Positions 1-64,000 of a stretch of DNA of 64,000 bases are shown piece by piece. The translations under genes and the position numbers were made by a program. The stretch is taken from contig CACJPW010000003.1 of NCBI GenBank assembly GCA_902595375.1, forward strand, positions 1 through 64,000, written 5' to 3'. This stretch comes from an uncultured Pelagibacteraceae bacterium. GTDB lineage: Bacteria; Pseudomonadota; Alphaproteobacteria; Pelagibacterales; Pelagibacteraceae. Positions within the stretch are counted from its first letter, which is position 1. Every line of letters starts with the position of its first letter. A model generated the notes under the pieces. That model saw only the letters and a list, made by a program, of their open reading frames with translations. It was not told the DNA's origin and made no database searches.

Positions 1-50
1 AAATTGCTACCTATGAAACCTGATCCACCTGTAACAATTACTTTTTTCAT
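1..50 (-). CDS. NAD-dependent sugar epimerase/dehydratase, N-terminal fragment
   Basis: Only the first 16 codons lie in the window; the gene runs off the left edge. They encode a start Met followed by a beta strand and the Rossmann dinucleotide loop TGGSGFIGSN, the GxxGxxG signature of extended short-chain dehydrogenases such as nucleotide-sugar epimerases and dehydratases. It is divergent from the glycosyltransferase at 129 across a 78-base gap. A second epimerase of the same superfamily lies just beyond that gene, so the context is surface-polysaccharide sugar synthesis. The substrate cannot be told from this fragment. Confidence 0.7.
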   Translation of the reverse strand, partial: MKKVIVTGGSGFIGSN

Positions 51-128
51 ATTATATTTAAAGATTTATATGATTATTGTGGTAAATTAGTAAAAGAATT
101 ATCTTTTAAAATCAAATATTATTATTTT

Positions 129-962
129 ATGGAATCTAAAGAACTTACTATAGTAATAGTTACTTTTAAAAGTGAGAGCAAAATATATTCGTGCCTTAAC
201 TCAATTCCGAGCAACATCAACATAATTGTAGTTGAAAATTCAAATAATCATAATTTTAAAAAAAAAATTGAAAAAATGTACTCGAACGTTAGATGTATTC
301 TCTCTGGCGATAATGTTGGTTACTCTATAGCTAATAATTTAGGGTTAAAGCAAGTACAAACTAAATTTGCACTAATCTTAAATCCAGACGCAGTTTTAGG
401 TAAAGATGCAATTAATAATTTTCTTTTAGTTGCTGAAAAAAATACCGATTTTTGGTTACTAGGACCATCTAGCTATCAACAAATAAAAAACTTGCCTCAA
501 GATAAAGATCTTATTGAAGTAAATAATCTTAAAGGATTTGCTATCTTTTTAAATATGAAAAAATTTAACAATAATTTTTTTGATGAAAATTTTTTTTTAT
601 ATTTTGAGGAAATAGATTTGTGTACCAGGGTGAAAAAAAGTGGAGGAAAAATTTTTTTGAATAAAAAAATTTCAATCAAGCATGAAGGAGCAAGTTCAGT
701 TGATAAGATGAAATTTTTGGAATTAGAAAAAAATAGAAATTGGCATTGGATGTGGTCAACTTTTTATTATCATAAAAAATATAGAGGTTTTTTAATAGCA
801 TCTTTAATTATTTTTCCAAAATTAATATCAGCACTTTCAAAAGTAGTTTTTTATCAATTAACCTTTAATAACAAAAAGAAAAATATATATTTTTGCAGAA
901 TGAGCGGAATTATAAATTCAATGATTGGAAAAAAGTCTTGGTATAGACCATCATTAGATTGA
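129..962 (+). CDS. Glycosyltransferase family 2 (rhamnosyltransferase-like)
   Basis: A 277-residue GT-A fold glycosyltransferase. It opens with the family beta strand LTIVIVTFKSESKI (residues 6-19), then VVENSNN near 34-40. NPDA (85-88) stands in the place of the metal/nucleotide-sugar binding DxD. A later FFLYFEEIDLC segment matches the acceptor-side ED-DLC motif of rhamnosyltransferase-type GT2 enzymes. A hydrophobic stretch near residues 220-244 may attach it to the membrane. It probably adds a sugar to a lipid-linked surface glycan on the cytoplasmic face. Its stop overlaps the first possible TTG of the next gene, but the likelier ATG of that gene lies 33 bases beyond the stop. Donor and acceptor are unknown. 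Confidence 0.85.
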   Translation: MESKELTIVIVTFKSESKIYSCLNSIPSNINIIVVENSNNHNFKKKIEKMYSNVRCILSGDNVGYSIANNLGLKQVQTKFALILNPDAVLGKDAINNFLLVAEKNTDFWLLGPSSYQQIKNLPQDKDLIEVNNLKGFAIFLNMKKFNNNFFDENFFLYFEEIDLCTRVKKSGGKIFLNKKISIKHEGASSVDKMKFLELEKNRNWHWMWSTFYYHKKYRGFLIASLIIFPKLISALSKVVFYQLTFNNKKKNIYFCRMSGIINSMIGKKSWYRPSLD

Positions 963-994
963 TTTATATTTACCTTATCGATATTAATCTTTTA

Positions 995-1879
995 ATGCCA
1001 AGAAATAAAAAAATATTAGTTACTGGTGGAGCAGGTTTTGTTGGAACTAATTTAATAAAATATCTACTTGATAAAACAAATTATAAAATTTTGAGCTTAG
1101 ATAATTATTCATCTGGATTTACAACAAATCATATAAAGAATGAAAGAGTAAAATATATAAAAGGCAATACAAAAAATATTTCAAGCATTATTAAAAAACC
1201 AAAAGAGATAAAAACGGTATTTCATTTTGGTGAGTTTGCTCGAATCTATCAAAGTTTTTTAAAAATGAATGAATGCATTGACTCAAATTCTATTGGATCC
1301 AGTTCAGTTTTTAATTTTTGTTTAAAAAATAAAATCAAACTAATATATTCTGCCACATCTGCCTCCTTAGGAAACAATGGCAAGGATAAAAATTTGTCTC
1401 CTTATGCTTTTTCTAAATCAAAAAACTTAGAACTTTTAGAAAATTTAAAAAAATGGTTTAAATTTAAATATGAGGTTATTTATTTTTATAATGTTTACGG
1501 ACCGCACCAAATTTGCAAAGGTAGTATGTCCACAGTTATAGGAATATTTGAACATCATTATAAACAAGGTAAAGCATTACCTGTAGTTCTTCCAGGCTCG
1601 CAAACAAGAAGGTTTACTCATATAAATGACACAGTAAAAATTTGTTATTTAGCTTGGAAAAAAAATTTATGTAGACATTATACTATTACAAACAAAAAAT
1701 CATATTCAATAGTTCAGGTAGCAAAATTATTTAAATCAAAAATTAAATTTTTACCAAAAAGAGCGGGTGAAAGATATTCCTCTGCTATTATTAATAAAAT
1801 TTTATCAAATAAAATTTATAAATATTACGGCAAGATAAATCTTAAGGAATATATTGCTGATTTTATTAATAAAAACTAG
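995..1879 (+). CDS. NAD-dependent epimerase/dehydratase
   Basis: An extended short-chain dehydrogenase of about 294 residues from the ATG at 995. An in-frame TTG at 959 would add 12 hydrophobic residues before the Rossmann strand, which does not fit the family, so I prefer the ATG. GGAGFVG (11-17) is the NAD loop, and YAFSK (Tyr137, Lys141) supplies the catalytic YxxxK pair. The protein follows a GT2 gene and probably makes a nucleotide sugar such as an epimerised or dehydrated UDP/GDP-hexose. Its stop shares the tetranucleotide CTAG with the stop of apt on the other strand. The exact reaction is not assignable. Confidence 0.85.
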   Translation: MPRNKKILVTGGAGFVGTNLIKYLLDKTNYKILSLDNYSSGFTTNHIKNERVKYIKGNTKNISSIIKKPKEIKTVFHFGEFARIYQSFLKMNECIDSNSIGSSSVFNFCLKNKIKLIYSATSASLGNNGKDKNLSPYAFSKSKNLELLENLKKWFKFKYEVIYFYNVYGPHQICKGSMSTVIGIFEHHYKQGKALPVVLPGSQTRRFTHINDTVKICYLAWKKNLCRHYTITNKKSYSIVQVAKLFKSKIKFLPKRAGERYSSAIINKILSNKIYKYYGKINLKEYIADFINKN

Positions 1880-2403
1880 TGACCAGGAAACTCTATAAGA
1901 CTTTCCGTATTGTAGCCTTTATCTTTAAGCATTTTATTACCAGGTAAATCAAATAAATTTATAACAAATATAAAGCTAGCCACAGATCCTCCAGATATTT
2001 CAATTAATTTTGCTGCTGCTAGAGCAGTTCCACCAGTAGCAATAAGGTCATCAATTATAAGAATCTTTTCTTTTTGATTTATCGAGTCTTTATGGACTTC
2101 AATAGAAGCATCTCCATACTCCAAAGTGAAATCGACTGAATATGTTTCTGCCGGTAATTTATTTTTTTTTCTAAGTAAGATAAAAGGCTTATTTAATTGA
2201 TAAGAAACCGTAGATGCAAAAACAAATCCCCTTGACTCGATGGCCGCAACTTTGTCAAATTCAATTTTTCTTGCTAATTCAATTATTTTATCATTTGTAT
2301 ATCGAAAGGCATCTGCATTTTTAATTAAAGTCGTGATGTCTCTGAATAAAATTCCCTTTTTGGGATAATCTGGAATTGATCTAATATATTTTTTTAAATC
2401 CAT
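1876..2403 (-). CDS. apt: Adenine phosphoribosyltransferase
   Basis: A 175-residue type I phosphoribosyltransferase, the normal length for Apt. The PRPP-binding loop ILIIDDLIATGGT lies at residues 114-126, and the N-terminal IRSIPDYPKKGILFRDIT is the Apt hallmark. It converts adenine plus PRPP to AMP in the cytoplasm. It is divergent from mtaP with 44 bases between starts. MtaP releases adenine from methylthioadenosine, so the pair can recycle adenine made during polyamine synthesis. The family assignment is secure; shared regulation from the 44-base gap is inference. Confidence 0.95.
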   Translation of the reverse strand: MDLKKYIRSIPDYPKKGILFRDITTLIKNADAFRYTNDKIIELARKIEFDKVAAIESRGFVFASTVSYQLNKPFILLRKKNKLPAETYSVDFTLEYGDASIEVHKDSINQKEKILIIDDLIATGGTALAAAKLIEISGGSVASFIFVINLFDLPGNKMLKDKGYNTESLIEFPGH

Positions 2404-2447
2404 AATTATGCTTCAAGTTCTAGCAAAAAAGCATTAATAATTAAATA

Positions 2448-3323
2448 ATGAAAAAAAGAAAGCTTGGGATAATTGGTGGCAGCGGCCTTTATAAAATGGA
2501 GGGCTTTGAAAAGTCTAAATGGAAAAAAATCAACACTCCATGGGGAAAACCATCTGACGAAATATTAATAGCAAAATTTTCTAAAGAAGAAATTTGTTTT
2601 ATACCTAGACATTCCAGAGGACACAAAATTAATCCTAGTAATATTAATTTTAGAGCTAATATCGACGCAATGAAACAATTAGGTGTTACTGATATAATTT
2701 CTGTTTCTGCTGTTGGCTCATTAAAAGAGAATTTAGAGCCAGGAAAATTTGTAATAGTTGATCAATTTATAGATAGAACATTTTCGAGAGTAAAAACTTT
2801 CTTCGATCAAGAAATCGTCGCACATGTCTCAATGGCAAAACCTACAAGTTCTGGGTTATCAAAATGTTGCGAAACTGCTCTGAAAAAACTAAAAATAAGT
2901 CATCAAGTTGGAGGAACTTATTTGGTGATGGAGGGACCGCAATTTTCTACACTTGCAGAGTCAAACCTTTATAGATTATGGAACGCAGATGTGATTGGGA
3001 TGACAAATATGCCTGAAGCTAAATTAGCAAGGGAAGCTGAAATTAGGTATTGCACTGTTGCAATGGTAACAGATTATGATTGCTGGCATAAAGATCACGA
3101 TGAAGTAGATGTTAATATGGTAATACAAACATTGATGAAAAATGCTACTAATGCACAAAATATGATTAAAGAAATAATAAAAACATTTAAAGATTTTTCC
3201 ATAGAAAAAGATCCAGCTAATGATTGTTTAGACGTGGCATTAATCACAGATCATAAATTAAGGACCAAGAAAACAATCAAAAAACTTAAAAATATTGCGG
3301 GGCGCGTTTTGAATAAGAAATAA
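2448..3323 (+). CDS. mtaP: S-methyl-5'-thioadenosine phosphorylase
   Basis: A 291-residue trimeric-type nucleoside phosphorylase. GIIGGSGLY (residues 7-15) is the phosphate loop. VMEGPQFST and TNMPEAKLAREAEI are the substrate and loop motifs, and VTDYDCW is the base-binding segment that separates MTA phosphorylases from purine nucleoside phosphorylases. It splits MTA with phosphate into adenine and 5-methylthioribose-1-phosphate. Its TAA stop overlaps the ATG of mtnA (TAATG), so translation is likely coupled. The product goes to MtnA, and adenine goes to Apt encoded divergently. It heads the seven-gene run ending at 8932. Confidence 0.95.
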   Translation: MKKRKLGIIGGSGLYKMEGFEKSKWKKINTPWGKPSDEILIAKFSKEEICFIPRHSRGHKINPSNINFRANIDAMKQLGVTDIISVSAVGSLKENLEPGKFVIVDQFIDRTFSRVKTFFDQEIVAHVSMAKPTSSGLSKCCETALKKLKISHQVGGTYLVMEGPQFSTLAESNLYRLWNADVIGMTNMPEAKLAREAEIRYCTVAMVTDYDCWHKDHDEVDVNMVIQTLMKNATNAQNMIKEIIKTFKDFSIEKDPANDCLDVALITDHKLRTKKTIKKLKNIAGRVLNKK

Positions 3324-4393
3324 TGAGAATAGAAAAAAAAGCTTATCGAACAATTTGGTTTGAAAATAATATAGTTAAAATAATTGACCAAACAAAATTA
3401 CCTCATGAATTTAAGATTAAAGATTTAAATACCGTCAAAGACGCTATAAATGCAATTAGAATAATGGAAGTAAGAGGTGCACCTCTTATAGGAGCAACCG
3501 CAGCATATGGTTTAGTTTTATCAATAATTGAAAAAAATGATTTGTTTTTTTTAAAAAAATCTAGCGAGGATCTAATTTCTTCACGACCAACAGCGATTAA
3601 TCTAAAATGGGCAGTAGATAGAATGATGAAAAAATTATCTGGTGTTAATGAAAAAGATATTCTTAAGATTGCACTTGATGAAGCAAAAGCTATTGTGGAA
3701 GAGGATGTTAGTTTCTGTAAAAATATTGGCCTTAGTGGTTTAAAAATAATTGAGGAAATTTTTAATAAAAAGAGAGACACAGTTAATATTTTAACCCACT
3801 GTAATGCAGGATGGTTAGCAACTATAGACTGGGGTACTGCTACCTCACCAATTTATCATGCACATCAAAAAGGAATTAAAGTTCATGTTTGGGTTGATGA
3901 AACTAGACCAAGAAACCAAGGAGCAAACTTAACCTCATATGAATTGAATGAAGAAGGAATACCAAATACTGTAATTACTGATAATGCTGGCGGTATATTA
4001 ATGCAAAGGGGACAGGTTGATATATGCATTGTAGGAACTGATAGAACTTTATCTAATGGTGACGTATGTAATAAAATTGGAACTTACTTAAAAGCTTTGT
4101 CTGCAAAAGATAATAATATCCCTTTTTATGTAGCCTTACCAAGCTCAACTATAGATTGGAATATCAAAGATCATAAACAAATTCCTATCGAGGAAAGAAA
4201 TTCAGAAGAACTATCACATGTTGAGGGAGTAGATGAAAATAATGAAATAAAAAAAGTAAGAATTTACCCACAAAAAAGTAAGTCATTAAATCTAGCCTTT
4301 GACGTAACACCTGCTAAACTAGTAACAGGATTAATTACAGAAAAAGGAATTTGTGAAGCATCAGAAAAAGGATTGAAAGGATTATTTAAATGA
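3323..4393 (+). CDS. mtnA: S-methyl-5-thioribose-1-phosphate isomerase
   Basis: A 356-residue member of the MtnA/eIF2B-alpha family. The catalytic Cys is in NILTHCNAGW, and the catalytic Asp is in VGTDRTLSNGDVCNKIGT. AIRIMEVRGAPLIG near the N-terminus is the conserved phosphate-binding region. It isomerises methylthioribose-1-phosphate to methylthioribulose-1-phosphate. It overlaps mtaP by one base and the next hydrolase by four (ATGA). The usual next enzyme, the MtnB dehydratase, is not obvious here. A class II aldolase-fold protein three genes on (6446) is the candidate for the following step. Confidence 0.95.
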   Translation: MRIEKKAYRTIWFENNIVKIIDQTKLPHEFKIKDLNTVKDAINAIRIMEVRGAPLIGATAAYGLVLSIIEKNDLFFLKKSSEDLISSRPTAINLKWAVDRMMKKLSGVNEKDILKIALDEAKAIVEEDVSFCKNIGLSGLKIIEEIFNKKRDTVNILTHCNAGWLATIDWGTATSPIYHAHQKGIKVHVWVDETRPRNQGANLTSYELNEEGIPNTVITDNAGGILMQRGQVDICIVGTDRTLSNGDVCNKIGTYLKALSAKDNNIPFYVALPSSTIDWNIKDHKQIPIEERNSEELSHVEGVDENNEIKKVRIYPQKSKSLNLAFDVTPAKLVTGLITEKGICEASEKGLKGLFK

Positions 4394-5520
4394 GAAAAAT
4401 TATATTAATTTTATTTGCCATATTATTTTCAAACAGCTTATTAGCTCATGAACCACCAAATTTTAATTCTAAAGATAACTGCAGAAAAAAATTATCAATG
4501 CTTCAAGGTATCTCCAAATTAAAAGGTTATGATGGAGGTGAAATAATTAAATTTAATTCTTATACTGGATTTGATCAAAGAACAGTTTTAATAGATGGTC
4601 ATTTAAACAATCCTGTTGAAATAACAGGTTATCTTCGACTGCCAGAAGGAACAGGTAAAGTTCCTATTGTAATTTATACCCACAGTAGTGGAGGGCCTGG
4701 AGATTATGTTTGGGATGACTTTGTATATCATGCAGCTCATAATCTTTTAAAAGAGGGTATAGGTGTAATGTATATCGATAATTTTTGTCCAAGAGGCGCC
4801 AGATCAACTTGGAGAGATCAATCTAAAGTTCCTTTAATAAACGGGGCAATCGATGCACTTTTAGCTTTAAAAGTTTTACAATCTCATCCTAGATCTAACG
4901 GTAAATTTGGTACAACTGGTCACTCGAGAGGTGGAACTAATTCATTTTTTGTATCAGATGTTAAACTTACATCGAAGCTCCTTGGTGGCACAAAAGGTTT
5001 TGACGCTATTCTTCCAGAAGCAGCAGAATGTAGGATGGCTGGTTTTTTTGCAGAACCAGAAATAACTTCTAACACAACAATGCTTGTAGTGCATGGTGGT
5101 GCAGATGATTATACATTAGCTAAGTTTTGTAAAGAACATGCCGAGAGAATTAAAGCTCCTCCAGGAAAAGTAAAAGTTGATATTAAAGAAGGCTGGTATC
5201 ATGTATGGCATGCTGGTAAAAAACCGTGGAGAGAGAAAATGGCAATGACTCTACACGATTGTCCTGATTTTTATGTTGATAATGAAGGTAGGTTTACTAA
5301 TCCAATATGGGTAGAATGGATGGTCAATAAACACAAAAAATATCCCTCAGTGGAAGCATTTTATGAAGCCGCACAAAAAGATCCAAGAAAAGCTTGGAAA
5401 ACTGGTTTTAAAGTTATGAAGAAAGAAAAATGTATTTCCAAAGGGGTTACCATTGGTGGAGATAACGCTGATGCTTACATGCCTCAATTCATTAATTTCT
5501 TTAAAGATAATTTATTTTAG
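4390..5520 (+). CDS. Exported dienelactone-hydrolase-like alpha/beta hydrolase
   Basis: A 376-residue protein with a clear signal peptide (MRKIILILFAILFSNSLLA, cut probably before HEPP). The mature part is an alpha/beta hydrolase. GHSRGG is the nucleophile elbow with Ser as nucleophile, VVHGGADDYT is the acid loop, and EGWYHVWH carries the likely catalytic His. The early segment IVIYTHSSGG is the oxyanion strand. It resembles dienelactone hydrolase-type esterases, and the substrate is unknown. It overlaps mtnA by four bases and the next hydrolase by one, so it is co-translated with cytoplasmic methylthioadenosine salvage enzymes although exported itself. That placement is unexplained. Confidence 0.8.
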   Translation: MRKIILILFAILFSNSLLAHEPPNFNSKDNCRKKLSMLQGISKLKGYDGGEIIKFNSYTGFDQRTVLIDGHLNNPVEITGYLRLPEGTGKVPIVIYTHSSGGPGDYVWDDFVYHAAHNLLKEGIGVMYIDNFCPRGARSTWRDQSKVPLINGAIDALLALKVLQSHPRSNGKFGTTGHSRGGTNSFFVSDVKLTSKLLGGTKGFDAILPEAAECRMAGFFAEPEITSNTTMLVVHGGADDYTLAKFCKEHAERIKAPPGKVKVDIKEGWYHVWHAGKKPWREKMAMTLHDCPDFYVDNEGRFTNPIWVEWMVNKHKKYPSVEAFYEAAQKDPRKAWKTGFKVMKKEKCISKGVTIGGDNADAYMPQFINFFKDNLF

Positions 5521-6446
5521 TGAAAAAATTTTTACTTATTTTAACAATGTTTCCTTCCTTAGTATTTGCAGGAAGTGATGATATAAAAAAAAGTGGCTTC
5601 TTAAAAAATCCAATAAGTACTAAAGTAGATGAACTAGAAATCACTGATCCTAAAAATAAAATAATTATTATTTTTAATCATGGGCAGTCTTCTAACGATT
5701 CCAAAAAAAAAAATAAATGCACTTGGATAGGTAATGTTAGAAATATGGCATCACTTATTGGGGAAAAAGTAAATAACAAAGAAATTATGGTGTACAATTT
5801 CTGCACTAATCACTTAGAGGGAGATCAAATGTCAGAAAAATACCATTTGTACCATAAAAAATACGTTGGCCCCTATAAAGGAAAACACAAACTCGAAAAA
5901 CGGGTTGATGCAAACATCAAACTTATAGAGCAATTAATTAGTATGGGTGTTCCAAAAAAACAAATAATAATTACCGGACACTCATGTGGAGGGCTTATGA
6001 CTTTAATGCTTTTTGCTAAATATCCTAACGCTGCAGGGGGCGGCATCTCTTTTAATCAAGCCTGTTTTGGAAAAATTTCAAAAAAAGATAAAGCTGCAAA
6101 AGTTGGCCCAGAGGCAGCTTTAGAAAGTTTTAAAAAACGAAGACCAGGACCTTCAGTTGTTAGACAATCACAAATTGACGAAATTAAAAGTGCAAAAAAT
6201 TTACCTTTACTTGCATTTACTCATCCAAAAGATAGTTATGAAGGATTATTGTCTGACTGGCTTGATGAAATACCTGGTTTAGAAAGAATTATTATTTCAG
6301 AAGACTATACAATCAACGGTCAAAAATGTTTTTTAGAATTTGCCAATGGAAAAGAACCTGTTAAAGATGGTCATAGAATGGATCATGCAACTTGCTTTCA
6401 ATATTATAATCCAAAAATCTTAGATTATATATCTTCCAGAATTTAA
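5520..6446 (+). CDS. Second exported alpha/beta hydrolase
   Basis: A 308-residue protein starting at a GTG that overlaps the TAG stop of the preceding hydrolase. A signal peptide (MKKFLLILTMFPSLVFAG) is followed by a compact alpha/beta hydrolase core. IIIIFNHGQSS is the oxyanion strand, IIITGHSCGGLMTL the nucleophile elbow, and LLAFTHPKDSYE near residue 235 probably the acid loop. DGHRMDHATC near the C-terminus may carry the catalytic His. It is only distantly similar to its upstream neighbour, so the two are not a simple recent duplication. The substrate is unknown. Its stop overlaps the start of the aldolase gene. Confidence 0.75.
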   Translation: MKKFLLILTMFPSLVFAGSDDIKKSGFLKNPISTKVDELEITDPKNKIIIIFNHGQSSNDSKKKNKCTWIGNVRNMASLIGEKVNNKEIMVYNFCTNHLEGDQMSEKYHLYHKKYVGPYKGKHKLEKRVDANIKLIEQLISMGVPKKQIIITGHSCGGLMTLMLFAKYPNAAGGGISFNQACFGKISKKDKAAKVGPEAALESFKKRRPGPSVVRQSQIDEIKSAKNLPLLAFTHPKDSYEGLLSDWLDEIPGLERIIISEDYTINGQKCFLEFANGKEPVKDGHRMDHATCFQYYNPKILDYISSRI

Positions 6447-7090
6447 TGAGCTATTTAAAGACAGAAGTAATAAAATATTCTAAAAAATTAAATATAACTA
6501 ATTTATCTGCTTTGAGATCAGGAAATATCTCTGCAAGAGCTAAAGAAAAAGGAGTGGATGGATTTTATATAACTCCATCGGGAAGAAAATATTCTTCCTT
6601 AAAAACAAAAGACATCGTCTTTGTCTCGCTTAAAGGTGTTTACGATAAAAAAAAGGGTAAACCTTCTTCTGAGTGGAGATTCCATCAAGATATTTATGTG
6701 AATAAAAAGGAGGCTAAAGCAATAGTTCATGCACACTCTACTTGTGCTACAGCTGTTTCTACTCATCAAAAAAGCATTCCAGCTTTTCACTATATGGTTG
6801 CAGTTGCAGGCGGGGAAGACATTAAGTGTAGTAAATACGCAACTTTTGGAACAAAGAATCTTTCAAGAAATATTATTAAAGCATTAAAAAATAGAACAGC
6901 GTGTTTGATTGCCAATCATGGTCAGGTTGCTTTTGGAGAAAATTTAGAAAAAACTTTTGAGCTTGCTCAGGAGATCGAAAATATTTGCCATCAATATATA
7001 AATGCCATAAGAATTGGAATACCTAAGATTCTTTCAAAAAAAGAGATGAAAATTGTCTTAGGAAAATTTAGAAATTATAAAAAGGGGTAA
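6446..7090 (+). CDS. Class II aldolase/adducin family protein, candidate methylthioribulose-1-phosphate aldolase or dehydratase
   Basis: A 214-residue class II aldolase fold, the size of fuculose-phosphate aldolase. Zinc ligands are expected from the His pair in VHAHSTCATAV and the His in IANHGQVAFG, with an acid in SEWRFHQDIY. The family includes both FucA-type aldolases and MtnB dehydratase. Given mtaP and mtnA in the same operon, its likely substrate is methylthioribulose-1-phosphate. FucA-like aldolases do this step in the DHAP shunt, giving DHAP and methylthioacetaldehyde; MtnB would instead give the diketo compound of the classical cycle. No mtnC, mtnD or mtnK is in the window. Sequence alone does not decide which. 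Confidence 0.8.
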   Translation: MSYLKTEVIKYSKKLNITNLSALRSGNISARAKEKGVDGFYITPSGRKYSSLKTKDIVFVSLKGVYDKKKGKPSSEWRFHQDIYVNKKEAKAIVHAHSTCATAVSTHQKSIPAFHYMVAVAGGEDIKCSKYATFGTKNLSRNIIKALKNRTACLIANHGQVAFGENLEKTFELAQEIENICHQYINAIRIGIPKILSKKEMKIVLGKFRNYKKG

Positions 7091-7094
7091 TTTT

Positions 7095-8135
7095 ATGATT
7101 AAAGTTGGTGAGCACATTACCATAGATTTTCTTGGTGTTAAAAAAGACTATTCTCCTGAATTTTACGAAAAAGTTATTTATAAAATAGCGAAAGCTGCAA
7201 AAGTTGAAATTCTTAATGTAGCCTCTCATAGATTTGAACCTCAAGGCTTCACTTTAGTAGCTTTGCTATCAGAAAGTCATTTCAGTTTTCATACTTTCCC
7301 TGAAAGGGGCGTAATAAGCTTTGATTTTTTTACTTGTGGAAAGGTAAATCCTAAAGTTGCTCTTAAAATTTTGAGAAAAGAGATAGATCACAAAAGGGTA
7401 GTGACTAATGCTTTTGATAGAAGTAGCATAGGTCTTTATGATGACATTTACAGTACGCCAGGACAAAAGAAATTCTATGTGGTTAAAGATGTCTTAGAAA
7501 AATTCACTTCTAAAGTTGGTCAATTTGTTGAAATAATGGATTTAGAAGAATTCGGACACGCTTTGTTTATTGATCATGAAATTCAAGTAGCTGAAAAAGA
7601 TGAAAAAATTTACAGCTCAAATTTTTTCAAATCTAGTTATGATTTAAGTAAAAAAAATAATAATGTTGCGATAATCGGCGGCGGAGACGGTGGTGTTGCT
7701 AGAGCCTGTTTAGAGAATAACTCTAACTACATCGATTGGTTTGAATTAGATCCTGAGATAGTAGATGTTTGTTATCGTCACTTACCAAAAGTTTGTACAA
7801 AAGTTAAAAAAAGCAATAAGATTAAAACGTTCTGGGGAGATGCATTTAAAAGTATAAAAGAAATAGAGGACTCAAAATACGATAAAATTTTTGTAGATTT
7901 AAACGATGATCAATATTGTATTGATTTAGCAAAAAAAAATATGAAAGGTTTAAAAAGAATTCTTAAAAGAGGTGGTGTGATAACTGCTCAAGTTGGAAGT
8001 CAGGATAAAAAACCTAAACAAGTTGATAACTGGTGTAAGGTTTTAGAAAAAAGCTTTGGAAACGTTAGATTATCTGGGGCTTATATCCCTAGTTTTGACT
8101 GTAAATGGAATTTTGCTTCATCTATAATGAAGTAA
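7095..8135 (+). CDS. S-adenosylmethionine decarboxylase-spermidine synthase fusion
   Basis: A 346-residue two-domain protein. Residues 1 to about 120 are a bacterial SpeD/SpeH-type AdoMet decarboxylase. Self-cleavage is expected between Glu60 and Ser61 in LSESHFSFHTFPE to form the pyruvoyl group; His66 and Cys81 sit at the family spacing. Residues from about 130 are an aminopropyltransferase with IIGGGDGG (193-200), ELDP (217-220), GDA (248-250) and FVDLND (267-271). Together they would decarboxylate AdoMet and pass aminopropyl to a diamine, giving spermidine-type polyamine plus MTA. MTA is the substrate of MtaP in this operon. Fusions of this kind are known in several bacteria including, as I recall, Pelagibacter. 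The usual DSxDPxGP segment of SpeE is altered. Confidence 0.9.
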   Translation: MIKVGEHITIDFLGVKKDYSPEFYEKVIYKIAKAAKVEILNVASHRFEPQGFTLVALLSESHFSFHTFPERGVISFDFFTCGKVNPKVALKILRKEIDHKRVVTNAFDRSSIGLYDDIYSTPGQKKFYVVKDVLEKFTSKVGQFVEIMDLEEFGHALFIDHEIQVAEKDEKIYSSNFFKSSYDLSKKNNNVAIIGGGDGGVARACLENNSNYIDWFELDPEIVDVCYRHLPKVCTKVKKSNKIKTFWGDAFKSIKEIEDSKYDKIFVDLNDDQYCIDLAKKNMKGLKRILKRGGVITAQVGSQDKKPKQVDNWCKVLEKSFGNVRLSGAYIPSFDCKWNFASSIMK

Positions 8136-8932
8136 TGTTTCGTGTTTCTTGTATTCAATTAAGGTCAAATAACAATATTCATAGTAATTTAGATAAAACA
8201 TCGAGACTTATAATTAAAGCTGTAAAACAAAAAACTGATTTCATCATTACTCCAGAAGTTTCGTCACATTTTTCTTTAAATAAAAAAGAATTGCTAAAAG
8301 TTTGTACGTCAATGCAGAATGATATTTATCTTAATGGAATTAAAAAACTCGCAAAAAAATATAAGAAATGGATTTTGATAGGATCTTTAATAATTAAGAT
8401 TTCAAAAAATAAATTAGTTAATAGATCTGTTTTAATTGATAAGAGTGGGAAAGTAAGAACTTACTATGATAAAATTCATATGTACAACGTTGTTTTAAGT
8501 AAACAAGAGAAATATTTTGAATCAAAGAGTTTTTATCCGGGAAACAAAATAAAAACATTTAAGCTACCATGGGGAAAGATTGGTTTAAGTATTTGTTATG
8601 ATCTAAGATTTCCAAACCTCTATAGAAAACTGGCTAAGGCGGGATCATTATTTTTAACTGTACCATCTGCCTTTACTGAGACTACCGGCAAGAAGCATTG
8701 GCATTCTTTATTAAGAGCCAGAGCAATTGAAAATTTTTGTTATATTTTTGCACCTGCTCAAGGAGGCACACATTATAACGGAAGAAAAACTTTCGGACAT
8801 TCATTAATAATTTCCCCAGATGGAGAAATCATGAAAGAACTTAAGAAATCCGAAGGTGTAATCACAGCCTCTGTTAATCCCAAACTATCAAAAAATCTTA
8901 GAGTAAGAATTCCTAGTTTAAAGGAAATATAA
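8135..8932 (+). CDS. Nitrilase-superfamily amidohydrolase (Nit1/Nit2-like)
   Basis: A protein of about 265 residues starting at the ATG that overlaps the fusion gene's stop (TAATG at 8133-8137). A farther ATG at 8105 would add ten unrelated residues. The Glu-Lys-Cys triad is visible: Glu in FIITPEVSSH, Lys in YYDKIHMYN, and Cys in LSICYDLRFPNLY. LLRARAIEN and PSAFTETTGKKHW are typical of the Nit1 branch, which hydrolyses deaminated glutathione. An omega-amidase role in methionine salvage, or N-carbamoylputrescine hydrolysis for putrescine supply, are alternatives prompted by the neighbours. The motifs favour the Nit1 branch. Confidence 0.85.
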   Translation: MFRVSCIQLRSNNNIHSNLDKTSRLIIKAVKQKTDFIITPEVSSHFSLNKKELLKVCTSMQNDIYLNGIKKLAKKYKKWILIGSLIIKISKNKLVNRSVLIDKSGKVRTYYDKIHMYNVVLSKQEKYFESKSFYPGNKIKTFKLPWGKIGLSICYDLRFPNLYRKLAKAGSLFLTVPSAFTETTGKKHWHSLLRARAIENFCYIFAPAQGGTHYNGRKTFGHSLIISPDGEIMKELKKSEGVITASVNPKLSKNLRVRIPSLKEI

Positions 8933-9328
8933 CTATTCGTAGGATTTCACCTCTTTTATATTTGATCCAAGAGCATTATTAATTGCTAACTTGATCTTTG
9001 CTCTTTCGTCATTAAATTTGTAAACACTTCTGGAAAGTTCGATAAATTTCTTATCAAATTTATTGTTTTTTTCAGCCGATCTTTTTCCATCCTCTATATC
9101 CCAAAGTTTTAAATTTATACTTTTAAGATCATTTTTAAAATTCAAAATTTTACTTTCATCATTAATGGTTTTTTTTAAGGTTTCATTTAATGAACCCAGC
9201 TCTTTGAGGACCTCTACTAATTTTTCTTTATTACTTATTTTTTCTTTTTTGATTTCTAAAATGGTAATTTTATCTATTAATTCACCAGCTGAGATTTCTG
9301 CCAATATTTTGTCCATTTTCTTGTCCAT
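8933..9328 (-). CDS. Small conserved protein, DUF6165-like
   Basis: A 131-residue hydrophilic protein with no signal peptide or membrane segment. The N-terminal KILAEISAGELIDKITILEIK is the recognisable conserved block of a small family often found beside glycosyltransferases (DUF6165, from memory). The rest is predicted mainly helical and charged and could form a coiled coil. Met1 or Met5 could be the start. Its stop abuts the nitrilase stop on the other strand. It lies next to a divergent GT9 heptosyltransferase-like gene, which suggests a cell-surface glycan role, but no function is known to me. Confidence 0.6.
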   Translation of the reverse strand: MDKKMDKILAEISAGELIDKITILEIKKEKISNKEKLVEVLKELGSLNETLKKTINDESKILNFKNDLKSINLKLWDIEDGKRSAEKNNKFDKKFIELSRSVYKFNDERAKIKLAINNALGSNIKEVKSYE

Positions 9329-9374
9329 ATTAATATTTGACTATATCAATCATTAAATATACTTCGAAATAATA

Positions 9375-10307
9375 ATGTCAAATATATTAATAATAAAGCA
9401 TGGATCTTTAGGTGATTTAATTCAAGCAAATGGAGCTATAAAAGATATTAAAAAATTTTACAAAAATAGAAAAGTTTTTTTACTTACAGCCAAGCCTTAT
9501 GCAATTTTTATGTCAGAATGCCCTTATTTAGACGGCGTCATAATAGATAAAAGATTACCTAGGTGGAATTTATTTTATTTAAGAAATCTAAAAAATAATC
9601 TAGCAAAATATAATTTCACAAAAATTTATGATTTACAAAACTCAAGTAGAACAAAATTTTATAAAAACTTTATTTTAAAAAACGTTGAGTGGTCCTCCAC
9701 TGAAACTTCCTTAGAGCAAGGTCAAAAAAAGAGTGATTTCGATAAAGACCCTGTTCTTGATAGAATGGAAATCCAATTAAAAAAAAGCGGTATACAAACC
9801 GAATTTGTAAAAAATATAGACTTGAGTTGGGCTATATCAGATATCTCCAGGTTAAAAAAACAATATGCGAATAATGACTATATTTTATTATTTCCTTTTT
9901 GCTCAAAAAAACTTCCTAAAAAAAAATGGCCTTTTTTCAAAGATTTAATTTTACGACTAAAACAAGATTATAAAAATAAATATCCAATTCTTTTAGCTCC
10001 AGGACCAGATGAAATTGACGAAGCTAATGAGTTGAATGCTAAAGTTGTTTTAGATAATAATCAGCCAATTAATATTAAAACTTTAATATCTTTAATAAGT
10101 AACGCTAAATTTATTATTGCAAATGATACGGGACCTGCTCATATAGCCTCACATTTAGATAAAGCAGGAATTGTACTTTTTGGAAGCCATACGACCGCAA
10201 AGAAGGTAAGTATCGAAAATTTTAATTTTCAAGCAATCAGTGTTGAAAATCTAAATAATTTAAAAGTCGAAACCGTCATAGAAAAAGTAAAATCTAAATT
10301 AAATTAA
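9375..10307 (+). CDS. Glycosyltransferase family 9 (heptosyltransferase-like)
   Basis: A 310-residue GT-B enzyme. The N-terminal ILIIKHGSLGDLIQANGAI is the GT9 signature with the conserved GDL segment. The C-terminal domain carries FIIANDTGPAHIASHL, the D-TGPxH motif that binds the ADP-sugar donor. It would transfer a heptose or similar sugar to a lipopolysaccharide core on the cytoplasmic side of the inner membrane. It overlaps the convergent GT4 gene by 14 bases. Donor specificity cannot be read from the sequence. Confidence 0.88.
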   Translation: MSNILIIKHGSLGDLIQANGAIKDIKKFYKNRKVFLLTAKPYAIFMSECPYLDGVIIDKRLPRWNLFYLRNLKNNLAKYNFTKIYDLQNSSRTKFYKNFILKNVEWSSTETSLEQGQKKSDFDKDPVLDRMEIQLKKSGIQTEFVKNIDLSWAISDISRLKKQYANNDYILLFPFCSKKLPKKKWPFFKDLILRLKQDYKNKYPILLAPGPDEIDEANELNAKVVLDNNQPINIKTLISLISNAKFIIANDTGPAHIASHLDKAGIVLFGSHTTAKKVSIENFNFQAISVENLNNLKVETVIEKVKSKLN

Positions 10308-11379
10308 TGTAATTCTTAATAATTTTATTCCAAGCAAAGCATTTGGAAAATTCAAAAGCATTAGTACCCAGCTCTTTATATTTTTCGTTTGATAAAATTT
10401 TTAAAAGTGTATCGTAAATAGCATTTAAATCATTTCCATTACAAAGATATCCTGTTACACCGGATTTTATTGCATCTCCTTCACCACCATATATTCCTCC
10501 AATCGACGGCTTCCCGTAGGATGCAGCTTCAATATAAGTAATACCAAATCCCTCAACTGATTTTTTATAAACAACCGAAGGCATTACGAACACATCTGAT
10601 TGTTCGAGTAAACCAACTTTCTCTTGTTCTGTAGTACTAAAAATTAATTCAACGTTTTTTTCTAAATCTAATTCTTTTCTTAATTTCTCAAGATTTTTTC
10701 TTTCATCCCCATCACCAATTGATACATATTTTAAATTTGGAAATTTTGGTAAAAGATTTTTAATTGACATTAAAATATTTTGATGGCTTTTACGACCATC
10801 TAATCTCGAAACAGTAATTAATTTTGGTGACGCATTGCCAAAAATATTTTTAGAAAACTCTCTAGCTGTTTCACTAACAGCGATAGGATAGTTACAACCA
10901 GGATTAATGACATGAATATCTTTTAATCCAAGTTTTAAACCTAATTCCTTTGTAAATTTTGAATTTGCAATTATATAATCTGCTTTTCCTAACGATTTTA
11001 AAACTCTTTTATTCAACGATGTGCCAACAGAATGATTTATTTCTTTTGAGTGAATTAAGCAAAAAGATTTTGTTTTCTTAAGGACTTCTAAATCAATATT
11101 TTCAATGCTTTTCCAATGATCAAAGAAACATGCTCTTATTTGATTTTGTTTAATAAAATCTTTTACTAAATTAGCTTTTCTATACTTTCTAAATATTTTA
11201 AAACCTGAAATCCTCTCTATACTTAATTTAGAATTTTGATCATAGTTTTCAGCATGCTCATGATTGTCTGCAAATACCTTGACTGGACCATGATTTGTAA
11301 GAGCGTTAGATAAACCCTCCATTAGGTTCTGCATTCCACCAAGTTCAGGAGGAAAATTTCTTGTAGATACTAAAAACAT
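10294..11379 (-). CDS. Glycosyltransferase family 4
   Basis: A 361-residue GT-B glycosyltransferase. The N-terminal FPPELGGMQNLMEGLS is the acceptor-domain glycine loop. LITVSRLDGRKSHQNIL begins the donor domain, and EGFGITYIEAASYGKPSIGG contains the E-x7-E motif that holds the nucleotide sugar. It probably extends a surface polysaccharide or glycolipid. Its start shares one base with the stop of the thioredoxin-fold gene upstream, so the two are co-transcribed. The sugar is unknown. Confidence 0.88.
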   Translation of the reverse strand: MFLVSTRNFPPELGGMQNLMEGLSNALTNHGPVKVFADNHEHAENYDQNSKLSIERISGFKIFRKYRKANLVKDFIKQNQIRACFFDHWKSIENIDLEVLKKTKSFCLIHSKEINHSVGTSLNKRVLKSLGKADYIIANSKFTKELGLKLGLKDIHVINPGCNYPIAVSETAREFSKNIFGNASPKLITVSRLDGRKSHQNILMSIKNLLPKFPNLKYVSIGDGDERKNLEKLRKELDLEKNVELIFSTTEQEKVGLLEQSDVFVMPSVVYKKSVEGFGITYIEAASYGKPSIGGIYGGEGDAIKSGVTGYLCNGNDLNAIYDTLLKILSNEKYKELGTNAFEFSKCFAWNKIIKNYINLI

Positions 11380-11936
11380 TAATTAAACCACTTTATATTA
11401 CATCCCATACTAGGAATTTGCTCTTTTGGACCAGATTGTGTTTCAGAAATCATTTTCATCGCTATTTTTAAATCACTATCTCCTGCTAAAACAGGTTTTA
11501 AATCTTTAAGTTCCCTAAATCTTCCTCGATACTGAAGCTTTAATTCCTTATTGTATCCAAAGAAATCAGGTGTACAAACTGCACCATATTTTTTTGCAAT
11601 TTCTTGTGTTTCATCAATTAAATAATTTATCTCACCAAAATTATTTGTTTTTGCAAATTTAATCATGTTATCGAACGAGTCTTCAGGATAATTTTTAGTA
11701 TCATTAGACATGATTGCAACAGAGTTAATCCCATCCTTTTTTAATTCATTACAATCTTTTGCTAAATCACGAACAATCGCTTTCACGTAAGGACAGTGAT
11801 TACAAATGAACATAATAAGTGTAGCTTTTTCACCTTTCACATCATTTAAAGAAATTAGTTTATTTTCTATCGATTTTAGTTTGAAATCCTCAGCTTTTTT
11901 CCCAAAATCGCATACTGGTGTCTTTGTTAAAGCCAT
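11379..11936 (-). CDS. Thioredoxin-fold (AhpC/TSA-like) protein
   Basis: A 185-residue thioredoxin-fold protein without a signal peptide, so probably cytoplasmic. The segment FICNHCPYVKAIVRDL holds the redox pair CNHC at the head of the first helix, and GAVCTPDFFGYN carries the cis-Pro loop. It matches a conserved peroxiredoxin/thioredoxin-like family in which the N-terminal part (PVCDFGKKAEDFKLKSIENK) resembles AhpC/TSA proteins. It is probably a thiol reductase or peroxidase; the partner is unknown. It starts 41 bases from the divergent gamma-carbonic anhydrase gene and overlaps the GT4 gene by one base. Confidence 0.8.
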   Translation of the reverse strand: MALTKTPVCDFGKKAEDFKLKSIENKLISLNDVKGEKATLIMFICNHCPYVKAIVRDLAKDCNELKKDGINSVAIMSNDTKNYPEDSFDNMIKFAKTNNFGEINYLIDETQEIAKKYGAVCTPDFFGYNKELKLQYRGRFRELKDLKPVLAGDSDLKIAMKMISETQSGPKEQIPSMGCNIKWFN

Positions 11937-11977
11937 AATATATTATAAGATAATTAATAATACATTACAGCAAATTT

Positions 11978-12481
11978 ATGATTTACGATGTTAACGGTCA
12001 CACTCCTAGAATGGATCCAGACAGCTGGGTAGCTTCTAATGCTGTAATCATTGGCAGAGTTGAATTAAAAAAAAATTCAAATATTTGGTTTAACGCAACT
12101 TTAAGAGGTGATTTAGAACCAATTATTATTGGTGAAGGTTCGAATATTCAAGATGGTAGCGTAATACACACAGATCCAGGTTGCCCAACTATAGTAGGCA
12201 AGGGTGTTACAGTAGGACATATGGTAATGCTACATGGATGTGAAATTTCAGATGATTGTATTATAGGAATAGGTTCAACTATTTTAAACAAAGCAAAGAT
12301 TGGAAAAAATTGTATCATCGGAGCTAATTCATTAGTGACAGAAAACAAAGTTATTCCAGATAGATCATTAGTCCTTGGTAGCCCAGGCAAAGTAGTTAGA
12401 CAAGTCACAGATGAAGAAATAAAACACATTAAAGAAAATGCCAGAGATTATGTTGAAAATATTAAAAAATATAAGAAATAG
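11978..12481 (+). CDS. Gamma-class carbonic anhydrase-like protein
   Basis: A 167-residue left-handed beta-helix protein with repeated hexapeptides. The likely zinc ligands are His in SVIHTDPG and the two His in VGHMVMLHGCEI, as in the YrdA/CaiE/PaaY-type gamma-carbonic anhydrases. These bind metal as trimers; many are of unproven activity. The 3' end overlaps the N-terminal codons of the following exported protein by 32 bases from its preferred start. Role: CO2/bicarbonate interconversion or a thioesterase-like function. The fold is secure, the activity less so. Confidence 0.85.
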   Translation: MIYDVNGHTPRMDPDSWVASNAVIIGRVELKKNSNIWFNATLRGDLEPIIIGEGSNIQDGSVIHTDPGCPTIVGKGVTVGHMVMLHGCEISDDCIIGIGSTILNKAKIGKNCIIGANSLVTENKVIPDRSLVLGSPGKVVRQVTDEEIKHIKENARDYVENIKKYKK

Positions 12482-13259
12482 TTTTTTCTTATTTGCCATT
12501 TTATTATCAGGTTTTTCAAATCTGGAGGCCAAAAACAGTAAAGATGTTTCTAATACTGAGGTGAAAAAGAAAACTATCTCACACAAGAAAAAATATTCTT
12601 TAAAATTAGTAAGTAGTAAAGACGGTCATCCTGTAAGATCTGGAAAAAAATCTTACAGATTTGAAGTAAGATTAGGTGATTGCGGTAAAGATAGCGGACA
12701 TGATGATTGCAAAAAAGATAGACAAAGAACTGAGTTGCAATTCAAAAAACATCAAAAGGATAAAAAAGATTATTGGTATTCAGCGTCAATATATTTAACT
12801 AACGATTATCAAACAGTGGCACCAGTAAGAACAACTTTTGTTCAACTTTATGAGAGAGGTTGGAAACCTATTCTAATGGTAACGGACAGAACTGGAGAAT
12901 GGTTAGAAATTGGAAGAATGTGGAGTGGTGAGTATGTTGAGATGAAAAAAGCATTAAAGATAAATGATATGAAAGGTAAATGGACAGACATATTAATTAG
13001 CGGTCGTTTCTCAAGGGAAGATGACGGTTTTATGAAAGTTTGGGTAAATAATAAATTAATTTTAAATGCTGAGAATATTAAGAACTTAACTCCATATACT
13101 AAAAGAGGAGTAGGGTTAGACTTCGGAATATACCAAACTTTTGTCAGTGGTTGGAAAAGAGAGCATGGTGATAAACCTTATCCAAATATGACTGTTTATT
13201 TTGATGAAGTAAATTTAGGGACTTCTAAAGATAAAGTTACAAAAAATTTAGGGAATTAG
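12450..13259 (+). CDS. Exported heparin-lyase-I-type (Polysacc_lyase family) protein
   Basis: A protein of about 269 residues with a signal peptide (hydrophobic core SFFLFAILLSGF, cut probably after NLEA). I start it at the ATG at 12450; an ATG at 12438 would add four residues. The mature region, with RFEVRLGDCG, DRQRTELQF, a WYSASIYL strand and a long beta-sandwich ending in YFDEVNLG, matches the jelly-roll polysaccharide lyase family containing heparin lyase I-like proteins. It would act in the periplasm or outside, on an acidic glycan. Whether it is a lyase is unproven. Its last 12 bases overlap the next gene on the other strand. Confidence 0.75.
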   Translation: MLKILKNIRNSFFLFAILLSGFSNLEAKNSKDVSNTEVKKKTISHKKKYSLKLVSSKDGHPVRSGKKSYRFEVRLGDCGKDSGHDDCKKDRQRTELQFKKHQKDKKDYWYSASIYLTNDYQTVAPVRTTFVQLYERGWKPILMVTDRTGEWLEIGRMWSGEYVEMKKALKINDMKGKWTDILISGRFSREDDGFMKVWVNNKLILNAENIKNLTPYTKRGVGLDFGIYQTFVSGWKREHGDKPYPNMTVYFDEVNLGTSKDKVTKNLGN

Positions 13260-13856
13260 CCAAGTAAATTTTTTTGAACCATTCAAATCAATTAAAGCTC
13301 TTCGGTGACCTTTTGCTGCTAAATAGAGCCATTCAATACTCTTTATTTTACATTTAATTACACAAAAATTTTTGTAACCTGCCTCGCTCTCCTCTTTAGT
13401 AAAATCAAAATTATCAAACTTATTATCTAATCCTGAAGTTGGTTTTTCAGACTCAGTCCCAGGTCCATTAGTAACCAAGTAACATTTTCTGCTTATGTGA
13501 CCGGTTTTTTCCCAAGACTCTTTTGTGATATCATTATTATAATTTACTTCACATTCAGCCTTAACTCTAAGCTGTATTTTTTCTTCCTTACCATAAAATA
13601 AAATTGAACATTTGGAATTTTTCTTAATTTTCTCAATTTTTGAAGATCTAATATCACTATGATATTGAATAAAATTATTTTGTTGATCTACTTTTCTAAG
13701 AACAACAACTCTACCATCAAGATCTTTGTCGTTACCACAAATAAATACAGGTGTTCTGAATTCTGATGATCTGTCTTTTACTGCATTAGACAAAAGATCC
13801 CATATCTTCTTTTCTATCTCTTTTGAATCTTCGTAGTAACTAACTGTATCTGACAC
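13248..13856 (-). CDS. Pyridoxamine 5'-phosphate oxidase-like flavin-binding protein
   Basis: A 202-residue split-barrel FMN-binding protein. LDGRVVVLRKVDQQNN and IQYHSDIRSSKIEKIKKN match the FMN-contacting strands of the PNPOx-like family, and the C-terminal IEWLYLAAKGHRRALID resembles the terminal strand of true PNPOx but is not diagnostic. It could oxidise pyridoxine phosphate or be a related flavin reductase. It follows the beta-hydroxyacid dehydrogenase by three bases on the same strand, so they are probably co-transcribed. True PdxH identity is uncertain, so I give no symbol. Confidence 0.75.
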   Translation of the reverse strand: MSDTVSYYEDSKEIEKKIWDLLSNAVKDRSSEFRTPVFICGNDKDLDGRVVVLRKVDQQNNFIQYHSDIRSSKIEKIKKNSKCSILFYGKEEKIQLRVKAECEVNYNNDITKESWEKTGHISRKCYLVTNGPGTESEKPTSGLDNKFDNFDFTKEESEAGYKNFCVIKCKIKSIEWLYLAAKGHRRALIDLNGSKKFTWLIP

Positions 13857-13859
13857 GAT

Positions 13860-14729
13860 TTATTTTCTAAATCTTTTGATTAAACTTGAAGTATCCCACC
13901 TTTGACCACCCATTTTTTGTACTTCAGCATAATATTCATCAATTATTTTTGTAATAGGTAAAGGTGAGTTATTTTTTTTAGCTTCGTCCATCGCTATTTT
14001 TAAATCTTTTCTCATCCAATCAACTGCAAAACCATAATCAAATTTATCTTCAATCATTGTTTTATGCCTATTTTCCATTTGCCAAGATTGAGCTGCACCT
14101 TTTGAAATTACTTCAATCACATCATGCATATTTAATCCTGCATTCATTCCAAAATTTATTGCTTCAGATAATCCCTGTACTAAACCTGCAATACAAATTT
14201 GGTTTACCATCTTAGTTAACTGACCACTTCCTGATGAACCGAGAAGTTTAATCTTTTTACTATAGCAATCAATAACTGGTTCAGCCTTTTTATAAGGAGC
14301 TTCATCTCCTCCAACCATCACTGTTAAAATTCCACCTTCAGCGCCCGCTTGTCCACCTGAAATTGGTGCATCCAAGAAATCAAAACCTTTTGATTTTGCT
14401 TCTTTGTAAAGTTCTCTGGCGATATTTGCAGATGCAGTAGTATTATCTACGTAGATCGAACCTTTTTTTGCAGTTTTAAATAAACCTTTGTCACCTAAAG
14501 TCACCTCTCTTAAATCATTATCGTTTCCGACACATGTAAAAATAAAATCACAGTCTTTTGCAGCATCCATTGGAGTATCTGCTGTTTTGCCTTTGTATTC
14601 TTTGACCCATTTTTCTGCTTTAGCTTTAGTTCGGTTAAAAACTGTTACATCGTGACCAGCTTTTGATATATAACCTGCCATAGGGTATCCCATAACACCC
14701 AAACCTATGAAAGCAACTTTACAAGTCAT
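13860..14729 (-). CDS. Beta-hydroxyacid dehydrogenase (3-hydroxyisobutyrate / tartronate-semialdehyde reductase family)
   Basis: A 289-residue NAD(P)-dependent enzyme. FIGLGVMGYPMAGYI (residues 8-22) is the Rossmann loop, DAPISGGQAGAEGG the substrate-binding loop, and SGSGQLTKMVNQ holds the catalytic Lys. These place it with 3-hydroxyisobutyrate dehydrogenase, tartronate-semialdehyde reductase and succinic-semialdehyde reductases; the exact substrate is open. Its start codon is only two bases from the start of the divergent MFS carrier. That proximity implies overlapping regulation and suggests the carrier may bring in a related hydroxy- or keto-acid. Downstream is a PNPOx-like gene. Confidence 0.9.
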   Translation of the reverse strand: MTCKVAFIGLGVMGYPMAGYISKAGHDVTVFNRTKAKAEKWVKEYKGKTADTPMDAAKDCDFIFTCVGNDNDLREVTLGDKGLFKTAKKGSIYVDNTTASANIARELYKEAKSKGFDFLDAPISGGQAGAEGGILTVMVGGDEAPYKKAEPVIDCYSKKIKLLGSSGSGQLTKMVNQICIAGLVQGLSEAINFGMNAGLNMHDVIEVISKGAAQSWQMENRHKTMIEDKFDYGFAVDWMRKDLKIAMDEAKKNNSPLPITKIIDEYYAEVQKMGGQRWDTSSLIKRFRK

Positions 14730-14731
14730 AA

Positions 14732-15946
14732 ATGATTAACCTCTCAATAAATAAAAAAGTAATTATATTTGGATTTATATTTACATTTTTTTCAAGTTTT
14801 GGACAGAGTTTTTTTTTGGGATTGTTTAACGCACCAATTCGAAATGAACTAGGTATTACTCACGGACAATTTGGAAATATTTATGCTACTGCAACAATAT
14901 TTTCTAGTCTTTTACTTATATGGGTTGGAAAGAAAATTGATGAATATCAAATAATATATTATTCTTTTTTTGTTATTCTATTATTATTTTTTTCATCTTT
15001 ATTTTTTTCTTTCATCAATAGTATTATTTTTTTATCAATCGGTATATTTTTAATGAGATTTTCTGGCCAAGGTTTAATGAGCCATACGTCTACGACTACA
15101 ATTTCAAGATTTTTTGAAAAGTCTAGGGGTAAAGCTCTAAGTACAATTTGGTTTGGATTATCATCTGCAGAATTTATTTTACCAGTATTGATAACTTATC
15201 TATTTGTAATTTATTCTTGGAGATCAGTTTGGCAAGGAATAGCAATTATTGTAATCATATTTTTGCCATTAGTTGTTTTGAATACAATCAAACAAATTAA
15301 ATTAGACTCCAGAGAAAAAGATTTAGATCCTGAAAAAAATTTTAAAATTAAAAGCTGGAGAAGAAGAGAAGTAATTAAAGATTATAGATTTTATGTTGTC
15401 TCACTTAATATGCTTGCAATGCCTTGGATAGCTACTGGTGTATTTGTTTATCAGTCATTTATTTCAGACTCAAAAATGTGGAACATTTACACAATACCAA
15501 AAGCATTTATGGTTTATTCATTAGCTTCAATTATAACTTTATTCTTCTCAGGTTTTTTAGTCGATAAATTTACAAGTAGAAAATTAATTCCAATTATGAA
15601 TATACCTCTTTTAATATCAATGTTTGTATTATTTTATTATCAACAAGAAGTCTCGGCGTTTATTTTTTTAGGTTTAGTAGGTATTTCAAATGGATTAGCT
15701 AACGTGCTTGGGTCATCTACTTGGGCCGAAATATATGGAGTAAAATTTATTGGATCTATAAAAGCTTTGACCACAGCTTTTATGGTGTTTTCAACTGCTT
15801 TTGGAACAGCAGTGTTTGGTGTAATGATCGATAATGGTTTTTCAATTGAAAATATTGCTTTTGTATCAGGCATATACATAGTTATTTCGTTATTTCTCTT
15901 AATACTAATAAGAAATAAGCTTGAACCTATTAAGCTTAGAAAATAA
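14732..15946 (+). CDS. MFS transporter
   Basis: A 404-residue membrane protein with about 12 hydrophobic segments. Between segments 2 and 3 the loop VGKKIDEYQ replaces the usual DRxGRR motif. SRFFEKSRGKALSTIWFGLS after segment 4 is typical of MFS proteins near monocarboxylate/oxalate carriers. The first membrane segment begins at about residue 9, so the ATG at 14732 must be close to the true start. It is divergent from the beta-hydroxyacid dehydrogenase with two bases between starts. The substrate is unknown; an organic acid is inferred from context only. Confidence 0.85.
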   Translation: MINLSINKKVIIFGFIFTFFSSFGQSFFLGLFNAPIRNELGITHGQFGNIYATATIFSSLLLIWVGKKIDEYQIIYYSFFVILLLFFSSLFFSFINSIIFLSIGIFLMRFSGQGLMSHTSTTTISRFFEKSRGKALSTIWFGLSSAEFILPVLITYLFVIYSWRSVWQGIAIIVIIFLPLVVLNTIKQIKLDSREKDLDPEKNFKIKSWRRREVIKDYRFYVVSLNMLAMPWIATGVFVYQSFISDSKMWNIYTIPKAFMVYSLASIITLFFSGFLVDKFTSRKLIPIMNIPLLISMFVLFYYQQEVSAFIFLGLVGISNGLANVLGSSTWAEIYGVKFIGSIKALTTAFMVFSTAFGTAVFGVMIDNGFSIENIAFVSGIYIVISLFLLILIRNKLEPIKLRK

Positions 15947-15984
15947 TTGATTTTTTAAGATTATTTGAATATATACTCTGCTTC

Positions 15985-16473
15985 ATGGCAAGGATTACCG
16001 TAGAAGACTGTTTAGAAAAAATTGATAATCAATACGATCTCGTATTATTAGCAAAAGAAAGAACTGTTCAGTTAAATGCTGGCGCTCCAATGCTAGTTGA
16101 AGAAGACAATGACAAAAGAACAATAATTTCATTGAGAGAGATAGGTGATGGTAAATTAAATGTAAAAGATATCGAAGAAAGCGCTATCAAAAGATTACGT
16201 AAAGAGCCAGACGAAATAGAGGAACAAGAAGAAACTGAAGAGGAAACGAACGATGAGTTTGAAAATCTTTATAAAGGTCAAGTTTCAAAAAGCGGTGTTG
16301 CAATATTACCTTCTAAGAGAACAAGAAGAATTCCAGAGGTTAAAAAACCTAGTTTGGCAGATGAGGCTTTATCAGAATTAAAAGATTCGCAACCTACAAT
16401 TAAAGAGGAGAATTTAGAAAAAGAAGAGGCCCCATTAGAACTGAATGAGGAAGCTTCAGAAAATACTAAGTAA
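15985..16473 (+). CDS. rpoZ: DNA-directed RNA polymerase omega subunit with long acidic tail
   Basis: The first 75 or so residues, beginning ARITVEDCLEKIDNQYDLVLLAKER, are omega proper, including the KxR-x-L-N-AG segment and a conserved acidic helix. Omega helps fold and assemble beta-prime. The protein has 162 residues, longer than typical omega (about 70-130). The extension from about residue 75 is rich in Glu and Lys, carries one RTRRI basic patch, and looks disordered. It probably has its own transcript start in the 38 bases after the MFS gene. Its 3' end overlaps the CoA-transferase gene by eight bases. Confidence 0.9.
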   Translation: MARITVEDCLEKIDNQYDLVLLAKERTVQLNAGAPMLVEEDNDKRTIISLREIGDGKLNVKDIEESAIKRLRKEPDEIEEQEETEEETNDEFENLYKGQVSKSGVAILPSKRTRRIPEVKKPSLADEALSELKDSQPTIKEENLEKEEAPLELNEEASENTK

Positions 16474-17608
16474 ATTCTTTTAAAATTTTCTGTCTGTGTT
16501 CATCCAAATCTGGTATTTCACCTCTTAAGGTTTCGTCATTATAATTTGACATTTTTATTGGATTTCCAGCTAATTTAAATTCTCCAATTTTCTTATGATA
16601 TGTTTTGACTATCATATTTCTAGCTTTTGTTTGTTCATTTTCAACAGCTTCTTTAATATTATTTATTGGTCCACAAGGTATTTTTCTTGGTGAGAAAATA
16701 TTTATCCATTCAGAAGTTTTCTTTTTAATAAGAATTTCCTCAAAAATTTCTTTTAACTCACTCATATTCCTACATCTTTGATCATTCGTTGCAAATTTAG
16801 CATTTTTAATTAAATCCTTTTTTTGCAGAGCTGAACATAGTTCATTAAACAATTTATCATTTCCTGCAGCAATTATTATATAGCTATCTTTAGTTTTAAA
16901 AGCTTCGAAAGGCGCAATTGATGGGTGCCTAGAGCCCATAGGTTTTGGTATTTCATTTTTAGATAAATACCTTGCTATTGCATTTTCTAATATTGCAATT
17001 TGACAATCTAACATAGAAACATCAATGAACATTCCTTTACCAGTTTTTTTTCTATCATATAGAGCAGCACTAATTCCAATTGCAGTAAAAAGGCCAGCAG
17101 TAATGTCACCTATTGAAGTTCCAACTCTTGTAGGCTCTGAGTTTGGTTGACCAGTTACACTCATTAAACCACCCATGCCTTGCACTACCATGTCATAAGC
17201 AGGAAGATCTTTTAAAGGACCTGTTTGACCAAATCCAGAAGCAGATGCATAAATTAACTTTGGATTCTTCTTTTTAACGTCATTCCAACCGTATCCCCAC
17301 TTATCTAAAGTTCCAGGTTTGAAATTCTCGACTAAAATGTCTGCTTTAGCTAATATTTTATCAAAAATCCTCTTATCTTTTTCATCTTTTAAATTTAAAG
17401 CAATACTTTCTTTCCCTCTATTCAGAGACATAAAATAAGCAGATTGATCTTCAACAAACGGTCCAAATTTTCTAGAGTCATCTCCAATTTCTGGAGCCTC
17501 AACTTTAATTACTCTTGCCCCAAGATCTGAAAGTATCATAGTACAATATGGACCCACTAAGACTCTTGTAAGGTCTAAAACTAATAAATCTTTTAATGGT
17601 CCATTCAT
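16466..17608 (-). CDS. Class III CoA-transferase (CaiB/BaiF family)
   Basis: About 380 residues from the ATG at 17608; a TTG 18 bases upstream is also possible. GPLKDLLVLDLTRVLVGPYC is the family N-terminus, and SMLDCQIAIL contains the Asp that forms the acyl-enzyme anhydride. Formyl-CoA, succinyl-CoA, malate and carnitine CoA-transferases belong here, so the acid cannot be named. It is divergent from a TRAP transporter operon (17700), and malonyl-CoA decarboxylase lies five genes beyond. Transfer of CoA to an imported dicarboxylate such as malonate is an attractive but unproven role. Confidence 0.9.
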   Translation of the reverse strand: MNGPLKDLLVLDLTRVLVGPYCTMILSDLGARVIKVEAPEIGDDSRKFGPFVEDQSAYFMSLNRGKESIALNLKDEKDKRIFDKILAKADILVENFKPGTLDKWGYGWNDVKKKNPKLIYASASGFGQTGPLKDLPAYDMVVQGMGGLMSVTGQPNSEPTRVGTSIGDITAGLFTAIGISAALYDRKKTGKGMFIDVSMLDCQIAILENAIARYLSKNEIPKPMGSRHPSIAPFEAFKTKDSYIIIAAGNDKLFNELCSALQKKDLIKNAKFATNDQRCRNMSELKEIFEEILIKKKTSEWINIFSPRKIPCGPINNIKEAVENEQTKARNMIVKTYHKKIGEFKLAGNPIKMSNYNDETLRGEIPDLDEHRQKILKEFT

Positions 17609-17637
17609 AAACAAGTATATTAACAAAAATACGTCTG

Positions 17638-17666
17638 TTGACTCTTATCAATATCTTTCATTTAAT
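17638..17666 (+). promoter_or_regulatory. Sigma-70-type promoter of the TRAP operon
   Basis: TTGACT (17638-17643) and TTTAAT (17661-17666) are separated by exactly 17 bases, five of six matches to each consensus hexamer. The start of transcription would fall near 17673. A GGGAG ribosome-binding site precedes the ATG at 17700. It lies just upstream of the CoA-transferase's possible TTG start on the other strand. Confidence 0.6.
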
Positions 17667-17699
17667 GGAATAAAATAATATTAAACGGGAGAATAAATA

Positions 17700-18710
17700 A
17701 TGATTAAAAAAATATCTTTATTTTTAACTTCATTAGTTTTTGCGTTTCTTACTGTTGGAACTACATATGCTGAAACATTAAAAGCAAGTCACCAATGGCC
17801 AGGAACTCCAAGAGCTGATGGATCTTACGACCCACGTCACGAAATGGTGCAAATCATTGCTGATGAGGTCAAAAAAGCTAATGTTGGAATAGATATAAGA
17901 ATTTATCCAGCAAAATCTTTATACAAACCAAAAGAACAATGGAAACCGATGACAACTGGTCAGCTAGATATTTCTGCTTTTCCTTTAGCGTATGCTTCTA
18001 AATTTCATCCAGAGTTTGATGCAACGTTAATGCCTGGGACTGTAAAAAATCATAAGCATGCTTTAAGATTTAATAAAGGTCCAATGATGAAAGAAATAAA
18101 AAAAATAATTAATGACGCTGGTGTCGTTGTTCTGTCTGATGCTTGGCTTGGCGGTGGATTTGCCTCCAAAAGTAAATGTATCAAAAATCCTAATGATGCT
18201 AAAGGTCAAGTTATGAGAGCCGCAGGTAAAGCTTTCAACCAAATGCTTGAAGCTGCTGGAGCAGGTATACAAAGTATGCCTTCATCAGAAATTTATACTG
18301 GTTTACAAACTGGAGTGTTGACAGGAGCAAACACAAGTTCTGGAAGTTTTGTGAGTTACAAAATTTACGAACAAGTAAAATGTGCTACACCTCCAGGCAA
18401 ATTTGGTCTGTGGTTTATGTACGAACCAATCCTTATGTCTAAAAAATCTTTTGATGCATTAAATTCTAAGCAACAAAAAGCTCTTATGAAAGCTGGAAAA
18501 GTTGCAGAAAAATACATGACTGCACAAGTAGAGAATTTAGATAAAAAATTTGAGGATGCATATAAAGCTGCAGGAGTTGAATTAGTCTATATGGACGCTA
18601 AAGATCATGCTGCATGGGTTGAAATTGCAAAAAAATCTTCTCATAAAGCATTTGCTGAAAAGGTGCCTGGTGGCGATAAGTTAATGAAAATGGCTTTAGC
18701 AGTTAAATAA
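17700..18710 (+). CDS. TRAP transporter solute-binding protein (DctP family)
   Basis: A 336-residue periplasmic binding protein with a signal peptide ending in TTYA before ETLK. The mature N-terminus LKASHQWPGT and the helix-rich body match DctP-type TRAP receptors. FNQMLEAAGAG and YTGLQTGVLTGAN lie in the region carrying the conserved ligand-binding Arg (QVMRAAGK). Such receptors bind organic acids and pass them to a sodium-driven permease. A strong promoter, a GGGAG Shine-Dalgarno, and an intrinsic terminator right after the gene suggest it is made in excess of the permease. The ligand is unknown. Confidence 0.92.
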   Translation: MIKKISLFLTSLVFAFLTVGTTYAETLKASHQWPGTPRADGSYDPRHEMVQIIADEVKKANVGIDIRIYPAKSLYKPKEQWKPMTTGQLDISAFPLAYASKFHPEFDATLMPGTVKNHKHALRFNKGPMMKEIKKIINDAGVVVLSDAWLGGGFASKSKCIKNPNDAKGQVMRAAGKAFNQMLEAAGAGIQSMPSSEIYTGLQTGVLTGANTSSGSFVSYKIYEQVKCATPPGKFGLWFMYEPILMSKKSFDALNSKQQKALMKAGKVAEKYMTAQVENLDKKFEDAYKAAGVELVYMDAKDHAAWVEIAKKSSHKAFAEKVPGGDKLMKMALAVK

Positions 18711-18724
18711 AATACTATATAAGG

Positions 18725-18760
18725 AACCCCTGTTTAATCTTTTAAACAGGGGTTTTTTTT
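18725..18760 (+). terminator. Intrinsic terminator/attenuator between TRAP receptor and permease genes
   Basis: A perfect 13-bp stem: AACCCCTGTTTAA (18725-18737), a four-base loop, and TTAAACAGGGGTT (18742-18754). A run of eight T (18753-18760) completes it. The dctQ-type ATG follows immediately at 18761. This is the only textbook intrinsic terminator I see in the window. Partial read-through would give receptor in excess of permease. The upstream AAGGAA (18721-18726) is partly inside the stem, so the hairpin could also limit translation of the permease gene. Confidence 0.9.
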
Positions 18761-19255
18761 ATGAAAAATAAATACTTACGGTTTTGTAGTTTAATTTCGA
18801 AGGCTTGCGGTACATTTGCTGTATTAGCATTATTGTTATCAATTTTAATTATAGTTGAATTAGTTTTTGAGCGATATTTTTTTCAAAGACCAATAACTTG
18901 GCAAACAGAGTTAGTTACAATGTTATTAGTAGCATCAACATTCATAGGCAGTGCCTATGTGCTTAGTGAGAAAGCTCATGTGAGTATGGAGTGGATATAT
19001 GATTTTTTATCAAAAAAAAATATTCTAAGACTTAAAATATTTACATCTTTTCTTAGTTTAATATTCTTTTTAATATTATTTTATTTTGGTTTTATTATGG
19101 TTGAAGAAGCTTTCACTAAAAATTATTCAACCGGCACTGTTTGGGATCCACCTTTATGGATACCATATTCTTCAATGTTGATAGGCGCTATATTTATGAT
19201 CATACAATACATTGCAGAAATAATTAAATTAATAGATGAAAAGGAACTAAACTAG
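18761..19255 (+). CDS. TRAP transporter small permease subunit (DctQ family)
   Basis: A 164-residue protein with four hydrophobic segments. RPITWQTELVTMLLVASTFIG is the conserved Trp-Glu block of DctQ proteins, and AHVSMEWIYDFLSKK follows the second segment. It pairs with the large permease to form the membrane part of a sodium-coupled tripartite transporter. The ATG directly follows the U-tract of the hairpin at 18725-18760, with no separate Shine-Dalgarno, so expression probably depends on read-through and hairpin melting. One further in-frame stop separates it from the large permease start at 19256. Confidence 0.9.
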   Translation: MKNKYLRFCSLISKACGTFAVLALLLSILIIVELVFERYFFQRPITWQTELVTMLLVASTFIGSAYVLSEKAHVSMEWIYDFLSKKNILRLKIFTSFLSLIFFLILFYFGFIMVEEAFTKNYSTGTVWDPPLWIPYSSMLIGAIFMIIQYIAEIIKLIDEKELN

Positions 19256-20587
19256 ATGGATCCATTATTAATTGCAATAATTGTAGCTGTATTTACTTTA
19301 ATAGTACTTTTTTCTGGAATACCAATAGCATTTGGTCTAAGTTTTGTATCTATAGTTCTCCTTGTTTCTTTTGAGGGTTTTCAAATGCTAGATGTGTTTG
19401 CTGAAACTTTTTATGCAGGTTTAAATTCTTTTGTTCTTTTATCAATACCAATGTTTATTTTAATGGGTATGGCGGTAGCTAATTCTCCTGCAGGAAAAGA
19501 CTTGTATACAGGTTTAGATAGATGGTTATGGAGACTACCAGGAGGGCTAGTTATTTCTAATATAGGAGCATGTTCAATATTTGCTGCTTTGAGCGGATCA
19601 AGTCCAGCTACATGTGCTGCGATAGGAACAATGGGAATTCCTGAGATGCGTAAGAGAGGTTACTCAGATCAAATAGCTACAGGTACGATAGCTGCTGGTG
19701 GTACATTAGGTGTTTTAATTCCACCAAGTATAGTTTTGATCGTCTACGGTATAGCTACTGGAACATCAATAGGAAGATTATTTCTTTGTGGCTTAATTCC
19801 AGGATTTATGTTGGCTGGTATGTTCGCACTATGGGCTTATATACACAGTTATTTTATAGATAAAGACTCTGCTAAAGCTTTAAAAGATAGAAAAGCGCCA
19901 ACTCTAAAAGAAAAACTAGAAGTATTACCAAGAATTTTTCCATTTTTAGCAATTATTTTTGGTGTTCTATATGTTTTATATGGTGGTGTGGCAACACCAT
20001 CGGAGGCATCAGGTGTTGGAGCTTTTCTTGTATTTGTGATGATAGCTGTTGTTTATAAAATTTATCAGCCCAAAAAAATCTGGAATATTGTCAAAGTCTC
20101 AATGAAGGAGAGCGTAATGATAATGTTTATTATAGCAGCTTCCTATTTATTTGCTTTTACATTATCTCAATTATATGTAACTCAATCTTTAGCTCAAAGT
20201 ATGATCGAGCTAAGCTCTAATAAGTGGGTAATATTTATTTTAATTAACATTTTCCTTCTTGTAGCAGGTTTCTTTTTACCGCCAGTTGCTGTTATAGTTA
20301 TGACTTCAGCAATATTGTTACCTGTTATTACTACATTAGGCTTCGATCCATACTGGTTTGCTATTGTTTTTACTATCAATATGGAAATAGGTTTAATTAC
20401 ACCCCCAGTTGGACTAAATCTTTATATTATAAAAGGTATAACACCTGACGTTAGTTTGTCAGAAATATTAAAAGGTTCAATTCCATTTATGATAATAATG
20501 GCTCTAGCAATAGTAATTTTATGTATTTTCCCAGAAATTGTTACATGGTTACCAGATAAAGTAATGGGTAAAGCTCTTGGTTATTAA
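19256..20587 (+). CDS. TRAP transporter large permease subunit (DctM family)
   Basis: A 443-residue multi-spanning protein with about 12 hydrophobic segments. LSIPMFILMGMAVANS, GLVISNIGACSIFAALSGSS and GTLGVLIPPSIVLIVYG are DctM signatures; the second half repeats the pattern with EIGLITPPVGLNLY. It moves the acid delivered by the binding protein using a sodium gradient. It follows the small permease without a gap. Its last 11 bases overlap a TTG start of dusA, so dusA may be expressed by read-through from this operon. Confidence 0.93.
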   Translation: MDPLLIAIIVAVFTLIVLFSGIPIAFGLSFVSIVLLVSFEGFQMLDVFAETFYAGLNSFVLLSIPMFILMGMAVANSPAGKDLYTGLDRWLWRLPGGLVISNIGACSIFAALSGSSPATCAAIGTMGIPEMRKRGYSDQIATGTIAAGGTLGVLIPPSIVLIVYGIATGTSIGRLFLCGLIPGFMLAGMFALWAYIHSYFIDKDSAKALKDRKAPTLKEKLEVLPRIFPFLAIIFGVLYVLYGGVATPSEASGVGAFLVFVMIAVVYKIYQPKKIWNIVKVSMKESVMIMFIIAASYLFAFTLSQLYVTQSLAQSMIELSSNKWVIFILINIFLLVAGFFLPPVAVIVMTSAILLPVITTLGFDPYWFAIVFTINMEIGLITPPVGLNLYIIKGITPDVSLSEILKGSIPFMIIMALAIVILCIFPEIVTWLPDKVMGKALGY

Positions 20588-21581
20588 AAAAAATATTAAC
20601 AGAAAAATTTCAGTCGCTCCAATGATGGATTGCACCGATAGACATGACCGTTTTTTTTTGAGACTTATGAGCAAGAATGTAATGCTTTATTCAGAAATGG
20701 TTGCAACAAAATCAGCAATTCATGGGGATAGAAAAAAAATTTTGCACTACAGTCCAGAGGAAAAGCCTTTAGCTTTACAAGTAGGTGGCTCTAATAAAAA
20801 AGAATTATCAGAGGTTACAAAAATAGCCGAGGACATGGGTTATGACGAAATTAATTTGAATCTGGGATGTCCTAGTAAAAAAGTACAAAAAAATAGATTT
20901 GGAGCTTGCTTAATGAAAGAACCTGATTTAGTAGCAGAATGCATTAGCGAAATGGTAAATTCATGTAAAATACCAGTTACTGCTAAAACTAGAATTGGAT
21001 TTGATAACGTCGAAGACTTTGAATATCTAAACTCATTTATACAAAAAATTGAAAAAGCTGGATGTAAGACATTTATTTTACACGCTAGAAAAGCAATATT
21101 AAAAGGCCTAACACCCAAACAAAACTTAATCATCCCAAAACTAAATTACAAAATGGTTTATGAAATTAAATCAAAAAACCCTCATCTTGAAATAATTATT
21201 AATGGGGGAATTTCAAAAATTGAAGAAATCAATAAACACCTACGGCTATGCGACGGTGTAATGATAGGAAGGTCAATATACCAAAATCCTTACTCGCTTG
21301 TTGAGATTGAAAAAGAGATATTTAAATCAAAAAATTTACCAAAAAGAGAAGAAGTAGTTGAAAAATTATTAAAATATTTGGAAAAGGAAGTTAAATTAGG
21401 AACCAAAGTAAATCATATAATGCGTCATACTGTTGGCCTTTATCACGGGCAAGCAGGTTCAAAGAATTGGAAAAGATACTTAAGTGAGAACATGATGGCA
21501 AAAGACTCTGATTTTCAAAAAGCAAAATATATTATGAATATTGTTCAAAATAACGAAAAAGCTATTCAATCGAGCGCTTAA
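20577..21581 (+). CDS. dusA: tRNA-dihydrouridine synthase, DusA type
   Basis: A 334-residue FMN-dependent enzyme with the DusA start RKISVAPMMDCTDRHDRFF and the signature INLNLGCPSKKVQKNRFGA. It reduces uridine 20/20a in the tRNA D-loop. NGGIS and GVMIGRSIYQNP are the phosphate-binding loops of the TIM barrel. The only start giving a full N-terminus is a TTG at 20577 inside the TRAP large permease gene. Its TAA stop overlaps the ATG of the following TSUP carrier. The family is secure; the start codon is less certain. Confidence 0.92.
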   Translation: MVIKKNINRKISVAPMMDCTDRHDRFFLRLMSKNVMLYSEMVATKSAIHGDRKKILHYSPEEKPLALQVGGSNKKELSEVTKIAEDMGYDEINLNLGCPSKKVQKNRFGACLMKEPDLVAECISEMVNSCKIPVTAKTRIGFDNVEDFEYLNSFIQKIEKAGCKTFILHARKAILKGLTPKQNLIIPKLNYKMVYEIKSKNPHLEIIINGGISKIEEINKHLRLCDGVMIGRSIYQNPYSLVEIEKEIFKSKNLPKREEVVEKLLKYLEKEVKLGTKVNHIMRHTVGLYHGQAGSKNWKRYLSENMMAKDSDFQKAKYIMNIVQNNEKAIQSSA

Positions 21582-22414
21582 TGGATTTAACATCTATCGA
21601 AGTAATTAATCTCTTAGTTGTTTTATCTTTGTCAGCTGCGGTTGCCGGATTTATGGCAGGTTTACTGGGAGTTGGCGGAGGAATAGTAATGGTGCCAGCC
21701 TTATACTATGCTTTTTCAGTTCTAGATTTTGATTTGGTTACCAGAATGCATTTATCAGTTGGAACATCTTTAGCAATAATTATTCCTACTTCAATAATAT
21801 CAACAAGAACCCACATGCAGTATAATGCTGTAGATTTTAATATGGTTAAGTCTTTTGGTATATTTATTTTAAGCGGAGTAATTTTAGGAACTTTTTTAGC
21901 AGTAGGCTTAAAAACACCAGCATTAGTTTTATTTTTTTCTATTTTTGCTTTCATGGTCGGTTTATTCTTTATTTTTTTTAGAGAGAAGCTTGTTGAGAGG
22001 CCCAAAAAAATTTCAAGTTTAACAAAAAATATTTCAGGAATAGTCATAGGTTTTATTTCTGTACCTTTAGGAATTGGAGGCGGATCACTTATGGTCCCTT
22101 TTATGAGGACATTTGGTTATGATATTAGAAAATCAATAGGTACAGCTGCTGCTATTGGTTTTTTAATTGCTGTAAGTGGAACTACGACAATGATAATAAG
22201 TGGAAATATTATTAATAATGTAAATTCACCATTTAGCTTTGGCTACGTTAATCTTCTTGGTTTTCTAGTCTTTGTGCCTGTTACAATGATTATGGCAAGA
22301 ATAGGAGCTAAAGTAGTGTATAAAATAAACAAAAAATTATTGAGCAAAATATTTGGTACTTTTCTTATTATTGTTTCTATTAGATCTTATATTGAGTATC
22401 TTAATATCAGCTAG
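21581..22414 (+). CDS. TSUP family (TauE/SafE) membrane carrier
   Basis: A 277-residue membrane protein built as two similar halves, each opening with a glycine motif: AGFMAGLLGVGGGIVMVP near residue 25 and SVPLGIGGGSLMVPFM in the second half. These are the TauE/SafE signatures; about eight membrane segments follow. The family exports sulfite or sulfonates in some bacteria, but others move organic acids. It overlaps dusA by one base and precedes malonyl-CoA decarboxylase by 17. A second TSUP gene (23752) lies on the other side of that decarboxylase. The substrate is unknown. Confidence 0.9.
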   Translation: MDLTSIEVINLLVVLSLSAAVAGFMAGLLGVGGGIVMVPALYYAFSVLDFDLVTRMHLSVGTSLAIIIPTSIISTRTHMQYNAVDFNMVKSFGIFILSGVILGTFLAVGLKTPALVLFFSIFAFMVGLFFIFFREKLVERPKKISSLTKNISGIVIGFISVPLGIGGGSLMVPFMRTFGYDIRKSIGTAAAIGFLIAVSGTTTMIISGNIINNVNSPFSFGYVNLLGFLVFVPVTMIMARIGAKVVYKINKKLLSKIFGTFLIIVSIRSYIEYLNIS

Positions 22415-22431
22415 TATAAGATTTTAATCAG

Positions 22432-23739
22432 ATGTTAGATTTAAAAAAGATAATTTCATCAATAGCAGATGCGGGCCAAAAATTATTCAAAAAAACTAAT
22501 TTCAAAAAAAATGATTTAGATACTATTATTTCTTTGTGTGACGATCTATTGTCTAATAAAGGAATAGTTTTTGGCATAACTGTCGCTAGAGATATAACTA
22601 ATTTGTATCAATCATTATCCAATGAAAATAAATTAATTTTTTTTAAAAAGATTAATGAAAGATACAAGCCAAATATTAAAGATGTTAATGAAGCTATAAA
22701 CAAATTCCAAAATTCTCAAGATGAGAAAAACTTATCTGATTTATTTAATAAAGCGGAAGGTAAAAGACGTGAATTGTTTAGAAGAATGAATATAGCTCCT
22801 AATGGCACGTCAATAATTGTAAAATTAAGAGAAGACTTATTAAAATTTCTTAAAAACAATAAAGATTTAACGCCTTTAGATAAAGATTTAAGACATTTGT
22901 TTAAAGCATGGTTCAATCCTGGTTTTTTGAAACTTGAGAAGATTACTTGGAGAACTAAAGCATTGATATTAGAAAAAATCATTCAGTACGAGAGAGTTCA
23001 TCAAATGAGGGATATGAATGATCTTAAAAGAAGGTTGGGTGAGGATAGGAGATTTTTTTCATATTTTCATCCTGCATTAGAGGACGAGCCCATAATATTT
23101 GTTCAAGTAGCTTTAACAGAGGGGCTTGGAAAATCAATACAGGAGATAATGAAACCAGATACATCTACGGGAAAAAAAATTGATACCGCAACCTTTTACT
23201 CTATAAGTAACTGTCAAGAGGGATTAGCTAGAGTAACTTTAGGACACTTTCTTATCAAAAGAGTTTTATATGAAATTCAAGAGGAATTGCCTAATATAAA
23301 AACTTTTGGAACTTTGTCACCTATACCTGGTTTTGCCGATTGGTTTATGTTCCAAGATGAAAAGTTAATTAATGAAATCAATAACAATAATAAAATTGAC
23401 TTATCTTTTTTAAAATCCCCAAATTTAAAAATAGGAGAAACAAAAATTGTTGAAAACAAAGAGCATATTCTAAAACTTGTTGCTCACTATCTAATTAAAG
23501 AAAAAGATAAAAATGGATATCCTGTTGGAGATGTAACTAGATTTCATTTAAGAAATGGAGCACTCATAGATGACATAATTATCAATGCCAACGTTTCAGA
23601 AACAGGTTACAAACGCTCTTTTGGAGTAATGGTAAATTATCTCTATGAATTGAAAGATATTGAAAAAAATCATGAAGAATTTGTAAACAAAAAAACAGTT
23701 ATATATTCAAATAAAGTAAAGAAGTATTTACAAAGTTAA
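22432..23739 (+). CDS. Malonyl-CoA decarboxylase
   Basis: A 435-residue protein of near-normal length for the family. It has a helical N-terminal domain, then ERVHQMRDMNDLKRRLGEDR and YFHPALEDEPIIFVQVALTEG, which are strongly conserved in malonyl-CoA decarboxylases. LSPIPGF and TRFHLRNGA hold the likely catalytic Ser and His. It converts malonyl-CoA to acetyl-CoA and CO2. No malonyl-CoA synthetase is in the window. The neighbouring class III CoA-transferase and TRAP transporter are possible sources of malonyl-CoA from malonate. Flanked on both sides by TSUP carriers. Confidence 0.92.
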   Translation: MLDLKKIISSIADAGQKLFKKTNFKKNDLDTIISLCDDLLSNKGIVFGITVARDITNLYQSLSNENKLIFFKKINERYKPNIKDVNEAINKFQNSQDEKNLSDLFNKAEGKRRELFRRMNIAPNGTSIIVKLREDLLKFLKNNKDLTPLDKDLRHLFKAWFNPGFLKLEKITWRTKALILEKIIQYERVHQMRDMNDLKRRLGEDRRFFSYFHPALEDEPIIFVQVALTEGLGKSIQEIMKPDTSTGKKIDTATFYSISNCQEGLARVTLGHFLIKRVLYEIQEELPNIKTFGTLSPIPGFADWFMFQDEKLINEINNNNKIDLSFLKSPNLKIGETKIVENKEHILKLVAHYLIKEKDKNGYPVGDVTRFHLRNGALIDDIIINANVSETGYKRSFGVMVNYLYELKDIEKNHEEFVNKKTVIYSNKVKKYLQS

Positions 23740-23751
23740 TTTTCAGTTTTT

Positions 23752-24579
23752 ATGTCACTTCTAATTAATGATTATATCTTTATTATTTCAACAATGGTTC
23801 TCGCTGCGATACCAGTGGGTTTTTTTGCTGGATTATTTGGTATTGGGGGAGGTTTGATTTCTGTTCCTTTTCTTTTTTTTATATTTGAATTATTAGATTT
23901 TAAAGAAGAATTTCTTATGCATTTGTCAGTAGGAACGGCTTTTGCAATAACTATAATGACTGCAGCTTCATCTGTATTAACTCACAATAAACATAAAGCT
24001 GTAAATTTTAAAAAAATTAAGTTATTTAGCTTTGGTGTAATTTTGGGTGTGATAGCAGGTGCAATTTTTGCGTCAATTATAAATACAAAATTTTTAATAC
24101 TTTTTTTCTCTCTTGTAGTTTTTATTTTTAGTTTTTATCTATTATTTAATAAGAATAATCAAAATAAAATTATTCCCAATATCAGTTTTTTATTAAAACT
24201 TTTTTTGGGTTTTATATCTGGATTTATTTCAGCACCCATGGGCATTACTGGTGCTATGATGAATGTTCCAATTCTTAAGTATTTTGGATATGAAATAAAA
24301 ATCGCAATAGGAAGTTCAGCAGCCATTGGGTTAATCATCGCATTATTTGGAACTATAAGCTTTTTATTTTCTGGATTATTTTTGAAAGCTGATCTCCCAC
24401 TAAGTGTAGGATTTGTTAACGTGCCTGCTTTTTTAATATTTGTACCTATAACAACATTTATGGCAAGAATCGGCGCTAATACAGTACATAGTATGAATAA
24501 AAACAAAATTCAAAAGTATTTTGGTTTGTTTTTAATAGTAATTGGTACAAAATTTTTATACGAATATTTTAAACTTTAG
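23752..24579 (+). CDS. Second TSUP family (TauE/SafE) membrane carrier
   Basis: A 275-residue membrane protein homologous to the carrier at 21581, with the same layout: AGLFGIGGGLISVPFL in the first half and APMGITGAMMNVPIL in the second. Shared segments include LMHLSVGTAFAITI, SSAAIGLIIALFGT and ARIGANTVHSMNK. The second-half glycine motif is altered (GITGAMMN for GIGGGSLM), so the two paralogues may differ in substrate. It follows malonyl-CoA decarboxylase by 12 bases and is probably the last gene of this operon. A 64-base gap then separates it from the convergent mutase gene. Confidence 0.9.
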   Translation: MSLLINDYIFIISTMVLAAIPVGFFAGLFGIGGGLISVPFLFFIFELLDFKEEFLMHLSVGTAFAITIMTAASSVLTHNKHKAVNFKKIKLFSFGVILGVIAGAIFASIINTKFLILFFSLVVFIFSFYLLFNKNNQNKIIPNISFLLKLFLGFISGFISAPMGITGAMMNVPILKYFGYEIKIAIGSSAAIGLIIALFGTISFLFSGLFLKADLPLSVGFVNVPAFLIFVPITTFMARIGANTVHSMNKNKIQKYFGLFLIVIGTKFLYEYFKL

Positions 24580-24643
24580 AGTATTCGAAAAATATTTATA
24601 TTTCTCATATTCCTTCATTGATATAAAAAGTTTTCTTAAAAAA

Positions 24644-26086
24644 TTAAATTTTTTGATCATACTCACCAATTTTCCCGGTTTTTTGGAGCAAATTATCTAT
24701 AAATTCAAAAATCTTTTTTTTTCTATTATTTGATGTTGTGCTTTCTGTAACAATTACTAATGACGGTTTATTTGATGAAGCTCTTATTAGTCCCCAGGAT
24801 CCATCCTCTAAAGTGAATCTTACTCCGTTTACAGTTAATATATCAGTAATATATTGACTATCTATTTTAATATTTTTTTTTTTTAAATTTTGGACTTCTT
24901 TGACAATACTTTCAACAACTTTATATTTTTCTTCATCTTTACAAAAAGGAGCCATAGTCGGAGTTTGATAAGTAATTGGCAATTCTTTAATGATGTCACT
25001 CATCTTTCTATTTTGATTATCTAAAAGATGGCATATTTGAATTGATGAATTTATGCCATCATCATAACCATATCCTAATGGCTGATTAAAAAAGAAGTGA
25101 CCGCTTTTTTCAAAACCTGCTAGAGCTTTTTCAGTATTTACTTTTCTTTTAATATGAGAATGTCCAGTTTTCCAATAAATTGTTTTACATTTATTTTTTA
25201 TGAGAACTTTATCGTTTGCAAATAAACCAGTAGATTTAACATCAACAACAAACTTAGAGTCCTTATGAGATGAAGATAGATTTCTAGCTATTAATAACCC
25301 AATTTTATCTGAGAATATTTCATTTCCTTGATCATCTATTACTCCACATCTATCTCCATCTCCGTCAAAACCAAATCCAATATCGGCTTTATTATTTTTT
25401 ACAGCTTTAGATATAGCATGAAGCATTTTAAGATCTTCTGGATTTGGATTATATTTAGGAAAAGACCAATCTAAATTACAATCTAATTCTATAACTTCGC
25501 ACCCAATACCTTTTAAAATTTCTGGAGCAAATATTCCAGCTGTACCATTTCCACAAGCAACTACAGCTTTTATCTTTTTATTTATCTTATTTTTTTTAAT
25601 TAAATCTTGTATGTATACATTCTTAAAATCATTAATTTTTTTTAATGATCCTTTTCCATTTAGGAATTTGTTATTTAAAGTAATTTCTTTTAAGTTTGCC
25701 ATTTCTTCTGGTGCATGTGTTAAACCCTTTTGAATGCCCATTTTTACTCCTGTCCAACCGTTTTCATTATGACTAGCAGTTACCATGGCTATTGCATCTG
25801 AGTTTAAATTAAACTGAGCAAAATAAACCATTGGAGAAAGAGATAAACCTACATCTTCAACATTGCATCCTGTTAAAATTAAACCTTCAATTAAAGCTTT
25901 TTTAATTTTTTCGCTGTAAGATCTATAATCATGACCAACAATTACTCTTGGATTATTTTTTTTGGTGTTTTGAATGATTTGAGTTCCTAGGCCTTTGCCT
26001 AAATTAGTGATTCCCATAATATCGATCTCTTTTTCAAAGACCCATCTCGCGTCATACTCTCTAAAACCGTTAGGATTGATTTTCAT
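24644..26086 (-). CDS. Phosphomannomutase/phosphoglucomutase
   Basis: A 480-residue alpha-D-phosphohexomutase with four domains. MVTASHNENGWTGVKMG contains the phosphoserine in TASHN; the usual Pro after Asn is Glu here. GFDGDGDRCGVID is the magnesium loop, GFEKSGHFFF the sugar-binding loop, and the C-terminal TEST-SNNRKKK the phosphate-binding loop. It interconverts mannose- or glucose-6-phosphate and 1-phosphate for envelope sugar precursors. The gene is monocistronic. Its promoter must lie in the 187-base region shared with divergent nrdA. Confidence 0.9.
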   Translation of the reverse strand: MKINPNGFREYDARWVFEKEIDIMGITNLGKGLGTQIIQNTKKNNPRVIVGHDYRSYSEKIKKALIEGLILTGCNVEDVGLSLSPMVYFAQFNLNSDAIAMVTASHNENGWTGVKMGIQKGLTHAPEEMANLKEITLNNKFLNGKGSLKKINDFKNVYIQDLIKKNKINKKIKAVVACGNGTAGIFAPEILKGIGCEVIELDCNLDWSFPKYNPNPEDLKMLHAISKAVKNNKADIGFGFDGDGDRCGVIDDQGNEIFSDKIGLLIARNLSSSHKDSKFVVDVKSTGLFANDKVLIKNKCKTIYWKTGHSHIKRKVNTEKALAGFEKSGHFFFNQPLGYGYDDGINSSIQICHLLDNQNRKMSDIIKELPITYQTPTMAPFCKDEEKYKVVESIVKEVQNLKKKNIKIDSQYITDILTVNGVRFTLEDGSWGLIRASSNKPSLVIVTESTTSNNRKKKIFEFIDNLLQKTGKIGEYDQKI

Positions 26087-26149
26087 TAGTTATAAATACT
26101 AAAGAATGTAGGCATTTGTTATTAAATGTTTATTAACAAAACTTTCCAC

Positions 26150-26178
26150 TTGCAAAATTAATTAAATGTTCTTATAAT
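26150..26178 (+). promoter_or_regulatory. Sigma-70-type promoter of nrdAB
   Basis: TTGCAA (26150-26155) and a perfect TATAAT (26173-26178) are separated by 17 bases, giving a start of transcription near 26185. This lies about 90 bases upstream of the nrdA ATG, with the NrdR-like boxes falling just after the start point. Confidence 0.6.
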
Positions 26179-26191
26179 GTTCTATTGATTT

Positions 26192-26207
26192 CGATGTTAT
26201 ATAGTAT
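26192..26207 (+). promoter_or_regulatory. Upstream half of NrdR-box pair (degenerate)
   Basis: The 16 bases CGATGTTATATAGTAT have a good right half compared with the NrdR consensus (ATaTwGt-t) and a poor left half. The spacing to the stronger box at 26223 is exactly 31 bases, the three-turn spacing expected for paired NrdR sites. On its own this site would not be convincing. Confidence 0.4.
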
Positions 26208-26222
26208 ATTAACATATTTGTA

Positions 26223-26238
26223 ACACAACATGTAGTTG
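26223..26238 (+). promoter_or_regulatory. NrdR-box-like operator upstream of nrdA
   Basis: ACACAACATGTAGTTG matches the core of the NrdR consensus acaCwAtATaTwGtgt at all the invariant positions (C4, A6, A8, T9, T11, G13). It lies 36 bases before the nrdA ATG. NrdR is the ATP/dATP-sensing repressor of ribonucleotide reductase genes; its gene is not in this window. Confidence 0.6.
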
Positions 26239-26273
26239 TTTTGTTAACAAATCGAGTAAAAAACAAGGAAAAT

Positions 26274-28223
26274 ATGAATAAAAGTGTATCATTAGCAATA
26301 GAGAAAGCTGTCGGCTCAATAAGCCAAAAAAACCAAAACGAACTAAAGAATAACGGACCTAAAAAGCCTGATCTTTTTTCTCTATCTGGAGAGACTGAAT
26401 TATTTCAAAACGAGAAGGGTATCACCATCAAGATTGACAGATCGAGAGATCAAAATCTAACTGATTTTGGAAAAGCTACGTTAACAGACAGATATTTAGG
26501 TCAGAGCGAAAGTTTTCAAGATTTATTTGCAAGAGTTGCTAGCGTTTACGCTGATGATAATTTACATGCACAGAGAATTTACAATTATATAAGCAATTTA
26601 TGGTTTATGCCTGCTACACCTGTTTTGTCTAACGGTGGTACAGAAAGAGGACTGCCAATTTCATGTTTTTTAAATGAGGCTAGTGACAGTTTAGAGGGAA
26701 TTACAAATCTTTGGGAGGAGAATGTTTGGCTAGCGGCAAGAGGCGGCGGTATCGGAAGCTATTGGGGCAATCTAAGATCGATTGGAGAAAAAATTGGAAA
26801 GGTCGGAAAAACTTCTGGAATTATTCCATTTATCAAAGTAATGGACTCTTTGACTTTGGCAATAAGTCAAGGCTCTTTAAGAAGAGGCTCAGCTGCCTGT
26901 TATTTACAAATTGATCATCCTGAAATCGAAGAGTTTATTGAAATGAGAAGACCAACTGGTGGAGACGTGAATAGAAGATCTTTAAATCTACACCATGGTG
27001 TTTTGGTAACGGATGAGTTTATGAGAGCAGTAGAAACAGGCGGTCAATGGGCATTAAGAAGTCCTTACGATGGATCTGTTCAACAAACTATTCCAGCAAG
27101 AAATTTATGGATAAGATTATTGACTGCAAGAATTGAAACAGGGGAGCCATACATTGTTTACATTGATACAGTTAACAGACAAATTCCTCAGCATCATAAA
27201 CTTGCTGGGTTAAAAGTTAAAACTTCTAACCTTTGCAGTGAAATTACTTTACCAACTGGTATAGACAACGAAGGAAACCAAAGAACAGCAGTTTGTTGTT
27301 TATCATCATTAAACTTAGACACTTACGATCAGTGGAAAGACGATCCACAATTTGTTGAGGACGTTATGAGATTTTTAGATAACGTTATGACTGATTTTAT
27401 CAATAGAGCCCCTGATGAATTTGCTCATGCGAAATACTCAGCAATGAGAGAAAGAAGTGTTGGTCTTGGAGTCATGGGATTACACTCGTACCTCCAGCAA
27501 AAAAATATTCCTTTTGGATCAGTAATGAGCAAAGTGTGGAATAAAAAAATATTCCAAAATATTCAAGAAAAAGTTGATGAAGCATCAAAGACTTTAGCTG
27601 ATGAAAGAGGATCATGTCCTGATGCAGCAGAATATGGAATGAAGGAAAGATTTTCTAATAAAACAGCTATAGCTCCAACAGCTTCCATATCAATCATTTG
27701 TGGAGGATCTTCTCCTGGAATAGAACCTATTGCTGCTAACAGCTACACTCATAAAACACTCTCAGGTTCATTTAACGTAAGAAATAAATACTTAAAAAAG
27801 ATACTTCAAAAATATAATAAGGATACAGATGAAGTTTGGTCAACAATAACAACTAATCAAGGATCTGTGTCACACCTAAACTTTTTAACTGCAAACGAAA
27901 AAGATACATTTAAGACTGCTTTTGAAATCGATCAAAGATGGATTGTTGAACTGGGTGCAGATAGAACTCCGCATATTTCACAAGCACAGTCGGTAAATAT
28001 CTTTGTTCCAGCAGATATTCATAAAAAAGAACTTCACGATATTCATTTTCAAGCATGGAAAAAAGGTTTGAAAAGCCTTTATTACTGTAGATCCAAATCA
28101 ATCCAGAGAGCTGAAAATGTAAACAATGGATCTTCAACAGATGTGACAAAAAATGTTTACTCTGGAAAACAAGAATCAAATAATGAAAGCAATAACTATG
28201 AGGAGTGTTTATCATGTCAGTAG
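26274..28223 (+). CDS. nrdA: Ribonucleoside-diphosphate reductase, large subunit
   Basis: 649 residues from the ATG at 26274, chosen over a TTG at 26241 because AAGGA lies at the right distance. PISCFLNE, SNLCSEI and AVCCLSSLNLD supply the active-site Cys set and the Asn/Glu pair. TASISIICGGSSPGIEP is the phosphate region, and the C-terminal ECLSCQ is the thioredoxin-reactive CxxC. It reduces NDPs to dNDPs with NrdB. There is no N-terminal ATP-cone: the conserved core begins soon after residue 50, so overall inhibition by dATP is probably lost. The gene overlaps nrdB by ten bases. Confidence 0.95.
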   Translation: MNKSVSLAIEKAVGSISQKNQNELKNNGPKKPDLFSLSGETELFQNEKGITIKIDRSRDQNLTDFGKATLTDRYLGQSESFQDLFARVASVYADDNLHAQRIYNYISNLWFMPATPVLSNGGTERGLPISCFLNEASDSLEGITNLWEENVWLAARGGGIGSYWGNLRSIGEKIGKVGKTSGIIPFIKVMDSLTLAISQGSLRRGSAACYLQIDHPEIEEFIEMRRPTGGDVNRRSLNLHHGVLVTDEFMRAVETGGQWALRSPYDGSVQQTIPARNLWIRLLTARIETGEPYIVYIDTVNRQIPQHHKLAGLKVKTSNLCSEITLPTGIDNEGNQRTAVCCLSSLNLDTYDQWKDDPQFVEDVMRFLDNVMTDFINRAPDEFAHAKYSAMRERSVGLGVMGLHSYLQQKNIPFGSVMSKVWNKKIFQNIQEKVDEASKTLADERGSCPDAAEYGMKERFSNKTAIAPTASISIICGGSSPGIEPIAANSYTHKTLSGSFNVRNKYLKKILQKYNKDTDEVWSTITTNQGSVSHLNFLTANEKDTFKTAFEIDQRWIVELGADRTPHISQAQSVNIFVPADIHKKELHDIHFQAWKKGLKSLYYCRSKSIQRAENVNNGSSTDVTKNVYSGKQESNNESNNYEECLSCQ

Positions 28224-29221
28224 CAGAAAAAACTAAACCAACAATAATCCAGCCAAATAAAATGGGCTTATTAGTAGAAAACCCAGTTTACAAACCGTTT
28301 AGATATCCATGGTGTTATGATGCCTGGTTAACTCAACAGAGAATTCATTGGTTACCAGAAGAGGTGCCTTTAGGAGATGATGTAAGAGACTGGCAGAAAA
28401 ATTTATCAGTTGAGGAAAAAAATCTTTTAACTCATATATTCAGATTCTTTACTCAAGCCGATGTAGAAGTAAATAACTGTTACTTAAGACATTACACAAC
28501 AGTATTTAAACCAACAGAAGTTTTGATGATGATGACAGCATTTGCTGCAATGGAAACAGTACACATCGCTGCTTATTCTCATCTCTTAGATACTATCGGA
28601 ATGCCAGAGACAGAATATTCAGCATTTTTACAATATAAAGAAATGAAAGATAAATATGATTACATGCAAGGTTTTGATGTTAAATCAAAACACAACATAG
28701 CGATGACAATGGCTGTATTCTCTGCTTTCACAGAAGGTTTACAACTGTTTGCGAGTTTTGCAATTTTATTAAACTTTCCTAGATTTAATAAAATGAAAGG
28801 AATGGGCCAAATCGTAACTTGGTCGGTAAGAGACGAAACTTTGCACTGTAATTCTATGATTAGACTTTTTAGAGATTTCATTAAAGAAGAGCCACAAATT
28901 TGGAATAATAAATTAAAAAATGAAATCTATGAAGCATGTAAAACAATCGTTCACCATGAAGATGCATTTATTGATCTTGCTTTTCAAATGGGTCCAATGC
29001 AAGGTTTAACAGCCGAGGAAGTTAAACAGTACATTAGATTTATTGGTAACAGAAGATTAGAGCAATTAGGTTTGAATCCTATTTACGATGTTAAGAAAAA
29101 TCCATTAACGTGGTTGGACACTATGCTTAACGGAGTAGAGCACATGAACTTTTTTGAAGGTAGAGCTACAGAATACTCTAAAGCCTCTACAAAAGGTACA
29201 TGGGGCGAAGTATTTGCTTAA
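28214..29221 (+). CDS. nrdB: Ribonucleoside-diphosphate reductase, small subunit
   Basis: About 335 residues from the ATG at 28214, inside the end of nrdA and preceded by GAGGAG. Iron ligands are visible as Asp in FTQADVEV, the Glu/His pair in METVHIAAYSHLL, Glu in FTEGLQLF, and the Glu/His pair in VRDETLHC. The Tyr in AAYSH is the likely radical site, which makes this a standard tyrosyl-radical class I enzyme. No N-terminal ATP-cone is present. Its stop abuts the convergent znuA stop with no space for a terminator. Confidence 0.95.
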   Translation: MSVAEKTKPTIIQPNKMGLLVENPVYKPFRYPWCYDAWLTQQRIHWLPEEVPLGDDVRDWQKNLSVEEKNLLTHIFRFFTQADVEVNNCYLRHYTTVFKPTEVLMMMTAFAAMETVHIAAYSHLLDTIGMPETEYSAFLQYKEMKDKYDYMQGFDVKSKHNIAMTMAVFSAFTEGLQLFASFAILLNFPRFNKMKGMGQIVTWSVRDETLHCNSMIRLFRDFIKEEPQIWNNKLKNEIYEACKTIVHHEDAFIDLAFQMGPMQGLTAEEVKQYIRFIGNRRLEQLGLNPIYDVKKNPLTWLDTMLNGVEHMNFFEGRATEYSKASTKGTWGEVFA

Positions 29222-30232
29222 TTAACAACCTTTAAAAGATACATACATACTCTGTAATAATTCAGAGTACATGCCTTTACCTTTATCTAAAGTTGCGCCA
29301 AGTGGATCTAAAACACCAGTTTTAATTTTAGTATCTTTTGCGATTGACTTTATAATAGCAGGATTAAATTGAGGTTCTGAAAAAAGACAGTTAACTTTTT
29401 CATGTTCGATTACTTCTCTGATTTCAGATAATTGTTCAGCTCCAGGTAAAACATCTGGATTTACAGTTAAAGCTCCAAGAACTTTAATACCAAATCTATT
29501 TTCAAAATATTGATAAGCATCATGGAAAACAACAAATCTAAGATTTCTTTTAAGATCACTTTTAATATTTCTTGTTAAATTATCTAATTCTGTCTGAGCC
29601 TTTTTAGAATTAGCTTTATATTTAGAGCTGTTATCTGGGTCTAATTTAACTAATTGTTTTTCGATTTCTTTAACAATTACTTTAGCATTCATTGGATCTA
29701 ACCAAACATGTGGATCGTGTTCACCGTGAGCATGTCCCTCATGCCCGTGATCATCATGCTTAGCTTTTTTATGACCATGATCGTCATGTTTTTTCTCTTT
29801 ATGACCATGCCCGTGATCGTCATGTTTTTTCTCTTTATGACCGTGCCCGTGATCATCATGACCCTCAAATATATTTTTTTCTCTGAACTTAAGTTTTTTA
29901 ACTCCACTTAAATCCATTATTTCTACATTCACGGCTTTTTTAGCGATTGTATTTAATGGTTTTTCTAAGAATGCCTCTAAATCCTCACCAACCCAAATAA
30001 TTAAATCAGCTTTTTCAATCATTTTTGCATGTGAAGGTTTTAGGCTAAATCCATGTGGTGAATTATAGCCGTCAACAATTACATCAGGTTTACCTACACC
30101 ATCCATTACGTAACTAGCTAAAGAATGAATAGGTTTTATTGATGTGACTACATTTACATCCGCGTTCACAGAGGACTTTAGCCCAAAGATTAAAAAGATA
30201 GTTATTGTAAGCTTTGAAATTTTGTTTAACAT
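29222..30232 (-). CDS. znuA: Zinc ABC transporter substrate-binding protein with His-rich loop
   Basis: About 336 residues from the ATG at 30232, followed by a signal peptide (ITIFLIFGLKSSVNA). An ATG at 30253 would lie inside a Zur-like operator, so I reject it. The cluster A-1 fold shows zinc ligands His in KPIHSLAS, His in EHDPHVWLDP, and His in FHDAYQYF, with a C-terminal Asp region. Between the lobes is a long His/Asp-rich loop with four HDDHGH repeats, typical of ZnuA. It captures zinc in the periplasm for ZnuCB, encoded divergently. A last Cys (FKGC) may pair with Cys in NCLFSE. Confidence 0.95.
   Translation of the reverse strand: MLNKISKLTITIFLIFGLKSSVNADVNVVTSIKPIHSLASYVMDGVGKPDVIVDGYNSPHGFSLKPSHAKMIEKADLIIWVGEDLEAFLEKPLNTIAKKAVNVEIMDLSGVKKLKFREKNIFEGHDDHGHGHKEKKHDDHGHGHKEKKHDDHGHKKAKHDDHGHEGHAHGEHDPHVWLDPMNAKVIVKEIEKQLVKLDPDNSSKYKANSKKAQTELDNLTRNIKSDLKRNLRFVVFHDAYQYFENRFGIKVLGALTVNPDVLPGAEQLSEIREVIEHEKVNCLFSEPQFNPAIIKSIAKDTKIKTGVLDPLGATLDKGKGMYSELLQSMYVSFKGC
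29741..29860 (-). repeat. Coding tandem repeat in znuA (His-rich loop)
   Basis: Two exact-in-protein 36-base units encode HDDHGHGHKEKK (29825-29860 and 29789-29824). They are followed by a shortened unit HDDHGHKKAK and a fourth HDDHGH. The region encodes the zinc-binding loop and continues into the ligand HDPH at about 29709. Slippage here could change loop length between strains. Confidence 0.85.
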
Positions 30233-30237
30233 AAGAT

Positions 30238-30252
30238 TGTTATAATGTAACA
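30238..30252. promoter_or_regulatory. Zur-like operator 1
   Basis: TGTTATAATGTAACA, a 7-1-7 inverted repeat with one mismatched pair. It is centred 17 bases from operator 2 and lies just upstream of the znuA ATG (30232). It matches the GTTATA-N-TATAAC pattern of Fur-family zinc regulators, and a Fur-family gene ends the adjacent operon. Confidence 0.75.
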
Positions 30253-30254
30253 TC

Positions 30255-30269
30255 TGTTATAATATAACA
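30255..30269. promoter_or_regulatory. Zur-like operator 2
   Basis: TGTTATAATATAACA, a perfect 7-1-7 inverted repeat, centred between the divergent znuA and znuC starts. A TATAAT (30258-30263) sits inside it, so a bound repressor would cover a likely -10 element. Together with operator 1 it can control znuA leftward and znuC-znuB-zur rightward. Confidence 0.8.
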
Positions 30270-30292
30270 TTTTAACCGTCAAGGTTTAATTT

Positions 30293-31045
30293 ATGAAAAA
30301 TGAAAATAAAAAGACTCTCCTTCAAGTTGAAAAAGCTGGTCTTTCAATAAACTCTAAAATATTAGTAGAGGGAGTTTCTTTTGAGGTCCGAGAAGGGGAG
30401 ATAGTCACTTTAATTGGTCCAAACGGATCAGGAAAATCTACAACAGCAAAAATAGCTTTAGGAATTCACAAAAATATAATGGGTGATGTAAAAAAATTTA
30501 CTAATAAGATCGGTTATGTACCTCAAAAAATATCAATCGATTGGACTTTACCAATAAGAGTAATTGATTTCATGTTTTTGACCAAAGATTTAAATAATGA
30601 GCAAATTAGTGATGCCCTAAATTTAACAGGCGTTGAACATTTAAAGCAGAAGAGTTTAAGTAACCTCTCAGGTGGCGAGTTTCAAAGAGTTTTAATCGCA
30701 AGAGCTATTGCAAAGAAACCTGAGCTTTTAGTTTTAGATGAACCTGTTCAGGGCGTAGACTTTAAAGGAGAAGTAGCTATTTATGAATTGATCAAGAAAA
30801 TTTCAGAAGATCTCAGATGTGGAATACTTTTAATTTCCCACGATTTACACATGGTGATGTCAGCTACTGATTATGTAATCTGTCTAAATGGACACGTGTG
30901 TTGTTCTGGCAAACCACACATTGTTGCTCAAGACGAAAAGTATAAAGAATTATTTGGAGACCGTGCATCAAAGGTCCTTACTTTATATGAGCATAAACAC
31001 GATCATACTCATTCTCAAGATGGAACAATAAACCGAAAGCAATAA
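30293..31045 (+). CDS. znuC: Zinc ABC transporter ATP-binding protein
   Basis: A 250-residue ABC ATPase. GPNGSGKST (42-50) is Walker A, LSGGEFQ (125-131) the ABC signature, and ELLVLDE (144-150) Walker B; LLISHDLHMV holds the switch His. The C-terminus has a small His cluster (YEHKHDHTHSQD) seen in many ZnuC proteins. It powers uptake of zinc delivered by ZnuA through ZnuB. It is transcribed away from znuA behind two shared Zur-like operators, and two bases separate it from znuB. Confidence 0.95.
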   Translation: MKNENKKTLLQVEKAGLSINSKILVEGVSFEVREGEIVTLIGPNGSGKSTTAKIALGIHKNIMGDVKKFTNKIGYVPQKISIDWTLPIRVIDFMFLTKDLNNEQISDALNLTGVEHLKQKSLSNLSGGEFQRVLIARAIAKKPELLVLDEPVQGVDFKGEVAIYELIKKISEDLRCGILLISHDLHMVMSATDYVICLNGHVCCSGKPHIVAQDEKYKELFGDRASKVLTLYEHKHDHTHSQDGTINRKQ

Positions 31046-31047
31046 TC

Positions 31048-31851
31048 ATGTTTGATGATTTTTTTATTAGAGCTATATTTGCAGGAATTGGTATCGCTTT
31101 GATAACAGGACCTTTTGGTTGTTTCATTATTTGGCGAAGATTTTCTTTCTTTGCAGGAACTTTAGCTCACTCGGCTTTGTTAGGTGTAACTATGGCAGTT
31201 TTTTTTGATATTAATATTGCCTTTGCAGTTTTCTTAATATCTGCAGCACTTGCAATCATTCTTCTAAAATTACAAAAAAAAACAAAATTACCAAACGATG
31301 CATTACTTGGCTTACTCGCGCACGCCTCATTGGCAGTAGGTTTTGTTATTTTAGGTTTTTTAACATCAATCAGATTTGATGTAATGGGATTATTATTTGG
31401 AGATATACTTGCTGTTAATGAAATTGATTTAATGTTTATTTGGATAGGAGGTGCATTAATTCTATTAGTACTAAAATTAATTTGGAAGCCATTATTCGCT
31501 TCAACAGTAAATTATGATTTAGCTGAAGCAGAGGGTATGAAACCAGATAAAATAAATGCAATATTTACAATTTTAATGGCTGCAATAATTGCAATTTCTA
31601 TAAAAATTGTGGGACTACTATTAATAACCGGAATGCTAATTATACCTGCAGCAATGGCCAGGAACATTTCAAACAATCCACAACAAATGGTTGTCCTGTC
31701 AATAATTGGCGGACTTTTATCAGTAATGATAGGATTGTTTTCATCGTTAGAATTTAATACTCCATCTGGACCCTCAATCATAACTGCAGCTTTAATACTT
31801 TTTTGTTTTTCACTTATTAAGTCTAAAAAATATTCCGAATTGAAAAAATAA
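31048..31851 (+). CDS. znuB: Zinc ABC transporter permease
   Basis: A 267-residue membrane protein of the ABC-3 permease family with seven or eight hydrophobic segments. ITGPFGCFIIWRRFSFFAGT and LAHSALLGVT are the conserved N-terminal parts, and EAEGMKPDKINAIFT with IVGLLLITGMLIIPAA is the cytoplasmic coupling region. It forms the zinc channel energised by ZnuC. It lies two bases after znuC and 22 before the zur start. A manganese substrate is possible for this family, but the His-rich ZnuA and Zur neighbour favour zinc. Confidence 0.93.
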   Translation: MFDDFFIRAIFAGIGIALITGPFGCFIIWRRFSFFAGTLAHSALLGVTMAVFFDINIAFAVFLISAALAIILLKLQKKTKLPNDALLGLLAHASLAVGFVILGFLTSIRFDVMGLLFGDILAVNEIDLMFIWIGGALILLVLKLIWKPLFASTVNYDLAEAEGMKPDKINAIFTILMAAIIAISIKIVGLLLITGMLIIPAAMARNISNNPQQMVVLSIIGGLLSVMIGLFSSLEFNTPSGPSIITAALILFCFSLIKSKKYSELKK

Positions 31852-31873
31852 TGTTTAATTGGTAAATTATATT

Positions 31874-32266
31874 ATGGCACAAGCACAAACACTCTCTAGA
31901 AATCAACAAATTGTTTTAGATATTATTGAAAAATCAAAGGGTCCTTTAAAAGCTTATTCGATACTTTTTAATGTACAAAAAAAAGGGATAAACGCACCTC
32001 AACAAATTTATCGAGCTTTAGATAAGTTAATTGAAATGGGCAAAATTCATAAAATTGAAAGCAAAAACGCCTTTGTTGCATGTAGAAGTTCAGATTGTGA
32101 AATTTCTAAAGCTACAGCGTTTTCAATTTGTGAAAGTTGTGAGATGGTTGATGAAATTAGTGACGCTAAGCTGTCAAAATATTTATCAAGTTTTAATCAC
32201 AGAAAAGGAATGAAATTTAAAAGATTTAACTTGGAATTTTTTGGTTTGTGTAAAAAATGTAAGTAA
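31874..32266 (+). CDS. zur: Fur-family zinc uptake regulator
   Basis: About 130 residues from the ATG at 31874; a GTG/ATG further upstream is less likely. It has a winged-helix N-terminal half (KAYSILFNVQKKGINAPQQIYRALDKL) and a dimerisation half. CESC and CKKC form the structural zinc site. Loss of zinc would release the two palindromes before znuC. Encoded last in the znuC-znuB-zur operon, it is probably autoregulated. A general Fur role is less likely because of the operon and the operator type. Confidence 0.9.
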   Translation: MAQAQTLSRNQQIVLDIIEKSKGPLKAYSILFNVQKKGINAPQQIYRALDKLIEMGKIHKIESKNAFVACRSSDCEISKATAFSICESCEMVDEISDAKLSKYLSSFNHRKGMKFKRFNLEFFGLCKKCK

Positions 32267-32328
32267 TTTTTTCTATATAAGCCATTAAATAAATCTAAGA
32301 CGTATATATTCCATATTTCACTTTTTAG

Positions 32329-32358
32329 TTGTGTTCCGGTTACAATACACACTACATT
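32329..32358 (+). promoter_or_regulatory. Possible promoter of the betaine transporter genes
   Basis: TTGTGT (32329-32334) and TACATT (32353-32358), 18 bases apart, make a modest sigma-70-like promoter in the 135-base gap after zur. An AGGGGGG Shine-Dalgarno precedes the ATG at 32402. I see no riboswitch-like structure in this gap. Confidence 0.35.
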
Positions 32359-32401
32359 TTGTTACATTATTTGAAAAAATAAATAACTCTAGGGGGGTTA
32401 A

Positions 32402-33406
32402 ATGAGATCACTAACAAAACTATTGGCAATTATATTTGCTGCCTTGTTTTTTAATAACATCGCTAATGCTGCGTGTGGAAAAATCACTTATGCAAACATG
32501 AACTGGGCTTCAGCTTCATTAATGGCGAATATAGATAAAATAATTTTAGAAAAAGGATATGGTTGCGAGGTAGAATTATTACCTGGCGATACAATGCCTT
32601 CGTTCACTTCAATGAATGAAAAAGGTCAACCAGATGTTGCACCTGAGCTTTGGGCTAATTCAGTAATGAGTCCGCTTAAAAAAGCAGTTGGCGAGGGAAG
32701 AATTCATATTGTAAATAAAGGTCCGATAACTGGACTTGGAGAGGGTTGGTTTGTTCCACCTTACACTATGGAAAAACATGGAATAAAAACTGTTCAGGAC
32801 TTGTTAAAAAGACCTGATCTATTCCCACATCCTGAAGACAAATCTAAGGGTGCGTTTGTAGGATGTCCAGCTGGTTGGGGATGCCAACTAATCAATAATC
32901 AACTTTTTAAAGCTTTTGATATGGAAGCAAAAGGTTGGAAATTAGTTGATCCAGGATCAGCAGCAGGACTTGATGGTTCAATTGCAAAAGCTGTTGAAAG
33001 AGGAGAAAACTGGGTTGGCTATTACTGGAGCCCAACTGCAATAATTGGAAAGTACGATATGAGACTTTTAGATTTCGGAGTTAAGTGGGGTGGAGATGAT
33101 AATTGGCACAAATGCGTAGTAAAACCAGAACAAGAATGTGCTACACCAAAAAAAACAAGATGGGTAGACTCAGAAGTTTATTCAGTTGTTACTGATAACT
33201 TTAAAAAATCTGCAGGGCCAGAAGCTATGAAGTTCATGAAAAAAAGAATTTATCCAGGAACAGTGATGAATTCAATGCTAGTTTACATGACTGATAATCA
33301 AGCTGAAGGTGAAGATGCAGCAATTGAGTTTATGAAGAAACACGAAAAAGTTTGGTCTAAGTGGGTTTCTTCATCTGTTGCAAAAAAAATTAAAGCAGGA
33401 ATTTAA
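32402..33406 (+). CDS. proX: Glycine betaine-type ABC transporter substrate-binding protein
   Basis: A 334-residue periplasmic protein with a signal peptide ending in IANA before ACGK. The OpuAC-type fold is shown by ITYANMNWASASLMANI, DVAPELWANS and NWVGYYWSPTAIIGKYDMR, with several Trp residues for an aromatic cage around a quaternary amine. It likely binds glycine betaine, proline betaine or a related osmolyte such as DMSP. An unusually strong Shine-Dalgarno fits high expression. The permease follows 18 bases later, but no ATPase gene is nearby. Confidence 0.9.
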   Translation: MRSLTKLLAIIFAALFFNNIANAACGKITYANMNWASASLMANIDKIILEKGYGCEVELLPGDTMPSFTSMNEKGQPDVAPELWANSVMSPLKKAVGEGRIHIVNKGPITGLGEGWFVPPYTMEKHGIKTVQDLLKRPDLFPHPEDKSKGAFVGCPAGWGCQLINNQLFKAFDMEAKGWKLVDPGSAAGLDGSIAKAVERGENWVGYYWSPTAIIGKYDMRLLDFGVKWGGDDNWHKCVVKPEQECATPKKTRWVDSEVYSVVTDNFKKSAGPEAMKFMKKRIYPGTVMNSMLVYMTDNQAEGEDAAIEFMKKHEKVWSKWVSSSVAKKIKAGI

Positions 33407-33424
33407 TTTAAAATACTGTTTTAG

Positions 33425-34315
33425 ATGCAACTCGAATACTTCTTAAAATTTCCCTCAATGGAGAGGGAAAATTTAAGAGATTTGAAAAAAGGTATTGATC
33501 TTACCTTTAAAGACTTTTCTCGAGAGTATGGAGATTCAATAGAGGGCTTTTTTGGCCCTCTATTAAAATTTTTAGTTTGGTTTGAAAATTTTCTAATTAC
33601 TACTCCTTGGCCATTAATTATCTTTTTATTATCATTTTTAGCTTGGTTAAGTTCAAGAAGTCTTAAGTTATCAATAGGTACAGCGATAAGTTTTTTTGTA
33701 ATCGGTTATTTTGGCATGTGGAAAGACACTATGTCTACAATGGCAATCATATCTGTAGCCACTTTAATTTGTTTAGTAGTAGGTACACCTATTGGAGTTT
33801 TAATGGCTAGATCTGAAAGATTGAAAAATATTTTATCTCCAGTGTTAGATATGATGCAAACTATTCCAACATTCGTTTATTTAATACCAATTATTATGCT
33901 TTTAGGAATTGGTAAAGTACCAGGATTGTTAGCGGTATGTGTTTATGCGATACCACCAATTGTAAGACTTACAAATTTAGGTATTAGGGAGGTAGATAGG
34001 AGAGTAGTTGAGGCAGCGAAAGCGTTAGGAATAAAAAAAAGAATAATCTTATTTAAAATTGAAATACCTTTAGCTTTACCTTCAATCATGACTGGAGTAA
34101 ATCAAACTATAATGATGGCATTAGCTATGGTTGTTATTGCTTCAATGATTGGTGTAAGTGGTTTAGGAGTTCCAATTTTAAGATCTATTTCCAATCAATT
34201 CCTTGCATTGGGTTTAATGAACGGATTAGCTATAGTTGCACTAGCAATAATATTTGATCGAATTTCTCAAAATTATGCTAGAAGAATTCAAAAACATAAA
34301 GAGGCAAAAAAGTAG
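33425..34315 (+). CDS. proW: Glycine betaine-type ABC transporter permease
   Basis: A 296-residue membrane protein with about six segments in the BPD-transport domain. The cytoplasmic coupling loop is EAAKALGIKKRIILFKIEIPLALPSI, shown here only as residues 196-221 or so. TIPTFVYLIPIIMLLGIG and SMIGVSGLGVP are typical of ProW/OpuAB. It works with the binding protein upstream. The cognate ATPase (proV type) is missing from this locus, since the next gene is convergent. The stop abuts the homocysteine methyltransferase stop. Confidence 0.9.
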   Translation: MQLEYFLKFPSMERENLRDLKKGIDLTFKDFSREYGDSIEGFFGPLLKFLVWFENFLITTPWPLIIFLLSFLAWLSSRSLKLSIGTAISFFVIGYFGMWKDTMSTMAIISVATLICLVVGTPIGVLMARSERLKNILSPVLDMMQTIPTFVYLIPIIMLLGIGKVPGLLAVCVYAIPPIVRLTNLGIREVDRRVVEAAKALGIKKRIILFKIEIPLALPSIMTGVNQTIMMALAMVVIASMIGVSGLGVPILRSISNQFLALGLMNGLAIVALAIIFDRISQNYARRIQKHKEAKK

Positions 34316-35215
34316 TTATTTCAAATTTTTTAAGTATTTAATATGTTTAGGGGTAATTTCACAACATCCTCCAATAATTTTTGCACCCTTGTTCTTTAAT
34401 CTTTTACAAATTTCAAAGAATTTTTTAGGAGTAAGATCTTTTCTTTTTCCAAGCTGAACCTTAGGATTATTCGAGTCTGGTTTCCAACCTGGCGGAATAT
34501 GTTCAAAAGCATTGATTTTAAATCCAAATGGAACTTTAAGTTTTTTAGCATCCTTCATTACTTGATTTAAATCTTCAAATGAAACACAAGAAGCCATAAT
34601 TCCAATGGGCTTATGTTTTTGGACTCTTTTTGCAACAGTTATAAATTTTTCACCTGAGGGCAATAATCCTTTACTCCTAATGTGGATACCAACTAAAATT
34701 TTTTTCTTGTATTTTTTAATTGCACTCAAACCCAAAGAACACTCTTTCCAACTACTCATTACGTCTAAATAAAAGAAATCAACATATGGATTAAGATATT
34801 TTGCTTGAGATCTAAAACTTTCTTTTATAAACTTAAGATCTTTTCCAAGATCAGCAAAATAAGTAAAATTTTGAGGCGGAAGACTTCCAGCTATTAAAAT
34901 TTTTTTTTTTGATATTGTTACGGCTTTTTTTGCCAGTTTCCCTGCTAGAGCATTCAGATTTTTATATTCTTTTACTAAACCATTTTCGATTAGCCTTCTT
35001 TTTCTGCTACCAAAGCTATTAGTTACTATAATTTCTGCTCCGGCTTTTATAAAATCTAAATGCGCTTCGACGACTTTCTTATGATATTTTCGATTATATA
35101 ATGCTGAGGCTCCCCACAGAGTTCCGTGAGGTTTTACTCCACGGTTAAGTAGCTCCTGACCCATTCCGCCATCGAGAATTCTAGTTTCTTGAAAAAAATT
35201 TTTAATTAACGACAC
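34316..35215 (-). CDS. Homocysteine S-methyltransferase family protein
   Basis: A 299-residue zinc-dependent TIM barrel starting at a GTG. RILDGGMGQELLNRG is the family N-terminus; zinc ligands are Cys in GIMASCVSFEDL and the Cys pair in IIGGCCEITPKHI. It would methylate homocysteine to methionine. Possible donors are S-methylmethionine, betaine or another methyl-onium compound, and the convergent betaine transporter makes betaine or DMSP attractive. It is the last gene of the gph-to-methyltransferase minus-strand operon and overlaps a small membrane-protein gene by 14 bases. Confidence 0.9.
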   Translation of the reverse strand: MSLIKNFFQETRILDGGMGQELLNRGVKPHGTLWGASALYNRKYHKKVVEAHLDFIKAGAEIIVTNSFGSRKRRLIENGLVKEYKNLNALAGKLAKKAVTISKKKILIAGSLPPQNFTYFADLGKDLKFIKESFRSQAKYLNPYVDFFYLDVMSSWKECSLGLSAIKKYKKKILVGIHIRSKGLLPSGEKFITVAKRVQKHKPIGIMASCVSFEDLNQVMKDAKKLKVPFGFKINAFEHIPPGWKPDSNNPKVQLGKRKDLTPKKFFEICKRLKNKGAKIIGGCCEITPKHIKYLKNLK

Positions 35216-35378
35216 TATTAAACACTAAGATAATCACACCAAAAATAGTAAACCAAATAAACCACTGTCCGTAAAGTTTAAAACCTGAGCCCTTATCAAT
35301 ACCTTTCCAAGGCATAAATGTATAAGTGGCTAATGTGACTAGAATAAAAAATAAAAGTAATTCTGTTAAGGTAATCAT
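35202..35378 (-). CDS. Small membrane protein (58 residues), unknown function
   Basis: A 58-codon gene filling the space between the citrate synthase and homocysteine methyltransferase genes. It begins MITLTELLLFFILVTLA and has a second hydrophobic segment, GQWFIWFTIFGVIILVF. A short polar loop with MPWKGIDKGSGFKLY joins them. Its ATG overlaps the citrate synthase stop (TAATG), and its end overlaps the methyltransferase start by 14 bases. Such coupling is the normal junction in this genome and argues it is translated. Two membrane segments suggest a hairpin in the inner membrane. I recognise no family. Confidence 0.7.
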   Translation of the reverse strand: MITLTELLLFFILVTLATYTFMPWKGIDKGSGFKLYGQWFIWFTIFGVIILVFNSVVN

Positions 35379-36502
35379 TATCTTTGATTTAACAACATGA
35401 CTTCTCTTACTTCAGCACCTCTGTATTTAGATAAAGGTCTAATAAGTTTATTCGAGGCATGTTGCTCCATGATGTGAGCGGACCAACCAGTAATACGAGA
35501 CATTACAAATATTGGTGTGTAGAAATCTATATCGATACCCATCATGTAATAAGTTGGACCACATGGAAAATCTACATTTGGATGGATATTTTTTCTTTGT
35601 AACATTACTTTTTCTAAAATTTCATACATTCTCGTGTATTTTTCTTTTTTTAAAAGCTTAGCAACTTTAAACATATAGTGTTTCATTGTTGGTACTCTCG
35701 AGTCTCCAGTACGGTAAACTCTATGACCAAATCCCATAACAACTTTTTTTTTGTTTAGTGCATTTTCAATCCAAGTTTTTGCCTTTTCAGGTTTTCCAAT
35801 CTCTTTCATCATATACATCACTGCTTCATTTGCTCCCCCGTGAAGTGGACCTTTCAAAGAGGCAATTGCTCCAGTTATAGCCCCATGTAAATCTGATAAA
35901 CTTGATGTAATTGTTCTTGCAGTAAAAGTTGAAACATTAAAACTGTGTTCAGCATATAATATTAGCGATATATCAAATGCTCTTACGATTTCTTTATCTG
36001 GAACTTTATTAAACATCATTTTAAAGAAATTTTCTGAAAAAGATAATTTTTTACTTGGGGCTATAATTGATTTCCCTTTTCGTGATCTGAAATAAGCTGC
36101 AACAGCTGTCGGTGTTTTGGCAAATATTCTCATCGCTTTTCTCATATTTGCTTTAGGAGAATTATCTTTTGTGTCTTTATCTTCTAATGCCATTAAACTT
36201 ACACAAGTTCTAATTACATCCATAGGATGAGCATTTCGAGGCATTTTTTTAATATCATTTAATATTTGTTTAGAAAGTTTTCTTTCTGATCTTTCTTGCT
36301 TGATAAATTTTTTCAGCTGACTTTTATTAGGGAGCTCTCCGTTCAGAACTAAGTATGCAACTTCTTCGAAATCACATTTATCGCAAAGCTCTTGAACTGT
36401 GTATCCTCTATAAGTTAAGGCACTGAGCTCTGGAACTACATGTGAGATTGTAGTTTCATCAACTACTATACCTAACAAACCTTTTTTTATTTCTTCACTC
36501 AT
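35378..36502 (-). CDS. prpC: Citrate synthase family, probably 2-methylcitrate synthase
   Basis: A 374-residue short-form citrate synthase. Catalytic residues are in LYAEHSFN, LKGPLHGGANEAVM, VMGFGHRVYR and the downstream NVDFPCGPTYYMMG region. Size and the start LLGIVVDETTISHV resemble 2-methylcitrate synthases, and the gene overlaps a methylisocitrate-lyase-type gene by one base, supporting propionyl-CoA disposal through the methylcitrate cycle. A plain citrate synthase cannot be excluded. The methylcitrate dehydratase gene is not in the window. Confidence 0.85.
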   Translation of the reverse strand: MSEEIKKGLLGIVVDETTISHVVPELSALTYRGYTVQELCDKCDFEEVAYLVLNGELPNKSQLKKFIKQERSERKLSKQILNDIKKMPRNAHPMDVIRTCVSLMALEDKDTKDNSPKANMRKAMRIFAKTPTAVAAYFRSRKGKSIIAPSKKLSFSENFFKMMFNKVPDKEIVRAFDISLILYAEHSFNVSTFTARTITSSLSDLHGAITGAIASLKGPLHGGANEAVMYMMKEIGKPEKAKTWIENALNKKKVVMGFGHRVYRTGDSRVPTMKHYMFKVAKLLKKEKYTRMYEILEKVMLQRKNIHPNVDFPCGPTYYMMGIDIDFYTPIFVMSRITGWSAHIMEQHASNKLIRPLSKYRGAEVREVMLLNQR

Positions 36503-37404
36503 TATTCATGTCCCTCTGTAGAAAAATCTGTTATTTTCTTATCAGGAGTATTGTATTTCTCATATTCTACTAACTCGTACAACCTTTTTCTAGTCTGCAT
36601 TTTGTCAATGATATTATTTTGATGGCCTTCTTTAAATATTGTTTTAAGACCTAATTCAACATTCTGCATGGCCAGTCTTTGTGTTGTTACAGGGTAAATA
36701 ACTAAATTATAGCCTAAATTTTCTAATTGGGATCTATTTAATAATTTAGATTTTCCAAATTCTGTCATGTTAGCCAATAAATACCCGTTAGATATTTTTC
36801 TAACTTTTTCAAACTCTTTTTCATCTTTCATTGCTTCGGGAAAAATCATATCTGCACCTGCGTCTTCGTAAGATTTAATTCTATCTAACGTTTTATCAAT
36901 ACCTTCAACTGTATTTGCATCGGTCCTTACAATTATTAAAAAATTTTTATCTTTTTTTGCGTTTACAGATTCTTTAATCTTTTTAACCATTTCATCTTTT
37001 GGAATAAGTTCTTTATTATCTAAATGTCCACATCTTTTTTCAGCTATCTGATCCTCTATATGACAGCCAGCTAAACCCTTTTCTTCAAAATTAATTATTG
37101 TTTTTTTACAATCTTTAAATCCTGTATCCGCATCTACAATTGTAGGAAGGTCTGTTACTCTAGATATTTGGTTTGCCCTGTAACTTACTTGTTCTAATGT
37201 TGTTAATCCTATATCTGGTAATCCTAGATCATTAGACATAACACCCCCTGAGATGTAAACTCCATCAAATCCAATTTCAGCAATAAGTTTTGCGCACAAC
37301 GGATTATACGCACCAGGGAATCTAAGAAGCTTTTTTGATTGTAAACTTTTTACAAATTCTAATCTTTTTTCAGAACTATTTTTTTTTGTAAAATGCATGT
37401 GCAA
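36502..37404 (-). CDS. prpB: Isocitrate lyase/PEP mutase family, probably methylisocitrate lyase
   Basis: A 300-residue TIM barrel of the ICL/PEP mutase family. EKRCGHLDNKELIPKDEM carries the catalytic Cys in the KRCGH motif of methylisocitrate lyases, and IVDADTGF is the magnesium-binding segment. It splits 2-methylisocitrate into pyruvate and succinate. It may start at Met1 or at Met3, six bases later. It sits 37 bases after the LysE-type gene and is coupled by TAATG to prpC. Oxaloacetate decarboxylase-like members of the family are an alternative. Confidence 0.87.
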   Translation of the reverse strand: MHMHFTKKNSSEKRLEFVKSLQSKKLLRFPGAYNPLCAKLIAEIGFDGVYISGGVMSNDLGLPDIGLTTLEQVSYRANQISRVTDLPTIVDADTGFKDCKKTIINFEEKGLAGCHIEDQIAEKRCGHLDNKELIPKDEMVKKIKESVNAKKDKNFLIIVRTDANTVEGIDKTLDRIKSYEDAGADMIFPEAMKDEKEFEKVRKISNGYLLANMTEFGKSKLLNRSQLENLGYNLVIYPVTTQRLAMQNVELGLKTIFKEGHQNNIIDKMQTRKRLYELVEYEKYNTPDKKITDFSTEGHE

Positions 37405-37441
37405 AGTTTATATTAAAGAGAGTAATAAAAATCAAAGGCTA

Positions 37442-38041
37442 TTATTTAATAAGAATAAATATACCAGTTAATACTAATAAAATTGCTAAAACATATTCTA
37501 TAATTTTTTTTGTTTTCATATCTCCCACAAATTTTCTCAATCCACTGCCAAAAAGTGCCCATAAACTTATTGTGGGAAAACATATTACTGCAGCAGTAAT
37601 AGTGACAAATGCAACCCCTATAAAAATATTTTCCTCACTTGGAAAAAAACCAGATGCAACAGTGACTGCAATCGACCAAGCTTTTGGATTTATGAATTGG
37701 AACAATGATGCTTCATAAAATCTCAGTGGTCTCCCTGATTCTTTTTGAATCATAGAAAATGAGCCAATCATTTTCCAGCCAAGATAAAGCAAATAAATAA
37801 AACATAAGATTTTCATATAGAATTGGATTTGAGGATAGATTAAGAATAAATTTGCTAAACCAAAGCAAGTAAGCCCAATTTGAAAAATATGTCCTAAAGG
37901 AATACCGATTAAATGTGGTAACGTTCTTACAAATCCAAACTTCATGCCTGATGCTGTAAGCATTGCATTATTCGGACCTGGAGTAAAAAACATTGTAAAA
38001 TAAAAGGTTGCTAAAGCTGAAAAAAGAGCAAAACTAATCAT
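37442..38041 (-). CDS. LysE/RhtB family amino-acid exporter
   Basis: A 199-residue protein with about six hydrophobic segments. FFTPGPNNAMLTASGMKFGF is the conserved start of the LysE/RhtB family, and FINPKAWSIAVTVASGF the mid-protein motif. It exports amino acids or their derivatives from the cytoplasm. It overlaps the phosphatase gene upstream by four bases (ATGA). The family's substrates range from lysine to homoserine and cannot be distinguished here. Confidence 0.88.
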   Translation of the reverse strand: MISFALFSALATFYFTMFFTPGPNNAMLTASGMKFGFVRTLPHLIGIPLGHIFQIGLTCFGLANLFLIYPQIQFYMKILCFIYLLYLGWKMIGSFSMIQKESGRPLRFYEASLFQFINPKAWSIAVTVASGFFPSEENIFIGVAFVTITAAVICFPTISLWALFGSGLRKFVGDMKTKKIIEYVLAILLVLTGIFILIK

Positions 38042-38700
38042 AAGTATTTTTTAATAATCTTTTCAAAATTGACAAAATCAGAAATTAGTTCATTATGCTT
38101 AATTTCTTTTTCAGTTTTTTCGGTATATCCATCTTTCATTAAAACAAACGGTAATTTAGCGTTGTTCGCAGACATCGCATCTACCTCGCTATCTCCAATC
38201 ATCATTGTTTTTTTTAAATCACCACCAATTATTTCAACAACATCTGTAAGGTGTCTAGGGTCGGGCTTGTTAAATGCAAAAGTGTCTGAACCAGCTACAT
38301 ATTCAAAGAATTTAAACATATCAAGTTTTTTTAATAAGTCTATAGCAAGCTTTTCTTGTTTATTAGTACAAACGGCCATTGAAATATTTTTATTTTTTGC
38401 CCAATTAAAAAAATCAATCGCACCTTTAATTGGAACACTATTTTTATCAATATTTTTTGAGTAAAAATTTATAAATTCTTGAGTCATTTTTTTTTTTATT
38501 TTTTCATCTTTTATTTCTTCTTTAAAAGATCTTTGCATCATTACCCATGCACCTTTTCCAGCTAGTGACTTAATATCCGCAAGTTTTTTTTCTGAATGAC
38601 CAAACTTTCTCATTACATGATTATGAGCAGCCATTAGATCTGGTGCAGTATTTACTATTGTTCCGTCTAGATCAAAAAGAATAGTGTAAATTTGACTCAT
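38038..38700 (-). CDS. gph: HAD hydrolase, phosphoglycolate phosphatase-like
   Basis: A 220-residue HAD phosphatase. LFDLDGTIVNTAPDLMAAHN is motif I with the nucleophile Asp and the Gph-type cap start; VCTNK is motif II; KPDPRHLTD and MIGDSEVDAMSA are motifs III and IV. It probably removes phosphate from 2-phosphoglycolate, formed in DNA repair or by oxygenase activity. It is the first gene of a minus-strand operon reaching 34316. Its start lies 69 bases from the divergent GlmU-domain gene. Confidence 0.85.
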   Translation of the reverse strand: MSQIYTILFDLDGTIVNTAPDLMAAHNHVMRKFGHSEKKLADIKSLAGKGAWVMMQRSFKEEIKDEKIKKKMTQEFINFYSKNIDKNSVPIKGAIDFFNWAKNKNISMAVCTNKQEKLAIDLLKKLDMFKFFEYVAGSDTFAFNKPDPRHLTDVVEIIGGDLKKTMMIGDSEVDAMSANNAKLPFVLMKDGYTEKTEKEIKHNELISDFVNFEKIIKKYL

Positions 38701-38769
38701 TTTTAAAGTATTAAAAAGAAATATTTTGTGACTTATTTCAGTTACATTAATAATGTAAAGAAATTTTTA

Positions 38770-39414
38770 ATGAATACAAATAATAAATTAAATAAAGCTA
38801 ATACATATAGACTTTCACAAGAATTTTTAAGAAATAAAGCTTTGAAGAAAGGTGTAAATTTAATTGCGCCGGAAACAATATTTTTATCAAAAGATACTTC
38901 ATTTGGAAAAAACGTTACAATAGACCCATATGTTGTTATAGGCCCAAGGGTAAAAATTGGAGATAATTCTCATATTAAATCTTTTAGCCATCTTGAAGGA
39001 AGTAAAATTGAAAATAATGTTACTGTAGGTCCTTACGCAAGATTAAGGGAAGGAACTATTTTAAAAAAAAATACTAAAATTGGAAATTTTGTAGAAACAA
39101 AAAAATCCTTAATAAAACAAAATTCAAAAGTGAGCCATCTTTCTTATATAGGAGATACTTCAATTGGAAAGAATTCAAACATTGGCGCTGGTACAATCAC
39201 TTGTAATTACGATGGTATTAAAAAATTTAAAACAAATATATCAGATAATGTTTTTATAGGTTCCAACTCCTCATTAGTTGCGCCAGTTACAATAAACAAA
39301 AATAGTGTTGTTGGAGCTGGATCAGTAATTACAAAAAATGTGAAAAAAAAATCATTAGCACTCACAAGAGCATCACAAATTGAAATTAAAAACTATAAAA
39401 GGAAAAAAAAATAA
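38770..39414 (+). CDS. GlmU C-terminal acetyltransferase domain, lacking the uridyltransferase domain
   Basis: About 214 residues from the ATG at 38770, a likelier start than the GTG at 38728. The sequence aligns with the C-terminal half of GlmU: a short linker helix, then a left-handed beta helix with [43 protein letters not shown] and LVAPVTI. It would acetylate glucosamine-1-phosphate using acetyl-CoA. The N-terminal UTP-dependent domain (about 230 residues) is absent, and the DNA upstream holds a gene on the other strand, so this is not a frameshift. It overlaps glmS by one base. Confidence 0.85.
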
Positions 39415-41231
39415 TGTGTGGAATTATTGGTATTGTTAGTAATAAACCCGTTTCAATTAATATCATCAACTCTTTAAAAAAATTAGAATATAGAGGGTAT
39501 GACTCCGCTGGCCTAGCGACTTTAAATAATAACTTAATAGATGAAAAAAAATGCTCCGGTAGAGTTGACGAACTTGAGAAAATTTTATTTAAAAATCCTT
39601 CAAACGGGAATATTGGAATAGGTCACGTAAGATGGGCTACTCATGGGGTTCCTAATATTATTAATGCTCATCCGCATTCTTCAGAAGAAGTTTCAGTAGT
39701 CCATAATGGAATAATTGAAAATTCCGATGATTTAAAGAAAGATTTAGAAGCTCAAGGATTTAAGTTTAAATCACAAACTGATACTGAAGTTATTACTGTT
39801 TTAGTAACCCAGTTTTTACAAAATTCAAAACCTTTAGAGTCAGTGTTTAAAACATTAAAAAAATTAAAGGGTAGTTTTGCATTAGGTATCATTTTTAAAA
39901 ACTTTTCAAATATTATTATTGGAGCTAGGAGAGGAAGCCCTCTTGCAGTTGGTTATTCTAAAGAAGAAAACTATTTAGGCTCAGATTCTTACGCTTTGAA
40001 ATCTATGACAAATAGAATTTCTTATCTTGAAGATGGTGAATTATGTGTTCTGAATAAAGATTATGTTGAGTTTTACGACGTAAATCAAAAAAAAATAAAT
40101 AAAAAAATTCATACTGTATCAAATGATGAGAATATTTCTGAAAAAGGAGATTATAAAAACTTTATGTCTAAAGAAATTTTTGAACAATCTACAACCATCA
40201 AAAAATGTTTAAATGAATATACAGATAGTTTAAAAAAAGACATAAATATTTATAATTTTCCAATTGACCCTAAAAAAATTAATAAAATAGTTTTAATAGG
40301 ATGCGGTACAGCTTATCATTCATGCTTGGTGGCAAAATATTGGTTTGAAGAAATAACTTCTTTAGATGTTGAAATCGATATAGCCTCAGAATTTAGATAT
40401 AGAAATTTAAAATTTAATTCAAGAAATCTATATATATTTGTTTCGCAATCTGGTGAAACCGCAGATACAGCAGCTGCATTAGATATATGCAAAAAAAATA
40501 AAGTAAAAACCTGCTCAATTGTAAATGTTGTAGAAAGTACAATTGCAAGGAATTGTGATTGGGTATTACCTATTCATGCTGGTCCAGAGATAGGAGTAGC
40601 TTCTACAAAAGCTTTTCTTGGACAATTAATAGTCCTATACATCCTCACTCTAAAACTTGCTATTATCAGAGGAGATATTGATAAAAAAAAATACAATAAT
40701 AATTTAATGAATTTACAAAAACTTCCAGAAGCCATTAATAATACTTTAAAACTTGAAAGTGAAATTCAATTAATGGCTAAAGAATTTTTAGACGCTAAAG
40801 GATCAATGTTTTTAGGAAGAGGGAATTCTTTTCCAGTCGCTCTCGAAGGTGCCCTTAAATTAAAAGAACTTTCTTATTTACACGCTGAAGGATACCCAGC
40901 AGGTGAGATGAAACATGGACCGTTAGCCTTAATTGAGGAGGGCTTACCTGTAATAGTAATCGCACCGGATGATAGATATTATGAAAAAACTTTGTCAAAT
41001 ACCCAAGAAGTTATAGCAAGGGGAGGTAAGATTTTTTTTATAACTGATAATAAAAAAAGACTACTAAGTACAAATATCAGATTTAGGTTGAGAGTGCCTC
41101 GATTAGATAAACTTTTATCACCTTTATTACTAACAATACCTTTACAACTATTAGCTTATCACGTAGCGTTATTAAAAAATTGTGATATCGATAAACCTAG
41201 AAATTTAGCAAAATCAGTTACAGTAGAGTAA
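39414..41231 (+). CDS. glmS: Glutamine-fructose-6-phosphate aminotransferase
   Basis: 605 residues with a class II glutamine amidotransferase domain whose nucleophile is Cys2 (MCGIIGIV). GHVRWATHG and SVVHNGIIEN follow, and then two SIS sugar-isomerase domains (FVSQSGETADTAAAL; FLGRGNSFPVALEGALKLKE). The C-terminus ends DKPRNLAKSVTVE, as the family requires. It makes glucosamine-6-phosphate for peptidoglycan and LPS. It is coupled by TAATG to the GlmU acetyltransferase-domain gene, which is two steps later in the same pathway. Confidence 0.96.
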   Translation: MCGIIGIVSNKPVSINIINSLKKLEYRGYDSAGLATLNNNLIDEKKCSGRVDELEKILFKNPSNGNIGIGHVRWATHGVPNIINAHPHSSEEVSVVHNGIIENSDDLKKDLEAQGFKFKSQTDTEVITVLVTQFLQNSKPLESVFKTLKKLKGSFALGIIFKNFSNIIIGARRGSPLAVGYSKEENYLGSDSYALKSMTNRISYLEDGELCVLNKDYVEFYDVNQKKINKKIHTVSNDENISEKGDYKNFMSKEIFEQSTTIKKCLNEYTDSLKKDINIYNFPIDPKKINKIVLIGCGTAYHSCLVAKYWFEEITSLDVEIDIASEFRYRNLKFNSRNLYIFVSQSGETADTAAALDICKKNKVKTCSIVNVVESTIARNCDWVLPIHAGPEIGVASTKAFLGQLIVLYILTLKLAIIRGDIDKKKYNNNLMNLQKLPEAINNTLKLESEIQLMAKEFLDAKGSMFLGRGNSFPVALEGALKLKELSYLHAEGYPAGEMKHGPLALIEEGLPVIVIAPDDRYYEKTLSNTQEVIARGGKIFFITDNKKRLLSTNIRFRLRVPRLDKLLSPLLLTIPLQLLAYHVALLKNCDIDKPRNLAKSVTVE

Positions 41232-41253
41232 ATTAGATTTACAATAAAAATAA

Positions 41254-41667
41254 ATGAATAAAAAATATAAGGCGATGGTATTATCTTGCATTGATCCCAG
41301 GTTTCAGCCAATAGTTTATAATTATTTAAAAAAAATGAAGTTAAATGGAAAATATAGCTCTTTTACAATCGCTGGCGCTGCAATTGGTGTTACTGCGCCA
41401 AAGTTTAGAAAATGGCATAAAACATTTTGGGATAATTTAGAAACTTCGATAAAGCTTCATAATATTAAAAAATTAATAGTTATTAATCATCGAGATTGTG
41501 GCGCTGCAAAAATAATAAATAGAAAAAAAAAATTTGATAATTTTAATGAAACTAAAATTCATGAAAATTCTTTTACTAAAGTCAAAAATAGATTTAAAAA
41601 CAAATATCCAAATTTAAAGATTGAAACTATTCTGGCCAGTCTAAACAAAAAAGTTGAAAAATTTTGA
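41254..41667 (+). CDS. Short beta-carbonic anhydrase-like protein
   Basis: A 137-residue protein with the zinc ligand set of beta-carbonic anhydrases: Cys and Asp in VLSCIDPRF, and His and Cys in VINHRDCGAAK. It is shorter than usual (about 200) and lacks the C-terminal helices. The middle loop (GVTAPKFRKWHKTFWDNLE) replaces the usual region between ligands. It may be an active minimal carbonic anhydrase or a relative with another role. It lies 22 bases after glmS and 82 before the DAHP synthase start. Confidence 0.7.
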   Translation: MNKKYKAMVLSCIDPRFQPIVYNYLKKMKLNGKYSSFTIAGAAIGVTAPKFRKWHKTFWDNLETSIKLHNIKKLIVINHRDCGAAKIINRKKKFDNFNETKIHENSFTKVKNRFKNKYPNLKIETILASLNKKVEKF

Positions 41668-41705
41668 TAAATTGTACTTTTTAGACTAATTATCTAAATT
41701 CTTAC

Positions 41706-41734
41706 TTGGAAAATTTGCAATTGCGATATATATA
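41706..41734 (+). promoter_or_regulatory. Possible sigma-70-type promoter of DAHP synthase gene
   Basis: TTGGAA (41706-41711) and TATATA (41729-41734), 17 bases apart. The start point would be near 41741 and the ATG at 41750, leaving almost no leader. Confidence 0.45.
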
Positions 41735-41749
41735 TACCATTAGTTGTAT

Positions 41750-43126
41750 ATGAAAAAATGGAACTTAAATAGTTGGACTAAATTACCTGCTAAACATTTA
41801 CCTGTTTATCAGAACAAGGAGGAACTCGAGTTGGTTTTAAGTAAAATTAAAAAATACCCACCTTTAGTTTTTGCAGGAGAGTCAAGGTCTTTAAAAAAAG
41901 CTCTAGCTGATGTAGCCGAAGGAAAAGCTTTTTTACTACAAGGTGGAGATTGTGCTGAAAGTTTTGCTGAATTTCATCCAGATAATATTAGAGATACATT
42001 TAAAGTTCTCTTACAAATGTCACTAGTTCTTACTGCGTCAGCTTCAATGCCAGTTGTAAAAGTTGGAAGAATTGCTGGTCAATTTTCAAAACCAAGAAGC
42101 GCACCTACTGAAAAAAAAGATGGAAAAGAATTACCAAGCTATTTAGGCGATAACATTAATGGAATGGAATTTACAGAAAAAGCTAGAATTCCAGATGCTA
42201 AAAGATTATTTAGAGCCTACTCTCAATCTGCATCGACTTTAAATTTATTAAGAGCTTTTTCGCAGGGAGGATTTGCCGATTTAAGGCAAGTTCATTTATG
42301 GAATTTGGGATTTATCAAAGACAAAACTAAAGGTAAGTACAAAGAAATAGAGGATAAGATAAGTGATGCCCTTGCTTTTATGGAAGCGTGCGGAATTAAT
42401 TCTGACAATAATCGAAGATTAAGATCTGTTAATTTTTATACATCTCATGAGGCTTTACTTTTACCCTTTGAAGAGTCTATGACCAGAGTTGACTCAACTA
42501 CAGGTGAATACCATGATACTTCAGCACATTTTGTTTGGATAGGTGATAGGACAAGACAACCCGACGGAGCGCATGTAGAGTTTTGTAGAGGAATTAAAAA
42601 TCCAATTGGTCTAAAATGTGGACCTACACTAAAACCAGAGGAACTCGTAAATCTTTGTAATATTTTAAATCCAGATAATGAACCAGGTAGATTAACATTG
42701 ATATCAAGATTTGGCGCAGATAACGTAGAAAAATATTTACCGAAATTAATCAAAGCAATTAAAAAAGAAGGTCTAAAAGTAGTTTGGTCTTGTGATCCCA
42801 TGCATGGAAATACTATTAAAGCAGCTACAGGATTTAAAACGAGAACTTTTGAAAGTGTGCTTAAAGAAGTTAAAAATTTCTTTGCAGTTAGCCAAGCAGA
42901 GGGGAGTTATGCTGGTGGTTTACATGTTGAAATGACTGGTCAAGATGTGACAGAGTGTACTGGTGGGGCTCAAAAAATATCAGAGAATGATTTATCAAAT
43001 AGATACAGGACTCATTGTGATCCCAGATTAAATGCAGACCAAGCTTTAGAGTTAGCTTTCATAATTTCTGATGAAATTAAGAAAAATTCCAAAATATCAA
43101 ACAAAATTATTCAAGCCGCGTCTTAA
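41750..43126 (+). CDS. aroG: Class II 3-deoxy-D-arabino-heptulosonate-7-phosphate synthase
   Basis: About 458 residues from the ATG at 41750 (a TTG lies six bases upstream). It is the plant-type class II DAHP synthase: [15 protein letters not shown] contains the metal-binding Cys, [13 protein letters not shown] the PEP-binding Arg/Lys, and [11 protein letters not shown] the metal-binding His. [15 protein letters not shown] and [15 protein letters not shown] are further family motifs. It condenses PEP with erythrose-4-phosphate at the entrance of aromatic amino-acid synthesis. Confidence 0.93.
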
Positions 43127-43178
43127 TAGTTATTGAAATTATTAAGATGAAACCTTAAAAGGAAGGTAGGTATTAGTT

Positions 43179-43916
43179 ATGGATGTAAAAAAAAGAGCAA
43201 AAATAATCACTGATTGGATAAACAATTATTGTGAGACGGCTTCTTACAAACCGAAAGCTTTAGTTGTAGGTATTTCCGGTGGTATAGACTCTTCCGTAGT
43301 TAGTACTTTATGTGCAAACACTGGACGAAAAACAATTGTGTTAACTATGCCAATTAAACAAATCAAATCTCAACACGATCTAAGTTTGACTCATGCTAAA
43401 TGGTTGAAAGAAAAATACGACAATGTAGATCACCATTTGATTGAGATGGATAAAATATTCAATTCATTTTCTCAAGTTTTAACTAAATTTGATAATGAAC
43501 ACGGATATGCGAACTCTAGAGCCAGGTTGAGGATGGCTACTTTATATCAAGTCGCGGCAGCTAATAACGGAATAGTTGTTGGTACTGGAAACAAAGTTGA
43601 AGATTTTGGAGTTGGCTTTTATACTAAATACGGTGACGGAGGTGTCGATATATCTCCAATAGCTGATTGTACGAAAACTCAAGTTTGGGAGCTCGGAAAA
43701 CATTTAGAAGTGTCTGAAAAAATCATTAATACACCACCAACCGATGGTTTATGGGATGATGGTAGAAATGATGTTCAGCAACTAGGAATGAGCTATGAAG
43801 AACTTGAAAAAGCTATGGAGAATAAAAATGATCCAAATTACAAAAAGTATTTAGAAATAAGAAAAAAAAATTTACACAAAATGAATCCTATACCAGTTTG
43901 TACATTTAATGAATAA
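43179..43916 (+). CDS. nadE: NH3-dependent NAD synthetase
   Basis: 245 residues, the short form without a glutaminase domain, so ammonia is the nitrogen source. VGISGGIDSSVVSTL is the ATP pyrophosphatase loop. GTGNKVEDFGVGFYTKYGDGGVD, noted from residue 143 or so, is the second ATP/NaAD site, and PPTDGLWDDGR is also conserved. It amidates nicotinic acid adenine dinucleotide to NAD. A Shine-Dalgarno AGGAAGG lies close upstream. Its end overlaps cysS by eight bases. Confidence 0.93.
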   Translation: MDVKKRAKIITDWINNYCETASYKPKALVVGISGGIDSSVVSTLCANTGRKTIVLTMPIKQIKSQHDLSLTHAKWLKEKYDNVDHHLIEMDKIFNSFSQVLTKFDNEHGYANSRARLRMATLYQVAAANNGIVVGTGNKVEDFGVGFYTKYGDGGVDISPIADCTKTQVWELGKHLEVSEKIINTPPTDGLWDDGRNDVQQLGMSYEELEKAMENKNDPNYKKYLEIRKKNLHKMNPIPVCTFNE

Positions 43917-45261
43917 TTTATTATTAACTAATTCACTTACAAAAAAAAAAGAAATTTTTATACCAATAGACACTAATAAAATTTCTTTATACGTTTGCGG
44001 ACCAACTGTTTATGATAAACCTCACGTTGGGAATGCTAGAGCGTTAGTAATTTTTGATTTGCTTTATAGAACTTTAATTGAAATTTACGGTAAGACTAAA
44101 GTTACTTATGTTAGAAATATCACAGATATTGACGATAAGATAATTGAAAGCGCAAAACAAAATGGTGTATCAATATCTGAGCTAACTAATAAGATTACTA
44201 AAGGATTTCATCTAGATTGCTCATCACTTTTTTGTTTTAAACCAAATTTAGAACCAAAAGCTACAGATCATGTAAAAGAAATGATCGAAATGACATCAAA
44301 TTTAATAAACTTAAATGCAGCATATGAAAAAAAAGGCCATGTATATTTTTCTGTTTCATCCTTTAAAAATTACGGAAAACTTTCAAACAAAAAAAAAGAA
44401 GATCTCAAAATTGGAGCTAGGGTAGAAGTTTCTGAATTTAAAAAGGATCCTTTAGATTTTGTTCTTTGGAAACCCTCAAAAAAAGATGAGCCGGGTTGGG
44501 GCTCCCCTTGGGGAAAAGGTAGACCTGGTTGGCATTTAGAGTGCTCAGTTATGAGTGAAAAATATTTAGGTTCTCGATTTGATATACATGGGGGTGGTCT
44601 TGACTTAATTTTTCCTCATCATGAAAACGAAATAGCTCAGTCTTGTGTAAACAATAAAACTGAAAAATTTGCCAATTATTGGGTACATAATGGATTTGTT
44701 ACTTTTAATAAAGAAAAAATGTCAAAATCTCTGGGAAATATTTCAACAATAGAAGATGCTAATAAAAAATACTCAGGTCAAGTAGTAAGACTTGCTTTAA
44801 TAAGTTCTCATTACAAACAACCCTTAGATTGGAGCGATGAATTATTAGAGACACAATCAAAAATTTTAGATAAATGGTACTCAATGTATCTTGAAAATTC
44901 TATAAATTCTTTGCCTGATTGCTTTAATGATTTATTAGATGATTTGAATACTCCTCTATATATATCAAAATTACATGATCTTTTTAATCAATCACAAAAA
45001 GGAAATTCAGATAAAAGATTAGAATTTAATAGAGCTTGTAGATTAGTAGGTTTGTTTAACGAAACTGTTTCTGAAAGAGAAAAATTCAAAAAAAGTAAAG
45101 CTAAAATATCTGAAGAGATGATCTTAAAAAAAATTAAAGATAGAGAAAACGCTAAAAAAGCTGGAAATTATAAACTTGCTGATAAGTTAAGAGCGGAACT
45201 GGTCAATGATGGCATTGATATTAAAGACGTAAAAGGTAAAACAATTTGGAATTATAAATGA
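43909..45261 (+). CDS. cysS: Cysteinyl-tRNA synthetase
   Basis: 450 residues of class I synthetase. YVCGPTVYDKPHVGNAR includes the zinc Cys and the HxGH-equivalent HVGN; HLECSVMSEKYLG and FPHHENEIAQS hold the other zinc ligands; KEKMSKSLGN is the KMSKS loop. It charges tRNA-Cys. The start overlaps nadE by eight bases, and its stop overlaps the cimA start by four (ATGA), placing it inside a run from nadE to trmJ. Confidence 0.96.
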   Translation: MNNLLLTNSLTKKKEIFIPIDTNKISLYVCGPTVYDKPHVGNARALVIFDLLYRTLIEIYGKTKVTYVRNITDIDDKIIESAKQNGVSISELTNKITKGFHLDCSSLFCFKPNLEPKATDHVKEMIEMTSNLINLNAAYEKKGHVYFSVSSFKNYGKLSNKKKEDLKIGARVEVSEFKKDPLDFVLWKPSKKDEPGWGSPWGKGRPGWHLECSVMSEKYLGSRFDIHGGGLDLIFPHHENEIAQSCVNNKTEKFANYWVHNGFVTFNKEKMSKSLGNISTIEDANKKYSGQVVRLALISSHYKQPLDWSDELLETQSKILDKWYSMYLENSINSLPDCFNDLLDDLNTPLYISKLHDLFNQSQKGNSDKRLEFNRACRLVGLFNETVSEREKFKKSKAKISEEMILKKIKDRENAKKAGNYKLADKLRAELVNDGIDIKDVKGKTIWNYK

Positions 45262-46862
45262 GTAAAGAAAAAATTTATATATTTGATACAACTTTGAGAG
45301 ATGGGGCTCAGACTGAGGGTGTTGATTTTTCTTTAGAAGATAAAAATAAAATTGCCAACGTATTAGCTGATATCGGCATAGATTATATAGAAGGTGGATG
45401 GCCTGGCGCCAATCCAGTAGATACAAAGTTTTTTTCAAATCCTCCTAAAATCGACAAAAGTAAATTTACTGCTTTTGGTATGACTAAAAAAACTGGAAGA
45501 AGTGCTGATAATGACCCCGGATTAGCAGATTTAATGAACGCAAGCTCCTCGGCAGTTTGTGTCGTTGGTAAATCTTGGGATTTTCATGTCAAAACAGCTT
45601 TAGGCATTAAAAATGAGGAAAATTTGGAAAACATAAAAGAGACAACAAAACATTTTGTTAAAAATGGAAAAGAATTTTTGTTTGACGCTGAACATTTCTT
45701 TGATGGTTATAAATCAAATCCTGATTATGCAATAAATTGTTTAAAACATGCTTACGATAATGGTGCAAGATGGGTTGTTTTATGTGATACAAATGGAGGG
45801 ACATTGCCAAATGAGATTAGAGATATAGTCTCGAGTGTTACTAAAATAATCCCTGGTGAAAATTTGGGGATTCATGCTCATAATGATACTGAGAATGCAG
45901 TTGCAAATTCTTTAGCAGCTGTAGAGTGTGGAGTAAGACAAATTCAAGGGACAATTAATGGACTTGGAGAAAGATGTGGAAATGCAAATTTAATTTCTCT
46001 TATACCTACTTTATGCTTAAAAAAAACTTTCTCAGATAAGTTCGATGTGAACGTTAAAAAAAACAAACTTACTTCTTTAACAGAATGCTCAAGACTTTTA
46101 GATGAAATATTAAATCGTAAACCAAACAGAAATATGCCCTATGTTGGTGCTTCAGCTTTTTCTCATAAAGGAGGACTACATGTTTCTGCAGTTAAAAAAA
46201 ACCCTAAGACCTATGAACATATAGACCCTGCATTGATTGGTAACCATAGAAATATTATTATATCTAATCAGTCAGGAAAATCTAACATTTTATCTAGATT
46301 GGAAAAATATGGAATTAAAATAGACTCCAAAGATCCAAAAGTAAAAAAAATTTTAGATGAAGTTAAAGATAGAGAGTTTAGCGGATATTCATATGATGGC
46401 GCTGATGCATCTTTTGAACTTTTAGCAAATCGACTTTTAGGAAAGGTTCCAGAATATTTGAAAGTTAAAAGTTACGATGTAAATATTTCCAAATCAAAAA
46501 ATATTCAAACTAAAGCTAAAGTGATATTTTTAATTGATGGCAATGAGATAGAGTGTCATGGTAAAGGAAATGGTCCAGTTAACGCTTTGGATAACGCTAT
46601 AAGAAATAATTTTAAAAAGGTTACTAAATATTACAATTTTTTTTCTGATCTTAAGTTATTAGACTACAAAGTAAGAATACTTAATACAGGAACTGAAGCA
46701 ACTACCAGAGTTTTAATTGAAAGCACCGATAAAACGGGAGTCAGTTGGTTTACGATTGGTGTTTCACCTAATATTATCGAAGCTTCATTCAAAGCATTGA
46801 TTGATAGTCTTGATTATAAGCTTTTCAAAGAAAAAGCTCCTGCCAATTTAAATGAAAAATAA
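45258..46862 (+). CDS. cimA: (R)-citramalate synthase
   Basis: 534 residues of the homocitrate/isopropylmalate synthase superfamily. FDTTLRDGAQTEGVDFS is the catalytic start with the Arg-Asp pair, GIHAHNDTENAVANS the metal-binding His pair, and INGLGERCGNANL the second motif. The length and the DGAQTEGVDFS spelling mark citramalate synthase rather than LeuA. The C-terminal LeuA-dimer domain (from about residue 390) is the isoleucine-sensing region. It condenses pyruvate and acetyl-CoA for threonine-independent isoleucine synthesis. Confidence 0.9.
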   Translation: MSKEKIYIFDTTLRDGAQTEGVDFSLEDKNKIANVLADIGIDYIEGGWPGANPVDTKFFSNPPKIDKSKFTAFGMTKKTGRSADNDPGLADLMNASSSAVCVVGKSWDFHVKTALGIKNEENLENIKETTKHFVKNGKEFLFDAEHFFDGYKSNPDYAINCLKHAYDNGARWVVLCDTNGGTLPNEIRDIVSSVTKIIPGENLGIHAHNDTENAVANSLAAVECGVRQIQGTINGLGERCGNANLISLIPTLCLKKTFSDKFDVNVKKNKLTSLTECSRLLDEILNRKPNRNMPYVGASAFSHKGGLHVSAVKKNPKTYEHIDPALIGNHRNIIISNQSGKSNILSRLEKYGIKIDSKDPKVKKILDEVKDREFSGYSYDGADASFELLANRLLGKVPEYLKVKSYDVNISKSKNIQTKAKVIFLIDGNEIECHGKGNGPVNALDNAIRNNFKKVTKYYNFFSDLKLLDYKVRILNTGTEATTRVLIESTDKTGVSWFTIGVSPNIIEASFKALIDSLDYKLFKEKAPANLNEK

Positions 46863-47571
46863 ATTTGGTGTTATTTTGATTAAGCCACAACTAGGAGAAA
46901 ATATTGGCGCAGTCGCTCGCTCAATGAAAAATTTTGGTTTTAAAAAACTCAATATTGTTTCACCAAAATTTATTTTCCCTAACCACAAAACAAAAGTCAC
47001 TTCAGTTGGAGCAGTAGACATAATAAATAAAACAAAAGTTTTTAATAAAACTGAAGATGCCATAAAAGAATTTAATTTAGTTATTTCCTTAAGTGCTAGG
47101 AGAAGAGATATCAATAAAAAACATATAACTATCAAAGATTTTTCTAACATATTAAAAAATAAAAAAAATTTTAAAATAGGTTTAATGTTTGGACCTGAAG
47201 CATCTGGGTTATCTAACATAGACTTATCTTTTTCTAACTATGTTTTACAAATTCCAACTTACAAAAAATTCAGATCTTTGAACTTATCACATAGTGTAAC
47301 TTTAGTTTGTTATGAAATATTTAAGATTTATAAAAAGAAATTATTTACAAAAAATGGAAAAGAATTAACAATTTCTTCAAAATCTAAAATTTCGTCATTG
47401 ACCAATCATTTGGTCAAACTTCTTGAATCTAAAAATTTTTTTACTCCAAATGAAAAAAAACGCTCAATGATAATGAATATAAATAACTTAATTTATAGAC
47501 TTCAACCTAATGATAAAGAACTAAGGATTTTAGCTAGTATTATCAGCTCTTTAACCAAAAAAAATATGTAA
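46852..47571 (+). CDS. SpoU-family RNA methyltransferase, TrmJ-like
   Basis: 239 residues of a SPOUT methyltransferase. It begins FGVILIKPQLGENIGAVARSM, the motif 1 of the TrmJ branch, and continues with IGLMFGPEASGLSN (motif 2) and LNLSHSVTLVCYEIF (motif 3), which form the knotted AdoMet site. TrmJ methylates the ribose of nucleotide 32 in certain tRNAs. The C-terminal helix region is short but present. It overlaps cimA by 11 bases. The branch is clear; the precise target is inferred. Confidence 0.88.
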   Translation: MKNKFGVILIKPQLGENIGAVARSMKNFGFKKLNIVSPKFIFPNHKTKVTSVGAVDIINKTKVFNKTEDAIKEFNLVISLSARRRDINKKHITIKDFSNILKNKKNFKIGLMFGPEASGLSNIDLSFSNYVLQIPTYKKFRSLNLSHSVTLVCYEIFKIYKKKLFTKNGKELTISSKSKISSLTNHLVKLLESKNFFTPNEKKRSMIMNINNLIYRLQPNDKELRILASIISSLTKKNM

Positions 47572-47578
47572 ACCTTAA

Positions 47579-47608
47579 TTGACAAAAATAAATGAATTCT
47601 TATATACA
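47579..47608 (+). promoter_or_regulatory. Sigma-70-type promoter of rpsD
   Basis: A perfect TTGACA (47579-47584) is followed by TATATA (47601-47606, spacing 16) or TATACA (47603-47608, spacing 18). The ATG of rpsD is at 47624, so the leader is very short, with no visible Shine-Dalgarno. Confidence 0.6.
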
Positions 47609-47623
47609 TTCACTAAATAAAAA

Positions 47624-48241
47624 ATGACTAAAAGATTAAAATCTAAACATAAAGTAGATAGAAGATTAAAAGCAAATATTTGGGGCAGACCCAAAAGCCC
47701 TTTTAATTCTAGGGCATACCCCCCAGGGCAACATGGTCAAAATAAAAAAGGAAAGCCAACTGATTATGGGATTCAGCTACAAGCTAAACAGAAACTAAAA
47801 TCATATTACGGAAATATAAATGAAAGACAATTTAGAAATATTTACAGAAAAGCTTTATCAAAAAAAGGTGATACAACAGAAAATCTAATTGCTCTTTTGG
47901 AAAGTCGATTAGATACAGTTGTTTATAGAGCAAAATTTGCGCCTACTGTTTTTTCAGCAAGACAAATGATTAATCATGGTCACATTACAGTCAATAAAAA
48001 AAGAGTAAATATTTCATCTTATATAGTCAAAGAAACTGACATGATTGAAGTAAGAGAAAAATCAAAAAAACTTACAATAATTGATGGATCGCTTCAAAGC
48101 AAAGAAAGGGATGTTCCAGAATACATTCAATCAGACAACAAAAATAAAACAGCAAAATTAGTAAGATTACCTAAATTTTCAGAGGTACCATTTCCAGTGG
48201 TGATGGAACCAAATTTAGTAATTGAATATTACTCAAGATAA
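47624..48241 (+). CDS. rpsD: 30S ribosomal protein S4
   Basis: 205 residues, the normal length. [21 protein letters not shown] is the alpha-proteobacterial-type N-terminus, without the zinc Cys cluster of some S4 proteins. The S4 RNA-binding domain is visible from [14 protein letters not shown] to the [16 protein letters not shown] loop. It initiates 30S assembly by binding 16S rRNA and can repress its own message in some bacteria. It stands alone here, with its own strong promoter, and is followed at once by a methyltransferase gene. Confidence 0.97.
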
Positions 48242-48985
48242 TTGAATTTTTTCAGTCTTTTTAAAAGAAATCTATTATATAAATTTAAAAGTAAAATTCG
48301 CATTGATAAAGATAATTTTGAAAATAAATCTTTAGATTATTTATTTAATTACTATGGTAGCGATAAAGCAGATTTTTTTAGAATTGGTAACCGAGAGGGT
48401 CACGGTTATTCAATTTACTACACAAAGTATTTAGAAAATTTAAAAAATTCAAAAATAAATATATTAGAAATAGGATCATATGCCGGATCTTCAGCTGCAG
48501 CTTTTGTAAAATATTTTAATAATTCTAAAGTTTTTTGTTTAGATATAAATATCTCAAATTTTAAGTATAAATCAAAAAATATACAAGTTTATGGTTTAGA
48601 TATTAAAAATAAATATAAGCTGAAATCAACTTTAGATTACATATTTAAGCTTAATAACATTTGTAATTTTGATATTATAATTGATGATGGATCGCATAAT
48701 CTAAAAGATATTTTAATAGCTTTTAATTTTTTCTATAAATATTTGAATAAGAAGGGGTATTACGTAATTGAAGATTTTAAACATCCAAACTACTATAAAT
48801 ATAATAGAGACTTAGATCATATACTTGTAGATGAATTATTGAATAGTATTATTAAAAAAAAATTTTTTAAATCTTCAATTTTTAGCCAAACTGATCAAAA
48901 ACATTTATTTGAAAATATAAAAGAAATTATTATAAAAAAGGGAAAGTTAAGCGACTCTGACATCTGTTTTATTAAAAGATATTAA
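48242..48985 (+). CDS. Class I SAM-dependent methyltransferase
   Basis: 247 residues starting at a TTG directly after the rpsD stop. NILEIGSYAGSSAAAFVKYF is the AdoMet-binding GxG motif, VFCLDINISN the acidic loop, and DIIIDDGSHNLKDILIAF motif IV. HNL-region spelling resembles the CmcI/macrocin O-methyltransferase type that modifies sugars or antibiotics. There is no signal peptide. An envelope-sugar substrate is possible. Its stop overlaps the convergent grxD stop in the shared bases TTAA. Confidence 0.8.
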   Translation: MNFFSLFKRNLLYKFKSKIRIDKDNFENKSLDYLFNYYGSDKADFFRIGNREGHGYSIYYTKYLENLKNSKINILEIGSYAGSSAAAFVKYFNNSKVFCLDINISNFKYKSKNIQVYGLDIKNKYKLKSTLDYIFKLNNICNFDIIIDDGSHNLKDILIAFNFFYKYLNKKGYYVIEDFKHPNYYKYNRDLDHILVDELLNSIIKKKFFKSSIFSQTDQKHLFENIKEIIIKKGKLSDSDICFIKRY

Positions 48986-49299
48986 ACTAATTTTTTTTCT
49001 TCAAAGAGTTTTTTTAATTCACCTTTTTCAAACATTTCTTTAACTATATCGCATCCTCCAATAAATTCTTTATTAACATATAATTGAGGAATAGTCGGCC
49101 ATTCACTGTATTCCTTAATTCCTTGTCTTAAATTTTCATCATCTAAAACATTCACACTTTTAAAATTGACTTTCAAATATTTTAAAACATTTATGACAGC
49201 CATAGAAAAACCGCATTGCGGAGACTCTGGTGTACCCTTCATAAACAAACATATTTCGTTTTCTTCAATTAAATTTTTAATTTTTTCTTTTATTTCCAT
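48982..49299 (-). CDS. grxD: Monothiol glutaredoxin (CGFS type)
   Basis: 105 residues. FMKGTPESPQCGFSMAVINV carries the CGFS active site; WPTIPQLYVNKEFIGGCDIV holds the cis-Pro and glutathione-binding loops. Such proteins bind a glutathione-coordinated iron-sulfur cluster and pass it to BolA or apo-proteins. Here it is directly downstream of bolA (one shared base), the classical pairing. It is the last gene of the sfsA-to-grxD operon. Confidence 0.94.
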   Translation of the reverse strand: MEIKEKIKNLIEENEICLFMKGTPESPQCGFSMAVINVLKYLKVNFKSVNVLDDENLRQGIKEYSEWPTIPQLYVNKEFIGGCDIVKEMFEKGELKKLFEEKKLV

Positions 49300-49529
49300 T
49301 ATTTGGCCTCTGTTGTTAGTGACAAAGCATGAAGCTCGTTACCCATTTTACCCTTCAATGCTTTATATACAAGTTTATGTTGATCTATCTTACTTAAATT
49401 TTTAAATTTAGTAGACTTAATTTTTGCCGCATAGTGATTTTTATCACCCATTAGATCTGTTATTTCTATAGAGGCATCTGGTATACTCTCTAGTATTAGT
49501 TTTTTTATTTCCTCTATTGGTAACGGCAT
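49299..49529 (-). CDS. BolA family protein
   Basis: 76 residues. The class II KH-like BolA fold is seen in the pattern ASIEITDLMGDKNHYAAKI with a helix LSKIDQHKLVYKALKGKMG carrying the conserved His; ELHALSLTTEAK is the C-terminal strand. It partners CGFS glutaredoxins in iron-sulfur cluster handling. Its ATG overlaps the purL stop by one base, and the grxD start overlaps its own stop. Confidence 0.93.
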   Translation of the reverse strand: MPLPIEEIKKLILESIPDASIEITDLMGDKNHYAAKIKSTKFKNLSKIDQHKLVYKALKGKMGNELHALSLTTEAK

Positions 49530-51709
49530 TAATATTTATTATACCATTCATTGTTGATTTTATATAACTCTTTAATCTTTATTTTAAACTCATCAACAAC
49601 TTCAAAGTATTCATTTTGTGTTATTCCAATATTTTCAAAAAAAATATTATTATCTTTTAATATTTTTTCAATACTTGCTAAATTATTTTTATCAACTTCA
49701 ATTAAATATCTACTTTGATCCTCCCCAAAAAAATATTCACTCAGGCTCCCTAAATTTTTTGGTTTTTCTATCTTTATTCCGAATTTAGTCCCAATTGACA
49801 TTTCGCTCAAAGCTACAAGTAATCCTCCACTTGAGATATCATGAGCTGACAAAATTAAGTTTTCGCCTATTAATTTTAAAATTATTTCTCCATTATTTTT
49901 TTCATTTTGAAGATTTACTTGAGGAGGCATACCGTCAATGATGGAGTAATTTTCTTTTAAAAAGCAGCTTTGTTCTAAATGTCCGAAAGTTTTACCAACT
50001 AAAATTATATGGTTATCATTACTTTTTATATTATGATTTAAAGGTTTAGAAATTTTACTAATTAGGCCAACTCCTCCTATAACCGGAGTAGGGTAAATAT
50101 TTTTTTTATTTGTCCCATTATAAAAGGAAACATTACCTGAAACTACAGGGTATTCCAAATATTCACATGCTTCTTTAATTCCTTGAAGACACTCCGTAAA
50201 TTCTCCCATGACTTCTTTGTTTTCAGGATTACCAAAATTTAAACAATTAGTTATTGCTATTGGTTTCGCCCCGACTGAGATTAAATTTCTCCAGTTCTCA
50301 CATACAATTTGTTTACCACCAGAGATTGGATGTGACCTACAATAATTTGCAGAAGAGTCAACTGAAACCGCAATTGCTTTATCTTTATTATGAATTCTAA
50401 TTATCGCAGCATCAGATCCTGATCTTTGCAAAGTATCACACATTACCATTTGATCATATTGGTTAGTTATCCAGCTCTTATTTGAATGATTAGGTGATGA
50501 CAGTATTTTAATTAAACTATCTAAAAGATTAATCTTTTTAAGGTTTTTTAAATTTAAATTTATTTTTGAAATATCTTTTTTTGACCATTCCCTGTCGTAA
50601 ATTGGAGCATTTAAAGCTAAAGCTTCAATAGGTATTTCTCCTTTGATTTCATTATTGTATTTTAAAACTAGCTTTTTTGTGTCTGTAGTTTTCCCAATTA
50701 CAACAAAATCTAAATCCCATTTTTTAAAAATATCTTTGGCATAATTTTCTTTACCGTCCTCTAAAATTATCAACATTCTTTCTTGGCTTTCCGATAGCAT
50801 CATTTCATAAGGTGTCATATTGTTTTCTCTGCAAGGAACTTTTTCAAGATCTAACTCGATTCCTAGAGATCCTTTTGAAGCCATTTCGACACTTGATGAA
50901 GTTAAGCCAGCTGCCCCCATGTCTTGAATTGCAATTATTGAGTCGTCTTTCATTAGCTCTAGACATGCTTCTAATAGTAGTTTTTCAGTGAAAGGATCAC
51001 CAACCTGAACTGTTGGTTTTTTTTCTTCTGTATTCTTGTCAAATTCAGCTGAAGCCATTGATGCTCCGTGAATTCCATCTCTACCAGTTTTTGATCCAAC
51101 ATAAACTACAGATTTATTTAAACCTTTAGCCTTAGAATAAAAAATTTTATTTTTTTTTGCATGACCTACTGCCATTGCATTGACTAAAATATTTTCATTG
51201 TAGGTTTCATTAAACTTTGTCTCTCCAGCTACGGTTGGAATACCAATACAATTTCCATATCCCCCAATACCAGAAACTACTCCATTCAAAAGACTTTTTG
51301 TTTTGTAGTGATCTGGAGAACCAAAATGAATTGAATTTAAAAGAGCAATTGGCCTTGCTCCCATAGTAAAAACATCTCTTAAAATTCCACCAACACCTGT
51401 TGCTGCACCTTGATAGGGCTCAATATATGAAGGGTGATTATGACTCTCAATTTTAAAAACTATTGCATCGTTATCTCCTATATCAATTACGCCAGCATTT
51501 TCGCCCGGCCCCTGAATAACGTTTTTACTTTTAGTAGGTAATTTCTTTAAATGGATTCTTGAAGATTTATAAGAGCAATGCTCATTCCACATTGCAGAAA
51601 AAATTCCCAACTCCAATAAATTTGGATTCCTTTTTAATAATTTTTTAATTTTTTTAAATTCACTTTCTTTAAGACCGTGTTTTTCAATAATTTTTTTTGT
51701 AATTTCCAT
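49529..51709 (-). CDS. purL: Phosphoribosylformylglycinamidine synthase subunit PurL
   Basis: 726 residues, the small PurL that needs separate PurS and PurQ subunits. [19 protein letters not shown] is the ATP/metal-binding motif of the first half, and [19 protein letters not shown] with the [15 protein letters not shown] segment that of the second. It makes FGAM from FGAR in purine synthesis using ammonia from PurQ. purQ starts one base before purL in the operon and purS before that. It overlaps bolA by one base. Confidence 0.96.
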
Positions 51710-52387
51710 TTAATTAATTAAACTTGAGAAAAGATTTACTCCGTCTGTGTTAGAAATTAGTTTATCAATCATTCTTTCAGGATGAGGCATCATTCCTAGT
51801 ATATTTTTCTTTTGATTAAAAATACCTGCTATATTTTCAATTGCACCATTAGGATTTGATTGATTATTTACATTACCGTTTTCATCGCAATATTTAAACG
51901 CAATTAAATTTTCTTTATTTAACTGCTCAAGATGTTTTGAATTAGTAAAATAATTTCCTTCATTGTGCGCAATGTTGATCTTTAATATCTGTCCAATTTC
52001 ATATTTTGAAGTAAAATTAGTTTTGTTATTAAGAACTTTTATATTTACGTCTCTATTAATAAATTTTAAATTTTTATTTCTTAACAGAGTTCCCTCTAAT
52101 AACCCAGTTTCAGTTAAAATTTGAAATCCATTACAAATACCTAAAACTAAACATCCTGATTTTGCAGCTTTTATAACTTCATCTATTATAAGTGATTTGC
52201 CTGCGATTGCGCCTGAGCGCAGGTAATCTCCATATGAGAAACCACCAGGTATAACTATCAAGTCTGACTTAGGTAAAAAAGTTTCTTTATGCCAAACCAT
52301 ACTATTTTTAAATTGCATCTTCTCTAAAGCTAATGCAATATCTCTATCACAATTAGATCCTGGAAAGACAATTACTGATGATTTCAT
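51710..52387 (-). CDS. purQ: Phosphoribosylformylglycinamidine synthase glutaminase subunit PurQ
   Basis: 225 residues of a class I glutamine amidotransferase. VLGICNGFQILTETGLL carries the nucleophile Cys, and MMPHPERMID the catalytic His/Glu pair. It supplies ammonia to PurL. IPGGFSYGDYLRSGAIA is a conserved PurQ segment. It overlaps purS by one base and abuts purL. Confidence 0.96.
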   Translation of the reverse strand: MKSSVIVFPGSNCDRDIALALEKMQFKNSMVWHKETFLPKSDLIVIPGGFSYGDYLRSGAIAGKSLIIDEVIKAAKSGCLVLGICNGFQILTETGLLEGTLLRNKNLKFINRDVNIKVLNNKTNFTSKYEIGQILKINIAHNEGNYFTNSKHLEQLNKENLIAFKYCDENGNVNNQSNPNGAIENIAGIFNQKKNILGMMPHPERMIDKLISNTDGVNLFSSLIN

Positions 52388-52626
52388 TATAATTTATTAA
52401 TTTTATAATCCTCTATAATCAAATTAACTAATAATTTTTCACACATTTCTTTTACAGTATTTTTTGCTTTTTCTTGGTCGTTCTCATTAATCTCGATTTC
52501 AAAAAATTTACCTTGTCTAATACTTTTTAGGTTCTTAAAACCTAAGTTATCCAACGTATTTTCTACAACTTTACCTTGTGGATCTAGTACGTCTTTTTTA
52601 AGGGTTACTGTTACAGAAAATTTCAA
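52387..52626 (-). CDS. purS: Phosphoribosylformylglycinamidine synthase subunit PurS
   Basis: 79 residues, with the short ferredoxin-like fold shown by KKDVLDPQGKVVENTLDNLG, FEIEINE and NTVKEMCEKLLVNLIIEDY. PurS bridges PurL and PurQ in the three-part FGAM synthase. It lies one base after purC and overlaps purQ by one base. Confidence 0.93.
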   Translation of the reverse strand: MKFSVTVTLKKDVLDPQGKVVENTLDNLGFKNLKSIRQGKFFEIEINENDQEKAKNTVKEMCEKLLVNLIIEDYKINKL

Positions 52627-52627
52627 T

Positions 52628-53419
52628 TTATTTTTTTTTGAATTTTATTGGTATTGTTTTTCCAAAATTAACTTCACTAATATTAGTCTCTTCAGGCATT
52701 ATTCCTAATCTTCTAGCAACTTCTTGATAGGCTTGAATAATATTTCCCAAGTCTTTTCTAAACCTGTCTTTGTCTAATTTTTTTTCAGTTTTAGAATCCC
52801 ATAGTCTACAAGTGTCAGGGCTAATCTCATCAGCTAAAACAATCTCACTAAGATTTTTATCTTTATCCCAAGTTTTTCCATATTCAATCTTAAAATCTAC
52901 AAGTTTTATCCCAATTGATCTAAACATACCTGTTAAAAGATCATTAATCCTAAGAGTCATTTTATCTATAGATTTAATTTCGCTTTCAGTAGCCCAGTTA
53001 AATGAATAAATATGTTCTTTTGAAATTAAAGGATCATTTAAATCATCTTTTTTATAACAATATTCTAATAATGGCTTTTCTAAAATAGTACCCTCTGGAA
53101 TTCCCAATCTTTTGGTTAAAGATCCAGTAGCAATATTTCTTATTATGAACTCTATGGGAAAAATTTCTGCCTTCTTAATTAGTTGTTCTCTCATATTTAA
53201 TCTTTTTATGAAATGAGTTTTTATTCCACATTGGGCTAGGTTTGTTAAAATATATTCTGAAATTCTGTTATTAAGAACTCCTTTTCCCTCTACTTTAGCT
53301 TTTTTGAGATTATTAAAAGCAGTAGCATCATCTTTAAAATGCTGGATAAGAACATTTTTATCTTTAGTCTCATATAATATTTTTGCCTTGCCCTCGTATA
53401 ATTTGTTTCCTTTATTCAT
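52628..53419 (-). CDS. purC: Phosphoribosylaminoimidazole-succinocarboxamide synthase
   Basis: 263 residues. [20 protein letters not shown] is the ATP-binding start, FKDDATAFN the glycine-equivalent loop, and [13 protein letters not shown] the conserved C-terminal motif; [10 protein letters not shown] is also typical. It joins aspartate to CAIR in purine synthesis. It follows purB by five bases in the same operon. Confidence 0.96.
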
Positions 53420-53424
53420 TTGAT

Positions 53425-54720
53425 TTATTTTTTCAGATTTCGATTAAAAATTATATTAATTTTTTTAGTATGGTAACTAAAATCAAATAATTTTTTTAAT
53501 TTATTAACAGGTATTTTGTTAGTAATCTTTTTATCTGCTAGGATGATTTCAGAGAAAGACAAGTTTTCTTTCCAGGCTTTCATTGCATTTTTTTGAACTA
53601 TTTTATAGGCGTTTTCTCTGGAAAAACCTGAATTAGTTAATTCAAGTAATATTCTTTGAGAAAAAAATACTCCATTAGTTATTTCCAAATTTTTTTTCAT
53701 TTTATTTGGATAAATATTTAAATTTTTTATAACGTTATTTAACCTTACTAATGCAAAATCTAATGTTATAGTTGAATCTGGTCCAATATTTCTTTCAACT
53801 GCTGAATGAGAAATATCTCGCTCGTGCCACAACGCAACATTTTCAAGAGCTGGTATAACCACAGATCTCACTAGTCTAGCTAATCCTGTTAAATTTTCGC
53901 TTAGTATTGGATTTTTTTTATGTGGCATTGCAGACGAACCTTTTTGCTTTTTTCCAAAAAACTCCTCAACTTCTAAAACCTCTGTTCTTTGAAGGTGTCT
54001 TATTTCAACAGCAAATCTCTCTACTGAACTAGCGATCAATCCGAGAGTTGAAAAAAATTGCGCATGTCTATCTCTAGGGATGATTTGAGTAGAAATAGGT
54101 TCAACATTTAATTTAAGTTTTTTTGCGACATATTTTTCTACTCTGGGATCAATATTAGCAAATGTTCCGACAGCTCCGGAAATAGCACATGTTGAAATTT
54201 CGTTGATTGAGTCTATAAGTCTTTTTTTATTTCTTAAAAATTCTTGATAAAAAGTTAACATTTTAAGACCAAAAGTAATTGGCTCCGCGTGAATTCCGTG
54301 ACTCCTTCCAATGCAAAGTGTATATTTATGTTTTATTGCTTGACGTTTAATTGAAATTAATAATTCTTCAATATCTTTTAATAAAATTTCTCCAGATTGT
54401 TTTAATTGCATATTAAAACATGTATCTAAGACATCAGACGAAGTCATTCCTTTATGAAGATATCTAGACTTATCTCCAGCTTTTTCATTTATTGAGGTAA
54501 GAAATGCTATAACGTCATGTTTAACCTTATCTTCTATTTGCAAAATTCTTTTTACATTAATTTTAGCTTTTGATTTTACTTTATTGACTACACCCCTAGG
54601 AATAATTCCAAGCTTTTCCATAGCTTGTGCTGCAGCAAGTTCTATCTCAAGCCAAATGGAATACTTATTGTAATCTTCCCAAATAGTTTTAATTTCTTTT
54701 CGTGAATATCTTTCGATCAT
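53425..54720 (-). CDS. purB: Adenylosuccinate lyase
   Basis: 431 residues of the fumarase/aspartase superfamily. [17 protein letters not shown] is the superfamily signature with the mobile-loop Ser; [16 protein letters not shown] and [19 protein letters not shown] (C1 and C2 regions) carry the catalytic His residues. It cleaves SAICAR and adenylosuccinate. It lies 18 bases after map. Confidence 0.96.
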
Positions 54721-54738
54721 AGAAAATTAATCCTTATA

Positions 54739-55479
54739 TTATAATGTAAAAACTTCACATCCATCTGCTTTTACACCTACAGTATGTTCAAATTGTGCTG
54801 ATAAAGATTTATCTTTAGTAACTGCGGTCCAACCATCATTTAGTATTTTTGTTTCAAATTTTCCTAAATTTATCATAGGTTCAATTGTAAAAATCATTCC
54901 AGTTTTTAATTTTTGCCCAGTTCCTTTCTTTCCATAATGTAAAACATTCGGCTCTTTATGAAAAACTTCACCAATTCCATGACCACAAAAGTCTTGGACC
55001 ACAGAAAATCCCTCTTGTTCAACATGATCTTGTATAACTGCACCAATATCACCTAAACAAATATCTTCTCTAATAATTTCTATCGCCTTCATCATAGCTT
55101 CATAAGTGGTTTTAACTAATTTTTTTGCCTTTATAGAAACTTCTCCAATTTCAAATGTTTTACTTGTGTCACCATGCCATCCATCTTTAAAAGCTGTCAC
55201 ATCTACGTTTAAAATATCTCCTTCATTTAAAATCTTGTCAGAAGGTATCCCGTGACAAACTATATGATTTGCTGATGTACAACATGATTTTGGAAAACCT
55301 CTGTAAAACAGAGGAGCTGAATATGCTCCGTTGTCATTTATATATTCATAACACAATTTATCAATTTCTTCAGTTGTAATACCTGGTCTAATTATTTTTT
55401 TAACTTCTTTTAAAGCACCAGCAGCTATAACACCTGCTTGTCTAGTTTTTTCAAAAGACTCTTTGTAATTGTCATTCAT
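54739..55479 (-). CDS. map: Methionine aminopeptidase, type I
   Basis: 246 residues. Metal ligands are Asp in LNVDVTAFKDGWHGDT (two), His in CGHGIGEVFHKEP, and Glu in FTIEPMIN and the terminal AQFEHTVGV. HIVCHGIPSDKIL supplies the substrate His. It removes N-terminal Met from new proteins. It overlaps sfsA by four bases (ATGA) and is upstream of purB. Confidence 0.96.
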   Translation of the reverse strand: MNDNYKESFEKTRQAGVIAAGALKEVKKIIRPGITTEEIDKLCYEYINDNGAYSAPLFYRGFPKSCCTSANHIVCHGIPSDKILNEGDILNVDVTAFKDGWHGDTSKTFEIGEVSIKAKKLVKTTYEAMMKAIEIIREDICLGDIGAVIQDHVEQEGFSVVQDFCGHGIGEVFHKEPNVLHYGKKGTGQKLKTGMIFTIEPMINLGKFETKILNDGWTAVTKDKSLSAQFEHTVGVKADGCEVFTL

Positions 55480-56174
55480 TTGACTCTAAAGTTAATTTTA
55501 CTATTTAGTTTTATTCCTTTTGAAGAAAATTTACAATCATAGCAAAGTATATTTAAATTTTTTTTAACAGCTTTTGTTAGTAGTTCATCATATTTTTTAT
55601 CGATATCTTTAGCTATTTTAAATTGATTACAGTCATTTCTTTGAATTAAATATAGTAAATAAACCTCATAACCTTGTTTTTTTGCTTTCAATAATTCTCT
55701 AATATGCTTGTGACCTCTTGAGGTAACGGCATCCGGGAACTCTGCTACTCCTTTTTTTCTAGAAAGAGTAACATTTTTTACCTCAATAAATGTTTTTCTA
55801 AAATCATTTAAAACAAGAAAATCAAATCTAGTATTATCGCCAAACTTAACTTCTTTTTTGATTGATTTTAATTCAATAAAGTTAGGAATTAATTTATCAT
55901 TTAAAGCATTTAGCACTATCTTATTTGCTAAATGTGTATTTATACCAACTTTGCTCTTTTTATCTTCAATGATTTGCAGCGTATATTTGAGTTTTCTTTC
56001 AGGATTATCTGATTTGCTTAACCATACTTTATTACCCTTTTTTAATAGCCCAAGCATTGAACCTGTATTCGGGCAATGAGCAGTAACTATTTTATTATTA
56101 ATTTTTACATCAACTAAAAAACGTTTATATCTTTTTATAAATTCTCCTGATATTAATATTTTTTCAAAGTTCAT
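55476..56174 (-). CDS. sfsA: SfsA family protein
   Basis: 232 residues. The N-terminal OB-like part includes FLVDVKINNKIVTAHCPNTGSM, and the later nuclease-like domain has TRFDFLVLNDFRKTFIEVKN, where Asp and the ExK pair resemble a PD-(D/E)XK site. AEFPDAVTSRGHKHIREL is the family signature. Known as a sugar-fermentation-stimulation protein in E. coli; the biochemical role is poorly defined. It is the first gene of the purine/bolA operon. Confidence 0.93.
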   Translation of the reverse strand: MNFEKILISGEFIKRYKRFLVDVKINNKIVTAHCPNTGSMLGLLKKGNKVWLSKSDNPERKLKYTLQIIEDKKSKVGINTHLANKIVLNALNDKLIPNFIELKSIKKEVKFGDNTRFDFLVLNDFRKTFIEVKNVTLSRKKGVAEFPDAVTSRGHKHIRELLKAKKQGYEVYLLYLIQRNDCNQFKIAKDIDKKYDELLTKAVKKNLNILCYDCKFSSKGIKLNSKINFRVK

Positions 56175-56190
56175 ATATAATTAATAATTT

Positions 56191-56949
56191 ATGAAGAAAA
56201 AAAAACAAAAAGTAAATGCTGCAATTTTAATAATTGGTAATGAAATCTTGTCAGGAAGAACGCAAGATAAAAATACTGCATTTATAAGCAATTGGTTAAA
56301 TACAAGCTGTGGTATTAATGTTGAAGAAGTTAGAATAATACCTGACGTTGAAAAAACTATAATAAAAAATATTAAAAAACTATCAAATAAATTTAATTAC
56401 GTATTTACTACAGGTGGGATTGGTCCAACACACGATGATATTACATCTAAGTCAATTGCAAAGGCTTTTAAATTAAAATACGGATATAATGAGGAGGCTT
56501 TTAAAATTTTAGAAAATTATTATGGAAAGAAAAAATTCAATGATGGTAGAAAAAAAATGGCTAAAATGCCGAGAGGAGCTAAACTTATTTATAATCCATC
56601 AAGTGCAGCTCCAGGTTTTATGACTAAGAATATTTTATCATTACCTGGGGTACCATCTATTTTAAATTCAATGATAGAAAATTGTAAAAGATTTTTGATA
56701 AAGGGATCAAGAGTTCATAGCAAAACTTTAAATCTTTTTACGGTGGAGAGCAATATTTCAGAAAGATTAGGATTAATACAAAAAAAATATAAAAAATACG
56801 TTGATATAGGTAGTTATCCTTTTTTTAGGCTAGGTAAAATTGGGGTTTCAATTGTTTCTCGCTCAACTTCAAAAGATAAATTATTAAAAGTAAATAAAGA
56901 TTTATTGGAACTTGTCAAAAATAAAAAAATTAAAATATTAAAAATCTAA
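56191..56949 (+). CDS. CinA-type molybdopterin-binding-fold protein
   Basis: 252 residues with the MoaB/MogA-like fold used in the N-terminal half of CinA. AILIIGNEILSGRTQDKNTA, FTTGGIGPTHDDITSKSIA and SLPGVPSILNSM are the conserved motifs. The C-terminal NMN deamidase domain of full CinA is absent. Members often act as ADP-ribose or NMN-related hydrolases. It starts 16 bases from the divergent sfsA gene and shares CTAA with the convergent GT9 stop. Confidence 0.88.
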   Translation: MKKKKQKVNAAILIIGNEILSGRTQDKNTAFISNWLNTSCGINVEEVRIIPDVEKTIIKNIKKLSNKFNYVFTTGGIGPTHDDITSKSIAKAFKLKYGYNEEAFKILENYYGKKKFNDGRKKMAKMPRGAKLIYNPSSAAPGFMTKNILSLPGVPSILNSMIENCKRFLIKGSRVHSKTLNLFTVESNISERLGLIQKKYKKYVDIGSYPFFRLGKIGVSIVSRSTSKDKLLKVNKDLLELVKNKKIKILKI

Positions 56950-57899
56950 ATTAAACTAAGTACCTCATCAACCTCAATTGAATTAATATCTTCTGTATTG
57001 TGCATTTTTTTACTATCTAATATTTTTGTATATTTATTTTTTGGTGCAAATTTTTTTGAATTAGTTGGGCCAAAAAGAACAACCATAGGTATTTTAGCTA
57101 AAGCTATCATGTGCATAATACCATTATCTATAGAAATAGCTTTTTCTAATCTTGAAGATAAAGCTGTCACCAAAGCAGGACAAGACAATTTAGAATTCAA
57201 TTCTGGAAAAATTGCAGATGGGACCTGATTTTTTATTTTTTCAATTAATTCAATTTTATCTTTTTCAATAAAGAAAACGGGAATTTTATTTTTTGATGTT
57301 ATCTTGTTAGCTAAAGCTGTGAACTTATAAATTGACCAACTTTTCTTTCTATACTCATTGCCCTGCGTAATTGAAAAACCGACATAATTAGAATTCGGAA
57401 GTAATTTTTTAGCTTCAGATAATAGTATTTTAGACAATTTTTTTATTTTAAATTCTGTTTCAATAATATCATCTTCAATAAATAGACTTAGGTTTTCTAA
57501 ATGATTTAAAGTATTTGTCTTAATCTTTTTTGAGGAAAAAAAGCCATTTAAAGTTCTCGAGTAAAACATTTCATGAGGTATTTGCTTCAATAATACTGAA
57601 TTTCTAAATTTAGTTTGTAAATCGATTATTAAATCAAATTTGCCCAAACCTTTTTCAATTAATCTTTTTTTTATAAAAAAAAAGTGCCACCATCTAAATC
57701 CAAAATATTTTAAGTTTAGATCGAAAGTCTCAATATCGAAATTATACTCTTTTAGTTTACCTCTAAAATGGTTTTGGTGAGCTCCTAGGTAAAAAAATCT
57801 TGATTTCTTATAATGATTTTGAAGACTTAATATTAATGGAAATAATTGGATGGAGTCCCCTAAACCACCGCCAGAATTATAAATCAAAATTTTCCTCAT
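56946..57899 (-). CDS. Glycosyltransferase family 9
   Basis: 317 residues, GT-B fold. The N-terminal LIYNSGGGLGDSIQLFPLI is the GT9 signature with GDS, and the C-terminal AISIDNGIMHMIALAKIPM stands in place of D-TGPxH, with Asn-Gly-Ile for Thr-Gly-Pro. It would add a heptose-like or other sugar to an LPS core or capsule. It marks the left edge of the very AT-rich envelope cluster that continues to 64000. Sugar and acceptor are unknown. Confidence 0.85.
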   Translation of the reverse strand: MRKILIYNSGGGLGDSIQLFPLILSLQNHYKKSRFFYLGAHQNHFRGKLKEYNFDIETFDLNLKYFGFRWWHFFFIKKRLIEKGLGKFDLIIDLQTKFRNSVLLKQIPHEMFYSRTLNGFFSSKKIKTNTLNHLENLSLFIEDDIIETEFKIKKLSKILLSEAKKLLPNSNYVGFSITQGNEYRKKSWSIYKFTALANKITSKNKIPVFFIEKDKIELIEKIKNQVPSAIFPELNSKLSCPALVTALSSRLEKAISIDNGIMHMIALAKIPMVVLFGPTNSKKFAPKNKYTKILDSKKMHNTEDINSIEVDEVLSLI

Positions 57900-58000
57900 A
57901 AAATATATTTACTTTATAACAATAGCAAAATGATATAAATAATTTGCTAAACTTAAATTAAAGAAGTAAGTCTTCTTTATCCAGTAAATTGGATAAAATT

Positions 58001-58801
58001 ATGATAAATAAAAGCCCTTCAAAGATTTGTAAAAATATAAGAAAAAAAATCCTTTTTTCGATTTACAACGCAAGATCAGGACATGTTGGACCCTCTTTAT
58101 CTTCTGTAGAACTAATTTATTCAATTATCAAATTAGGAATTAATTATAAAAAAAAAAATAGAAATAAATTTATACTTTCTAAAGGACATGCTGCTCCAGC
58201 TCTTTATGCTACACTTGATGAATTTAAACTTCTAAAAAAAAATGAATTAAAAACTCTTAGAAAAGTTAAAAGTAGATTGCAGGGACATCCTGATAAAAAA
58301 AAACTAAACTTAGTAGACACAGGCACTGGTGCTTTAGGTCAAGGATTATCAATAAGTATCGGATATTCGTTAAGTTCAAATCTACTTAAATTAAATACTA
58401 AAATTTTTTGTTTATTGGGCGATGGCGAAATACAAGAAGGGCAAATATGGGAGTCAGCAATGTACATTGGTGCGCACAATATTAAAAATATAATTGTATT
58501 CATTGATGGAAATAAATTCCAGAATGAGCGCTCTATTGCTGAAACTTTACCTGAAAAAAATCTTTTAAAAAAATGGCAATCATTTGGTTTTATAACAAAA
58601 AAAATAAATGGTCACTCAATTAATTCAATTGAAAAAATAATTAATTCTTTTATGAAAAATAAAAATAATAAACCTTTATTAGTTTATTGTGATACAATTA
58701 AAGGTAAGGGTGTTTCATTCATGGAAAATAATAATAAGTTTCATAGTGTAAAAGATTTATCAGAGGAAAATTATAAAAAAGCTATTTCGGAGTTAAGTTA
58801 A
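58001..58801 (+). CDS. Transketolase N-terminal subunit (split type)
   Basis: About 266 residues from the ATG at 58001 (a TTG lies 12 bases upstream). It is the thiamine-diphosphate-binding half: SKGHAAPALYATLDEF, GTGALGQGLSISIGYSLS, LLGDGEIQEGQIWESAMY (the GDGxxxEG motif) and IDGNKFQNERS. KGKGVSFMENN closes the domain. With the next gene it forms a two-chain transketolase moving two-carbon units between ketose and aldose phosphates. Lying in an envelope-sugar cluster, it may serve a dedicated pathway rather than the central pentose route. Confidence 0.9.
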   Translation: MINKSPSKICKNIRKKILFSIYNARSGHVGPSLSSVELIYSIIKLGINYKKKNRNKFILSKGHAAPALYATLDEFKLLKKNELKTLRKVKSRLQGHPDKKKLNLVDTGTGALGQGLSISIGYSLSSNLLKLNTKIFCLLGDGEIQEGQIWESAMYIGAHNIKNIIVFIDGNKFQNERSIAETLPEKNLLKKWQSFGFITKKINGHSINSIEKIINSFMKNKNNKPLLVYCDTIKGKGVSFMENNNKFHSVKDLSEENYKKAISELS

Positions 58802-58803
58802 TT

Positions 58804-59715
58804 ATGTCATTAAGTATTAGAGAAGCATTTGGCTTAGAGTTAGTTAGATTAGGAAAGAAAAATAAAAAGATTGTAGCTGTAAGTTGCGATTTAAAAGATG
58901 CATGTAAATTAAGTTTTTTTTTTGATAAATTTCCAAAAAGATCATTTGAGGTTGGAATAGCTGAGGCCAATGCAGTTGGTATAGCCGCGGGACTTGCTTT
59001 ATCTGGATTTAGACCTTACCTGGCAAGTTTCGCATCTTTCATTACTGGTAAAAACGTAGAAATAAGAACATCTATTTCTTATAATAACTGTGGAGTTGTT
59101 ATAGTTGGAACTCATGGAGGATTGATAGGACCTGACGGAGCTACACAATCATCTTTTCAAGATATTGCGGTTATGAGGTCACTCCCTTATTTTGAAATAA
59201 TTCAACCTAGTTCGCCAAAGGAGACAAGACAAGCTGTTGCTTATAGCGCAAGGAGTAAAAAACCTCTTTATTTAAGAATAGCTAGAAATGAAGTAATGGA
59301 GTTTTTACCTAAAAATTATAAATTTAAGATGGGTTTCCCAGCGCTAATAAAAAAAGGTAAAAAAAATTTAATTATTTCATCAGGACCAATTTTATCAAAT
59401 TGTTATTATGCATCGAAAAAAATAAATAAAGATATTGCCATAATGAATTTATCATCAATAAAACCATTAAATGAAAAATATATTCTTAAAATTTTGAAAA
59501 AATATAAAAATATAATCACTGTGGAAGACCATAGTACAATCGGAGGTTTAGGATCAGTTATAGCTGAAATTATTGCAAAAAATAATCTTAATAAAAATTT
59601 AAAAATTCATGGAATTCAAGATGATTTTATAGATAGTGATACCCCAAGTTCTTTAGAAAAGCACTATAAATTGGATATTAATAGTCTGTTTAAAATATTT
59701 AAGAAATTCTTTTAA
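58804..59715 (+). CDS. Transketolase C-terminal subunit (split type)
   Basis: 303 residues comprising the pyrimidine-binding and C-terminal domains. FEVGIAEANAVGIAAGLALSG carries the catalytic Glu, and VIVGTHGGLIGPDGATQSSFQD the substrate loop (HGG region). ITVEDHSTIGGLGSVIAEI is the C-terminal motif. It starts two bases after the N-terminal subunit stop. A DXP-synthase-like or other ThDP role is less likely. The stop shares TTAA with the convergent HAD gene. Confidence 0.9.
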   Translation: MSLSIREAFGLELVRLGKKNKKIVAVSCDLKDACKLSFFFDKFPKRSFEVGIAEANAVGIAAGLALSGFRPYLASFASFITGKNVEIRTSISYNNCGVVIVGTHGGLIGPDGATQSSFQDIAVMRSLPYFEIIQPSSPKETRQAVAYSARSKKPLYLRIARNEVMEFLPKNYKFKMGFPALIKKGKKNLIISSGPILSNCYYASKKINKDIAIMNLSSIKPLNEKYILKILKKYKNIITVEDHSTIGGLGSVIAEIIAKNNLNKNLKIHGIQDDFIDSDTPSSLEKHYKLDINSLFKIFKKFF

Positions 59716-60548
59716 TTAATTTTTATATTTCTTATTAAATAATCAGGTATTATTTTTTTTTTTTGTATTTCATTAAGTGCAATATTATCTGATTTAAAGC
59801 AATTTAGTTTTTTAAAACCATCTAAAACTAAAGCCGTTTTGATACCAAAGTTTTTTCCTCCCATAATATCTGTATCTAGATTATCTCCTATTAAAACTGT
59901 TTTCTTTTTTTTTATTTTTTTTAATACATTATTAAAAATCATTCTCTGAGGTTTTCCAATATAGGCAACTTTACCACCTAATTTTTCGTAAATTTTTGCT
60001 ATATAACCAATTTGGAAGTATCTACTATTGTCTTTAAAGGTAAAAAGATCAGGATTTGTACAAATCATAGGAATTTTTTTTTGTGATAATTTGATGATAA
60101 CTCTTATAATTTGATTAATATTTTTTTTAGGTTCAAGCGACATTGCTAAAATAAATTTACAATTATTACAGTCAATTTTTTCAATTCTAAGTTTTTTTAA
60201 CAAATCTACTTCTTTGTTATTTGAAATTACAAAAGCTTTTTTTTTCTTTAAAATTTTAGAAATATAATTTTTTTTTGATTTTAACTTAATTTGTCTTAAG
60301 GCCTCTCCAGCTGTCATAATATTATTAAAATACTTAAACTCTAAATTAATTTTTTTTAAAGTTTGTTTTTTAAACTCTTCTAAGGTTTGAGAAGTATTTG
60401 AGATTAAAGTTAAATGTTTATTTTTTAATTTTCTTATTGATTTATTAGTAAAATTAAACAGCTTTTTTCCATCATGAAGTACACCCCATTGATCAAAAAT
60501 TATGTATTCGTATATATTTGATAATTTTTCAAAATTTATCTTCTTCAT
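59712..60548 (-). CDS. HAD class IIA hydrolase
   Basis: 278 residues. YIIFDQWGVLHDGKKLF is motif I of the IIA sugar-phosphatase group, with Asp as nucleophile and DxWGxxHDG spelling. TLISNTSQ is motif II, and VLIGDNLDTDIMGGKNFG motif IV; IGKPQRMIFNNVL provides the Lys. The alpha/beta cap lies between. It would remove phosphate from a sugar or polyol phosphate. Its start overlaps the nucleotidyltransferase stop by four bases, so they are co-translated. Context: phosphatase plus nucleotidyltransferase plus kinase. Confidence 0.85.
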   Translation of the reverse strand: MKKINFEKLSNIYEYIIFDQWGVLHDGKKLFNFTNKSIRKLKNKHLTLISNTSQTLEEFKKQTLKKINLEFKYFNNIMTAGEALRQIKLKSKKNYISKILKKKKAFVISNNKEVDLLKKLRIEKIDCNNCKFILAMSLEPKKNINQIIRVIIKLSQKKIPMICTNPDLFTFKDNSRYFQIGYIAKIYEKLGGKVAYIGKPQRMIFNNVLKKIKKKKTVLIGDNLDTDIMGGKNFGIKTALVLDGFKKLNCFKSDNIALNEIQKKKIIPDYLIRNIKIN

Positions 60549-62050
60549 TTAAAGACAGACTCCCAAAAATTATATTTTTGTAAATGTTCTGGCAAACTCC
60601 AAGAAATAAATTGATCAACTTCAAAATTATAAACTTTTAATTTTTCTTTTAATAATTTATTCATTGAGGTAGCAACATAGTACTCTTTGTTAATGGTAAT
60701 ATTATTTTCTATCATGTATTTAATACAATCTAATAATAAATTAGATGATTTAAAATAAAAAATACCTGTTACAGCAAAATCTTTATTAGGATTATTACTA
60801 ATCACCTTCTTTTCTGAAATCTTTTTTATAATATTTTTTTTTGTTTTAACATAAGCATGTGAGTTAGGACTTTCGTCTGCAAAAGGATAATCTCTCCAAG
60901 TAAATATAATGCCGTCAGGATCTTTTTTTAACAGGTTATAAAATTTTCTATAATTTATGATAAAACTTATATCACACGAACTTACAATTACAGGTTTATT
61001 ATCTGGTATCATTTCTTTAGCTAAATATATAGTTTCAGCCATACCTTTAGTCCGTTTATTAATTAAAAAATAATTTTTTAAATTTTTATTTTTTTTAAAA
61101 ATTTTTTTTATTTTAAATTTTTTAAATGTTTTTTTTTTAAATATGAACAAATTTTCTTTTCTATTAGGAAGTCTCTTAATTGAAGACTCAAACATTGTAT
61201 TATTTGAAATAGGTATAAGAGGCTTTGGTTTATTATAACCTAATTTTTTATGTCTACTTCCCTCTCCAGCAGAGGGTATGATATTAAGTATATCCTTATT
61301 TTTAATATTATCAAATTTGTAAAAATTTTTATTAAAAAAACTTGACCAAAAAAAATATTCTTTAAGTTTATTGTCGTCACCAAAATCAACAAAATTTTGA
61401 ACTAGAGCGTAATTTACCTTGTATAATTTAATTAACGCGTATCTAAAAATATGTGCCAATTGAAAAGATGAGCTTTTTATATTATTTTCTTTTTTGAATT
61501 TGTAACAAAGTTGATTAAATATTTTAAAGCTTTTGAAATAATATAATCCAGCACTTACGAAACAATTATTTTTAGAAGTTTCTCCTTTTTTAATATTTAT
61601 TGAGACAATCTTACTTTTATTGGTAATAAAAGTATCTTTATTAGAGTTATCTAAATTGGTTTTATAATTTTTAATACCAAATAAAAACATATTTCCTTTT
61701 TTTAATCTTTTTAATAAAGAAAAAGATGTATCTATAAAATTAAAATACGAGTCAGGATTCAAAATAAATATAGGCCTATTTTTATCAATTTTTTTTTCAA
61801 CTTTTGTTATTGAATTAATTTGGTTAGTTGATGACTTTAAATAAATAAAACTTAATTTAGGTAAATTATTAAACTTAAAAAAAATTCTATCAGTTTTTTT
61901 GCAAACTATGATTATTTTTTGACAGAAATTAAAATTTCCATATATATGATTAAGCAGGTAATCAGTTTTATTATGAAATAAAAATTTTTTATCAAAGAAT
62001 AAATTTTTGCGTCTTTTACCCATTAGGGGTATTATCAAAATTGGTTTCAT
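60545..62050 (-). CDS. Tandem-domain sugar nucleotidyltransferase-like protein
   Basis: 501 residues in two similar halves. The second (from about residue 255) has IIPSAGEGSRHKKLG followed by KPLIPI, the GxGxR...KP nucleotide-binding motif of sugar-1-phosphate nucleotidyltransferases, with VSSCDISF as the Asp motif. The first half begins IPLMGKRRK, lacks the usual loop, but keeps ILNPDSYF and a VSAGLYYFK strand that parallels AVTGIFYFK in the second. One half therefore looks degenerate. It probably activates a sugar or polyol phosphate. Its start abuts the divergent kinase start. Very Lys/Asn-rich. Confidence 0.75.
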   Translation of the reverse strand: MKPILIIPLMGKRRKNLFFDKKFLFHNKTDYLLNHIYGNFNFCQKIIIVCKKTDRIFFKFNNLPKLSFIYLKSSTNQINSITKVEKKIDKNRPIFILNPDSYFNFIDTSFSLLKRLKKGNMFLFGIKNYKTNLDNSNKDTFITNKSKIVSINIKKGETSKNNCFVSAGLYYFKSFKIFNQLCYKFKKENNIKSSSFQLAHIFRYALIKLYKVNYALVQNFVDFGDDNKLKEYFFWSSFFNKNFYKFDNIKNKDILNIIPSAGEGSRHKKLGYNKPKPLIPISNNTMFESSIKRLPNRKENLFIFKKKTFKKFKIKKIFKKNKNLKNYFLINKRTKGMAETIYLAKEMIPDNKPVIVSSCDISFIINYRKFYNLLKKDPDGIIFTWRDYPFADESPNSHAYVKTKKNIIKKISEKKVISNNPNKDFAVTGIFYFKSSNLLLDCIKYMIENNITINKEYYVATSMNKLLKEKLKVYNFEVDQFISWSLPEHLQKYNFWESVFK

Positions 62051-63289
62051 ATGAAAAATCCAAATTTAGTCATAGATATTGGGCAAACATTTATTAAATT
62101 TGTAGTTATTAATGATAATTATAAAATTTTATATCACAAAATTTTAAATAACAATCTTTTAATTAAAAAAGATTATTTAAGTTACAATGTTGCTAAATTG
62201 GAGAAGATAGTAACCCTAAACCTAAAAAAAATTTTAAAAAAATACAGAATAAAAAAAATTATACCTATCACTCATGGCTCAGCAGCTTTTTTTTTAAATG
62301 ATAAAAAGGAATGTTTTGGTGGTCCTCATTTTTTACAGTCAACTAGTAGAAAATTTGATCAATCCTTTTATAAAGATATTAAAAAAAAAGAAGATTTTAC
62401 TCATTCTATTAGATTAAGCAATTTTCATAACTTAGGTAAATCTTTTTATTATTTATTAAAACTTGAAAAAAAATTCAAAATTAAAAAAATTTTAACTTTC
62501 CCGTCATTAATAAATTATTTTTTGACAGGAAAAACTTTTATAGATAAGTCATACCTAGGTTGTCATTCTTTTGCTTGGAATTTTAAAAAAAAGAAACTAG
62601 TTAATTTTTTTGAAATAAAAAAATATTTTTTTCCACGTATTTTAAAATCAGGAAAAAAGATTGGATTTTTAAAAAAAGATTTTAAAAGTAAAATTAAGGC
62701 AGAGGTACTTAATGGTATTCACGATACTTCAGGATCTTATTTAGCTTATAGTAAATATAATAAATTAAGAAATTGTATATTTGTAAATACTGGAACTTAT
62801 TTCGTTATTTCAAAGAAAGAAAAATTTAGATCCAAAATACAAAAAGACTTTTACTATAACTATGGAGCAAACAATAAACTATATCTTTGCAAAAGGATTG
62901 ATGCAGGTTTAACTTATCAGAAATATAATCCTAAAATGATAAATTTTTCTACGCAAAACAATTTAAATTTAGCAAAAAAATTTTATAGAAACCTTAAAAA
63001 AAAAAAGATTGAAAAATTAAAAATTATTACAAATAAAAATCAAATAAATGATTATATGAAATTAAATTTTTTAATTGCTTTTAAGCTCTCTAGTGAAATA
63101 AAAAAGTTTAAAAAAAATAAAAAACTTATTATTGATGGTATATTTGCTAAAAATGATATCTTTAATTATTTTGTTAAGAAATTGATAAATTTTGATGTTT
63201 ATATCATCAATAATTCGTTCCTTAATTGTATTGGTGCATCTACTTTTTTTAATAAAAAACAGTTAAAATTAAATTTCAAAAATTTATGA
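62051..63289 (+). CDS. FGGY-type carbohydrate kinase
   Basis: 412 residues, somewhat short for the family. NLVIDIGQTFIKFVVI is the first phosphate loop; NGIHDTSGSYLA contains the catalytic Asp in the GxHDT spelling of rhamnulokinase-like members; VNTGTYFVIS and KLIIDGIFAKNDIF are the ATP-binding elements. It would phosphorylate a ketose or polyol. The start codon immediately follows the divergent nucleotidyltransferase start, leaving no separate promoter space. It overlaps the GDPD-like gene by four bases. The substrate is unknown. Confidence 0.8.
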   Translation: MKNPNLVIDIGQTFIKFVVINDNYKILYHKILNNNLLIKKDYLSYNVAKLEKIVTLNLKKILKKYRIKKIIPITHGSAAFFLNDKKECFGGPHFLQSTSRKFDQSFYKDIKKKEDFTHSIRLSNFHNLGKSFYYLLKLEKKFKIKKILTFPSLINYFLTGKTFIDKSYLGCHSFAWNFKKKKLVNFFEIKKYFFPRILKSGKKIGFLKKDFKSKIKAEVLNGIHDTSGSYLAYSKYNKLRNCIFVNTGTYFVISKKEKFRSKIQKDFYYNYGANNKLYLCKRIDAGLTYQKYNPKMINFSTQNNLNLAKKFYRNLKKKKIEKLKIITNKNQINDYMKLNFLIAFKLSSEIKKFKKNKKLIIDGIFAKNDIFNYFVKKLINFDVYIINNSFLNCIGASTFFNKKQLKLNFKNL

Positions 63290-63873
63290 TTCTAATAGCA
63301 CATAGGATTAACCGTCTAAAGGAATTGAAAAGCATACCTATCAAATATGGTATTGAGTTAGATATCAGAGATTATCAAAAACATTTGATTCTTCAGCATG
63401 ATCCATTTAAGAAAGGTGAAAAATTCAAAAATTTAATAGACAATTTTAAACATAGATTTATTATTTTAAATATTAAATCAGAAAATATAGAATTTGAAGT
63501 CTTAAAATTACTTAAAAAAAAAAAATTATCAAATTATTTTTTTTTAGACTCTTCTTTTCCCATGATACGAAATTTAATTAAAAAAAAAGAAAACAGAATA
63601 GCTTGCAGAGTGTCTGATTATGAGGATATTCAAACATCAATTAACTTAAAAAAAAAGATAAAATGGATTTGGTTTGAAACTCGAAAACCTTTAAGAAAAT
63701 CTTTCTCGAAATTAAAAAAATTAAAATCTAATAAATTCAAAATTTGTTTAGTATCTCCCGACTTGCACAAAAAAAGATTAAAATTATACAAGAAAGATAT
63801 CAATTATATTAAAAAGCATAAGCTTGTGGACGCAGTTTGCTCTAAATTTAAAAATTTTAAGTATTGGATTTAA
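63286..63873 (+). CDS. Glycerophosphodiester phosphodiesterase-like protein
   Basis: 195 residues, shorter than usual (about 240). LIAHRIN near the start, YGIELDIRDYQ and LILQHDPF give the two His and the Glu/Asp set of GDPD TIM barrels. The C-terminal half is Lys-rich and diverged. It might hydrolyse a glycerophosphodiester or act as a lyase on phosphorylated sugar or polyol. There is no signal peptide, so it is cytoplasmic. It overlaps the kinase by four bases and the following minus-strand gene by 17. Confidence 0.7.
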   Translation: MILIAHRINRLKELKSIPIKYGIELDIRDYQKHLILQHDPFKKGEKFKNLIDNFKHRFIILNIKSENIEFEVLKLLKKKKLSNYFFLDSSFPMIRNLIKKKENRIACRVSDYEDIQTSINLKKKIKWIWFETRKPLRKSFSKLKKLKSNKFKICLVSPDLHKKRLKLYKKDINYIKKHKLVDAVCSKFKNFKYWI

Positions 63874-64000
63874 TTAAAATTAAGATCGCACCTACTATAT
63901 GCTCAACTCCACCTTTGACTTTTTTCAAAAAATTGTCACTTGATCCCTTACCGTATAATCTCTTTTTTTTGTTGAAGTTGACGTTAAATCTTATAATTTT
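63857..64000 (-). CDS. C-terminal end of an unidentified gene
   Basis: An open frame from the right edge of the window to a TAA at 63857-63859 gives 47 residues, ending EHIVGAILILIKSNT. It starts outside the window. It overlaps the GDPD-like gene's 3' end by 17 bases, which fits the convergent-overlap habit of this genome. The fragment is Lys-rich with a short hydrophobic end and no motif I recognise. Confidence 0.5.
   Translation of the reverse strand, partial: KIIRFNVNFNKKKRLYGKGSSDNFLKKVKGGVEHIVGAILILIKSNT

Follow-up and report, generated by a model that had tools for sequence, protein, structure and literature searches.

The 50-nt gap between dctP and dctQ in a TRAP transporter operon of SAR11 (Pelagibacteraceae) holds a hairpin and T tract that run up to the permease start codon. 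We consider it very probable that this element is an internal intrinsic terminator after dctP that keeps the receptor DctP in excess over the permease DctQM, with its fusion to the start codon being a result of genome shrinkage. The window, i.e., the whole stretch of DNA analysed, is 64,000 nt (64 kb) long, and its features at this locus are the following.

17700-18710, + strand: dctP, TRAP solute-binding protein (receptor); Pfam PF03480, E 6.9e-42
18687-18726, + strand: last seven dctP codons, stop codon and spacer to the C run; hyperconserved by heterozygosity and identity
18721-18726, + strand: AAGGAA, the earlier Shine-Dalgarno candidate; not conserved
18725-18754, + strand: terminator hairpin, 13-bp stem (18725-18737 / 18742-18754) with TCTT loop; kept in the 85 compared junctions
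18748-18752, + strand: AGGGG in the 3′ arm, a better-placed Shine-Dalgarno-like sequence, buried in the stem
18753-18760, + strand: T8 tract (terminator U tract), adjoining the start codon; sequence and orthologues
18761-19255, + strand: dctQ, small TRAP permease subunit; Pfam PF04290, E 3.6e-27
19256-20587, + strand: dctM, large TRAP permease subunit; Pfam PF06808, E 8.4e-95, and TIGR00786 above its cut-off

The arms AACCCCTGTTTAA (18725-18737) and TTAAACAGGGGTT (18742-18754) enclose the TCTT loop (18738-18741), and the dctQ ATG at 18761 lies directly 3′ of T8. A stable stem-loop is thus followed at once by a U tract, as in intrinsic terminators, and the order dctP, hairpin, dctQ, dctM on one strand is that of internal terminators placed between receptor and permease genes. 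The RNA of 18700-18780 folds at -24.7 kcal/mol, against -9.7 ± 2.6 for shuffles (z -5.7; 0 of 200 shuffles as good), and this z-score, together with conservation, rules out a chance hairpin. A hand-coded d'Aubenton Carafa-style terminator score, calibrated on E. coli, was positive (25-40). The initial annotation had described a 13-bp perfect stem with a T tract ending at the dctQ ATG, which the sequence bears out, and had called it the only clear intrinsic terminator in 64 kb. That claim holds in our stricter scan of both strands, where the dctP/dctQ element is the sole hairpin plus T tract below about -10 kcal/mol, the next best reaching -8.2 and -7.0 kcal/mol; the best of 20 Markov shuffles (plus strand only) reached -17.2, against -19.8 for the dctP/dctQ hairpin. 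A simpler terminator scan of 10000-29000 did not list this hairpin and returned 13 weak ones, against 8.4 by chance. Downstream of dctM (20577-24579) come dusA, two membrane proteins that look TauE-like by eye, and a malonyl-CoA decarboxylase (22432-23739), a neighbourhood that may give a clue to what is transported.

We propose that most RNA polymerases would stop in the T tract, releasing an mRNA of dctP alone whose 3′ end is protected by the hairpin, and that a minority would read through into dctQM, leaving the receptor in large excess over the permease. In the streamlined genomes of SAR11, the intergenic region would have shrunk to a stop codon, about 16 nt of ribosome room, the hairpin and the T tract, whose contact with the permease ATG would be the outcome of that shrinkage. 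That a very compact genome has lost the rest of this gap and kept the terminator is the simplest explanation of the fusion, which does look like genome streamlining. A likely by-product, or a second level of control, is that the hairpin in read-through RNA would hide AGGGG and part of the AUG and lower permease translation. Termination in vivo at dctP/dctQ, its efficiency, the receptor excess and the translational effect are what we infer from the anatomy and the comparisons below.

Lack of conservation would have spoken against the annotated stem, and the opposite was found. The closest named loci all belong to uncultured Pelagibacteraceae or Candidatus Pelagibacter, and our orthologue set comprises 80 loci of named SAR11 genomes at 94-95% protein identity. 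The hairpin with 7-9 T is present in 80 of 80, and the ATG follows the T tract directly in 78, with one extra base before it in the other two. Since the number of T varies, any start further upstream would be thrown out of frame, which supports the ATG at 18761 as the true dctQ start. Every stem cell counted is paired in the 38 distinct sequences, with both-sided changes at two stem pairs and 6 further pair types (4.4 in shuffles), and pairing is lost in a sliding control. Close relatives differ little, which keeps this covariation modest, and more diverged relatives are better evidence for the stem. At 86% identity, locus L002 has a re-paired stem (CCCCTGATTA/TAGTCAGGGG); in another genus (L144 and L145, 77-78% identity) the stem is CCCCTGC/GCAGGGG. 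In all three, the T-rich tail reaches the ATG or stops at most 2 nt short of it. The stop codon lies 15-16 nt from the C run in 85 of 85 junctions compared, a distance that would fit the room needed by a terminating ribosome without disturbing the hairpin. Many non-SAR11 alphaproteobacteria also have hairpins after dctP, mostly without T tracts or fusion. We rejected T7-ATG as a general start signal: among 30 such sites of this genome, just the two dctP/dctQ junctions have a strong hairpin.

Such elements are concentrated after binding-protein genes, beyond what chance would give. Our background sample of 464 kb combined 400 kb of one complete SAR11 genome (G350, same family) with the window; simple ORF calls gave 310 same-strand neighbouring pairs, binding-protein genes were identified by Pfam among exported upstream proteins chosen by a simple signal-peptide rule, and a hairpin was counted if it reached -11 kcal/mol or better just 3′ of the stop codon. 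Hairpins follow 7 of 8 solute-binding-protein genes and 3 of 302 other same-strand pairs (p 2e-11; p 2e-9 when restricted to the 6 binding-protein hairpins with a clear T tail). Seen from the other side, solute-binding-protein genes directly precede 8 of the 13 strong hairpin-plus-T-tract terminators of the sample, and others of these follow apparent proteorhodopsin and isocitrate lyase genes (by eye). The proteorhodopsin-like gene, at L199 (10170-10250), is thus a rare non-receptor gene with a strong terminator before a same-strand gene. Two cases count against the receptor-excess reading: no terminator separates the window's second binding-protein gene, of the OpuAC family (32402-33406), from the gene that follows it, and the binding-protein hairpin at L202 has a poor U tract. 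At 33440-33478, just inside the ORF after the OpuAC-family gene, there is a strong stem, CTTAAAATTTCCCTC...GAGGGAAAATTTAAG, that lacks a T tract; in a relative (L185), another strong stem of different sequence lies around the start of this ORF.

The same dctP/dctQ junction of a second TRAP operon, in this genome and in relatives across the genus, carries an unrelated terminator, with stems GGGGGCG...CGCCCCC or GGGGGTGA...TCACCCCC followed by T7. A fused start was rejected there, as the frame that begins at the adjacent ATG is very short (13 aa in this genome) and dctQ appears to start about 40 nt later. At L112 (2476-2600; G000 contig C5), the stop of this 13-aa frame overlaps the apparent dctQ start (ATGA); other species have a still shorter one, and L012 has none.

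A mechanism of this kind is known from other bacteria. In Ruminiclostridium cellulolyticum, Northern blots and reporters showed that 20.7-96.1% of transcripts end at stem-loops placed after ABC binding-protein genes, with more than 90% ending at those of the poly(U) Type I, and the strategy was proposed to be widespread (Wu et al. 2022, PMC9045158). The dctP/dctQ element resembles them in being a single stem-loop directly after the binding-protein gene and before the permease genes, without an antiterminator, and its U tract is like that of Type I (more than 5 U). It differs in belonging to a TRAP operon of an alphaproteobacterium and in having its T tract fused to the permease start, within a gap little longer than the terminator; moreover, termination was measured in R. 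cellulolyticum, whereas in the present case it is predicted from sequence. By analogy, the SAR11 TRAP and ABC operons would use the same kind of device. Together with conservation and enrichment after SAR11 binding-protein genes, this precedent lends good comparative support to the earlier suggestion that the hairpin likely sets the receptor-to-permease ratio. Our literature search found no paper on dctP/dctQ hairpins and nothing decisive on SAR11 receptor/permease transcript ratios. The main text on structured RNAs of Candidatus Pelagibacter ubique is without dctP or TRAP (Meyer et al. 2009, PMC2704228). In an iron-limitation microarray, sfuC rose 16-fold, sfuB 10-fold and sfuA 5-fold (PMC2864753), but we do not count this as evidence because these are induction ratios, not abundances.

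Alternatively, and more tentatively, the element could be both a terminator and a translational gate, with the start-codon fusion itself selected and the hairpin and A-rich spacer hiding AGGGG and the AUG. We regard it as possible, to the same limited degree, that permease translation would then be weak, or would depend on some further factor such as an RNA chaperone. A third TRAP type (L005-L008) and two ABC operons (L189, L190) show the fusion again, within 0-2 nt, although their stems are unrelated, as selection would have it. However, several other SAR11 binding-protein terminators lie 16-60 nt before the next start, so that fusion is frequent but not universal and is not required, and scarce intergenic space accounts for it without selection. 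In the third TRAP type, a strong GGCCGTA stem comes right after the binding-protein stop codon and has 3-4 T only, a weak terminator tail that runs directly into the ATG of a following gene judged DctQ-like by eye.

The low predicted accessibility of the dctQ start favors the gate. The predicted cost of opening the start region is 22.7 kcal/mol, and homologous junctions average 20.4, whereas 40 other starts of the window have a median of 5.7 and a maximum of 12.1 kcal/mol; the start is thus predicted to be less open than others, in homologues too, as expected of a sequestered Shine-Dalgarno sequence. That maximum belongs to the dctP start region (17600-17760). AGGGG ends 8 nt before the ATG, is fully paired inside the predicted stem, and in 84 of 85 junctions has its G run 7-9 nt ahead of the ATG; however, the stem itself needs the G run in any case, so its conservation is no proof of a Shine-Dalgarno role. 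Since the start is costly to open, translation from read-through mRNA should be inefficient as long as the hairpin stays closed, and this would strengthen receptor excess. Gating of permease translation by the hairpin in read-through RNA is therefore plausible on these folding predictions. In some attenuators and riboswitch expression platforms, the terminator also hides the Shine-Dalgarno sequence, and here too one hairpin would be able to do both; unlike them, the dctP/dctQ hairpin sits between two operon genes, with no sensor domain or competing structure found. No Rfam family matched at gathering scores within the window, and folds of the hairpin with about 110-120 nt of upstream sequence, for three sequences, showed neither a competing helix for the C-rich arm nor an antiterminator. 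In these searches, the dctP/dctQ element shows neither mark of a riboswitch or attenuator, i.e., a known family or a structure that competes with the terminator.

A plain terminator does not explain the hyperconserved block before the stem. Over the last seven dctP codons, third-position heterozygosity in five-codon windows is 0.006-0.015, against a gene mean of 0.199, so that these windows rank within the lowest 4 of 320. Identity between relatives is 99.5% in the 16-nt spacer but 76.6% at four-fold sites. In the fold, the A-rich spacer is able to pair with the U tract and AUG, which speaks for a gate but does not account for the invariance of the dctP codons. We found no explanatory structure or known motif in 18687-18726. 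There is a weak promoter-like match by eye in the spacer (TTAGCA, 16 nt, TATAAA in relatives), which would start transcription at the stem itself. One could go further and see a terminator joined to a translational gate, with 18687-18726 adding conditional control of permease output as an RNA-binding-protein site, hidden promoter or antitermination element, and fused terminators forming a SAR11-wide device of binding-protein transporters; we think this joint proposal, with any of these roles for the block, unlikely.

The hairpin might instead only protect a 3′ end or mark processing, with the dctP mRNA being stabilized after nuclease cleavage and no termination taking place. Strong hairpins do protect 3′ ends, as discussed in PMC9045158, and SAR11 receptor genes are very highly expressed (PMC8437039); however, the uninterrupted 7-9 nt T tract of nearly all orthologues is a mark of intrinsic termination that protection does not need, and we hold this reading to be quite improbable.

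It is hardly credible that AAGGAA is the Shine-Dalgarno sequence of the permease, either partly enclosed in the stem or moved close to the AUG when the hairpin closes: AAGG does come to lie 6 nt from the ATG once the 13-bp stem is closed in this genome, but most relatives have AAAGAA in its place, others have AAATAA or AAAAA, L144 and L145 lack the motif, and Shine-Dalgarno use is low in the window, with such a motif at -18 to -4 in 26% of starts. The initial annotation had taken AAGGAA for the only Shine-Dalgarno-like sequence and built its idea of gating on the part of it that lies in the stem. We reject it as a conserved Shine-Dalgarno sequence, and the better-placed AGGGG is the better candidate; the segment that holds it is predicted to pair with the anti-Shine-Dalgarno at -6.2 kcal/mol, against -4.0 for AAGGAA.

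Finally, the main interest of the internal terminator lies in its concentration at binding-protein genes in our sample and in its compactness. SAR11, whose cells rank with the most abundant in the ocean, produces some solute-binding proteins in very large quantities. If the strong terminators of its streamlined genomes mainly follow receptor genes, one compact element would explain receptor excess in operons with a single promoter. If this is true, it would also be a caution against equating receptor transcript levels in the sea with transporter levels.
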